Assembly (NCBI GenBank): GCA_021794175.1
Contig: JAJYRI010000016.1
Location: 1 to 35,528 of the forward strand
Length of the DNA: 35,528 nucleotides
Direction of reading: 5' to 3'
From: a bacterium
GTDB lineage: Bacteria > Vulcanimicrobiota > Vulcanimicrobiia > Vulcanimicrobiales > Vulcanimicrobiaceae
The notes beneath the pieces are model-generated. The model was not told the DNA's origin. It saw nothing but the letters and a program-made list of their open reading frames with translations, and did not search any database. Below are positions 1-35,528 of this stretch, in pieces. The translations under genes were made by a program, and so were the position numbers. Each line of letters opens with the position of its first letter. Positions within the stretch are counted from its first letter, which is position 1.

Positions 1-125
1 TCGGCGCGCTGCTGCTCGAACAGAACGACGAATGGCAACTCAACCGGCGGTACATGCAGCTCGAAGGAATGGAGGCCGTCAGCGACAATCAGAGACCCAG
101 GTTGTCAGCGGTCATTACCGGCTGA
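1..125 (+). CDS. IS256-family transposase, C-terminal fragment (cut by window edge)
   Basis: Read from base 3, the frame gives GALLLEQNDEW, then RRYMQLEGME, and a TGA stop at 123-125. The block GALLLEQNDEW followed by a basic residue and RYM is the conserved C-terminal tail of IS256/Mutator-class transposases, which carry out cut-and-paste or copy-paste transposition with a DDE active site. Only about 40 residues are visible, so the catalytic domain and start lie to the left. Whether the full transposase is intact cannot be judged. Confidence rests on the tail motif plus the inverted-repeat-like end just downstream. Confidence 0.8.
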   Translation, partial: GALLLEQNDEWQLNRRYMQLEGMEAVSDNQRPRLSAVITG

Positions 126-175
126 TGTCGACCTCGCCGAGTCGGGGCTCGTACACCACTCCACGGGACACAATC
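1..175 (+). mobile_element. Right end of an IS256-family insertion sequence
   Basis: The window opens inside an IS256-family (Mutator-like) element. Its transposase C-terminus stops at 125. About 30 bases later, the stretch 149-172 (TCGTACACCACTCCACGGGA followed by CACA) has the TACACCAC...GGGACA form typical of IS256-family terminal inverted repeats. Directly after this, the reading frame of a type I restriction specificity subunit resumes, so the element sits inside hsdS. The exact end (about 172-176) and the 8-9 base target duplication cannot be fixed, because the left end lies outside the window. Confidence 0.75.
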
Positions 176-469
176 TTTTTGTGTGTGCTACTTAGGTCGC
201 AGTATTTCCAGCGTTTCATAGCTAGCGCAAGTAGATCAGCTCAAGCAGGATTCAATAAAGGCGATCTTGCGGCGATCAATTTCCCCATGCCACCTATCGG
301 CGAACAACACCGAATTGTTGCGAAGGTCGATGAGTTGACGATGCTGTGTGATCGGCTGGAAGCAAGCCTCGCCGCCGGCGATGGAACTCGCGGTCATCTG
401 CTCAATGCTCTCATCGCCGAGGCGCTGACACCGGATGGTCGCGAACTGAAATTAGCGAGCTCGCCCTGA
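173..469 (+). pseudogene. hsdS: Type I restriction specificity subunit HsdS, C-terminal remnant interrupted by IS256 element
   Basis: HsdS recognises the target DNA sequence for type I restriction-modification complexes. The surviving 3' piece encodes the end of the second target-recognition domain (FLCVLLRSQYFQRFI, then AGFNKGDLAAINFPMPP) and the distal conserved region with the hallmark GEQHRIVAKVDEL and LCDRLEASL helix. It ends in a TGA at 467-469. The open frame can be followed back to base 32, but 32-172 is transposon sequence, so the apparent ATG at 32 is not a genuine start. The N-terminal recognition domain is missing, and no hsdM or hsdR is visible downstream. The system is therefore probably inactive unless another hsdS exists. 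Confidence 0.85.
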
Positions 470-568
470 CCGCGAGCGCGGACTTCCGGGTGAATATCGC
501 AAGGATGGGCCAGCAAGAACCATGATCGCCAACCCGTTGTCGTTAAGCGAACTTTTTTGATGCTGGTG

Positions 569-2857
569 TTACGCCTGCAAGGCGTTTACGATCTTGAGGG
601 TTTTCTTCGTGAACCCTTTCAATTCCGTGGGGTCGATTAGGTCTGGCGTCAAGTCTGTGAGGTCCTCTCCATGATGATACTGTTTTGTATATGCGTTGAT
701 CTGATCAAGCTTGTCACAAAGCGCATGGGCGGGGTGCGAAGCGCCACCCTCACGCGTCTTCCGTACGATGTCACCGAGCCAGTCACTGGCAAGAAAGCAA
801 GATGAATAGGTCGCGCGACAATAGGTTTCGAGCACGACTCGCATTTTTCGGATGATGTCGATATGCACGCCCGCACCAGTCGACAGATACGTTTGCAGGT
901 CGTCCATATCGATCGCGGTGCGGCCCTGGCACGCCTTCTCCAGGTCAACTGGGCTGATCTTCGATCCCTGCGAACCGTGATCCACGATCGCTAGCGCAAC
1001 CCGCTCAGCGGGAGAGACTTTGTCCCAAACCTGCTTTAGAAACGTCGCATCGTGGGATAGCACAACTACCTGGGCACATTTGACGCCAACTTTCACTATC
1101 TCATGAATCGTCTGCCGGCGACGAAATGCATCCTGGCTATTGAACGGGTCATCGAATATAGCGATCTTGTTTGTAAGGGCATGATCGCGTTCCAGGTGGG
1201 CAAGAAAAAATGCAAGGGCGAGCGTTGTCCGGTCGCCCGAGCTCAGGGTGTTTTTGAAACTAGGCTGATCGGTTGGGGTCTTGTCGTTGCCAACGTCGAC
1301 GGCGATTTCGTTGATGACGAGTTGGTAACTAGATGTCGGGCTGCCGCCTAAATAGCTGTGCTTGGTTTCGGTGATGATGAAGCCCGCATTGAAGTCACCA
1401 AGCAAATCGTTGATCCGTTGTTCGTATGGTTTCACAACACCTTTGGTGTGGGCGTCTAGCTTATCCCGGGCTGCTTCCTTTCGCTTGTCGATGGCCGCTT
1501 TAGCCGAAACCAGGCCGCAATGGGTGGCACAAAGCGTGGCGACCGGCTCAGTATGTCGATTTTTTATTGCCTGACGGCGCATAAGTTCGGCTTCGGCAGC
1601 TGTCACGTTGACCTTGTCTGCCTCCGTCTTCTTAGCGCTGATTAGGGTATTCACTGCTCGAATCGCATCATTTACCGAATTCGTATCGGCAGTTGCCGCA
1701 CCATAGGCCGTGATTGCTCTCGTGAAGCCCTCGTCCGCCGCGATTGCATCGAGAGGCGCGCCGGCTTTCCGATCGAGCAGAGCTAGCGCTGCCTCACCAA
1801 GACGGCGTGCTGCCGCAGAAATACCGAGCGGCACGACTACAAGAGCCGGATCGAAGGTGCAATATCCTCCCCAGAATTCGATCCCACTCTTGTTCTTTTC
1901 GACTACCATATCGAGGCGGGCCAACGCGGCATCGCCGAAGGCCTGAATCGTCTGAGCCTTCGCGGCTGCGATATCTGATCGGAGAACTTTGTAGCGTTCG
2001 CTGAACACCGCCCGAAATGCCGCGACCAGAGGCAATCCTCGGGTGTCCTGACCACAGAAGGGGCAAATATCGTCGGCCGCGTGCTCGATTCCCTGCGCGA
2101 TCCAATTCCCACCGCTCGCCGTCATGCCGCGGGCAGCCAAATGATCGGCCAGCAGGCTCTCAGCGTCGCTGCTGATATCATCGATGGTGCGTGACAAAAT
2201 GTCGGAAAAACCCTCGGGTATGGCAGGAAGGGTGAGTTCCGAAAGAAGGGCTCGATCTTTGACTACGCTCGCCTGCCGGATAGCATCGACGACCTGCTTC
2301 TGATCGACGATCTGCTGATCGATGGCTGGGGCGATGGGGAGTGCCAAAAATGCTTCAAACGTCATGCCGGTCGGGACATGTGGCTGGATTGCCTTAGCCG
2401 CTGCGCTAATCTCCGCGGCCTTCGTCCGGCTATCTGTCGCTAGCGAGGTCTCTTCCTCCGCCAGCTTCACACCGTCGTCGCCGATGATGACGCGATAAAG
2501 GTTTCGCTTATGGTCGATCTCAACGACCTCGCCGGAATGGATATTTTCAGCTACGAAGGTTCCGTCGAAAATCGAAATGGCGGGGTGCTTGACGCTCCAG
2601 CTTGTACCGTCAAAGCGGGCCTGACCAGAATCGAGCAACAATTCGATAGTCGCAGCATCGGCTATGCCAAGGGTTTTTCGTCCTAGAACATGGGACGCTT
2701 CACCGGTATGTAGTGAACGAAGAATAGCACAGATGGTCGTTTTCCCGTAACCGTTTGCGCCGAGGATAAATGTATACTTGGCAAGCTGCGGATTCCCAGA
2801 TGTCGCCGAGTTTCGGAATCGCCCGACGTTTTTAATCGAGATAATTTTCTGGAGCAT
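569..2857 (-). CDS. RloC-like AAA_13 ATPase with CxxC zinc-hook motif; possible anticodon nuclease
   Basis: This 762-residue protein has an SMC/Rad50-type split ATPase: Walker A GANGYGKT (33-40), signature LSSGDR (538-543), Walker B IAIFDDP (565-571) and H-loop LSHD (600-603). Between the halves lies a long helical region with CPFCGQ (265-270), which resembles a zinc hook. This matches the AAA_13 family, which includes RloC and PrrC, tRNA-cutting proteins linked to type I restriction loci. The C-terminal helical domain has R673 and E677 four residues apart and H728/H729 further on. That arrangement recalls the Arg/Glu/His set of PrrC-type anticodon nucleases, but I infer this and have not shown it. 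The start is well supported by AAAGGAG five bases upstream. The gene converges on the broken hsdS. A generic restriction-linked AAA_13 protein without nuclease activity is the main alternative. Confidence 0.75.
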   Translation of the reverse strand: MLQKIISIKNVGRFRNSATSGNPQLAKYTFILGANGYGKTTICAILRSLHTGEASHVLGRKTLGIADAATIELLLDSGQARFDGTSWSVKHPAISIFDGTFVAENIHSGEVVEIDHKRNLYRVIIGDDGVKLAEEETSLATDSRTKAAEISAAAKAIQPHVPTGMTFEAFLALPIAPAIDQQIVDQKQVVDAIRQASVVKDRALLSELTLPAIPEGFSDILSRTIDDISSDAESLLADHLAARGMTASGGNWIAQGIEHAADDICPFCGQDTRGLPLVAAFRAVFSERYKVLRSDIAAAKAQTIQAFGDAALARLDMVVEKNKSGIEFWGGYCTFDPALVVVPLGISAAARRLGEAALALLDRKAGAPLDAIAADEGFTRAITAYGAATADTNSVNDAIRAVNTLISAKKTEADKVNVTAAEAELMRRQAIKNRHTEPVATLCATHCGLVSAKAAIDKRKEAARDKLDAHTKGVVKPYEQRINDLLGDFNAGFIITETKHSYLGGSPTSSYQLVINEIAVDVGNDKTPTDQPSFKNTLSSGDRTTLALAFFLAHLERDHALTNKIAIFDDPFNSQDAFRRRQTIHEIVKVGVKCAQVVVLSHDATFLKQVWDKVSPAERVALAIVDHGSQGSKISPVDLEKACQGRTAIDMDDLQTYLSTGAGVHIDIIRKMRVVLETYCRATYSSCFLASDWLGDIVRKTREGGASHPAHALCDKLDQINAYTKQYHHGEDLTDLTPDLIDPTELKGFTKKTLKIVNALQA

Positions 2858-2862
2858 GTGGA

Positions 2863-2869
2863 CTCCTTT
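2863..2869 (-). promoter_or_regulatory. Strong Shine-Dalgarno for the AAA_13 ATPase
   Basis: On the minus strand AAAGGAG sits five bases before the ATG at 2855-2857, which fixes the start of the RloC-like gene. Confidence 0.7.
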
Positions 2870-3020
2870 AAACGCTATTCATACAAGTCGAGGGATGGTT
2901 CGCATAGGCATCAGCTATCGTTCTCCCTCGCGCAGTTAAAAAATGCCGCGTATCCAACGAACATCGCGCGGCAACGGGATACCTAATGCCAGGACAAACC
3001 AGTGTGCAACGAATCACATT

Positions 3021-3878
3021 CTATTTACCACCCTCGTCGCTGAGCGCGTAGTATGATGCGGCAATGACATCACAAAATGCTACTATGTCCAGGATCGCCG
3101 ACATAATTGGTAAATCAGGGCTTAATTCATCTAGAAATGGAGATCGCATCGCTTCGCGCGCATTCAAAAAGCGTCCGTTGAGTTCGTTGTTGGCATGGAT
3201 AACTTCGCTGACATAGCCCCTGGCAAGGTCAAGATGCCTATTGAGAGGCAGCGCTTCGTTTTCGCCCAGCCCGAGCCGAATAAGCTCACCTAGCTTACTG
3301 CTTGTAACATCGCTCGGTTCGGAATGGCGTTTTCCGGTCGGTCCGGGCTTGGTATATGTGTAACGTTTATGCCCCGTGAGCTTAAGGGCTTCCGCAATGT
3401 TGCTATTGTCACAAATCTTACCGTGTTTTGCATATTTATATAGATCGTCGCTTTTCCAGAATGCTGGGCTGGCGTAGATCGCCTTCGCGCGGGCCCCACT
3501 GAACTGTTGTAATTTCTCTAGCGCGAGTTGCTGATGAGGCACGACTGCGTACCGAAAATACTCGCACCCCCACGAACTCCACTCAGAAGCAGCGTGTGAC
3601 GAAATGTATTCCGGGCGCTTATACTGGACGAAAAGATTGAGCTTAAATCGGGGCAACCGGCCGGAGGCAATGCGGAGTATTGATTCAATCTCACGGATAA
3701 CGATTCCGCGCATTTTCCCAAACTTGGGCAGAAATAGAGATCTATGCGGAACAAAAAAGGCATCGTCAAAGCCGAGTATCGATTCCAGTACCTGGCCGGG
3801 CGAAAAGGTTTGCCATGTATCGGCTAGTTCTCGCCCAAAGTACTTCTCGTAGGTTTTTTCTTCGAACTCCGCTTGCAT
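3021..3878 (-). CDS. Unrecognised defence-island protein with possible D...QxK nuclease motif
   Basis: I do not recognise the family. The frame stays open to a TTG at 3906-3908, but the ATG at 3876-3878 is preceded by CAGGA seven bases upstream and is the better start (285 residues). Numbered from the TTG, the N-terminal third holds conserved-looking acidic helices, then LGFDDAFF (45-52) and a hydrophobic strand ending NLFVQYKRPEY (91-101). A hydrophobic strand ending in Q-x-K after a G-x-D turn is the layout of Mrr-like PD-(D/E)xK restriction nucleases, so a nuclease role is possible. The 47-residue spacing is longer than usual. The gene is clearly less GC-rich than the core genes, lies in the same strand order as the RloC-like gene, and has no visible signal peptide or membrane segment. 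Confidence 0.6.
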   Translation of the reverse strand: MQAEFEEKTYEKYFGRELADTWQTFSPGQVLESILGFDDAFFVPHRSLFLPKFGKMRGIVIREIESILRIASGRLPRFKLNLFVQYKRPEYISSHAASEWSSWGCEYFRYAVVPHQQLALEKLQQFSGARAKAIYASPAFWKSDDLYKYAKHGKICDNSNIAEALKLTGHKRYTYTKPGPTGKRHSEPSDVTSSKLGELIRLGLGENEALPLNRHLDLARGYVSEVIHANNELNGRFLNAREAMRSPFLDELSPDLPIMSAILDIVAFCDVIAASYYALSDEGGK

Positions 3879-3885
3879 TAATTTG

Positions 3886-3890
3886 TCCTG
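3886..3890 (-). promoter_or_regulatory. Shine-Dalgarno choosing the ATG start of the island hypothetical gene
   Basis: CAGGA on the minus strand lies seven bases before the ATG at 3876-3878. It favours that start over the upstream in-frame TTG at 3906-3908. Confidence 0.55.
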
Positions 3891-4062
3891 ATGGATCGGC
3901 GCGGACAAACTATCGTCTTTTGCCCCCTGATCGGCGAAGGCGGTTTGGCGCCATCTGAATCACCTAATGCGCTGTAATATGTCTGTTGCCTTCTCGCGGG
4001 CGCGCCGATATCTTTCCCAATAGGCCTCGCTAGTACCTCGCAAAGACTAGGGAATGGCAAGG

Positions 4063-7000
4063 TCATTTCACCGCCCCGTCTACGCAAGGTGAGCCGTTGT
4101 ACGGGCAGGCGGCGCAGTGGCGACCGGGCGTGGTTAGGTCGGACGTTAACGCTCCCGCATCGTGAACCAATCGTTCGAGCGCGTTGGATATCGGGGGCTC
4201 TGTGTCGCGAAACTCTGCGCGGTCATCGCTCAGGCGCAGCAAGCGCGCGCGAACCGTTGCACCTGGATACTCTTCGCGCACGGCGCGGACGTAGAGATCG
4301 AGTTGCAGGGCATAATGCTCGTCATCGACGACGGTCCCCGTCTTGTAATCGATTACCTGGATCGTGCCGCTTGTATCGCGTGCGATCAGATCGATCGCGC
4401 CGTACAGCTCGGCGCCAGCGACGACGTGGTTGAACTCGCGCTCGGCGGCTAGCGGTTCTAGATCGTGCAGCGCCGCGACGGCGTGCTGCGCGAATGCGAG
4501 CGCGCGGTCACGATCGGCATCGCGAAGATTTGCGAACTCCGCGGCGGCCGCGTCAAGCGCGCTTTCGACGGCAATCGCTTCGCCGTCGATCCGCGCGAGC
4601 GCCCAGAGTTCGAGCGCCCGATGCACGAGCGAACCGAACGAGGCGGCATTCAGATGCTGCCCGCCATCGCCGTTCCAATCGGCGCTGCTGCGGCGCGGCG
4701 AACTCACGTCGGCAACGTGCAGGCGGTAGCGGTAGCGCGCGAAGCGCGGGCAAGTCTCGAACGTAGCGAGTGCAGTGAATGAGATGCGCGGAGGCGCGAG
4801 TTCGCCGAGGGGCAGCGGGATCGGCTCGCCCGGGCGCACGCGTTTCGCTGCCGGGAGTGACGCCTTGGGAGGCGGCTGCGCGAGATCCGCTTGCGGCCAC
4901 GGTGCAGCATACTCGACGAGCGCACCGACCGGGGCGTAGCGCTGTTGCGTCGACGGCGAGGTGACGTAGAGACGGTCGCGAGCGCGCGTGCATGCGACAT
5001 ACAGCACCCGTGCAGCCTCGCGTTCTTCTTGTTCCGTTCGCGGATTACGTTCGAGCAGTTGTCCCGTTGCGGGATCGTAGCTCCTTTTCATCATCACCGC
5101 GCGCAGCGTTGGATGGTCGTCGCAATCGCGGCTGAGGACGAGCGCGCCGTTGCGATCGTCACGCCGCACGGCCGCCGGCGGAGCCTGGCCTTTGTAGTGG
5201 CGATTGTCGGCGCCCGCGACGAAGACGACCGGCCACTCCAAACCCTTGGCTTGATGCACGGTCATCACCGCTACGCCGTCGATATCCAGATTCGCTTCCT
5301 CGATCGCCTCATCGAACTCGATGCTGCGCTCGAGATACGAGACGAACGCGGGCAGGCGCGCATCGTCGTTTTCGGCGGCGAAACGTTGTGCGAGCGCTTC
5401 GAATGCACGCAAGTTCGCAATACGCGCGTCGGCCTGTCCGTCAAGCGCGTACGACGCGGCGAGCGGCACTGTGGCGAACAGGCGCCGCAGCGCCGCGGGA
5501 GCGGTCTCGCTGCGTCCTGGTATCAACGCCTCGAGCCACGTGCGTAACGCGCACAGGTGCGCGTCATCTGTCGGATGGTCGTAGATTGCGACGGGATCGA
5601 ACGGTGCGAGGCGCGCAAGCGCGGCGTCCGAGAGCCCGATTTGCGGGGACTGCAGAACGCGCACGAGCGCAAGCGTATCGTTCAAGACGACGATAAGCCT
5701 CAGCCAGGCGCGTGCGTCGCGTATCTCCGGCATGTCGAGCAAGCCAGTGCGGCGGTCGAGCGCGACGGGAAGCCCGCGCCTCGCCAGCGCCTCGACATAG
5801 CGTTGCGCGTGGGTGCGTTTGCGCAGGAGGATGGCCATATCCGCGACGCACGTGCCGCCGGCCCGTAGGCGCGCGGCCTCGTCGGCAATCGCGGCAGCCT
5901 CTTCCTCCACGCGTGCCGCCATGTTGCCGAGGGCGTCGTCGGTGTTGCGAACGAATATGCAAGGCTCGTCGCTCGCTCCGCGCACGGCCTGCAGACGGTC
6001 AGCGTCGTCGGCCATCCCTTGATTCGCGAGTATGGCGTGGGCGGCATCGACAATCTGCGTGCGCGAGCGACGGTTCCACTCAAGGCGATAGCAGGCGTCA
6101 GCCGACGCGCCGAACGCGTGCATGATCTGCGGATCGGCGCCGTTGAATCCGTAGATCGACTGGCGAAAATCGCCAACCACGGTGAGGTTGCGCATCGCGT
6201 GTTCGAGGTGATCGCGGTCGCCGAATATCTCGTGCAGAAACGCAAGTTGCAGTTCGGCGGTGTCTTGAAATTCATCGACCAGCACGTGACGCCAGCGCGC
6301 GCGCAACGTCGCCGCGACCTGCGGATGCTCGCGCAGCAACCGCACGGTGAGGCTCAGCAGGTCGCCGTAGGTGGCGGCGTGGCGCTCGTGCAGTTCGCGA
6401 TCGAACTCGCGTAACACGGTGGCAATCCAGCGCACGTTGCTGCGTTCGCGTACGGCCTCCTGTGCGCGCTCCTCGGCGCTGCGTTCGGATTTTGGGTCGC
6501 AATCTATCCGCGGTTTGCGCGTACCGGGCTTCCACACTTGGCCCCACGACTGTGCGGCGAGGGCGTCGGCGGCGGCTAGCGCGTCTGCTTCGAACGCATC
6601 GGGCGTGACGCCGCGGTTTTTCAATTGGAGGGCCAAGCGCGCGAGCGAATCGCGCAGTGGCTTAGGGCGAATCTCGGCGAGAGGCAAGGCGCTCGCGTCG
6701 GCGTCGATGTCCGCGAACGCGCGGTCGAGCACTTCGTCGAAAATGGCACGCGCTTCGCCGTCTGTAACGGCGCGCGGCGGCGCTTCGAAACCGCATGCGT
6801 AGGCGAATTCTGCCAAGATGCGAGCCGCGAGGCCGTGGATCGTCGCGCAGGTAACGCCTTGCGGATCGATCTCCGGATCCAGGCGTGCGCGCGCGGCGTC
6901 GAGCGTGCGCGCGATGCGCTCGCCGATCTCGGCGGCGGCCTTTCGCGTGAACGTCACCACGAGCAATTCGTCGGCGCGCAACGTTTGCGAGGCAATCAAG

Positions 7001-7155
7001 TAGAGTGCGCGGTAGGCGAGCGTCGTGGTCTTGCCGGTGCCCGCGCCCGCATCGATAGCGCGGCGCCCGTCGATCGGGGCGACAATGGCGGGCCGCTGGT
7101 CCTCCGAGGGTGGGCGCTCGCCGAAGAGCGCGTCGTCGAAAATAATCTCAGTCAT
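4063..7155 (-). CDS. UvrD-type helicase with C-terminal RecB-family nuclease and Fe-S cysteines (AdnAB-like subunit, second gene)
   Basis: The 1030-residue product is a DNA-end-processing helicase-nuclease. Superfamily 1A motifs are intact: Walker A AGAGTGKT (36-43), motif II VDEFQDT (293-299), motif III VVGDFRQSIYGF, motif V TVHQAKGLEW (632-641) and motif VI YVACTRARDRLYV (719-731). The C-terminal nuclease has H845, GAID (D922), VIDYKTG (D936, K938) and Q951. C802, C1014, C1017 and C1024 fit the Fe-S cluster that staples AddB and AdnAB nuclease domains. The ATG at 7153-7155 overlaps the previous gene's stop by four bases, so the longer frame to 7203 is not used. Two consecutive subunits that each carry motor plus nuclease is the AdnAB plan of mycobacteria. 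I cannot say which subunit is AdnA and which is AdnB. Confidence 0.85.
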   Translation of the reverse strand: MTEIIFDDALFGERPPSEDQRPAIVAPIDGRRAIDAGAGTGKTTTLAYRALYLIASQTLRADELLVVTFTRKAAAEIGERIARTLDAARARLDPEIDPQGVTCATIHGLAARILAEFAYACGFEAPPRAVTDGEARAIFDEVLDRAFADIDADASALPLAEIRPKPLRDSLARLALQLKNRGVTPDAFEADALAAADALAAQSWGQVWKPGTRKPRIDCDPKSERSAEERAQEAVRERSNVRWIATVLREFDRELHERHAATYGDLLSLTVRLLREHPQVAATLRARWRHVLVDEFQDTAELQLAFLHEIFGDRDHLEHAMRNLTVVGDFRQSIYGFNGADPQIMHAFGASADACYRLEWNRRSRTQIVDAAHAILANQGMADDADRLQAVRGASDEPCIFVRNTDDALGNMAARVEEEAAAIADEAARLRAGGTCVADMAILLRKRTHAQRYVEALARRGLPVALDRRTGLLDMPEIRDARAWLRLIVVLNDTLALVRVLQSPQIGLSDAALARLAPFDPVAIYDHPTDDAHLCALRTWLEALIPGRSETAPAALRRLFATVPLAASYALDGQADARIANLRAFEALAQRFAAENDDARLPAFVSYLERSIEFDEAIEEANLDIDGVAVMTVHQAKGLEWPVVFVAGADNRHYKGQAPPAAVRRDDRNGALVLSRDCDDHPTLRAVMMKRSYDPATGQLLERNPRTEQEEREAARVLYVACTRARDRLYVTSPSTQQRYAPVGALVEYAAPWPQADLAQPPPKASLPAAKRVRPGEPIPLPLGELAPPRISFTALATFETCPRFARYRYRLHVADVSSPRRSSADWNGDGGQHLNAASFGSLVHRALELWALARIDGEAIAVESALDAAAAEFANLRDADRDRALAFAQHAVAALHDLEPLAAEREFNHVVAGAELYGAIDLIARDTSGTIQVIDYKTGTVVDDEHYALQLDLYVRAVREEYPGATVRARLLRLSDDRAEFRDTEPPISNALERLVHDAGALTSDLTTPGRHCAACPYNGSPCVDGAVK

Positions 7156-10034
7156 GAGTTCACCGCTGTCAACGCGCCGTCGCAGATGGTGGAGAAGGCG
7201 CAACGCTCGCAGGTGCGCCCGCTTTGCGTCACGCCGAAACGATCGATCGCGCCGCTTATGCGCTGCACGAAGCCCCGTTCAATCGCCTCGTCGATCGCCG
7301 CGAACAGCGTGCCGTCACCGACCAGCGTATCGTCGAGAATGGGGCCTTCTCCGTCTTTTCCACGCAGGTAGAGTAGCGCGACCGATTCGGCCTCGGAAAC
7401 GGCGCGGCGGTAGAGCGGCAGCTGCACGCTCGCGATATCGGGCGCCGCTTCGTCGTAGAGCGTGCCCTCCGCGATGGCGGCGATGAAGCGCTCGGACTGT
7501 TTGCCGAATGCAGCCTTCATCCGGCCGGATTTCACATCGACGATGCGCGTGCCGCCGTCATCGAAGCGATCGATACGGTCGATCTTCCCGCGAAGAGTGA
7601 AAGGGCCGAGCGGCATCTGGATGCGTTGTTCGATTGCGTCGACGGTGAACGGGCGCTGCGCGCCTGTTCCGGCGAGTTGTTCTGCATAAGCCGCAAGCAT
7701 ACGATCCGCGCTTGCGGCGGAAGCGCTGCGTTCGAGCGCGCTTTCGAAGGCGTCGCCGAGCTCGGCCCAGACCTCCTCGCGGATGCGACGCAGCTGCGCA
7801 ATGGACCGCTCGCGCTCGAACGATGCATCGACGCGTGCATGCTCGCGGTGGAAGCGTTCGATGCACAGGTGCAGAGCGGTACCGAAGCTGCGTTCGAACG
7901 CGGTTTCACTCGGTAAGCGCAGGATCGAGGCGTAGAAGAATTTGCGTTCGCACGTGAACCAATGGTCGATGCGGGTGACGCCGATGTCCGCGGGCAGCGG
8001 CACCGGTTCCGGCGTACATGCCGTGGGCAGTTGGTCGGCGCCGGCGTATGTGAGATCGGCGTAATACGGCGGCGTTGAGGCGAGCGCCTCGCGGTGATCG
8101 ACGGGCAAGAAACGCGTCGGGTTCTGCGGTGAGCCATCGAGCGAGGCTCGTGCGGATGTCACGGTGAGCGCATGGCGCGCGCGCGTTAGTGCGACGTACC
8201 AAAGCGAGCGTTCTTCGGCGAGGCGCTCGCGCGGTGTTGCCCCGAGATCGCAGCCATTCGTGCGCGCGAGCGTGAGATCGCTATCAGGGAGCACGCCGTT
8301 GCGCGCGAGTTCCACCGGCAGGCGACCGTCGGCCGCATCGGCCACGACCACCGCGTCGAACTCCAGGCCCTTGGCGCCGTGGATCGTGAGAATGCGAACG
8401 ACGGCGGTATCTTCGTGTTCGCGGTCGTCGTTCAGACCTGCGGCATGCCGCTCGAAGAGTTCGAGCAATTCGACACAACGGAGTGGACGCTGCAGGCTCA
8501 CGTGCAAGCGGACAAGGTCGTCGATGGCGCCGAGTACGCGCTTAAGCCGCGCGTTCGCGCGCGCGGCGGCGACATCGTCGAGTGCGACCGCGGCTCCTAG
8601 CAGGTCGAGATCGCGCACGAGGCCGCGCGCGATCGCCGCGAGGTCGCCGTGCGACCATGCTTCGCGCGCGGAATGCAGCGCCTCGCCGATGCGCGCATGC
8701 GTTACGCGACCGTCGCCGACCGTGCGCAGCACATCGAGCGCATGCTCTAGCGAGAGGGGTGGTGCCGTCGCGAACGCACGTGCCATGCGTAAGCGCGGCA
8801 GGCCGAATGCGAAGGAGGAGAAGAGGTCGCGCCAGCGGTCTGCATCGCGTTCGTCGGCGAGGGCCCGCAGCGCATCGAGCAGCACGCGAACGATGGGTTC
8901 GTGCACGATCGCGTCGCCGCCGACGAGAGAGGCCCGGATGCCCCGGCGTTCGAGTTCGGCACGGACGAATGGCCCCAGCGGTTCGAGCGCACGCAGCAGT
9001 ACGCCGATCTCGCTGTGGGGGATGCCCGAGTCGAGCGCGTCCTGCACGCGTTCGGCCACAAGCGCCGCTTCGTCGAGTGGGGTAGCCGCCGTCTCGGCGC
9101 GCACAGTTCCGGTTGCGGTAGATTGCGTGTCGATTCGGCTTTGTGGCAAGAGCCCGGGTGTGGCGTTAACGAGCGCGCATATCTCCGGCGCGCAGCGGTG
9201 CGAAATGCGCAGCGGTACGCGGCGCATGTGCAGCGATATGGCGGCACGTTCGATCGCGTCACGCGCGGCGCCGCGAAAGCCGTAGATCGCCTGGGCGGCG
9301 TCGCCCACGGCGAAAATCACCGACGGAATCGCCTCGAGTAACGCTAGCTGCTGTGGATCGGTGTCTTGAAACTCGTCGACAAGGATGTGCGCATAGCGAT
9401 CGCGCAGCGCCGCGTACAATCGCGAGGACGGATCGGCCGCGAGGCGAGCGGCACGGGTGACGAGATCGTCATAGTCGGTGACGCCGAGCATCCTGCGCAG
9501 GTCGCGTAGTGTATCGGCGACGCGTAGCAGGTCGCGCGCAGCGTTACTGCCCTCACGTTCGAGAGCGGCGCGCACGTTGTCGTCTGCGCGGGCGAGGTCG
9601 GCGACGTAGCGTTCGGCGTCGCGGGCAAAGGCCGACGAGCGAAAGACCTGCGGCGCGAAGCCGTGCGGTTCCACGCGTGCGAACGCTTCGAGTAGAAGTA
9701 CTTCGCTTGCGGGTTTTTCGAGCAGACGGCCAGAGATGAAACCAGGTGTATCAATTTCAAGCAGACGGCTTGCGAAACCGTGGAAGGTGCGCACCTCGAT
9801 GCGGGGCGCCTCGTGCGGCATCGTTTGAGCGATGCGTTCACGCAACTCATGCACCGCTCGGCGCGAGAAAGTGAGCGCGAGGATGCGATCCATTGCGATG
9901 CCACGGTCGTGAATCAGGTGAGCGATGCGCGCAATGAGCACGCGCGTTTTTCCGGCGCCCGGAGCTGCTTCGATGACAAGGTTCCCTACATCGTCGAACG
10001 CGGCGGCGCGCTGCTCGGGGGTAAGATCGATCAT
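7152..10034 (-). CDS. UvrD-type helicase with C-terminal RecB-family nuclease and Fe-S cysteines (AdnAB-like subunit, first gene)
   Basis: The 960-residue protein begins with Walker A APGAGKT (24-30). It continues with motif II LVDEFQDT (218-225), motif III VGDAAQAIYGFRGA (243-256), motif V TIHGAKGLEFD (550-560) and motif VI YVALTRAR (613-620), all typical of an active UvrD/Rep motor. The C-terminal nuclease shows H722, GKIDRID (D819), VDVKSGR (D833, K835) and QLPLY (871-875). C695, C942, C945 and C951 (C...CX2CX5C) form the expected Fe-S cluster set. It overlaps the SbcC-like gene upstream and the second helicase-nuclease downstream by four bases each, so the pair is probably made in equal amounts and works as a heterodimer. 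Automatic annotation may call it PcrA or AddA, but AddB-type partners lack a working motor and this neighbour does not. Confidence 0.85.
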   Translation of the reverse strand: MIDLTPEQRAAAFDDVGNLVIEAAPGAGKTRVLIARIAHLIHDRGIAMDRILALTFSRRAVHELRERIAQTMPHEAPRIEVRTFHGFASRLLEIDTPGFISGRLLEKPASEVLLLEAFARVEPHGFAPQVFRSSAFARDAERYVADLARADDNVRAALEREGSNAARDLLRVADTLRDLRRMLGVTDYDDLVTRAARLAADPSSRLYAALRDRYAHILVDEFQDTDPQQLALLEAIPSVIFAVGDAAQAIYGFRGAARDAIERAAISLHMRRVPLRISHRCAPEICALVNATPGLLPQSRIDTQSTATGTVRAETAATPLDEAALVAERVQDALDSGIPHSEIGVLLRALEPLGPFVRAELERRGIRASLVGGDAIVHEPIVRVLLDALRALADERDADRWRDLFSSFAFGLPRLRMARAFATAPPLSLEHALDVLRTVGDGRVTHARIGEALHSAREAWSHGDLAAIARGLVRDLDLLGAAVALDDVAAARANARLKRVLGAIDDLVRLHVSLQRPLRCVELLELFERHAAGLNDDREHEDTAVVRILTIHGAKGLEFDAVVVADAADGRLPVELARNGVLPDSDLTLARTNGCDLGATPRERLAEERSLWYVALTRARHALTVTSARASLDGSPQNPTRFLPVDHREALASTPPYYADLTYAGADQLPTACTPEPVPLPADIGVTRIDHWFTCERKFFYASILRLPSETAFERSFGTALHLCIERFHREHARVDASFERERSIAQLRRIREEVWAELGDAFESALERSASAASADRMLAAYAEQLAGTGAQRPFTVDAIEQRIQMPLGPFTLRGKIDRIDRFDDGGTRIVDVKSGRMKAAFGKQSERFIAAIAEGTLYDEAAPDIASVQLPLYRRAVSEAESVALLYLRGKDGEGPILDDTLVGDGTLFAAIDEAIERGFVQRISGAIDRFGVTQSGRTCERCAFSTICDGALTAVNS

Positions 10035-12757
10035 GCAACGCTCGGGCGGCGCAGCAGATCATCGAGATCGATACGATGTGCTCCCTTCGGCATCGATGCA
10101 TAGCGGTCAGGGTCGCAGCCGGTGAGGATCACCTGCAGGTTGTCCTGTTCGGCCTCAGCCAGCACCTCGAGAATCCGATAGAGTCGAACGGGATCGCAGA
10201 AGGTGAGCGCATCGTCAAGAATCACCACTTGCGGCTCGTCTTTGGCGAGCAGCGAACCCATAGCGAGCCGCATGGCGACCTCGATCTGTTCTTGCTCGCC
10301 GCCCGAAATCGTGTCGGAGATTGTCTTTCCGTTCCAAGCGGTCGTGCCGAACGAGAGTCGCATCATGGCCTTGTCGTCGAGGTCGAAACCGATCCGCACG
10401 TCGTCACGCGACATGATACGGCGCGCGAAGGCCGTTGCGTTGGCGGCGAGCGGGGCATTGACCGCCTCAGCGATCGCGCGCGAGGCTGCTTCGACGTGGT
10501 CGTGCAGCAGCTTAGCCGCTCTCGCGTCGCGCAAGGCGACGGCTCTGCGGCGCTCAACCGTTTCGAGATCGGCCTCCGCTATCGCAAGCGTCTCGTACGC
10601 GCCGGCATTCGTTTCGAGCCTGGCGCGGAGCCGGGCAGCCTCAGTCCTATCTTTCTCGATCTCGACGCTGAGTTGCTCTATCGAATGCTGAATGCTTTCG
10701 TATTCACCAACTGGATCACCGGGTATCTCGGCGCGCTGTTCGCGAAGATCGTCACGTTTTGCGGTAGCCTGTAGCTCCTGCAGACCGATCCCCTTGACCT
10801 TTTCAAGGAGATTCTGCGACTCGGCAAGGCTGACGACGTTGCGATACCGTGCGATCTCGATGTGTTTGCTTTGCTGTTCTTGTTGCAGCCGTTCTCGGTC
10901 GGCGAGGAGCTCTTTGCGTTGCGTTTGTTGGGCCTCGATCTTCTCGTTCGCGGCGGTGAGCGCTAAGATTGCCGCTTCTCGGCGAGGTTCGATCTGCACG
11001 GTCAGGGCCTCCGGATCAGGGCTGTTCGCAGCCCATTCCGGATAGCGGTCGAGCAAATCTTGGCGGTTCGCTCGTCGGCTTTCGAGCGAGGCGATCAGTG
11101 CGTCGGGTTCTTCGCCGTTGAGGAGTCCGCTCAGGCGCGATTCGACATCTGCGAGCTCACGCATGTAGTTGGCACGATCGGCACGCCGGGTTTCAAGAGT
11201 TTCGATGGGTGCATCGCCATAGGGAGCGAGAAGTGTGGAGAGCGCTTCGTTCGCGGCGTTAAGTGCATCGCGGAGTTTGGCTGCAGATTCCATCGGGCTA
11301 GAGAAGCGGAGTGTACCGACCTCTAAAATATCGAGGTCAATTTTGCCTAAGCCGATGACGAGAGCCTCTGTCCCGGCCTTACACTGGCGTTCTCCTTCCG
11401 GAGATCCCGAACGAATTCGAAGCGTAATATCGTGCTTGGGGGTGAAACGTAGGGTAAGCGATTCGCTCTCCACTCGCTGACGCGCTTCTCGTTGTACGCC
11501 GTGCGCCTTAACGAGTGCGTTCCAAGCGTCGTCGTCGGGAGCGATGACGGCCGCGACCTTGCGGATCGCCTCTTCGCGGAGCGCGCGTAGTTCGTCGATC
11601 GTAGCCAATCGATGTCCGAACTCACTCAGCGTCTCGTTCGCTAAAAGGAATCTGCGTGCATCGGCAACGCGTGCTTCCTCGGCGGCTACCGCCGTACTTT
11701 CCTCGTGCGCGCGGCCCTGATCGTCGAGGGCACGTTCGATTGCGCCTTCAGCCTCGGTGATCCGTTCAGCGATTTGCGCGATGCTTCGATCCAGCGCAAG
11801 AATCTGCGGCTCGATTGCCTTCGTGCGGTCCTGTGCTTCGTTCAGTGCATCGCGCTCTTTGGAGATACGGCCGAGTTCGGCAGTAGCGCGAATCGCGTCT
11901 TGCTCCGCAAGCTCAATGCGATGATCGAGTTCGCGAACTCGGTCAACCACGCCCTTGAGCTCATCAAGTCGTCGGCGCTGATCGATACGTTTCATGCTGC
12001 GAATATCGAGTAGTGTATTGATCTCGCCGAACGCCTTGCGCTGTTCGAGCACTAGCTGATTAGCCTCACACGCATGTTCCCGTCGTTCGCGTGCTTGGGT
12101 AGCGGCCTTCTCGAGCGCGGGGATGTTGGCGCTGGGCTGCCCTTTCGCGTAGTTTTTCCCTTTAGGTTCCCAATAGCTCTTGAATCGTTCGTCGATCGCG
12201 TCACGTATTAGCGACTCCGCGGATGAGACCGTGGCCGAGCCCGGGGCGATGAGAGAACGCAGATGCTGTTCCTGTGCAGTCGGCAGCTTGCCGAGCGCCG
12301 GAGCCGATTGGCGCGCCCATAGAACGGCTCCTAGGCCGTATTGTTCCGGTTTTGCCACCCCTTTGCCGGGCCGATCAAGCGCAAGCGCTTTATCCAGCCA
12401 CGCTTCAACCTCTTCGCCGTCGGCGATGGCCACAAACTCGCCACCTTCGTCACGTTCGAGTTTCGCGTATACGCCCTTGAGAAAGGCTTTGCGGATCCGA
12501 AAGCGGCCATCGTTGCCCTTCAACGTAACTTCGACCGTCGGCGTGATGTCGTAAGCGACATGGCGCAGCAATGCGCTAATCGTATCGCCGGAGGTCTTGT
12601 GACTCTGGACGAGCGCGGCGACGAGCCCATCGATGAGCGTGGACTTGCCGGTGCCGTTCGGCGCGACGATGACGTTCAAGCCAGGCTGCAATCCTTTAAT
12701 TTCGATGCGGTTGCGGAAATGACGGATGCCTTCGAGCGCAATCGACTCGATGATCAT
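10031..12757 (-). CDS. SbcC/YhaN-like SMC-family ATPase without zinc hook
   Basis: The 908-residue protein has N-terminal Walker A APNGTGKST (32-40), two long coiled-coil arms (about 215-430 and 490-745), signature TISGGEQEQ (816-824) and Walker B VVILDDA (844-850). It pairs with the SbcD-like gene just upstream (ATGA overlap), as Rad50 pairs with Mre11, and so should gate an end-processing nuclease. It differs from canonical SbcC in three ways. There is no CxxC hook; the midpoint (about 434-487) is a short strand-rich segment. Walker B reads LDDA rather than the usual Asp-Glu. The usual H-loop His is replaced in LTGCDPDRY (878-886). These features are closer to the YhaN branch of the family. 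The role in break repair is inferred from family and neighbours. Confidence 0.8.
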   Translation of the reverse strand: MIIESIALEGIRHFRNRIEIKGLQPGLNVIVAPNGTGKSTLIDGLVAALVQSHKTSGDTISALLRHVAYDITPTVEVTLKGNDGRFRIRKAFLKGVYAKLERDEGGEFVAIADGEEVEAWLDKALALDRPGKGVAKPEQYGLGAVLWARQSAPALGKLPTAQEQHLRSLIAPGSATVSSAESLIRDAIDERFKSYWEPKGKNYAKGQPSANIPALEKAATQARERREHACEANQLVLEQRKAFGEINTLLDIRSMKRIDQRRRLDELKGVVDRVRELDHRIELAEQDAIRATAELGRISKERDALNEAQDRTKAIEPQILALDRSIAQIAERITEAEGAIERALDDQGRAHEESTAVAAEEARVADARRFLLANETLSEFGHRLATIDELRALREEAIRKVAAVIAPDDDAWNALVKAHGVQREARQRVESESLTLRFTPKHDITLRIRSGSPEGERQCKAGTEALVIGLGKIDLDILEVGTLRFSSPMESAAKLRDALNAANEALSTLLAPYGDAPIETLETRRADRANYMRELADVESRLSGLLNGEEPDALIASLESRRANRQDLLDRYPEWAANSPDPEALTVQIEPRREAAILALTAANEKIEAQQTQRKELLADRERLQQEQQSKHIEIARYRNVVSLAESQNLLEKVKGIGLQELQATAKRDDLREQRAEIPGDPVGEYESIQHSIEQLSVEIEKDRTEAARLRARLETNAGAYETLAIAEADLETVERRRAVALRDARAAKLLHDHVEAASRAIAEAVNAPLAANATAFARRIMSRDDVRIGFDLDDKAMMRLSFGTTAWNGKTISDTISGGEQEQIEVAMRLAMGSLLAKDEPQVVILDDALTFCDPVRLYRILEVLAEAEQDNLQVILTGCDPDRYASMPKGAHRIDLDDLLRRPSVA

Positions 12758-13875
12758 GATGAAACCTCAACACCTTGGCGGGCGGCGATATCGTAAAGTA
12801 GTTCGAGTGCGTCCATCGCAGCGGATTCAGCCTCGGCTTCTGAAGCGAGTTTGCGCGCAACGTTGCGCAACGTGCCGATGGGAAGCACATCGATCCAACG
12901 GTCGTCGTCGGGCGCGCTACGAACCGCGGAGTCGTTGACGTCGAACCAAAGAAAGCCGGCAGTGGCGAGCGCACGAAGCTTGGTAAGCCCCTGCATCGCT
13001 TCGGCGCGCAACGTGCCGTTGAGGATGAGGCGCACGATATGGCGCCCACGAGGATCGAGCGCACGCAATTCATCGCAGAGTAATGTCAAACCATCGGTGG
13101 AAAGGTCCGTTTGCGTACGGAGCTGCCATTTCAACTCGCCGACGGGAATCGGCGTGACGCGCGGTGCGGCACCCGGCGTGTCGATCTCGACGAGCACGAT
13201 GTTGCCGGGGTTCTTGTCGTCGAACGCCGTGCGTTCGTGGGTGCCGCTGTAAACCGTGCGGATCGCACCTGCAGCATCGGGGAACTCGAGATAGCCATGC
13301 CAATCGCCGAGGGCAAGGTAGTCGAGCCGCATTCGTTCGGCTGCATCGTGTGCGATCGGGAAGTTCAGTTCGTCGTCACCGACACCCGCACCGCGCAGCC
13401 CGCCGTGGGCGACCCCGATGCGAAATCCTTGGGTATCGAGGTGTTGCCCGATCCATTGCGTCGCGTCTTGCGTCCCGTGCTTCGATGAGACCGGGCACGG
13501 AAATAGTGTGACTCCGTCGGCGGCCGTAATAGGCTCAGGTGCGAGCATACGGACGATGTTCGGCGCGTCGCTCCAGAGGTGCTCGCGCCGCCAGAGCGAG
13601 GCGGCGTAGGCGGGATCGTGGTTGCCGGGCAAAAAAAAGACGGGCCTTTCGAAGACGGCAAGCGTGCGCGCTACGCGTTGCACGAGGGCTTCGGGTACGG
13701 CGAGGTCGTCGAACACGTCGCCCGCGACGATAATAAACTCAGCCTCCCGCTCGCGTGCAAGCGACACGAGACGATCGAGGGATGCAAAGCGGGCTTCGCG
13801 CACTCGCTCTGCCTCGGTCCCGAACTGGGCGGCCGGCATGCCAATTTGCCAATCCGCAGTGTGGATAAACTTCAT
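12754..13875 (-). CDS. SbcD/Mre11-like (YhaO-type) DNA repair metallophosphoesterase
   Basis: This is the first gene of the repair operon, 373 residues long. Calcineurin-like phosphoesterase motifs appear in order: HTADWQIG (5-12, D8), GDVFDD (52-57, D53), GNHD (84-87), a VAHGG histidine (H157) and LGDWHGY (189-195, H193). These bind two metal ions (Mn in Mre11/SbcD) and cut DNA ends or hairpins when coupled to the Rad50-like partner. The usual D-x-H of motif I is D8-W-Q10, so glutamine replaces a metal-binding histidine. I believe some YhaO-like relatives share this. The start ATG (13873-13875) follows a GGTGGTG stretch. The 241-base gap before the divergent ABC-F gene must hold the operon promoter, though I see no convincing -35/-10 pair. 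Confidence 0.82.
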   Translation of the reverse strand: MKFIHTADWQIGMPAAQFGTEAERVREARFASLDRLVSLAREREAEFIIVAGDVFDDLAVPEALVQRVARTLAVFERPVFFLPGNHDPAYAASLWRREHLWSDAPNIVRMLAPEPITAADGVTLFPCPVSSKHGTQDATQWIGQHLDTQGFRIGVAHGGLRGAGVGDDELNFPIAHDAAERMRLDYLALGDWHGYLEFPDAAGAIRTVYSGTHERTAFDDKNPGNIVLVEIDTPGAAPRVTPIPVGELKWQLRTQTDLSTDGLTLLCDELRALDPRGRHIVRLILNGTLRAEAMQGLTKLRALATAGFLWFDVNDSAVRSAPDDDRWIDVLPIGTLRNVARKLASEAEAESAAMDALELLYDIAARQGVEVSS

Positions 13876-14010
13876 TTTTTGTCACCACCGTGCTTTCGCA
13901 ATACCAAGTAGCTTTTCAAAATACGGAGCGCGGAGCCGACAAGACCCGCGCAGTAACCCCTTTCACTCAGTTTAGTTGGCTCCTTTAATCCCGCTCCGCA
14001 TTAAGAAAGT

Positions 14011-14060
14011 AGCGCTAATACCTAGCCGGGCTGGCTAGCCAATTAGGCGCTTTCTTTCTC
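14011..14060 (+). promoter_or_regulatory. Terminator-like imperfect dyad in the ABC-F leader
   Basis: CTAGCC (14022-14027) pairs with GGCTAG (14033-14038) around the loop GGGCT. After a small internal loop, AGCGCTAAT (14011-14019) pairs with ATTAGGCGCT (14042-14051) with one bulged base. The dyad is followed by TTTCTTTCT (14051-14059). This resembles an intrinsic terminator, yet no plus-strand gene lies upstream, so it would sit in the leader of the ABC-F gene or act as an operator between the divergent genes. The remaining sequence of the 13876-14116 gap shows no short leader ORF. Confidence 0.5.
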
Positions 14061-14096
14061 CTCTCGACGGCAGCCGGGAAGGAGCGCCCGCCCGTT

Positions 14097-14114
14097 CCCC
14101 CGCAACGGCGGGGG
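14097..14114 (+). promoter_or_regulatory. GC hairpin masking the ABC-F ribosome binding site
   Basis: CCCCCGC (14097-14103) and GCGGGGG (14108-14114) form a perfect 7-bp stem with an AACG loop, ending two bases before the ATG at 14117. The G-run is the only Shine-Dalgarno-like sequence near the start, so the stem should hide the ribosome binding site. Confidence 0.5.
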
Positions 14115-14116
14115 CG

Positions 14117-15937
14117 ATGGAACTGCTGCGCTTCGAGGATCTCGAGTGTCGGTACGGGGCGCGCGATGTGTTCGCGGGGCTCGGCGGCGTGCTGCGCGAC
14201 GGCGAGCGCATCGCCCTAGTCGGCCCGAACGGAGCCGGAAAATCCTCGCTGCTGCGGATGCTCGCCGGCGTCGATGCACCCAACGGCGGCCGCATCGTCC
14301 GGGCGCGCGACGCGCGCATGGGGTATCTCGCGCAGTCGGTCGCCGACGAAACCGAGGCGACGCTGCAAGAGCTCGTCGACGGCGCGCTCGCGCGCGTTCC
14401 CGACGACGAATACGATCGCAAGCGCAAACTTTTACGCACGATGCTCTCGGCATTCGGCTTCGCGCCCGAAGAGTACGCGCGACCGTTGCGCGAGTTCTCC
14501 GGCGGACAACGCTCGAAAGGAGCGCTCGCGCATCTGCTGATCGACGAGCCCGATTATCTGATTCTCGACGAGCCGACAAACCATCTCGATATCGGCACCG
14601 TGCGCTGGCTGGAAAACACGATCGCCGCCGATAAGCGTGCCTACATCATCGTTTCGCACGACCGCTATTTTATCGATCGCGTTGCAACGCAGATTTGGGA
14701 GCTCGACCGCGGCACGCTCTATGTCTATCCCCCGGCCTCGCGGGCGTATACGGCCTATCTCGAAGCGCGCGAGGTGCGTCGGGAAAACGAACGGCGAGCC
14801 TACGAAACCTACATCGCCGAACGCGACAAGCGTCGCGCGACGATCGCCGGCTTACGCGCCACGCACACCTCGTCGGATTACAAACAGGTCCGCAGCCGCG
14901 AACGACAGCTCGCGCGAACCGAAGCCGAGATCGTCGTGCCGGAGCCGCCGCCCGACGCCGCACGCATTAACGTTGCGCTCGCGGCGCACCGCCGCGTTAC
15001 CGGCGGCTTTGCCTTCGAACTCCGCGGTCTCACGAAAGGCTATGCAGCGCCGCTCTTTAGCGGATTGGCGATCGACGTGCAGCAGGGTGAACGCATCGCC
15101 ATCGTCGGCCCCAACGGCGCCGGTAAATCGACGTTGCTCTCGATTCTTGCCGGCGAACGCACGCCCGATGCGGGGACGGTGCGTTACAATCCCGCCGCAC
15201 GCGTCGCCTATTTCGCGCAAAACGCACAAGAGCAACTCGACCCCGATGCAAGCGCGATCGATGCGGTGCTCTCGGTTGGCAACGTCGCACCCGAGCGCGC
15301 GCGCGGCTTACTCGGGCGCATCGGAATCTCCGGCGAGATGCAGGAGCGCCCGGTGCGCTCGTTCTCCGGCGGCGAACGGCGGCGCATCATGCTCGCGCGC
15401 TTGATGGCGCAGAATGCAGATGTGCTGTTGCTCGACGAACCGACGAACGATCTTGATATCGCCAGCCGCGAAGCGCTCGAATCGGTGCTCGACGAATATC
15501 CCGGCACCCTGGTCGTCGTGTCGCACGACCGTTATCTGCTATCGCGCCTCGCGGAGCGGGTGCTCTGGATCGAGAACGGCCAGTGGGGCGTACTCGAAGG
15601 CTACGATGCGTACGAACGCTTCGTGCGCGAACGTGAAGATCGCCCGACCAACGCTGCGGGCGAGGCAGAACGCCCGAAGACGACGCGCCTGACGCCCCTC
15701 AAAGTGCGTTCGAAACTGATGACGCAGATCGCAGCGGCCGAGCGCGAAATCGCATCGCTCGAAGCATGCAAGGCGCAGATCGACGAACTCTTCGCGCAAC
15801 CCGATCTCTACGAAGATCGCGAACGCGTCAAAGCTCTACAGGCGGAGGTCGAGAGCATCGCCCTCCGTCACGACGGCGCGCTCGCACGCTGGGAGGAGCT
15901 ACATACGCAGCTGGAGGCCGCAACCGTCGCCGAGTAA
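14117..15937 (+). CDS. ABC-F family ATPase (translation factor of the Uup/EttA type)
   Basis: This 606-residue soluble protein has two ABC domains and no membrane segments. Domain 1 has Walker A GPNGAGKS (36-43), signature FSGGQ (127-131), Walker B LILDEPTNHLD (148-158) and H181. Domain 2 has Walker A GPNGAGKS (331-338), signature FSGGE (416-420), Walker B LLLDEPTNDLD (437-447) and H470. The linker (about 215-290) is a charged helical pair, the region that reaches the ribosomal peptidyl-transfer centre in ABC-F proteins. A C-terminal coiled coil (about 525-602) resembles the Uup-type tail. ABC-F proteins bind the ribosomal E site and help stalled or initiating ribosomes; a few protect against antibiotics. 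The sequence alone does not separate these roles. Two hairpins precede the gene, hinting at regulated expression. Confidence 0.88.
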   Translation: MELLRFEDLECRYGARDVFAGLGGVLRDGERIALVGPNGAGKSSLLRMLAGVDAPNGGRIVRARDARMGYLAQSVADETEATLQELVDGALARVPDDEYDRKRKLLRTMLSAFGFAPEEYARPLREFSGGQRSKGALAHLLIDEPDYLILDEPTNHLDIGTVRWLENTIAADKRAYIIVSHDRYFIDRVATQIWELDRGTLYVYPPASRAYTAYLEAREVRRENERRAYETYIAERDKRRATIAGLRATHTSSDYKQVRSRERQLARTEAEIVVPEPPPDAARINVALAAHRRVTGGFAFELRGLTKGYAAPLFSGLAIDVQQGERIAIVGPNGAGKSTLLSILAGERTPDAGTVRYNPAARVAYFAQNAQEQLDPDASAIDAVLSVGNVAPERARGLLGRIGISGEMQERPVRSFSGGERRRIMLARLMAQNADVLLLDEPTNDLDIASREALESVLDEYPGTLVVVSHDRYLLSRLAERVLWIENGQWGVLEGYDAYERFVREREDRPTNAAGEAERPKTTRLTPLKVRSKLMTQIAAAEREIASLEACKAQIDELFAQPDLYEDRERVKALQAEVESIALRHDGALARWEELHTQLEAATVAE

Positions 15938-15949
15938 GGGGCGCTTCGG

Positions 15950-16657
15950 TTACCTCTCGCGCGCAATGAGACCGATCGCATCTTCATCGATCCCTTCGTT
16001 CGCCCGATAATGCCCGTAGAAGCCGGCAAAAGATAAGGCGCCAAAAAAGATCACATCGAAAATAACGCTCGCGAGATTATCGGGTTTCGATGCGTCAAGG
16101 CACACAGTTAATACGACCAGACCGAGAAACATATATCCAAACCAAAGCCGATTAAAGAAGCCTGGCTCCTTTGCAAGCCTGATGATCGAATCGATTCCGA
16201 GAACAGCACAGCACAAGAAACTATACGCTGCATAAACGTAGCTATGTTCCCGCGACATATTATATGTTTCATAGGCAAAGGCGACGGCATACCAATACGT
16301 CGCACTCGAGAGATCGAAAAAATTGATGATGAAGTGTTCGACTCCGCCTGCAAATTTTGCGAAGAACCCTTTCTTCGGCGATATTGCATCTCTTGACGGC
16401 TCGGGGGGACTCGGCGTTCCCAACACTTCGCCACGGAACACCCGCGCTACACGCGCAACGATGGCTTTAGCGCCGATCGCAAGAGCACCGAGAAAGACGA
16501 CGAAGAGCATCATGAGCCCCGTCCAAAGAGCGATCTCGCGGAGGACGTGCTCCCAGCCCGAAGGGTGCGGGGCATACAGCAAAGCCCCGAGATAGATCAG
16601 GAACAAGATCCCGACGATGCCAGGCAATCGCATCGAAAGGCCTCGAAAGAATGTCAT
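15950..16657 (-). CDS. Multi-pass membrane protein of unknown function
   Basis: I do not recognise this 235-residue protein. It has hydrophobic segments at about 11-29, 42-66, 138-160, 172-192 and 198-215, plus a weaker one near 118-132. A charged loop at about 67-105 (RVARVFRGEVLG...SPKKGFF) probably faces the cytoplasm. The C-terminus is hydrophilic and acidic (NEGIDEDAIGL). No catalytic motif is visible. It converges on the ABC-F gene with a 12-base gap and is divergent from the DUF5671 gene across 98 bases, so it may share control with the latter. Its coding sequence is somewhat richer in A+T than the flanking core genes. Confidence 0.65.
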   Translation of the reverse strand: MTFFRGLSMRLPGIVGILFLIYLGALLYAPHPSGWEHVLREIALWTGLMMLFVVFLGALAIGAKAIVARVARVFRGEVLGTPSPPEPSRDAISPKKGFFAKFAGGVEHFIINFFDLSSATYWYAVAFAYETYNMSREHSYVYAAYSFLCCAVLGIDSIIRLAKEPGFFNRLWFGYMFLGLVVLTVCLDASKPDNLASVIFDVIFFGALSFAGFYGHYRANEGIDEDAIGLIARER

Positions 16658-16714
16658 GAGCGCCGCAAGACTTACAGATGCTTAAGGCAAAGCCCTGGCG
16701 CTCGTGCACCTGTC

Positions 16715-16736
16715 CGAGAAAAGGAATTCCTTCTCG
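16715..16736. promoter_or_regulatory. Palindrome between the two divergent membrane-protein genes
   Basis: CGAGAA (16715-16720) and TTCTCG (16731-16736) flank the core GGAATTCC, giving a near-perfect dyad 19 bases before the ATG at 16756 and 57 bases before the divergent start at 16657. It could be an operator or a leader hairpin. No regulator can be assigned. Confidence 0.35.
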
Positions 16737-16755
16737 CAGCGGGTAAGGCTTTGGC

Positions 16756-17889
16756 ATGGAACGCACGGAGGACGATCTGCTCGTTGCCTTTATTGAAAAG
16801 ACACGTGCCTCCGGCATCTCCGACGCCACAACGGTTGAAATACTCAAGCAGCGGGGCTGGTCGGAGCGACGCATCTATCGCGCGTTCTCAACCGCTGTCG
16901 AGCGGACTTTGGGGTTCGATATTCCCGTCCGCGGCAGCGCTCAAGAATACGCTCGCGACGCCTATTTGTATCTTGTTTCGTTTATTACGCTGGCCCTGTG
17001 GTCGTATTCACTGGGGAATATTTTCTATGTGATGATCGATTATTGGATACCGGATCGCGCAAACGGCTGGACTATTCCTACCCACGAGCTGCCGCAGTAT
17101 CTTTCGTGGCCGATCGCCATGCTCGTCGTCGCCTTTCCTATATTTATGTTCGTAAATGCAGCGCTGCAACGCGACCTTTCGCAACGCCCCGAAGGATTCT
17201 CAACCGGCGTTCGCAAGTGGTTAACGTATATCGCGCTCGTAGGAACGGTAGCTACGCTGGTGTTCGACGCGGTCTCATTTCTTCAAGCGTTTCTCCTCGG
17301 CAACCTCACCGCACATTTTATTCTCGACTCCTTGGTGTTGCTTCTCGTAGCGGGCGGAATATTTTCTTATTACCTTATAGCCGTTCGGAGCACTGCGGTT
17401 GCGCCACGACGCGAACGCCTGTACGCTCTTGTAGCAACGATTGCCGTGATTGCAACCCTTGCAATTGGGTTTACAGCGATTGGCTCGCCTGGAAACAGGC
17501 GCGAACTCTCCGCAGATACGCGGCGACTAACCAATCTCCGTGAAATCGAGTACGCTATCCATGCCAAGGCGGTAATCGACAAGGCACACAAACGTCATTT
17601 CGAGCTCCCCGTTCGATTGAGCGAAATCGAAGGACTTACTTCACGTCAGATCGCCGACCCGATCACGGGGAAAGCATACGAGTACAAACGTCTTGGGGGG
17701 TCGCGCTATCGTCTTTGCGCAACGTTCTACTCCGCACATTCTGCACAAACATCGGTGCCGAGCATCAACGTCATGCAAGCCAATAATGGCCGCATCGTGA
17801 GCGTTAACGCCGACGCGTACCCCGACACCACGGCCGAACATCGCTGGAAACACGGTGTCGGCCGATCGTGCTTTGTGCGCTCCATCTAA
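16756..17889 (+). CDS. DUF5671-type membrane protein with N-terminal helical domain and soluble C-terminal domain
   Basis: The 377-residue product begins with a cytoplasmic helical segment (about 5-50: FIEKTRASGISD, then LKQRGWSERRIYRAF). This type often precedes DUF5671, and here the junction RDAYLYLVSFITLALWSYSLG (67-87) opens a membrane block with segments at about 68-95, 113-135, 156-180, 188-208 and 222-242. The last 135 residues are soluble and include ADPITGKAYEYKRLGGSRYRLCATF (300-324). That stretch resembles the calibrated-length output strands of pseudopilin-like or small secreted domains. C321 and a cysteine near the C-terminus (C373) could form a disulfide if this end is outside the membrane. 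The function is unknown for the family. It is divergent from another membrane gene. Confidence 0.65.
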   Translation: MERTEDDLLVAFIEKTRASGISDATTVEILKQRGWSERRIYRAFSTAVERTLGFDIPVRGSAQEYARDAYLYLVSFITLALWSYSLGNIFYVMIDYWIPDRANGWTIPTHELPQYLSWPIAMLVVAFPIFMFVNAALQRDLSQRPEGFSTGVRKWLTYIALVGTVATLVFDAVSFLQAFLLGNLTAHFILDSLVLLLVAGGIFSYYLIAVRSTAVAPRRERLYALVATIAVIATLAIGFTAIGSPGNRRELSADTRRLTNLREIEYAIHAKAVIDKAHKRHFELPVRLSEIEGLTSRQIADPITGKAYEYKRLGGSRYRLCATFYSAHSAQTSVPSINVMQANNGRIVSVNADAYPDTTAEHRWKHGVGRSCFVRSI

Positions 17890-17950
17890 GTCGGTCTTGC
17901 GCCTTTACCTTTCGATGCGCCTCCCTCGATACGGACGCTTACAGCGCCCT

Positions 17951-18050
17951 ACTCGGGATGACATTGCAACCCACTCGGGATGACATTGCGCCCTACTCGG
18001 GATGACATTGCAACCCACTCGGGATGACATTGCAACCTACTCGGGATGAC
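17951..18050. repeat. Five tandem copies of a 22-base intergenic repeat
   Basis: ACTCGGGATGACATTGC recurs at 17951, 17973, 17995, 18017 and 18039, exactly 22 bases apart. The last copy degenerates after ACTCGGGATGAC. The five linking bases alternate between AACCC/AACCT and GCCCT forms. The array lies between the 3' ends of convergent genes (17889 and 18085) and fills most of the 195-base gap. There are no unique spacers, so it is a minisatellite-like array and not a CRISPR. The rest of the gap (17890-17950) shows no gene or clear terminator. Confidence 0.9.
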
Positions 18051-18084
18051 GGCGCGTGCTACCGGTACTCGTTCGGAATGCTCA

Positions 18085-19062
18085 TCAGTTGAGGTGCATC
18101 GCGTGCGCGATGCCGAGGCTCGTGAGCGATATCCCGACCCAGAGAATCGCGCCGAGGATCAGCGGTCGGACGCCCGCCGAGCGGATGCGCGCGTAGTCGG
18201 CGCTCAAGCCGACCGCCGCGAGCGCGACCGTAATCGCAAAGAGCGCGAGTTGATCGAGCGGTGCATGCCATGCTGCCGGGATATAACCGAAGCTGTTGAT
18301 GCCCGCAGCGACGACGAACCAGAGAACGAACCACGGAATAATCGAGCGCCATGGCACCGCATCGCCGCCGCGCATCGCAAACGCGCGCTTCCCGGCATAA
18401 AACGCAACCAACGGAATAATCAGCGTCGTACGCGTGAGCTTGACGATGACCGCGTGTTCCCCGGCGGCGTGGCCGAACACGAAGGCGGCGGCGACGACCG
18501 AGGATGTATCGTTGATCGCCGTACCGGCCCACAGGCCGAACGCATGTTGCGAGAGGTGCATGAGGTGCCCGATCGTCGGGAACGTCAGCACCGCCGCAAC
18601 GTTGAAGAAGAAAATCGTCGAGAGCGCGTAGGCAACGTCGGCACGATCCGATTCGACGGCGCTTGCCAGCGCCGCGATCGCCGAGCCGCCGCAGATCGCC
18701 GTACCGACGCCGAGAAGCCGGCGCAGATCGCGGTCGATCCCGAGCAATTTTCCGAAGATATACGCGAGCGCTAATACCACCACGAGCGTGCCCAACATCA
18801 CCGGGAGCGATTTGAGGCCGCCGGCAACGATGTCGGTAAAGCGCAATTGCGTGCCGAGCAACACGATCGACCACGCGAGCACTTGTTTGGTACTAAAGAG
18901 AATGCCCGGATGCAGCCGCGCACCAGGTGCGCGCACCGCGGTGATGAGCAGGCCGAGTGCGATTGCGACCACCGGCGAACCCACGACGGGCAGTACATGC
19001 CCGACGAGGGTTGCGACGGCCGCAATCGCGATCGCCAGAAGGAGCCCGGGAAGTATCTTCAC
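18085..19062 (-). CDS. YeiH-family (UPF0324) putative sulfate/sulfite exporter
   Basis: The 325-residue, roughly ten-helix membrane protein carries the two family signatures GVGTAICGGSAIAA (about 138-151) and WAGTAINDTSSVVAA (about 197-211). These occur in the YeiH/Cons_hypoth698 family, often annotated as putative sulfate exporters. In Escherichia coli, yeiH lies beside the LysR gene yeiE, which responds to sulfite. Here the gene is last in a minus-strand run behind a TsdA-like cytochrome, a DsrE-like protein and an orphan binding protein, with a CysL/YeiE-like regulator divergent from the run. This supports a role in moving an oxidised sulfur anion across the inner membrane, though the substrate is inferred. 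It starts 10 bases after the cytochrome frame ends (stop at 19069), indicating co-transcription. Confidence 0.85.
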   Translation of the reverse strand: MKILPGLLLAIAIAAVATLVGHVLPVVGSPVVAIALGLLITAVRAPGARLHPGILFSTKQVLAWSIVLLGTQLRFTDIVAGGLKSLPVMLGTLVVVLALAYIFGKLLGIDRDLRRLLGVGTAICGGSAIAALASAVESDRADVAYALSTIFFFNVAAVLTFPTIGHLMHLSQHAFGLWAGTAINDTSSVVAAAFVFGHAAGEHAVIVKLTRTTLIIPLVAFYAGKRAFAMRGGDAVPWRSIIPWFVLWFVVAAGINSFGYIPAAWHAPLDQLALFAITVALAAVGLSADYARIRSAGVRPLILGAILWVGISLTSLGIAHAMHLN

Positions 19063-19068
19063 GATGCG

Positions 19069-19908
19069 TTAAAAGAAACTCGCCGGTTCCGGGGGAAACG
19101 CGATCGCCGCTTTTTTATCGAAAGCCGGGCGCTTGTGACTTTCGACAAATGCCGCGACATCGTAGGCCTGTTGGTTGCTCAACGTGCCCGCTTTTCCAAG
19201 CGGCATGTTATAGCGAACGAAGCCCGCCATCATGGCGACCTTTGCCATGCCGGCCCCTTTGTTAAACGACGTCGCCCCCCAGAGCGCGGGGAACTCTCCG
19301 GGAATGCCGGCTCCGCCGGCTTGGTGGCACATCGAACATTGTGCTGCGTAAATTTTGGCGCCGCGCGTCACGCTCGGCGGAGCCGGCGGTTTGATACGCG
19401 CGATGCGCACCGCGGGATCGATCGGCGAGAATGTTTTCTGTCCTCTCGATATCCAATTGATATACGCAACAACCGCGATCATCGTGCGGCTATCGTATGC
19501 CGGGGGCTTGCCGTTCATGCTGTAGAGAAAGCACTCCGCAATGCGATCTTGCAGCGCGATCGCGCGGTGCGAGCGTTTGTTCCATTGCGGAAAGTGCCCG
19601 GCGATCCGGAGATAGCCGCCGCGCGGCACCGTACCGCCCGCGATATGACACGACGAACACTGCATCTGCGCGACGACGTACGGTTTCGCAAATTTGTGCG
19701 TCTGCGTGATGATATTGTATCCCTCGCGCACCATCGCGCCCATCTTTCCGGCCGGAAGGTGCGCGGGGTCATAGAGCGCGGCACCCGCAAGCGGAGCTCC
19801 CGCGCTCGTACCGCCGGTGCTACCGCCGGCGCTGCCGCCGGCGCCCCCGGCGCACCCGGCAAGCGCGAGTGCGACGACCGCACTCGCTACCGCATAGAAA
19901 GCTCGCAC
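19069..19908 (-). CDS. TsdA-like dihaem cytochrome c lipoprotein (putative thiosulfate dehydrogenase)
   Basis: I choose the GTG at 19906-19908 because AAGGGG lies six bases upstream. It gives a 279-residue protein whose N-terminus (AVASAVVALALAGC) is a lipoprotein signal with the lipobox cysteine at 19. A Gly/Ala/Ser linker (20-45) follows. Haem 1 is C84-SS-C87-H88 and haem 2 is C191-SM-C194-H195, with M235 a likely second ligand. Between them RIAECFLYSMNG places C126 42 residues after the first haem cysteine, matching in spacing and context the unusual Cys haem ligand of TsdA thiosulfate dehydrogenases. TsdA joins two thiosulfates to tetrathionate and passes electrons to cytochrome c. The frame extends upstream to 19971 into the previous gene, which is unlikely to be used. 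Tetrathionate reduction is the alternative direction. Confidence 0.78.
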   Translation of the reverse strand: MRAFYAVASAVVALALAGCAGGAGGSAGGSTGGTSAGAPLAGAALYDPAHLPAGKMGAMVREGYNIITQTHKFAKPYVVAQMQCSSCHIAGGTVPRGGYLRIAGHFPQWNKRSHRAIALQDRIAECFLYSMNGKPPAYDSRTMIAVVAYINWISRGQKTFSPIDPAVRIARIKPPAPPSVTRGAKIYAAQCSMCHQAGGAGIPGEFPALWGATSFNKGAGMAKVAMMAGFVRYNMPLGKAGTLSNQQAYDVAAFVESHKRPAFDKKAAIAFPPEPASFF

Positions 19909-19914
19909 CGCGCG

Positions 19915-19920
19915 CCCCTT
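19915..19920 (-). promoter_or_regulatory. Shine-Dalgarno fixing the GTG start of the cytochrome gene
   Basis: AAGGGG on the minus strand lies six bases before the GTG at 19906-19908 and touches the stop codon of the preceding gene (19919-19921), implying coupled translation. Confidence 0.55.
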
Positions 19921-20629
19921 AGAACGCCAGCGCCGTGTAGGCGTAGCCGAAGCGCTTCTGCAGCACGGCAACCGTCGCGACCATCGAAGGCACCACGATC
20001 GTTCCCGGAATGAGATGCGTCAGAATATCCGCTGCGACTTGCGAACCGTTCATTCCGGCGGGGGCGAAGCCGCGCTTGACGATCGCGCGCGACTGCTCTT
20101 CGACTGCCGTGTGACAGGTCAGCATCACCAGTCCGCGCCGTTGCAACGTCTGGATCGAACGATCTTGGTAGGTCGATTTCTCGTTGTCGGGATCGCCGGA
20201 GAGATTAAACGGCGTATGCGAGGGATAATGATAATTCTTCGTTGCGAAGGCGCCGTCGGGCCCTTTGATGTTGAAGAACTCGCCGATGCGATATTTCGCC
20301 CACACATAGTCGCTGAAATTATAGCTCGATGCCGGCCCATGCGCGGCGAAAGCCATCGCGATCTTCTGCTCCGGATATCCGTATCCGAAATGCAGGCCAT
20401 TAAGCGCGTTCTTGATATTGTTCCAGACAACCGGATTGGGATTGAGAATCTCCCACATTTGGCGAATCTCTGCCGGGCGCCCCAGCACTTTCGCGAAATG
20501 TGCCTCGTCGAAGTTGGTTTTCCGTTCGACGAGCGCCGTGCCGCCGGGTACTGATGCCGCCGCTTCGGCGAGCGTCGGCGCGAGGGCGACGATCGAGGCC
20601 GAGGTTGCAAGAAAGGCTGTGCGTTTCAT
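19919..20629 (-). CDS. Exported DsrE-like protein
   Basis: The 236-residue protein has a signal peptide (MKRTAFLATSASIVALAPTLAEA, cleavage near 23-25). The mature part has the alternating strand-helix pattern of the DsrE/DsrF fold: NALNGLHFGYGYPE (74-87), IAMAFAAHGPA (90-100), VMLTCHTAVEEQ (168-179, C172) and TIVVPSMVATVAVLQKRFGYAYT (210-232). The final strand-helix-strand and the single cysteine match the place where DsrE-family proteins carry persulfide sulfur. DsrE proteins are usually cytoplasmic sulfur carriers, so an exported version next to a TsdA-like cytochrome is notable. The ATG overlaps the stop of the binding-protein gene (ATGA). I infer a sulfur-carrying or sulfur-binding role in the periplasm. 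The fold call rests on pattern alone. Confidence 0.65.
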   Translation of the reverse strand: MKRTAFLATSASIVALAPTLAEAAASVPGGTALVERKTNFDEAHFAKVLGRPAEIRQMWEILNPNPVVWNNIKNALNGLHFGYGYPEQKIAMAFAAHGPASSYNFSDYVWAKYRIGEFFNIKGPDGAFATKNYHYPSHTPFNLSGDPDNEKSTYQDRSIQTLQRRGLVMLTCHTAVEEQSRAIVKRGFAPAGMNGSQVAADILTHLIPGTIVVPSMVATVAVLQKRFGYAYTALAF

Positions 20630-21519
20630 GAGTGGGTTCCTCCAGTTGTGAAGCCGTAAGAAGCATAGATGGCACGCGCGCGCGCGCCGGTCAGAAACGT
20701 AACGAACGCTTTAGCCGCCGCCGGGTGCGGCGCCTTCGTTATCGTGGCTGCTTGGTAGATTGCCGTTGCGTTTTCCGAGGCGGGGATTTTGACAACGGCA
20801 AGACGCCCGGTAAGTTTCGCTTGGTAGAGCGCTTCGGAGATCCATACGACGCCGGCATCCGCGCGCCCCGAGAGAATCCAGCGCGGACTCTGCCGATGGT
20901 GGATTTTCGTGAGGAGCGTCGTTCCCGCTTTGCGCTTGCTGACCATAATCGTCGAGACCAATGCGGCGCCGCCCGCTTTCCGGTACGCCGCCTGAATCTG
21001 CCCCGAGACGCCTTCCCATGCCGGGTTCGGCATCGCGACGCGAACGTCGGCACGCCCGAGATCGCGCAGACCCATCACGTGTTTCGGGTTTCCTTTTCGC
21101 ACGAGAATCGCCAGCGTGTTGGTCGCATAGGTGTGCGCGGGGCCGACGATGCCGCGCTTGCGTTCGATCGTCATGCGTTTCTTGCCGGAAAGAAAGACGT
21201 CGGGTTGCGGATCGATAACGAGATTGCCGATCTGCAAGGCGCCTGCCTCGATCTGTTTGGCGAGAATTCCCGGCGGCAGCGTTTCGTAAAATACGCGCTT
21301 GATATCGGGATGTTCGCGTTGGAACGCGGCAACGAGCGCATGCATCGCCATGTATTGATTGCCGGCGGCGAAGATGACCAGCTGAGCGTTCGCCGGGTTC
21401 CCATGCAGATCGGGAACGACGTCGACGTTCGGAACGGTGAAGTTGTAGGGGGTGACGCCGAGCAACGCGGCGGCGAGAATCGCCGCGGCAGCAGCACGGA
21501 AACGAAATGGAAACATCAT
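20626..21519 (-). CDS. Orphan ModA-type (molybdate/sulfate-like) periplasmic substrate-binding protein
   Basis: The start is taken at the paired ATGs (21514-21519) after CGGAG, giving 297 residues with a signal sequence (FRFRAAAAAILAAALLG). Mature features fit ModA-like type II binding proteins: AAGNQYMAMHALVAAFQREHP near the N-terminus, then PDVFLSGKKRM, then NTLAILVRKGNP followed by GLRDLGRADVRVAMPNPAWEG. The C-terminal half has GRADAGVVWISEAL. Such proteins bind tetrahedral oxyanions such as molybdate, tungstate or sulfate. No permease or ATPase gene is next to it. Instead it leads an operon with DsrE-like, TsdA-like and YeiH-like genes, so it may deliver or sense a sulfur oxyanion. The frame can be extended to 21561, which would overlap the regulator's operator, so the shorter start is preferred. 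Confidence 0.75.
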   Translation of the reverse strand: MMFPFRFRAAAAAILAAALLGVTPYNFTVPNVDVVPDLHGNPANAQLVIFAAGNQYMAMHALVAAFQREHPDIKRVFYETLPPGILAKQIEAGALQIGNLVIDPQPDVFLSGKKRMTIERKRGIVGPAHTYATNTLAILVRKGNPKHVMGLRDLGRADVRVAMPNPAWEGVSGQIQAAYRKAGGAALVSTIMVSKRKAGTTLLTKIHHRQSPRWILSGRADAGVVWISEALYQAKLTGRLAVVKIPASENATAIYQAATITKAPHPAAAKAFVTFLTGARARAIYASYGFTTGGTHS

Positions 21520-21561
21520 GCTCCGAGCATAGGAGCGGCGACTCCATAAGTCAAATAACAT

Positions 21562-21578
21562 ATTAGATGCAAACTAAT
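21562..21578. promoter_or_regulatory. Probable LysR operator between the regulator and the sulfur operon
   Basis: ATTAG (21562-21566), seven bases, then CTAAT (21574-21578) form a perfect interrupted dyad with the T-N11-A shape of LysR-type binding sites. It lies in the 70-base, A+T-rich gap between the divergent LysR gene (21590) and the binding-protein gene (21519). Its ATTA...TAAT form resembles sites of the CbbR/CysL/YeiE branch. Confidence 0.55.
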
Positions 21579-21589
21579 TCGTTTAGCTT

Positions 21590-22543
21590 ATGAAAGTCTC
21601 GCTCTCGCAGCTTGAAACGCTCGCCGAAGTTGCCGAGCGAGGCTCCTTCTCGAAGGCCGCCCGCGCCCTGGGCATCTCGCAGCCGGCGGTAAGCCAGCAG
21701 CTGGCGACGCTCGCCTCGGCGCTTGGCCTCACGCTCTTCTCGCGTGAAGCGGGACGCCCGGAGCTCACCGAGGCCGGCCGCATGGTCGCCGAGCGTGCCG
21801 GAAGTCTCGTCGCCGAGGCCGAGGCACTACAGCGCGAAGCGGAAGGTTACGTTGCAGCACGGAGCGGCCGGCTCGATTTCGGGGCGACGCGCACCATCGG
21901 GACCCATCTCGTGCCGAAGCTCCTCGCCGACTTTCTCCGCGATCGCCCTGGGGTCGAGCCTCGGGTCCGGATCGCCAACACCCACGAGGTCGAGCGCCTC
22001 GTTCTGCATGGCGACCTCCTCTTCGGATTGATCGAAGGCACGATCGACGAACCGCGGCTCGAGACGCGCCCCTTCGCCCACGACCGCTTGCGCCTCATCG
22101 TTGCGCCGCAGCACCCCTTTGCCGCGCGCACGGGTATTCGCGCCGCCGAACTCGCGCGCGAACGCTTCGTCAGCCGCGAGCCGGGCTCGGGCACGCGCGA
22201 CCACGGCTACGACGCTTTGCGCGCGGCGGGGGTCGAGCCGCCGATCGCGCTGGAGCTGCCCAGCGGTGAGGGAATCGTGCGCGCCGTCGAAGCCGGGCTC
22301 GGCATCGCGATCCTCTCCGAACGCGTTGTCGAACGCGCGATATCGTTACATCGCGTCGTACCGGTCGCCATCGACGATCTCGTCCTGGAACGCGATTTTT
22401 ACATACTTCTGCGGCGCGAGCGTCCGCTCGCACCGCTCGCGCAGGCGTTCATCTCCACGCTGCTCGGTGAACCCGCCGCCGAGCAGAGCAAAGGTTCGCG
22501 CAGCACGGCGCGGAAAGATCGACGTCGAAGGAGTGGGCGTTGA
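21590..22543 (+). CDS. LysR-type regulator of the CysL/YeiE/CbbR branch
   Basis: The 317-residue protein has an N-terminal winged helix-turn-helix (about 5-62, with GSFSKAARALGISQPAVSQQ at 18-37). An effector-binding domain follows, with FGATRTIGTHLVPKLL near its start and FVSREPGSGTR later. The E-P-G-S-G-T-R block is typical of the CysL, YeiE and CbbR group, several members of which respond to sulfur or carbon-fixation metabolites. It is transcribed away from the sulfur operon across a 70-base gap holding a dyad operator, so it most likely controls both itself and that operon. The stop overlaps the TTG start of the hydrolase gene. The last 25 residues form a basic tail that is longer than usual. 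The effector is unknown; sulfite or thiosulfate is my inference. Confidence 0.85.
   Translation: MKVSLSQLETLAEVAERGSFSKAARALGISQPAVSQQLATLASALGLTLFSREAGRPELTEAGRMVAERAGSLVAEAEALQREAEGYVAARSGRLDFGATRTIGTHLVPKLLADFLRDRPGVEPRVRIANTHEVERLVLHGDLLFGLIEGTIDEPRLETRPFAHDRLRLIVAPQHPFAARTGIRAAELARERFVSREPGSGTRDHGYDALRAAGVEPPIALELPSGEGIVRAVEAGLGIAILSERVVERAISLHRVVPVAIDDLVLERDFYILLRRERPLAPLAQAFISTLLGEPAAEQSKGSRSTARKDRRRRSGR
22528..22533 (+). promoter_or_regulatory. Shine-Dalgarno supporting a TTG start
   Basis: AAGGAG lies six bases before the TTG at 22540-22542 inside the end of the LysR gene. No in-frame ATG exists near the start of the hydrolase gene, so this site decides the start. Confidence 0.6.
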
Positions 22544-23370
22544 AGAAGGATGATGATTTAGCCGCGCTTGCCAAAGCGATCGACGCCGTCGCACCTCGTC
22601 GAGTGGCGAGCGCGGACGATAGCGAGCTGCATCTCGCCCCACCGCACCTTCCCTTCGTCGCCGAGACCGATCCGGCGATCGCCGTCGAAATCGTCGAACT
22701 CCGACGTCTCGACACGACGATGCGCGTCTATACCGCCGGGCCACGCATCGTGCGCGCAAACACACCGGGAATCGTCGTCGTTCCACATCTCTGGGGCGTC
22801 GATGCCACGATTCGCGATATCGTGCGCCGCTTTGCAAAGGCCGGCTTTTCCACGGCTTCTCCCGATCTCTACGCGCGCTTCGACGCCCCGTCGGGCGACG
22901 AATCCTGCGACCGCAAACTCTTCGAACCGTTCGCCAAACGCATCGACCGTCGGCAAGCCGACGGCGATATTCGCGCGGCGGCGCTCTGGCTGCAAGCCCG
23001 CTCCCCGCAAGGGCTCATCGGCATCACCGGGCTCTCCGTCGGCGGGCATTACGCCCTGCTGCAAGCCGCCGACAACAACGATATCTTCCACTGCGTCGCG
23101 CCTTTTTACGGCTCGGTCGATCGCATCACGCCCGATCAAATCCACATTCCGGTCTGCGGAAGCTACGGCGAGCACGATTCGCTGATCTCCATCGATCAAG
23201 TGCGCTTCTTTCGCACGCTCCTGACCGTGCCGAACGATCTTCGCGTCTACCAAACCGCGGGGCACGATTTCTTCGACGATCGCCGCAGCGCGTTTGCACC
23301 GGCAGCGGCGAGCGATGCCTGGAAACGCACGCTGGAGTTCTTCAAGAGCCACCTCGTCCCGAAACACTGA
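22540..23370 (+). CDS. Dienelactone-hydrolase-family alpha/beta hydrolase
   Basis: The 276-residue cytoplasmic enzyme starts at TTG, overlapping the LysR stop (TTGA). The alpha/beta-hydrolase core runs from VYTAGPRI (63-70) through GIVVVPHLWGVD (77-88, oxyanion-loop region). The nucleophile elbow is GLSVGG (164-169, S166), followed by an acid loop CGSYGEHD (206-213, D213) and TAGHDFFDD (239-247, H242). Classical dienelactone hydrolase uses cysteine as nucleophile and this copy has serine, so an esterase, lactonase or thioesterase activity is equally likely. About 60 N-terminal residues precede the hydrolase fold. The overlap with the regulator gene implies co-expression, but a link to sulfur chemistry is not evident from the sequence. 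Confidence 0.8.
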   Translation: MKKDDDLAALAKAIDAVAPRRVASADDSELHLAPPHLPFVAETDPAIAVEIVELRRLDTTMRVYTAGPRIVRANTPGIVVVPHLWGVDATIRDIVRRFAKAGFSTASPDLYARFDAPSGDESCDRKLFEPFAKRIDRRQADGDIRAAALWLQARSPQGLIGITGLSVGGHYALLQAADNNDIFHCVAPFYGSVDRITPDQIHIPVCGSYGEHDSLISIDQVRFFRTLLTVPNDLRVYQTAGHDFFDDRRSAFAPAAASDAWKRTLEFFKSHLVPKH

Positions 23371-23373
23371 CCG

Positions 23374-24651
23374 ATGAGTGCGACGCTGGTTTCGATGCTT
23401 CTTATCGCCGCGGTCGTCGTCACTGCGGTGGTGACGGCAGTTCTTCTCCGCAACAGCCGCGGCAACCGAGACGACGCGGCAGCAAGATTCGAACTGCTGC
23501 TCGAGCGCGCGAAGAACGATTTAACCGCGACGCAACGCGAACTCGTCGATTCGTCGCGCGCGGAGTTTCTCGCTCTCGCCGGACAGCGCTTCGATACCAC
23601 GCAGGCCGGCATTGCAGCGAAGCTCTCCGAGCTCGTCGCTCCGGTCGGCGAGAAACTCAACCAAGTCGATGCCTTCGTTCGCGAGCTCGAACAAGCGCGC
23701 CTGACGGCCTATGCCGAATTACGCACGCAGGTCGAACAGCTCGCCAAGAGCGGCGGCGAGCTCAGCCTTGCGACGGCGGCGCTCTCGGAACGTACGACGA
23801 AACTCGCTTCGGCGCTGCGCAATCCGCAGACGCGTGGGCGATGGGGCGAATTGCAACTGCAGCGGGTCTGCGAGTTGGCGGGCATGTTGGAGCACTGCGA
23901 TTTCGAGACGCAAAAGCGCTTCACCGGCGTCGAGAAGGCGCAGCAACCCGATATGATCGTGAAATTACCGCAGGATCGCTTCATTTGCGTTGACGCGAAA
24001 GTTCCGCTCGACGCCTATCTCGATGCCGTTGAGAGCACCGACGAAGCAACCAAAGCGGCGCATTTTAAGAAGTACGGCGACGCGCTCAAATCACGGATCA
24101 ATGCCCTCGCTGCAGCGAAGTACCAGACGATTCCCGGCAGCGTGGATTTCGTCGTCATGTTCATTCCCGGCGAGAACTTTCTTAGTGCCGCCTATTCGCA
24201 AGATGAAGATATCATCGAATTTGCCGCAAAGAAGGCCGTCTACGTCGCGGGACCGCTGACGTTTATGGCGCTGTTGCGTTCGTACGGAATGGTCTGGCAG
24301 AGCCTCAAACAAGAACAAAACGTCCGCGAGATCGCCGCGCAGGGCCGGGTCGTCTTCGATCGCGTGCGCGTTCTTTCCGAACATTTGAACGATCTCGGCA
24401 AGAGCCTCAACACGGCGGTGACGGCGTATAACAAAGCCGTCGGTTCCTACGAATCGCGTTTGCTCCCCGGAAGCCGCGAGCTCGCAAAGCTTGCCGGAAA
24501 CCCCGAAGCGGCGGCGCAAGGAGAGATCGACCGCATCGAAAGCAACGCGGGCACCATCACGGCGTTGAGCGCACAAGAAGCCGCGTTCGCACTCGCACGC
24601 GAAGAGGAGCGCGATAGAATCGCGCTCCAAGACGGTTCGCTCGGCGGATAG
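23374..24651 (+). CDS. rmuC: DNA recombination protein RmuC
   Basis: The 425-residue protein follows the RmuC plan. There is a single N-terminal membrane anchor (LVSMLLIAAVVVTAVVTAVLL, 5-25), a coiled coil (about 30-150), and the conserved RmuC domain with GRWGELQLQRVCELAGM, PDMIVKLPQDRFICVDAKVPLDAYL, VDFVVMFIPGENFLSAA and AGPLTFMALLRSYGMVW. RmuC limits inversions and other rearrangements between short repeats, and its conserved domain is related to PD-(D/E)xK nucleases. It starts three bases after the hydrolase stop with no strong Shine-Dalgarno, so it is probably translated by coupling. It ends one base from the stop of the convergent peroxiredoxin gene. Confidence 0.92.
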   Translation: MSATLVSMLLIAAVVVTAVVTAVLLRNSRGNRDDAAARFELLLERAKNDLTATQRELVDSSRAEFLALAGQRFDTTQAGIAAKLSELVAPVGEKLNQVDAFVRELEQARLTAYAELRTQVEQLAKSGGELSLATAALSERTTKLASALRNPQTRGRWGELQLQRVCELAGMLEHCDFETQKRFTGVEKAQQPDMIVKLPQDRFICVDAKVPLDAYLDAVESTDEATKAAHFKKYGDALKSRINALAAAKYQTIPGSVDFVVMFIPGENFLSAAYSQDEDIIEFAAKKAVYVAGPLTFMALLRSYGMVWQSLKQEQNVREIAAQGRVVFDRVRVLSEHLNDLGKSLNTAVTAYNKAVGSYESRLLPGSRELAKLAGNPEAAAQGEIDRIESNAGTITALSAQEAAFALAREEERDRIALQDGSLGG

Positions 24652-24652
24652 G

Positions 24653-25207
24653 TTAGATTTTGTGGGTCGCTTCCCAGCGCTTGAGTGCGGCGAGGGTGTT
24701 TGCGACATGTTTCCCGGGCTGCAAATTCGTATAGGTGTAGATAATCCGGCCCTGCGGTGAGATCACGTACGACGTACGGTTGGCGTACTGCGGGGCCGCC
24801 GTGAGTACGGCGTCGTATTCTTTCATCACCGTTTGGTTGATATCGGCGGCAACGGGGAACTTACGGCGACAGACGCTGACGGAAAAGCGCTGTAACTTTG
24901 CTAGCGGATCGTGCGAGACGCCGATCACCGTTGCGTGAAGCGCCTTATATTTGCCGATCGCGTCGGCAAAATCATGCGCTTCGATCGTGCAGCCCGGGGT
25001 GAATGCCGCCGGGTAGAAATAGAGCACGACCGGCCCTTTCTTCAGAGCCGCGGCGAGCGAAAACGGAAACACCTTGCCGCCTTGGGTCGCCTGCAACGTA
25101 AACATCGGCGCCTTCGCACCGACCGGCAGGGCCGCTTGGGCTGCCGGCGTGAGGATCCCCAGGAGCAGCGCGCCGAGCGCAAGAGAACGGAAAAACGTTG
25201 AACGCAT
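24653..25207 (-). CDS. Exported Bcp/PrxQ-type peroxiredoxin
   Basis: The ATG at 25205-25207 has GGAGG eight bases upstream. It gives 184 residues with a signal peptide (FRSLALGALLLGILTPAAQA). The thioredoxin-fold core has VVLYFYPAAFTPGCTIEA (60-77), in which C73 is the peroxidatic cysteine of the AhpC/TSA-Bcp family, and FPVAADINQTVMKEYD for the C-terminal half. The family reduces peroxides using thioredoxin-like donors. The resolving cysteine that many PrxQ proteins have five residues after the first is histidine here (CTIEAH). C113 may serve instead, or the enzyme may be 1-Cys. Export suggests a periplasmic peroxide defence. The frame upstream to 25270 lacks a start signal. Confidence 0.85.
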   Translation of the reverse strand: MRSTFFRSLALGALLLGILTPAAQAALPVGAKAPMFTLQATQGGKVFPFSLAAALKKGPVVLYFYPAAFTPGCTIEAHDFADAIGKYKALHATVIGVSHDPLAKLQRFSVSVCRRKFPVAADINQTVMKEYDAVLTAAPQYANRTSYVISPQGRIIYTYTNLQPGKHVANTLAALKRWEATHKI

Positions 25208-25215
25208 AGTCACTA

Positions 25216-25220
25216 CCTCC
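25216..25220 (-). promoter_or_regulatory. Shine-Dalgarno fixing the peroxiredoxin start
   Basis: GGAGG on the minus strand lies eight bases before the ATG at 25205-25207. It rules out the longer frame beginning at 25270 as the main product. Confidence 0.6.
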
Positions 25221-25287
25221 GTGCCGTTCAACGGGGCGCGAGCCCGCGAAGTTGCACGGCACGGAGGCAAGCAGAGGGTCGGCGCGC

Positions 25288-26436
25288 CTACAACCCCATC
25301 CGACGCGCGATCACCACGCGCTGAACCTCGTTGGTTCCTTCGCCGATCTCGTTGATCTTCTGATCGCGGTACATCCGCGAGACCGGATACTCGTCCATAA
25401 AGCCGTAGCCGCCGTGGATCTGGACCGCCTCGTTGACCACCCGGCGCGAGACTTCGCCCGCGTAGAGTTTCGCCAGGCTCGCCGTCTGCAGAAAATCGCG
25501 TTTGTTATCTTTCTCCCACGCCGCCTTGAGCACCATCAGTTTGGAATGCTCGATCTCGCAGAGCATATCGACGAGTTTGAATTGGATCGCTTGGAACTTC
25601 GAAATCGTCTGCCCGAATGCGCGGCGCTCTTTTGCATAAGCGAGCGCTTCGTCGTAAGCACCCATCGCGAGGCCGACGCTCAGCGCGGCGACCGAGATGC
25701 GGCCACCGTCGAGAATCGTCAAGAATTGCTTGAGCCCTTCGCCGCGTTTGCCGAGCAAGTTTTCCTCGGGAACGCACGCATCGACGAACGAGAGTTCGCG
25801 AGTATCGGAGGCGCGCCAGCCCATCTTGCGATACTTCTTGCTGCGCGTAAATCCGGGCGTCGTCTGCGGAACGATGATATTCGAAATCTCCGAGCGGCCG
25901 TCGGCCCGCTTATCGGTAACGGCGGTAATCGTCGTGCCGCCGCTGATATCGGTGCCCGAGTTGGTGATGAACGCCTTGGTGCCGTTGATGCGCCACTGCC
26001 CGCCCTCGAGCTGCGCGGTGGTGCGGCAGTTGCCCGCGTCGCTGCCCGCTTCGGGCTCGGTGAGGCCGAAGCCCCAGAGCATCTTGCCCTGCGCGAGCGG
26101 CACGAGGTAGCGCTGCTTCTGCTCCTCGGTGCCGAAGAGGTAGAACGGGGTCGCGCCGAGCGAGACGTGCGCCGCCATCGTGATCGCGGTCGAGGCATCG
26201 GCGCGGGCGATCTCCATGATCGCCAGCGCATAGCTGACGGTATCGGCCCCGGCGCCGCCGTAGGCCTCGGGAAAGGGAAGCCCCAGGAAACCGAGCTCGG
26301 CCATCTTGGCGACCAGGTCGTAGGGGAAGGCCTCTTCGCGGTCCATCTCCTCGGCACGCGGGCGTACCTCGTCGGTGGCGAACTCGCGGGCAAGGCGCGA
26401 AATAGCAAGCTGCTCGTCGGTTAAATCGAAGTTCAT
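25288..26436 (-). CDS. Acyl-CoA dehydrogenase
   Basis: The 382-residue flavoprotein matches the usual length and order of short/medium-chain acyl-CoA dehydrogenases: an N-terminal helical domain, a middle strand domain with GLTEPEAGSDAGNCRT (FAD and substrate contact), and a C-terminal helical domain with ERRAFGQTISKFQAIQFKLVDM and HGGYGFMDEYPVSRMYRD. INEIGEGTNEVQ near the end places E366 at the catalytic base position of MCAD/SCAD-type enzymes. It introduces the first double bond in fatty-acyl or branched-chain acyl-CoA oxidation and passes electrons to ETF. Substrate length cannot be read from the sequence. It is divergent from ftsE with only 45 bases between the start codons and shows no Shine-Dalgarno. 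Confidence 0.93.
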   Translation of the reverse strand: MNFDLTDEQLAISRLAREFATDEVRPRAEEMDREEAFPYDLVAKMAELGFLGLPFPEAYGGAGADTVSYALAIMEIARADASTAITMAAHVSLGATPFYLFGTEEQKQRYLVPLAQGKMLWGFGLTEPEAGSDAGNCRTTAQLEGGQWRINGTKAFITNSGTDISGGTTITAVTDKRADGRSEISNIIVPQTTPGFTRSKKYRKMGWRASDTRELSFVDACVPEENLLGKRGEGLKQFLTILDGGRISVAALSVGLAMGAYDEALAYAKERRAFGQTISKFQAIQFKLVDMLCEIEHSKLMVLKAAWEKDNKRDFLQTASLAKLYAGEVSRRVVNEAVQIHGGYGFMDEYPVSRMYRDQKINEIGEGTNEVQRVVIARRMGL

Positions 26437-26481
26437 GCCGGAGGTATAGGCTGCCGACGCCGGAAAACCCCTCTACCAGCA
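26437..26481. promoter_or_regulatory. 45-base divergent promoter gap between the acyl-CoA dehydrogenase gene and ftsE
   Basis: The gap must serve two divergent genes. On the minus strand TATACC sits six bases before the acyl-CoA dehydrogenase ATG, where a -10 box would give a transcript starting at or beside the start codon. Neither start has a purine-rich ribosome site. Leaderless initiation is possible, but promoters could instead lie inside the neighbouring coding region. Confidence 0.35.
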
Positions 26482-27192
26482 ATGATCTCGATTCGCAACG
26501 TCTCCCTCACCTATCCCAACGGGGTACGAGCGCTCGACAACGTGACGCTCGAAATCGCAAAAGGGGACTTCCTCTTTCTCGTCGGTAGCTCGGGGACCGG
26601 GAAATCGAGCCTGTTGAAGTTGCTCTACCACGACGCGATTCCCAGCCACGGCGAGATCGTCGTCGACGGCATCCGCGTCGACAAGCTCCGCGGCGCGCGC
26701 ATCGCCTCGTTACGGCGCCATCTCGGCGTCATCTTTCAAGATTTTAAGTTGCTCAACGACAAAACGGTCTGGGAAAACGTTGCTTTTGCGATGCATGTCA
26801 CCGGAGCGCACACGCGCGAGATCGAACGGCAAGTACCGCGCACCCTCGATCTCGTCGGGCTCGCACACAAGAGCCGCATGTTTCCGAGCGAACTCTCCGG
26901 CGGAGAACAGCAACGCACCGCCATCGCCCGCGCGATCGTCAATAATCCCAAACTCTTGCTCTGCGACGAACCGACCGGCAACCTCGACCCTGAAAACACG
27001 GCCGAGATTATGGACCTGTTACTGCGCATCAATACCAAAGGCACCACCGTCGTGGTAGCGACGCACAATCAGTCCGTCGTCGATCGTATGCGCAAGCGCG
27101 TCGTTCGGCTCGAAGACGGGCGCATTTTCACCGACGAAGAGCGGGGATTTTATTATCTTGGACTGGGGCAAGGTCAAGTTCTTTCTGGGTGA
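26482..27192 (+). CDS. ftsE: Cell division ATP-binding protein FtsE
   Basis: The 236-residue ABC ATPase has Walker A GSSGTGKS (35-42), Q-loop VIFQDFKLL (83-91), signature LSGGEQQR (138-145), Walker [11 protein letters not shown] (161-170) and H195. The sequence [16 protein letters not shown] is characteristic of FtsE. With FtsX it forms the membrane complex that switches on peptidoglycan hydrolases at the division site. It is the first gene of a six-gene plus-strand operon. The ftsX start lies inside its last 35 bases, so translation is coupled. About ten residues beyond the usual FtsE end ([15 protein letters not shown]) are produced by that overlap. No Shine-Dalgarno is visible before its ATG. 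Confidence 0.93.
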
Positions 27193-28039
27193 GGTGGGGC
27201 GCAACTTCACGCGCAACGCCGGCATGCAAGCCACCGCGATCGGCACTGTCGCGGTGACCGTTGTTTTATTAGGTCTCTTCCTCTTCGTGCGCTTGACGCT
27301 CGCGGGGGTGGGAGATCGGCTGCTCAAGCAGATCGAGATATCGGTCTATTTCCACACCAACGCGACGATCGCGCAAGAAAACCACCTCCGCGACGTCCTG
27401 CGCGCCGACACGCGCGTCGCTTCGTTCACCTTTATTCCGAAAGCGGAAGGGCTCAAGCAGCTGCGCCGTCAGACGCAAGGCTCGATCGACGTTTCGATGC
27501 TCACGCAGAACCCGCTTCCCGATAAATTCCGCGTTCGCGTCAGCGACCCGGCGGAAGTTTCGGCGGTCGCCGATGCGTTGCGCGGAGAGCCCGGCGTTGC
27601 CAACGTGGTGTACGGGAAAACCATCGTCGGGCGCCTGTTGCAGCTCGGCGTGGTCCTGCGACGCGTCAGCATCGCGCTCATCGTCGCCTTGCTTTGCGTC
27701 GCTGCGATCATCATCTCGAATACGATTCGCCTGACGGTCTACGCGCGCCGCCGCGAGATCGCCATCATGCAACTCGTCGGTGCGACGGCGACCTACGTTC
27801 GCATGCCGTTCGTCTGCGAAGGCGTGCTGCACGGCCTGTTGGGATCGCTCGTCGCGCTGCTGATCCTGGGGATCGGAAAAGCCGCGCTCTGGTCGAAGCT
27901 CGCGCTTGCGCTTCCGTGGCTCGAACTCAACGGCACGCATATCGCACTGCTGCCGATCGCCCTGCAGTTGCTGCTCGTCGGCATTGCCATCGGCGCACTC
28001 TCTTCGTGGTTCTCGATCGGCCGCTACCTGCGTACATGA
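27158..28039 (+). CDS. ftsX: Cell division protein FtsX
   Basis: The 293-residue membrane protein has the four-helix FtsX layout, with segments near 22-45, 165-187, 217-240 and 260-283. A large extracytoplasmic loop (about 55-160) lies between the first two; it includes KQIEISVYFHTNATIAQ and FTFIPKAEGLKQL. In known systems this loop contacts EnvC or PcsB-type hydrolase activators. The conserved cytoplasm-side block RREIAIMQLVGAT is present. The start is a TTG at 27158-27160, inside the end of ftsE. Its stop overlaps the ATG of the response-regulator gene. The EnvC-like gene two positions downstream is the likely partner. Confidence 0.92.
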   Translation: MDWGKVKFFLGEVGRNFTRNAGMQATAIGTVAVTVVLLGLFLFVRLTLAGVGDRLLKQIEISVYFHTNATIAQENHLRDVLRADTRVASFTFIPKAEGLKQLRRQTQGSIDVSMLTQNPLPDKFRVRVSDPAEVSAVADALRGEPGVANVVYGKTIVGRLLQLGVVLRRVSIALIVALLCVAAIIISNTIRLTVYARRREIAIMQLVGATATYVRMPFVCEGVLHGLLGSLVALLILGIGKAALWSKLALALPWLELNGTHIALLPIALQLLLVGIAIGALSSWFSIGRYLRT

Positions 28040-28992
28040 ATCGCATCGCCGAGGCCGCTGGGCATACCATTCTCGTCGTCGATGACGACGAGCAGCTCCG
28101 CCGCGTGATCTCCACGAATCTCGAACTCGCGGGCTATAACGTCGAGATCTCGACCGACGGTGAAGACGCGCTCGCGCGCGTCGAAGATGCGTTGCCCGAT
28201 CTCATCTTGCTCGACGTGCGGATGCCGCTGCTCGACGGTTTCGCAACCGCACGTCGCTTGCGCGCTCACCCTAACCCAACCGTCGCTTCGGTGCCGATCG
28301 TCATGCTGACCGCGCGCGGAGAGCCCGAGGATAAAGTCCTCGGCTTCGAAGCGGGCGCAGACGATTACATCACCAAGCCCTTCGGCCCGGCGGAATTGCT
28401 CGCACGCGTTCGCGCCCGCATCGTCCGGCACGAATCGGATTCTTCGCTCTCGCCGCTCACGCGACTCCCCGGAAACATCTCCATCGAAGCGGAGCTGCGT
28501 CGGCGCATCGCCGACGGACGGCCGTTCGCCGTACTCTATCTCGATCTCGATAACTTCAAAGCGTTCAACGATGTCTACGGCTTCGGGCGCGGCGACGACG
28601 CGATCGTTATGCTCGCCTCGATCTCGCTCGATGCAGTGCGGCGGCGCGGCAGCCCGGGGGATTTGCTCGGTCATATCGGGGGCGACGATTTCGTCATTCT
28701 CACCACCGCCGAGCGCTGCGATGAGATCGCGCAGGTTATTCTCGAAGAGTTCGACGAGCGGGTCGGCTCGCTCTACTCCGAGAGCGATCGTCGAAACGGC
28801 TACGTCGAAACCCACGACCGGCGCGGCGAGCCGATTCGCGTGCCGCTGATGTCGGTCTCGATCGCGGCGCTCTCCAACGAACGCCGCAAACTTACCGACT
28901 ACGGGCAGATCGGTCTCATCGCCGCGGAGTTGAAGGCATACGCGAAATCGATCGAAGGCTCTGCATACGTGAAGGATAAGCGACGCACGTGA
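28036..28992 (+). CDS. PleD-like response regulator with GGDEF-type domain (GGDDF)
   Basis: The 318-residue protein starts at the ATG overlapping the ftsX stop; the longer frame inside ftsX is not used. The receiver domain (about 10-130) has ILVVDDDEQ (12-20), phospho-acceptor D60 in LILLDVRMPLLDGF, T92 and K114 (YITKPF). The second domain (about 140-310) begins LTRLPGN and has LYLDLDNFKAFNDVYGF (167-183) and GGDDF (215-219), a conservative variant of the GGDEF active-site loop of diguanylate cyclases. The upstream RxxD inhibitory site is absent (SPGD instead). Whether it makes c-di-GMP is uncertain. Its place inside an FtsEX-hydrolase operon suggests it links a signal to cell-wall growth or division. 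No histidine kinase is nearby. Confidence 0.85.
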   Translation: MNRIAEAAGHTILVVDDDEQLRRVISTNLELAGYNVEISTDGEDALARVEDALPDLILLDVRMPLLDGFATARRLRAHPNPTVASVPIVMLTARGEPEDKVLGFEAGADDYITKPFGPAELLARVRARIVRHESDSSLSPLTRLPGNISIEAELRRRIADGRPFAVLYLDLDNFKAFNDVYGFGRGDDAIVMLASISLDAVRRRGSPGDLLGHIGGDDFVILTTAERCDEIAQVILEEFDERVGSLYSESDRRNGYVETHDRRGEPIRVPLMSVSIAALSNERRKLTDYGQIGLIAAELKAYAKSIEGSAYVKDKRRT

Positions 28993-30182
28993 AGCGCTTC
29001 CCCACTCTTGCTCTAGCGGCGGCGATGCTGCTCTCATTCGTCGGCGCCGATCATACGCAGATTCAGCAACGCATCCAGCAAGAGCGTTCGAAAGCCGGCG
29101 GCTTGGCGAAAAAACTGCAGGAGAAGCGCGCCCGCCTCAACGCGGTTGCGGCGCGCGTGCAGAGCCTTAAATCGCAGCTCGCCGAGACGAACGCCGCGAT
29201 GGCGACGGTGCGTTCGCAGCTCGGCGCGCTCTCCGCGCAAGAGCGCTCGTTGCAGGCGCGCATTTCGTGGAATTCGATTCAACTTGCTGCAGCGCAACGA
29301 TCGCTCGCCTTTCAAAACGGCCTCTTACGCAAGCGCCTGGTCGGCATCTACGAATACGGCGAGCCCGATTATCTCAGCGTCTTGCTCTCGGCGACGTCGT
29401 TTAGTGATTTCGTCGAACGCTGGCAAGATCTGCAACTGCTTATCAAAGCGAACGAGAAAGCGGTGATCGCCCGGCGAAACGCCGAGCGCAAGGTTGCTAC
29501 CGTGCAGCGCGACCTGCAGCGGATGCAGATCGCCCTACAGGCCCAACAACAGGCGCAGCAGCAAGCACAGAATCGCCTCTCCGCACTCGCCGCCGAACGC
29601 AGCAACCTCGTCGCTTTCGCCGACCGGCAACGCCGCAGTGCCGCAGTCGAGGTCGCAACCTACGAAGAGTTAACCGCCGCCGAGGAGGCGCGTCTCGAGG
29701 CGCTGATCCGTCGTCGGCAGGCCGAGATCGCCGCCGAAGAGGCGGCGCGTCGTCGCGCCGAGGGGATCGCCGGGAACGCCGTCGCACCGCACGGCCCGAT
29801 CCACTTTACCTGGCCCGTAACCGGCATCATCACCTCGCCGTTCGGCTGGCGCAAAAACCCCTTCGGGAGCGCGCCGGAGTTTCACACCGGGCTCGATATC
29901 GCCGCCCCGATGGGCACGACGATCACCGCCGCCGCCTCGGGGACGGTCATGATGGCGCAATGGTACGGCGGATATGGTAAATTTATTCTGATCGATAACG
30001 GTGACGGCTACTCCACGGCGTACGGACACCTCTCGGCGTTTTACGTCACCGCGGGCCAACATGTGAAGCAAGGGCAAGCGATCGGTGCGGTCGGAACCAC
30101 CGGCTATTCGACCGGGCCGCACCTTCACTTCGAGATCCGTATCAACGGCAAACCCGTCGATCCCGCCCCACGCCTTCCGTAA
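28989..30182 (+). CDS. EnvC-like M23 (LytM) peptidase with coiled coil
   Basis: The GTG start overlaps the previous stop (GTGA). The 397-residue product has a signal peptide (about 1-20), a long coiled coil (about 25-255, rich in Gln, Ala and Arg), and a C-terminal M23 domain (about 275-395). Zinc ligands appear intact as H299 and D303 (HTGLD) and H380 (HLHFE), with H347 and H378 as catalytic helpers. It is therefore predicted to be an active endopeptidase, unlike E. coli EnvC, whose LytM domain is inactive. Coiled coil plus hydrolase beside ftsEX matches the EnvC/PcsB/RipC theme, in which FtsX recruits and switches the hydrolase. A 41-base gap follows before the first protease gene. Confidence 0.9.
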   Translation: MKRFPTLALAAAMLLSFVGADHTQIQQRIQQERSKAGGLAKKLQEKRARLNAVAARVQSLKSQLAETNAAMATVRSQLGALSAQERSLQARISWNSIQLAAAQRSLAFQNGLLRKRLVGIYEYGEPDYLSVLLSATSFSDFVERWQDLQLLIKANEKAVIARRNAERKVATVQRDLQRMQIALQAQQQAQQQAQNRLSALAAERSNLVAFADRQRRSAAVEVATYEELTAAEEARLEALIRRRQAEIAAEEAARRRAEGIAGNAVAPHGPIHFTWPVTGIITSPFGWRKNPFGSAPEFHTGLDIAAPMGTTITAAASGTVMMAQWYGGYGKFILIDNGDGYSTAYGHLSAFYVTAGQHVKQGQAIGAVGTTGYSTGPHLHFEIRINGKPVDPAPRLP

Positions 30183-30223
30183 GGCTTTTCTTCCTCCTCA
30201 CTTGTAGAAACCGAGATCTCCGC

Positions 30224-31612
30224 TTGAACGACGCGCCAAAAAATCGCTCTACTTCACTCCTCGTCATCGCTATCGCCGTCATCGCCGTTATCGCCGTCGC
30301 GTGGGTTGGGCTGACACGCCTCAACGCCGCAAAGGAAGCGCAACGCCTCGCGGCACTGCCCGGTGCACAGACGCTTGCGACCGGCTTCGGCGACGTCGAA
30401 AGATATTATTACGAACCGATAACGGCGGCGACGCTTCTTTCCGGCGGAGAGAAAGCGGCGACGGCATATTTGCATGCCCACGGCATCGCGAAGCCCGCGC
30501 CGCTTGCAATCGTACCGACCGGGCACGCCCTGCTCGACGGCGAGCATCTCGCCGACGCGCTCGACACCGCCTATCGTCTCGATGCGCCGCACCTCAAAAA
30601 GGCGACGCAGCGCGCTCTGGTCGATGCCGCACTCGGCGGAATCCTCGCCGCTCCACACGATCCCTACACCGTCTATCTACCGCCGCGCCAGTGGAAACAG
30701 CTCGACGAGAGCCTCTCCGGCGGCGATTTCGGCGGTATCGGCGTCTACATCTTTCAGCTGCGCGACGGCCGCATTTTGCTGCAACCGCTACCGGGGCTCG
30801 CCGCTTCGAAAGCTGGGCTCACCTATCCGGCGATTCTCAGTTCGGTCGACGGGAAATCCGTCGCGCACGTTGCGACCGATATCGTGCAACGTTGGATCCG
30901 CGGACCGAAGGGCAGCACGGTGCGCCTGCAAATCGCGCCGTTTAATAAACCGACGCAGAAACGCGAGCTCTCAATCGTTCGCAATATCGTCATCGTACCG
31001 ACGGTCTATTCGCAGACGATCGACGGATTCGGATACATTCATCTCAGCGAATATGGCTCCAACTCGGCGCACGAAATGCGCAAAGCGTTGCTCGCGCTCA
31101 AAGCCAAACACGTTCGGGGGTACATTCTCGACCTTCGCGACAATGGCGGCGGGCTCGTCGAGCAGGCGGTAAAAATCGTGAGCAACTTCGTTCCGCACGG
31201 CCCGATCGTCTCGACGATCGATCGCAACGGCACGAAGATTGAGAGCGAAGCGACCGGCAATGCGATCGGCGGCCTCACGCCGCTGGTGGTGCTCGTGAAT
31301 AAGTTCACCGCCAGCGCCGCCGAGATTACGACCGGTGCCCTTCAAGATTATCACCTCGCCACCGTGATCGGCACGCGCACCTACGGCAAAGGCGTCGTTC
31401 AACAACTCTACCTGCTGCCCCAAGGAGGAGCCTTGAAAATCACCGTGGCCCGCTACGTCACGCCCCTCGACCGGGATATCAACCACAAGGGGATCGAACC
31501 CAATATCGTGGTCGATCAGCCGATCGATGTCCCCTTCGGCAGCCCGCAAGACAAACAATTAGCGGTTGCGCTGGCACGTTTGAAGGCGCTGACGCGTTCT
31601 ACAAAGCGATGA
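30224..31612 (+). CDS. S41-family C-terminal processing protease (first tandem copy)
   Basis: The TTG at 30224-30226 gives a 462-residue protein with an uncleaved-looking anchor (SLLVIAIAVIAVIAVAWVGL, 11-30). A helical region, a PDZ domain (about 165-250, GGDFGGIGVYIF) and the protease core follow. The catalytic pair is S364 (FTASAAEI) and K389 (TYGKGVV), 25 residues apart as in Prc/CtpA. RGYILDLRDNGGG (298-310) is the usual core strand. Ctp proteases trim exported proteins and cell-wall hydrolases from their C-termini. In several bacteria they degrade M23 or NlpC/P60 endopeptidases, so the EnvC-like neighbour is a possible substrate. Its stop overlaps the second copy's ATG. The region just upstream lacks a good Shine-Dalgarno. 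Confidence 0.9.
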   Translation: MNDAPKNRSTSLLVIAIAVIAVIAVAWVGLTRLNAAKEAQRLAALPGAQTLATGFGDVERYYYEPITAATLLSGGEKAATAYLHAHGIAKPAPLAIVPTGHALLDGEHLADALDTAYRLDAPHLKKATQRALVDAALGGILAAPHDPYTVYLPPRQWKQLDESLSGGDFGGIGVYIFQLRDGRILLQPLPGLAASKAGLTYPAILSSVDGKSVAHVATDIVQRWIRGPKGSTVRLQIAPFNKPTQKRELSIVRNIVIVPTVYSQTIDGFGYIHLSEYGSNSAHEMRKALLALKAKHVRGYILDLRDNGGGLVEQAVKIVSNFVPHGPIVSTIDRNGTKIESEATGNAIGGLTPLVVLVNKFTASAAEITTGALQDYHLATVIGTRTYGKGVVQQLYLLPQGGALKITVARYVTPLDRDINHKGIEPNIVVDQPIDVPFGSPQDKQLAVALARLKALTRSTKR

Positions 31613-32979
31613 AAAGACGGATCCTTACCGCGGTCGCCGCCCTCACGATCGCCGCCCTCACCTCACCGCTGCTCCGCGTCGCCGGCGCCGCGACCGATGC
31701 GCTCCCCGCCGGGGATCGCGCCGACCTTTCGACGGCGTACACGCGCCTCACGACGACGTTCTATAAGAAGCTTCCCATCGAACGCGTTCTCAACGGCGTC
31801 CGCTATGGGCTCGTGCTCGAACTCGCGCACGAACACGTGGCGAAACGCACGCTGCCGCCGTTGCTGGCCACGGGAAGTACCGCGGGAAATCTCCGCGCGA
31901 TCGAATACGAAATCGAACGGGCGCGTATGCTCGGCGGGAAAAATCGCCCGCTCAAGCCGTACGTTTTCGCCGCACTCTGGGGAATGATGTATTCGGCGCA
32001 CGACCGGTGGACCGTCTTTCTCGATCCCAAAGATTATAAGGCGCTCAACAACGGGCTCGACGGCACGAATTTCGGTGGAACCGGTATCGTCATTCAGCCC
32101 GATAATAAAACAAAATTCATCTCGGTCTATCAGGTCGTTCCCGGCGGGCCGGCCGATAAAGCGGGCATCCAACAGGACGATCTCATCACCGCCGTCAATG
32201 GAAAATCGACCTACGGCATCACCACGGTCGAAGCGAGTAAAGAATTACGCGGGAAGATCGGCACGCAGGTAACGCTCACCGTCGAACGCGACGGCGCGGT
32301 GTTGCCCAAACCCATCGTGCTGACGCGCGCGAAGATTCACCAGATCACCGTCTTCGACAAGATGCTTCCGGGCAAGATCGGCTACGTCGCATTGACGGTC
32401 TTCGGAGAGACCACCGGGGCCGAGTTGGCGACGGCGCTCTCGCGCCTGCACAAAGAGGGCGCGCGCGCGTTCGTGCTCGATCTGCGCAATAACGGCGGCG
32501 GATATCTGCAAGCGGCCGTCTCGGTCAGTTCGAAGTTTATCGCCGAGGGCCCGATCGTTTCGATCGAGACCAGCGGCAAGCATATCGATACGCTCGAAGC
32601 CGACGGCACGGCGATCGCCCCGGTTCCGCTCGTCGTGCTGGTGAACGGCTACACCGCCTCGGCTTCGGAGATCACGACCGCGGCGCTGAAAGAGAGCGGA
32701 GCTGCAGTGGTGATCGGCACGAAGACCTTCGGGAAAGGCGTCGTGCAGACGCTCTTCCCGCTACGCGACGGCGGCGCGGTGAAGATCACGACCGCGCGTT
32801 ATCTCACGCCGGAGTACCACTACATCAACCATAAGGGCATCATTCCGAATATCGTCGTCGCCGAAAACAAAGACGCGCAATTCGGTCGCCCCGGGCACGA
32901 CGTACAACTCAAGCGTGCAATAGAAGTTTTGGACGGCGAGATCGCCGCCCAAAACTCGGGAATAACCACGAAACTCTAA
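31609..32979 (+). CDS. S41-family C-terminal processing protease (second tandem copy)
   Basis: The 456-residue paralogue of the preceding protease starts with an ATGA overlap. It has a cleavable-looking signal peptide (RRILTAVAALTIAALTSPLL) instead of an anchor. A PDZ domain (about 150-240, GGTGIVIQP and PADKAGIQQDDLI) and the S41 core follow. S351 (YTASASEI) and K376 (TFGKGVV) form the catalytic dyad at the standard 25-residue spacing, and RAFVLDLRNNGGGYLQ (286-301) is the core strand. One anchored and one soluble copy suggest division of labour or a hetero-oligomer. It is the last gene of the ftsEX operon and converges on the ribonuclease gene with 18 bases between stops and no obvious terminator. 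Confidence 0.9.
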   Translation: MKRRILTAVAALTIAALTSPLLRVAGAATDALPAGDRADLSTAYTRLTTTFYKKLPIERVLNGVRYGLVLELAHEHVAKRTLPPLLATGSTAGNLRAIEYEIERARMLGGKNRPLKPYVFAALWGMMYSAHDRWTVFLDPKDYKALNNGLDGTNFGGTGIVIQPDNKTKFISVYQVVPGGPADKAGIQQDDLITAVNGKSTYGITTVEASKELRGKIGTQVTLTVERDGAVLPKPIVLTRAKIHQITVFDKMLPGKIGYVALTVFGETTGAELATALSRLHKEGARAFVLDLRNNGGGYLQAAVSVSSKFIAEGPIVSIETSGKHIDTLEADGTAIAPVPLVVLVNGYTASASEITTAALKESGAAVVIGTKTFGKGVVQTLFPLRDGGAVKITTARYLTPEYHYINHKGIIPNIVVAENKDAQFGRPGHDVQLKRAIEVLDGEIAAQNSGITTKL

Positions 32980-32997
32980 GCGCTCCCGCTCAGGACA

Positions 32998-35528
32998 CTA
33001 GGAGCTCTTCTTGCGCCCGGCCGTCGCGCTCGTCTTCTTCTTGGCCCCGCTCGTTGCGGGGCTTTTCTTTGCTCCGGCCTTTTTCGCCGGAGCTTTTTTC
33101 GCGGTGCTGGTTGCCTTTTTGGCCGGGGCTTTCTTCGCAGCGGTCGTCGTCGTTTTCGCGGCGGCGGCTTTCGGCGCGGTCGCTTTCTTCGTCGTGCTGC
33201 GTCTTGCGGCCGGCTTTGCCGCCGGTTTCTCCGCTACGGCCGGAGCCGGAAGCGCCGCTCGCTGAACCGCCGGGATCTCAGCGGTTACCTTGCTCGCCCG
33301 CGGACGGCGAGCGCGCGCAGGTTTGGTCGGCTGCGGCTCTTCTTTCGGGGCGCGCAGATGCGGCGGCGGCGGTTCGACCGCCGGAGGAGTCGGTGCCGCG
33401 TAACGCGCGATCGCTCGCGAGGGCTCCGGCGGAACGATTCGCCCCGTCGGCTGGGCAGCGCCGTCGCTTCCCACGCTGAAGAGCGAACGGTCGGGAACCG
33501 GTGCTCCCACGCCGGGAGCGCCCGCTCCGGCACCACCGCGCCCGCGACGTCCGCGGCGACGGCGGCGGCGACGGCCGCCTTCGGCGTTCGGAGCGCCGCC
33601 TGCAGCAGCATGCCCGACCCCGCCGATCGGCGGAATGCTCTCGGGCTGGATATCCTCGTCCTCATCTTCGTCGGCGAGTTGCGGCGCGGGTACTGCCACT
33701 GGCCGCGCCTGCGGCACGATCCCCTCGACGGTTCCCTGCGCGCGCCCGCGACCGCGGCGCCCACGGCGACGACGGCGGCGTTTGTCGTGCGACTCCGGCG
33801 CTCCGGCTGCAATCGCCCCATCCTCGGCGATCACGATCGCCGCTGCGCTTTGCTCGCCCTTGACCTCGGCGGCGAGCGCCGTGTCGGCGGCCTCCTCTTC
33901 CTCGGTGATCGTCGTAATGCCGATCGGCGGGCGTGCCTGCGCGTTCGATGCCGCTTCGGCGGCGAGTTCCTTGAGTTGCGCGGTCTGTTCGGCGGCAGTG
34001 AGTGGGCCGCGACGCTTCTTGGCGCGTCCGGCACCGGCGCGACGGCGCTTTCCGCTCTCGTCGACGATCGCCGCCCCGGCCGAGATCAGATCGGCGACGA
34101 CGTAATCGTCGGCGTCGTCGATATCGAGAATGCGAATCTTCGCGGCGTTTCCGGAATGGTTGGCGGCGTTCTCGACTTCGACGATTCGGTCGCCGACGAG
34201 CGCGGCTGCGGAGGTTGCGTTGGGCAAACGTCCCGGCAGTAACTGCACTTCGACCTCATCGCCGACGCGCACGCGGCCTTCGCCGGCAGGCGCTTCGGCA
34301 CGGAATTCCGTGCGCGTGCGCTCGGGATGAATCGCCGCGCTGGCGCGCACGTGCACCGTCAGGCCGAGATCCTTAGCGAGCTGCGCGCACTCTTCTTCGT
34401 ACCAAAACTCGAGTTGTGCCGCGACGGTCGGGGCCGCTTCGATGACGGCGTGGCGATGCCGGGCATCGACGGTGTGCGCGCGTAGGTGACGCAACGCCTC
34501 GATGGCGACCGACTGCGGCGACATCACCGTCCCCAGCCCCGCGCAGGTCGGACACGTTCCGCGCAACTGTCCGGCAAGATCTTTGCCGACGCGCTTGCGC
34601 GTGAATTCGAGCAGACCGAGATTGGAGAACGATTGAATGGTCGCGCGCGTTCGATCGCGCCGCAAACCATCTTCAAGCGTCTTCAACACCTTGTTGCGCG
34701 CGGATTCGGAGCCCATGTCGATGAAATCGACGACGATGATGCCGCCGATATCGCGCAGACGAACTTGTCGCGCGATCTCCGCGGCGGCTTCGACGTTGGT
34801 TTTCCCGATCGTGTCTTCGAGGTTTTTGCCGCCGGTAAATTTCCCGGAGTTCACGTCGATAACGGTGAGTGCTTCGGTGGTTTCGATGACGATCGATCCG
34901 CCCGAAGGCAGATTGATCTTCGGGTTCATCAAGCGCTCGATCTCGAGATCGATGCCGTAATCGTGAAACAACGAACGGCCGCCGTTATAATGCTCGATTC
35001 GGTCGAGATATTGCGGGCCGAGTAGTTGCAGAAATTCGCGTACTTTACGATGCTCTTCTTCGTTGTCGATATAAACTTTGTCGACGTCGGCGGTGACGAA
35101 ATCGCGCGCCGCTTTGAAGACGAGGTTCATATCTTTATGCAGCAACGAAGGCGCCGGGGCGCGCTTGAAGACTTCGAGAATGCCGTGCCACATGCGAATG
35201 AGCACGCCGAGATCGGCCATTAACTCAGCGTCGCTAACACCGGCTGCCGCGGTACGAACGACCGTCGCCATGCCTTCGGGACGAATGCGCTGCATGACTT
35301 TCTTCAAGCGGTCGCGTTCGGTTGCCGATTCGATTTTGCGAGAGACGCCGGAGTATTTTCCGGTCGGCATCAGAATGAGATAGCGCCCGGGCAACGAGAT
35401 ATTCGTGCTGATGCGCGCGCCTTTTAGGCCGCGCGGCTCCTTGACGATCTGCACGAGGATTTCGTCGTTGCGTTTAACTTTTTCGCCGATGGTGAAACCG
35501 CTGTGCCCTTGGGTGATTTCGACGTCAC
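32998..35528 (-). CDS. Rne/Rng-family ribonuclease with TRAM-like domain and basic tails (5' end beyond window)
   Basis: The frame is open to the right edge, and sequence beyond the internal GTG at 35452-35454 continues the S1 domain (ITQGHSGF, then VQIVKEPRGLKGARIS), so the true start lies outside. Numbered from that GTG, the catalytic Asp pair is D200 (TVIDVNSGKFTG) and D243 (IIVVDFIDM), and the zinc-link is C301PTC304. These mark RNase E/G, which cleaves single-stranded RNA in mRNA decay and rRNA maturation. After the core a TRAM-like strand domain follows (about 393-458, RVRVGDEVEVQLLPGRL). Two Arg-rich blocks and a Lys/Ala-rich histone-H1-like tail (last 90 residues) come next. RNase E tails usually scaffold partners; this tail is probably an RNA-binding, disordered platform. 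Confidence 0.9.
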   Translation of the reverse strand, partial: DVEITQGHSGFTIGEKVKRNDEILVQIVKEPRGLKGARISTNISLPGRYLILMPTGKYSGVSRKIESATERDRLKKVMQRIRPEGMATVVRTAAAGVSDAELMADLGVLIRMWHGILEVFKRAPAPSLLHKDMNLVFKAARDFVTADVDKVYIDNEEEHRKVREFLQLLGPQYLDRIEHYNGGRSLFHDYGIDLEIERLMNPKINLPSGGSIVIETTEALTVIDVNSGKFTGGKNLEDTIGKTNVEAAAEIARQVRLRDIGGIIVVDFIDMGSESARNKVLKTLEDGLRRDRTRATIQSFSNLGLLEFTRKRVGKDLAGQLRGTCPTCAGLGTVMSPQSVAIEALRHLRAHTVDARHRHAVIEAAPTVAAQLEFWYEEECAQLAKDLGLTVHVRASAAIHPERTRTEFRAEAPAGEGRVRVGDEVEVQLLPGRLPNATSAAALVGDRIVEVENAANHSGNAAKIRILDIDDADDYVVADLISAGAAIVDESGKRRRAGAGRAKKRRGPLTAAEQTAQLKELAAEAASNAQARPPIGITTITEEEEAADTALAAEVKGEQSAAAIVIAEDGAIAAGAPESHDKRRRRRRGRRGRGRAQGTVEGIVPQARPVAVPAPQLADEDEDEDIQPESIPPIGGVGHAAAGGAPNAEGGRRRRRRRGRRGRGGAGAGAPGVGAPVPDRSLFSVGSDGAAQPTGRIVPPEPSRAIARYAAPTPPAVEPPPPHLRAPKEEPQPTKPARARRPRASKVTAEIPAVQRAALPAPAVAEKPAAKPAARRSTTKKATAPKAAAAKTTTTAAKKAPAKKATSTAKKAPAKKAGAKKSPATSGAKKKTSATAGRKKSS

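Follow-up and report, generated by a model that had tools for sequence, protein, structure and literature searches.

A patchily distributed, island-borne operon joins an unusual SbcD/SbcC-like gene pair to genes of an AdnAB-like helicase-nuclease pair outside Actinobacteria

The DNA analyzed here, to which we refer as the window, is a stretch of 35,528 nucleotides from a bacterium of the family Vulcanimicrobiaceae. On its minus strand, from position 13875 down to 4063, it contains four complete open reading frames in the order sbcD–sbcC–H1–H2, with H1 and H2 denoting two helicase-nucleases:

12754..13875, minus strand: SbcD/Mre11-like metallophosphoesterase, 373 aa (Pfam Metallophos)
10031..12757, minus strand: SbcC/Rad50-like coiled-coil ATPase, 908 aa (Pfam SMC_N/AAA_23)
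11078..11608, minus strand: segment at the coil tip of the SbcC-like protein, replacing the hook (AF2 model)
7152..10034, minus strand: H1, AdnA-type helicase-nuclease with Fe-S cysteines, 960 aa (Pfam, motifs, trees)
4063..7155, minus strand: H2, AdnB- or AddA-type helicase-nuclease with Fe-S cysteines, 1030 aa (Pfam, motifs, trees)

Stop and start codons overlap by four bases, ATGA, at each of the sbcD/sbcC, sbcC/H1, and H1/H2 junctions. The start of H2 is the ATG at 7155; the TTG start at 7203 given by the ORF tool is superfluous, since it is the ATG that yields the third overlap. A sequence-only reading had described four genes linked by three 4-base overlaps, with intact motor and nuclease motifs and Fe-S cysteines in both helicases, and the junctions, the Pfam domains, and our motif inspection bear this out.

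H1 and H2 each consist of the Pfam domains UvrD-helicase, UvrD_C, and PDDEXK_1, and both keep the SF1 motifs I, Ia, II, III, V, and VI, the nuclease motifs G-I-D and D-x-K, and a cysteine tail of the type CxxC-x5/6-C, which in H2 reads CAACPYNGSPC. AdnAB is defined by a UvrD-like motor and a C-terminal RecB-like nuclease in each subunit (PMC13309787), and this plan, with the motor at the N-terminus, is found in both proteins. We calculated trees of 49 and, in a reduced version, of 27 proteins, with AdnA and AdnB of Tsukamurella and Nonomuraea, AddA, PcrA, UvrD, and UvrD2 as references, and RecB in the larger tree only. In both trees, H1 clusters with the actinobacterial AdnA at moderate support (SH-aLRT 91 and 85), and its identity as an ordinary PcrA/UvrD was rejected (AU p=0.003). 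H2 comes out close to both AdnB and AddA, and neither grouping was rejected (AU p=0.15 for AdnB, p=0.25 for AddA). The phylogeny thus did not break up the pair into an ordinary AddA and an unrelated PcrA. The earlier assignment to the mycobacterial AdnAB plan holds for the domain plan of both subunits and for the position of H1; it does not hold for the Fe-S cysteines in both subunits, which are a departure from that plan, as a CxxC tail was not found in the AdnB of Tsukamurella and Nonomuraea, the two actinobacterial sequences compared. Like the actinobacterial AdnAB, the pair has two UvrD-like motors, each with a RecB-type nuclease, in the order AdnA then AdnB. Unlike in AdnAB, the second subunit, H2, carries Fe-S cysteines and may be of either AdnB or AddA type, and the host lies outside Actinobacteria, the phylum to which AdnAB was confined in a survey of bacterial repair systems (PMC6452273). 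H1 is an AdnA-type helicase-nuclease outside Actinobacteria. The pair also differs from AddAB, as there is no degenerate AddB-type motor.

The SbcD-like protein scores 49.8 bits against the NCBIfam model TIGR00619 (sbcD), which is below the cut-off of 77.65, and yet its predicted structure has the Mre11 phosphoesterase fold: in a Foldseek search with the AF2 model (pLDDT 94), the top PDB matches were Mre11/SbcD structures (best E 8.6e-17), and E. coli and T. maritima SbcD/Mre11, including hairpin- and DNA-bound states, were matched with E-values of 1e-14 to 1e-17. Five rows from plasmid records were left out of the structure-prediction alignments. The canonical D-x-H and G-H-x-H motifs are replaced by DWQ and GDWH, so that two metal-ligand positions of Mre11 are altered, one from H to Q and one from H to D. 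Both replacements are near-invariant across the subfamily, and D8, D53, N85, H86, H157, D191, and H193 are invariant in alignments of 54 and 59 relatives.

In the SbcC-like protein, Walker A (APNGTGKS), the signature (SGGEQE), and Walker B (VVILDD) can be recognized. A CxxC zinc hook is absent from its coil and also from 42 of the 43 SbcC relatives compared. The coil tip is predicted to form a helix, a five-stranded beta domain, and a second helix, with a mean pLDDT of 85 for the segment and of 60-74 for the beta strands. The segment could be aligned in 41 and 46 SbcC relatives in two alignments, and a fold search of the PDB with the beta domain gave no match at E<0.05. A conserved beta domain is thus predicted to stand where the zinc hook of SbcC would be. 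With SbcCD/Mre11-Rad50, the window pair shares the Mre11 fold, the coiled-coil ABC ATPase, and the arrangement as two genes with a 4-bp overlap; it differs in the DWQ/GDWH motifs, the Walker B LDD, the missing CxxC hook, the coil-tip beta domain, and the sub-cut-off sbcD score. A strict SbcD/SbcC identity was rejected for score, metal motifs, and missing hook. The pair belongs to a distinct subfamily, and SbcD/SbcC-like activity is not assured, because two metal-ligand positions are changed and the hook is missing. What the operon brings to light is a hook-less SbcCD subfamily, marked by altered metal motifs and by an uncharacterized domain at its coil tip.

The link between SbcCD and a resection enzyme is already known from Bacillus and is not new. 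In Bacillus subtilis, the putative operon addB-addA-sbcD-sbcC has sbcDC behind addBA, and SbcC and AddAB are non-epistatic there and act in separate pathways (PMC1533848). As in Bacillus, SbcCD and a two-subunit helicase-nuclease are here encoded in a single transcription unit; unlike in Bacillus, the gene order is reversed and the pair is AdnA-type instead of AddAB. Furthermore, the Bacillus operon occupies a standard housekeeping location, whereas the window operon is patchy and borne on an island. It is an optional, island-carried version of the Bacillus-type repair-gene grouping, made of unusual protein subfamilies. Neither its location on an island nor the atypical nature of its SbcCD pair had been recognized in the sequence-only reading.

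The surroundings of the operon are as follows:

2..469, plus strand: C-terminal fragment of an HsdS-like type I restriction specificity protein, inside which the contig starts (PADLOC Specificity_I, E 6e-17)
569..2857, minus strand: AAA_13 ATPase, 762 aa, matching the PADLOC candidate PDC-S06 (Pfam E 4e-28; PADLOC E 1e-56)
3021..3908, minus strand: 295-aa protein (ORF) of low GC (GC3 0.54), an island neighbor outside the operon
14074..14275, plus strand: repeated 5' end of the ABC-F gene, right edge of the island (99.5% copy at the end of contig C118)
14117..15937, plus strand: ABC-F ATPase, native gene flanking the hotspot (NCBIfam ribo_prot_ABC_F)

The 295-aa protein had no match in Pfam, NCBIfam, or PADLOC; together with the co-directional PDC-S06-like ATPase (569-3908), it may be a separate defense pair beside the HsdS fragment. 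The DNA to the right of 14074 is native, with 80-89% DNA identity and synteny to genomes of the same genus, and contamination was rejected on these grounds. In one of these genomes (G008), sucA and the ABC-F gene are divergent and directly adjacent, and in four others (G002, G004, G006, and G009), different inserts lie between them. A 99.5% copy of the opening 202 bases of the ABC-F region stands at the end of C118, beside sucA, and in G009, a 2.9-kb insert is flanked by a comparable duplication of some 110 bases. The region upstream of the ABC-F gene is an insertion hotspot of the genus, with the 5' end of the gene duplicated around the insert in G009 and probably also in the window genome. 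These repeats fit either an insertion that carried a copy of the ABC-F 5' end, or, in the case of C118, a strain variant without the island. Repeats of this 5' end were located at 14074-14275 of the window, at 2200-2296 and 5192-5287 of locus L051, and at 1-202 of locus L052. In the sister species G002, the 5' end of sbcD survives at the same site as 74 degraded codons, and an OLD/GajA-like ATPase comes next; the module was, therefore, present in the genus at that site and has decayed elsewhere.

The arrangement of the four genes turned out to be barely conserved. Among 99 genomes of the family, the SbcC-like gene was found in two (G000 and G104), and the order sbcD–sbcC–H1–H2 is directly seen in one and inferred for one other. 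Helicases of the AdnAB-like type (P0001/P0002-like) were found beside none of 80 close SbcD loci in GTDB genomes, some of which have poor gene calls. Six further genomes of the family have H1–H2 pairs arranged in this order (in G016, the contig is cut within H2), as do most genomes of the sister class f3; such pairs are also found in order f2 of the phylum. The H1–H2 homologues of six related genomes have no SbcCD beside them. Some of the close AdnAB-like pairs lie at ordinary chromosomal sites, in G102 by dnaX-ybaB-recR, and in G029 and G096 in the vicinity of a tryptophanyl-tRNA-synthetase-like gene. The AdnAB-like pairs and the SbcCD subfamily are hence usually separate, and each half evidently works without the other, since H1–H2 homologues exist without SbcCD and the SbcCD subfamily elsewhere without AdnAB.

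The inferred second instance comes from G104. Its sbcD and the H1 of its congener G102 sit behind the same flank, which includes a WYL regulator as well as a small gene in divergent orientation, with an identical layout up to a shared Shine-Dalgarno sequence, GAGGATCGG, just before the start codon. In G102, the flank is followed by H1–H2–dnaX–ybaB–recR. In G104, the contig with sbcC (C84) and the contig with dnaX (C126) end facing each other, and neither H1 nor H2 was found in the assembly. The simplest reading is that G104 also has the order sbcD–sbcC–H1–H2, with H1–H2 inside the assembly gap. The two genomes offer a natural comparison: one and the same regulatory flank is directly followed by the SbcD–SbcC cassette in G104 but not in G102, which makes the coupling of end-opening and resection testable.

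The SbcD–SbcC gene pair of this subfamily is widespread in Pseudomonadota and is also found in other groups. On a conjugative Sphingobium plasmid (L065, 6698-13737), it follows a TM0106-type nuclease-helicase, with a WYL regulator nearby, and on a Rhizobium plasmid (L066, 2893-12631), it follows a DUF4011-helicase-REase protein. In other hosts, the genes next to SbcCD relatives are of the restriction (type I or ISP), OLD-like, or HEPN-helicase kind. Eight species of Paraburkholderia have the pair with no obvious defense neighbors, as judged by gene size and order alone. Scans of genome contigs and viral contigs with the SbcC protein alone gave no matches, and when viral contigs were scanned with SbcD, one close SbcD–SbcC locus came up, with no helicase nearby. 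In G055, which belongs to the same phylum, a single-chain UvrD-helicase-nuclease, a YhaO-like SbcD, and an SbcC-like protein are encoded with 4-bp overlaps in one operon (L048, 1682-8435), a second and unrelated helicase-nuclease/SbcCD operon. The Sphingobium, Rhizobium, and G055 loci resemble the window operon in that a helicase-nuclease gene lies beside SbcD–SbcC, but their helicases belong to families unrelated to H1–H2, and the SbcD of G055 is of the ordinary DIH type.

On balance, we favor the view that the operon is accessory, moves horizontally, and serves to process or degrade DNA ends. Its role is most likely an accessory one because the window genome has a second, separate, genus-conserved resection-type pair of a UvrD-like and a PDDEXK protein (contig C142), and because of the patchy distribution and the variable location; given the C142 pair, the operon probably acts as a supplement, directed at damaged or foreign linear DNA, and not as the sole break-repair system. 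The architecture and the Bacillus precedent favor end-opening followed by resection or degradation. The SbcD/SbcC-like pair would bind blocked, hairpin, or protein-capped DNA ends and open them endonucleolytically, and the AdnAB-like pair would then load onto the cleaned end, unwind the duplex with two 3'-5' motors, and degrade or resect both strands with its two RecB-type nucleases. We infer the nuclease and helicase activities and this order of action. Hand-over would occur via the shared substrate and not in a stable four-protein complex. A joint complex, as had been suggested from the shared transcription unit, is not implied: the halves are usually apart, and it does not follow from co-transcription, because the Bacillus SbcC and AddAB are non-epistatic despite their putative operon.

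The operon is possibly anti-phage. As a dedicated anti-phage or anti-plasmid system, in which the SbcCD-like pair detects atypical ends or structures in invading DNA and the AdnAB-like pair destroys that DNA, it is a possible if rather unlikely candidate. The copy in the window shares its insertion hotspot with the HsdS remnant and the PDC-S06-like ATPase; G002 has the OLD/GajA-like ATPase behind the decayed sbcD; SbcCD relatives adjoin the helicase-nuclease, WYL, restriction, OLD-like, and HEPN-helicase genes described above; a WYL regulator flanks the related G104/G102 locus; and the SbcC distribution is very patchy. However, close AdnAB-like pairs occupy ordinary chromosomal places (G102, G029, G096) and are present in most genomes of f3, the Paraburkholderia pairs lack obvious defense neighbors by gene size and order, and no PADLOC model fits the four-gene set. 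The four proteins gave generic helicase and ATPase matches only, and identity with a known anti-phage system was rejected, as no component set matched. What the operon shares with Gabija and Lamassu is a UvrD-type helicase together with an ABC-type ATPase nuclease, or else a Rad50-like ATPase, but it has a different gene set without the TOPRIM of GajA and without an LmuA effector. Defense-type neighbors and WYL regulators thus favor destruction of foreign DNA, whereas the ordinary chromosomal sites of several relatives favor repair.

A broader proposal, which we regard as speculative and unlikely, is that the hook-less DWQ/GDWH SbcCD proteins are a distinct Mre11-Rad50 branch that swaps unrelated helicase-nucleases (AdnAB-like, TM0106-like, DUF4011-type) in mobile, WYL-associated DNA-end-sensing systems against mobile genetic elements, with the window operon as the AdnAB-type member. 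That two independent repair modules became co-transcribed by chance joining, with no functional coupling, would agree with the separate occurrence of the halves in relatives and with the Bacillus non-epistasis, but it is quite improbable in view of at least four other kinds of helicase-nuclease linked to SbcD–SbcC (Bacillus AddAB, G055, Sphingobium TM0106-type, Rhizobium DUF4011), the three tight overlaps, and the probable second instance in G104.

Two further loci were noted in passing. In Legionella londiniensis (L087, 4751-13754), HsdR, an SMC-like ATPase, and then SbcD–SbcC of the subfamily are encoded in one direction, and on a Deinococcus plasmid (L173, 845-11106), a WYL regulator and BREX genes come after an AddAB-like pair.

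Follow-up and report, generated by a model that had tools for sequence, protein, structure and literature searches.

A conserved gene cluster of an uncultured Vulcanimicrobiaceae bacterium as a candidate periplasmic thiosulfate-oxidation module

Five genes occupying positions 18,085 to 22,543 of a 35,528-nucleotide stretch of DNA (the window) from an uncultured bacterium of the Vulcanimicrobiaceae make up one tight, conserved operon, which we read, with a probability of roughly 0.68, as a periplasmic thiosulfate-oxidation module equipped with sulfite sensing and export. The basis for this reading consists of the operon itself, a conserved promoter, predicted folds, active-site residues and a recurrent gene company, and from the known families concerned we infer the substrate, direction, chemistry, electron flow and the sensing and export of sulfite. 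According to this scheme, a solute-binding protein (SBP) would capture thiosulfate outside the inner membrane, a DsrE-fold Tsd protein and a lipid-anchored TsdA-like diheme cytochrome would couple two thiosulfates to tetrathionate by TsdA chemistry, and the electrons would go to a terminal oxidase. A YeiE-like LysR regulator would sense sulfite and drive the operon, and YeiH, encoded by its last gene, would export sulfite. How Tsd and TsdA would share the work is speculative, and so is the source of the sulfite, which may form by acid decay of thiosulfate or in later steps of thiosulfate use. The module thus read joins parts formerly studied apart and is not a categorically new pathway. The gene identities given in a first-pass annotation were borne out, and its theme of periplasmic sulfur-oxyanion handling is likewise supported.

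The gene for the LysR-type regulator, of the YeiE/CysL/CbbR group (21590..22543, plus strand; PF00126 and PF03466), is divergent from a four-gene operon on the minus strand. The latter encodes, in order, an orphan oxyanion-type SBP of a Tsd-linked subfamily (20626..21519; PF13531, E 4.6e-47), an exported Tsd-like protein with a predicted DsrE fold (19919..20629; NF052225, E 1.5e-30), a TsdA-like diheme cytochrome c lipoprotein (19069..19908; E 1.5e-39 with TsdA structures) and a YeiH-type membrane protein, probably a sulfite exporter (18085..19062; Pfam PF03601, E 2.9e-69). The SBP and Tsd genes overlap by 4 bases, and gaps of 10 and 6 bases separate Tsd from the cytochrome and the cytochrome from YeiH. 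Two starts were moved from those of the listed open reading frames: that of the cytochrome, from 19971 to 19908, on account of a GTG behind AAGGGG, and that of SBP, from 21561 to 21519, where the conserved promoter places it; the SBP mRNA is probably leaderless. The shared promoter/operator (21520..21589) contains a TTGACT -35 element, a 17-base spacer, a TATGCT -10 element and the inverted repeat CATAAGT...ACTTATG. The sequence TTTGACTTAT was present in 15 of 15 LysR-SBP intergenic regions, with a single further copy in their 177,469 bases, and the left half CATAAG was absent in three of the 15 loci (L083, L084, L087). All 16 examined Eremiobacterota loci with a divergent LysR beside SBP or Tsd had the operator box, compared with 0 of 25 others. 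Among 26 Eremiobacterota loci that lack the LysR-SBP arrangement, one, L089, had the exact TTTGACTTAT within 300 bases upstream, and there LysR is divergent from Tsd. The box as a general feature of Tsd genes was rejected.

The Tsd-like protein is homologous to the NF052225 family, with a score of 106.4 bits under a curated cut-off of 300; the same model matched 39 of 39 homologs scanned, and in a tree the window clade stands beside the clade holding the proteins above the cut-off. On sequence grounds, the protein falls in a clade sister to that of the Acidithiobacillus-type thiosulfate dehydrogenase Tsd (NF052225). Its predicted model (pLDDT 88.6) aligned with MTH1491 (1l1s) at a Z score of 12.6 (1.5 Å over 107), with YchN at 9.6 and with DsrE (2hy5) at 8.2, the next unrelated structure reaching 4.2, all in a re-alignment of candidates that Foldseek itself had supplied. 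Plain Foldseek gave a best E of 5.8e-3 and one DsrE-type entry among the first 50 matches listed. As the Tsd alignment, used as a profile against the PDB, returned no match up to E 10, the link to DsrE is one of predicted fold. The model shows the overall DsrE/DsrF/YchN fold, with Cys172, invariant in alignments of 39 and of 54 rows, at a strand end. It thus resembles the DsrE/DsrF/YchN sulfur-transfer proteins in predicted fold and invariant Cys, but differs from them by a signal sequence, a long insertion and the lack of sequence-detectable kinship to PDB chains. The first-pass description of an exported DsrE-like protein therefore held for the predicted fold but missed the kinship to Tsd. 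Its suggestion of an external persulfide carrier fared less well, in that nothing specific favours persulfide over thiosulfate; the protein groups with a family that bears the name thiosulfate dehydrogenase, which gives better support to a role with thiosulfate (thiosulfonate). No match came from viral contigs scanned with the window Tsd as sole query, a search that reaches close relatives only.

The cytochrome carries a lipobox, LAGC, read from its sequence, and has the two CxxCH hemes, Cys96, Arg pair and Met209 of TsdA (heme-ligand roles as reported in PMC6879331). Of the active-site residues checked, all were kept but Lys208, replaced by Asn as in Campylobacter jejuni TsdA. Counting only rows that have the positions in question, the heme-1 His, Cys96 and both Arg were present in 36/36 Eremiobacterota and 26/26 Acidobacteriota module cytochromes, and the heme-2 His and Met209 in 35/35 and 25/25. 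The window protein thus shares with TsdA/TsdBA the diheme architecture, Cys-ligated heme, both Arg and Met209, but differs in travelling with Tsd and SBP. The window operon has no second (TsdB-like) cytochrome, whereas on proteobacterial plasmids a second diheme cytochrome precedes the TsdA-like one.

YeiH scored 130.4 bits with TIGR00698 (cut-off 232.6) and belongs to the wider family PF03601. LysR scored 175.2 bits with the YeiE model NF040889 (cut-off 480) and higher, 193.4 bits, with NF040786, also under the cut-off of 250. That Tsd, YeiH and LysR all fall under NCBIfam equivalog cut-offs was counted against the thiosulfate-oxidation reading. In a PDB search YeiE chains, limited to the effector domain, scored lower with LysR than did NdhR (5y2v) and another LysR protein (8sbf). 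Glu149 of its 'IEG' motif aligned with the Glu of the YeiE 'IEG', which we take to be number 145. Glu145 of YeiE has been reported to discriminate sulfite from sulfate (PMC12423496), and YeiE/YeiH is a published sulfite-response pair of a sulfite sensor and a sulfite-resistance membrane protein (PMC12880088). The Hyphomicrobium counterparts, Hden_0834/0835, are strongly raised by thiosulfate (PMC12423496). As in the Salmonella and Hyphomicrobium systems, a YeiE-like regulator and YeiH lie under one control region in the window; here, however, the gene for YeiH closes an operon that also encodes thiosulfate-type proteins, and both YeiH and the regulator score under the equivalog cut-offs. Because the 526-fold induction of yeiH was described in a strain without TsdA, where sulfite came from fuller oxidation (PMC12423496), and TsdA chemistry itself yields no sulfite, a point also counted against thiosulfate oxidation, the exporter role is a guess.

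The gene-neighbourhood survey proposed in the first-pass annotation did find co-occurrence elsewhere, with the core (Tsd, SBP and TsdA-like cytochrome together) in three phyla, Eremiobacterota, Acidobacteriota and Pseudomonadota. Among 60 genomes, which are related (ten are of one genus) and hence not independent draws, the cytochrome (E<1e-50) was found in 27 and a Tsd homolog in 33, including all of the 27, although in four of these (G010, G015, G044, G046) the homolog was a distant one (E about 1e-16 to 1e-18). A close SBP (E<1e-50) was present in 19 genomes and a YeiH at 59% identity or more in 18, all of them within the 27; more distant YeiH homologs occurred in 14 further genomes. Neighbours within 3 kb of Tsd were counted by tblastn with window, Gluconobacter and Paraburkholderia queries, which very distant versions would escape, at the 45 loci with 3 kb on both sides among 80 named loci (the best 80 of 106), the other 35 having short flanks. 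At these loci, Eremiobacterota Tsd genes (n=24) had a TsdA-like gene in 21 cases, SBP in 12, YeiH in 11 and LysR in 11, with no detected SBP, YeiH or LysR in 12, 13 and 13, and those of Acidobacteriota (n=21) had SBP in 19, a TsdA-like gene in 18, LysR in one and YeiH in none. With 2 of 15 plasmid regions besides, YeiH lies outside the widely shared core. These 15 regions, fetched from 24 records and including near-copies (such as two of P. fungorum and two with identical Gluconobacter/Acetobacter genes), held besides Tsd a TsdA-like cytochrome in nine, DoxD in three, neither in three and both in none, with SBP adjoining Tsd in 11. DoxD stands in place of the cytochrome on Acetobacteraceae plasmids. 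Plasmids of Methylobacterium and Bradyrhizobium carry Tsd, SBP, TsdA-like cytochrome, YeiH and LysR genes in other orders, the Methylobacterium LysR being only 102 aa and the Bradyrhizobium YeiH being truncated at the edge of the region. Of 29 Acidobacteriota loci that offer 2.8 kb of sequence upstream of Tsd, 18 have a gene for a cbb3-type oxidase in the 3.5 kb before Tsd (in 15 at more than 300 bits), and in the other 11 none was found; such genes also follow the set in Methylobacterium, and none was found within the window. Part of the family synteny (RmuC, DLH, Prx) is plain ancestry. Chance or assembly artefact was rejected on account of conservation across genera and phyla.

A cytochrome that works in reverse and reduces tetrathionate, bound in that case by SBP and Tsd, is an unlikely alternative for which several observations speak: TsdA enzymes are bidirectional (PMC6879331), a property counted against the oxidative reading; at heme 2 the window cytochrome shares Asn/Met with C. 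jejuni TsdA; and one DsrE-family protein reacts with tetrathionate (PMC4175335). That Asn, however, has been reported to be frequent among the TsdA proteins of thiosulfate-oxidising proteobacteria (PMC9237845), many Acidobacteriota as well as Methylobacterium have oxidase genes next to the module, and elsewhere the cytochrome is replaced by DoxD, an oxidative enzyme. Still less probable is a sulfite-stress operon built around LysR and YeiH, in which the three exported proteins would serve not energy conservation but the removal of sulfite or of what it reacts to form. In its favour are the published sulfite-resistance pair (PMC12880088), the promoter region common to regulator and operon, and an exporter that TsdA chemistry alone leaves unexplained, but the counts above argue against it, as YeiH and LysR are near Tsd in 0 and 1 of 21 Acidobacteriota and 11 and 11 of 24 Eremiobacterota loci (best 80 of 106), and the cytochrome in 18 and 21.

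Molybdate or sulfate uptake with unrelated neighbours is very improbable. SBP does have a ModA/SubI fold and weak modA similarity, but its score of 53.5 bits lies under the modA cut-off of 62.5, the operon has no gene for an ABC permease or ATPase, and the same SBP subfamily adjoins Tsd in other phyla, the window protein being 46% identical to the Gluconobacter SBP that adjoins Tsd and DoxD. Molybdate uptake was rejected on these grounds, and the protein first labelled ModA-type is one of the orphan binding proteins found in the company of Tsd.

The thiosulfate-oxidation reading has a close published parallel in the A. ferrooxidans operon AFE_0041-0046 (transporter, Tsd, binding protein, DoxDA and rhodanese; PMC2754497, PMC6335251), which, together with the YeiE/YeiH pair, runs counter to the earlier statement that no described pathway with this set was known. 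Both operons have an exported Tsd beside an orphan binding protein and a transporter. That of A. ferrooxidans, likened here from published accounts, differs in having the quinone oxidoreductase DoxDA where the window has the TsdA-like cytochrome, a 'C4-dicarboxylate transporter/malic acid transport protein' instead of YeiH, and a rhodanese. The window operon has no DoxD partner, and no DoxD above the cut-off of 300 was found in the 60 genomes; weak matches occurred in 27 (up to 32.5 bits; E 2.6e-4 in the own genome), and the cut-off is strict, since Gluconobacter DoxD itself scores 65.3 bits.

A possible but doubtful extension would make Tsd an exported, DsrE-fold, Cys-based thiosulfate carrier and not a self-standing dehydrogenase: SBP would load Tsd, a Cys-S-thiosulfonate would form, and an interchangeable redox unit would take the electrons, either the TsdA-like cytochrome (Eremiobacterota, Acidobacteriota, several Pseudomonadota) or DoxD(A) (Acetobacteraceae, Acidithiobacillus). 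If true, this would explain the unknown electron acceptor of Tsd, a question raised for A. ferrooxidans (reviewed in PMC6335251), and would add a further carrier-based thiosulfate route, Sox-like in logic but with other proteins. As the gene company names candidate Tsd partners (SBP with a TsdA-like cytochrome or DoxD), and with a predicted fold and a single invariant Cys, the acceptor question becomes directly testable.

The joint gene set was not found in the open-licence literature searched, which is not proof of absence; in one source tsdA and doxDA are treated as separate enzymes, both catalysing one and the same step (PMC11294248). The best SoxB match in the own genome (89.6% complete) reached 75.5 bits, under the cut-off of 550. 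The module suggests thiosulfate use in lineages that sox- and dsr-based surveys would miss. In peatland Acidobacteria genomes, tsdA, sox and dsrE2 were looked for and reported absent (PMC6018796), and for the Eremiobacterota MAGs 14 and 15, in which dsr and sox were looked for, the published account reports no dissimilatory sulfur genes (PMC8357290). Contigs titled as the MAG 14 and 15 isolates, sameness being judged by isolate name, carry the operon (L074, L069), and Acidipila rosea DSM 103428 carries the triad of Tsd, SBP and TsdA-like cytochrome.

Four closely spaced genes on the reverse strand encode a solute-binding protein (SBP, 20626–21519), a DsrE-like exported protein (Tsd, 19919–20629), a TsdA-like diheme cytochrome lipoprotein (19069–19908) and a YeiH-type membrane protein (18085–19062), with a LysR-type regulator (21590–22543, forward strand) divergent from them. 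The SBP and Tsd genes overlap by 4 bases, the downstream gaps measure 10 and 6 bases, and no ABC permease or ATPase was found alongside the SBP among the operon genes. The source genome is 89.6% complete, and its nearest named relatives among the best 80 of 106 loci are labelled Candidatus Eremiobacterota or plain "bacterium".

Between the LysR and SBP genes, a TTGACT element and a TATGCT-type −10 box are separated by 17 bases, a layout kept in 15/15 related loci from several genera. As the −10 box ends 6 to 8 bases upstream of the SBP start codon, the SBP mRNA is probably leaderless, starting at 21519 instead of 21561. All 15 of these loci contain the 10-mer TTTGACTTAT, which has one further copy in their combined 177,469 bases; in 12 of them a CATAAG half-site lies towards LysR. 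In 26 further Eremiobacterota Tsd loci the box was found once, at L089, whose LysR gene diverges from Tsd; thus the operator box tracks the regulator. We infer that one operator is common to the regulator gene and the operon.

No Pfam family matched Tsd up to E 0.1. The protein did match the NCBIfam thiosulfate dehydrogenase model NF052225 (E 1.5e-30, 106.4 bits, below the cut-off of 300), as did 39/39 scanned homologs, and plasmid-borne members from Bradyrhizobium, Paraburkholderia and Gluconobacter surpassed the cut-off; identity to the Gluconobacter Tsd is 29%. A 53-row tree grouped the window clade with Acidobacteriota and a handful of other rows (support 99/97), adjoining the clade of cut-off-passing plasmid proteins (100/99); midpoint rooting placed a third clade outside both. 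Cys172, Trp110, Tyr113, Arg165 and Gly166 were invariant in 39 rows and again in 54. The predicted structure (pLDDT 88.6) matched MTH1491 best (Z 12.6, 1.5 Å over 107 residues), then YchN (9.6) and DsrE (8.2), the first unrelated fold scoring Z 4.2. By this model Tsd has a DsrE/DsrF/YchN fold, so the DsrE label of the first-pass annotation was right as to fold; the profile match adds to it a link to thiosulfate dehydrogenase. Metallosphaera DsrE3A, reported to form Cys-S-thiosulfonate with tetrathionate (PMC4175335), provides a chemical precedent.

The cytochrome matches TsdA structures at E 1.5e-39. It was aligned with 64 module cytochromes, two Eremiobacterota rows being without the heme-1 His, Cys96 and Arg positions; where those positions are present, the heme-1 His, the Cys96-equivalent Cys and two Arg are kept in 36/36 Eremiobacterota and 26/26 Acidobacteriota rows, and the heme-2 His and Met209 in 35/35 and 25/25. 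The Lys208 position holds Asn in 34/35 and 17/25 rows, respectively; the window cytochrome has this Asn, likewise Campylobacter jejuni TsdA in a report that also describes the heme ligands (PMC6879331). In the same alignment one of the two Arg is Lys in the Paraburkholderia cytochrome. The Methylobacterium cytochrome is 36% identical to that of the window over 242 columns.

The fold of the SBP is that of ModA/SubI/Sbp (best Z 22.9), and its identity to a Gluconobacter protein adjoining Tsd and DoxD is 46%; many invariant positions are common to its Eremiobacterota and Acidobacteriota orthologs (27 rows). The regulator aligns with YeiE across the effector domain, where the IEG-motif Glu is matched too, but NdhR and another LysR protein outscored YeiE in the PDB search, as did a selenium-linked LysR model in NCBIfam; YeiE-type sensing is therefore best called likely. 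In Salmonella, YeiE activates yeiH, described as the main sulfite-resistance gene (PMC12880088). In a tsdA-less Hyphomicrobium denitrificans given thiosulfate, yeiH rose 526-fold and its LysR gene 66-fold, the sulfite being attributed to fuller oxidation, not to TsdA (PMC12423496).

Taken together, we read the module as one of periplasmic thiosulfate oxidation with sulfite sensing and export, at a probability of about two in three, slightly lowered because the published sulfite link comes from a strain without TsdA. The SBP would bind thiosulfate, Tsd and/or the cytochrome would oxidize it in the periplasm, electrons would pass to a terminal oxidase, and sulfite, arising as thiosulfate decays or at later steps, would be sensed and exported. 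Tsd and the cytochrome might each be a complete thiosulfate dehydrogenase; alternatively, Tsd might act as a carrier whose electrons pass via TsdA or DoxD. TsdA and YeiE/YeiH are already known, and A. ferrooxidans was previously described as having a Tsd–SBP pair alongside DoxDA and a transporter (PMC2754497, PMC6335251). As far as the literature searched shows, the joint operon, a Tsd sister clade in two further phyla, the predicted DsrE fold of Tsd, the interchange between DoxD and TsdA-like cytochromes and the association with oxidase genes are new.

The gene order is SBP-Tsd-cytochrome-YeiH in Eremiobacterota, where SBP, YeiH and LysR frequently went undetected, and Tsd-SBP-cytochrome in Acidobacteriota. 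After redundancy reduction at 70% Tsd identity (loci with full flanks, from the best 80 of 106), Tsd was accompanied by a TsdA-like gene in 12/15, SBP in 4/15 and YeiH in 4/15 Eremiobacterota loci, and by SBP and a TsdA-like gene in 10/12 Acidobacteriota loci each. A separate draw from the class of Acidipila rosea gave Tsd matches in 20/200 genomes, about half of them close, so the module is scattered rather than universal. SoxB exceeded its cut-off in 6/60 relatives, of which one (G015) was among the 27 with a close cytochrome; the module thus lies mostly where SoxB was not found.

Fifteen plasmid regions were examined of 24 records with Tsd, several being near-copies and hence representing fewer independent cases: 11 had SBP, nine a TsdA-like gene, three DoxD, three neither and none both. 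Every member of the set is present in Methylobacterium radiotolerans, in the order YeiH, thioredoxin, Tsd, SBP, a short LysR, two cytochromes and an oxidase, and in Bradyrhizobium betae, where the order is Tsd, SBP, a SoxB-like gene, two cytochromes, LysR and YeiH. In the Gluconobacter and Kozakia regions a LysR gene adjoins a TDT-family transporter. Of 29 Acidobacteriota loci where 2.8 kb of upstream sequence was available, 18 had a COX1/FixO/cytochrome gene or similar piece within 3.5 kb upstream, above 300 bits in 15. Single proteins of 865–872 aa combine COX1, FixO and cytochrome c domains at L123 (4199–6796), L118 (4103–6706) and L134 (4103–6721); from their domains, these three scanned proteins appear to be fused cbb3-type oxidases.

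At L052 (7365–9054, genome G035), a Tsd of the NF052225-type clade adjoins a close TsdA-like cytochrome, near dienelactone hydrolase and RmuC genes as in the window's family; here one Tsd clade seems to have been replaced by the other. L048 and L049, from the same phylum, carry a third, more distant Tsd-like clade, also near a TsdA-like cytochrome. The operon is also present in L069 and L074 (contigs titled MAG 15 and MAG 14), although the paper describing these MAGs finds no dissimilatory sulfur genes in either bin (PMC8357290). Within the family, dienelactone hydrolase, RmuC and an exported peroxiredoxin (window 22540–25270) are syntenic with the operon. Five copies of actcgggatgac at 22-base spacing lie between two genes at 17951–18050. 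At 4063–13875, two adjacent UvrD/PD-(D/E)XK proteins precede SMC-like and metallophosphatase proteins, an arrangement which we take to resemble AddAB plus SbcCD.
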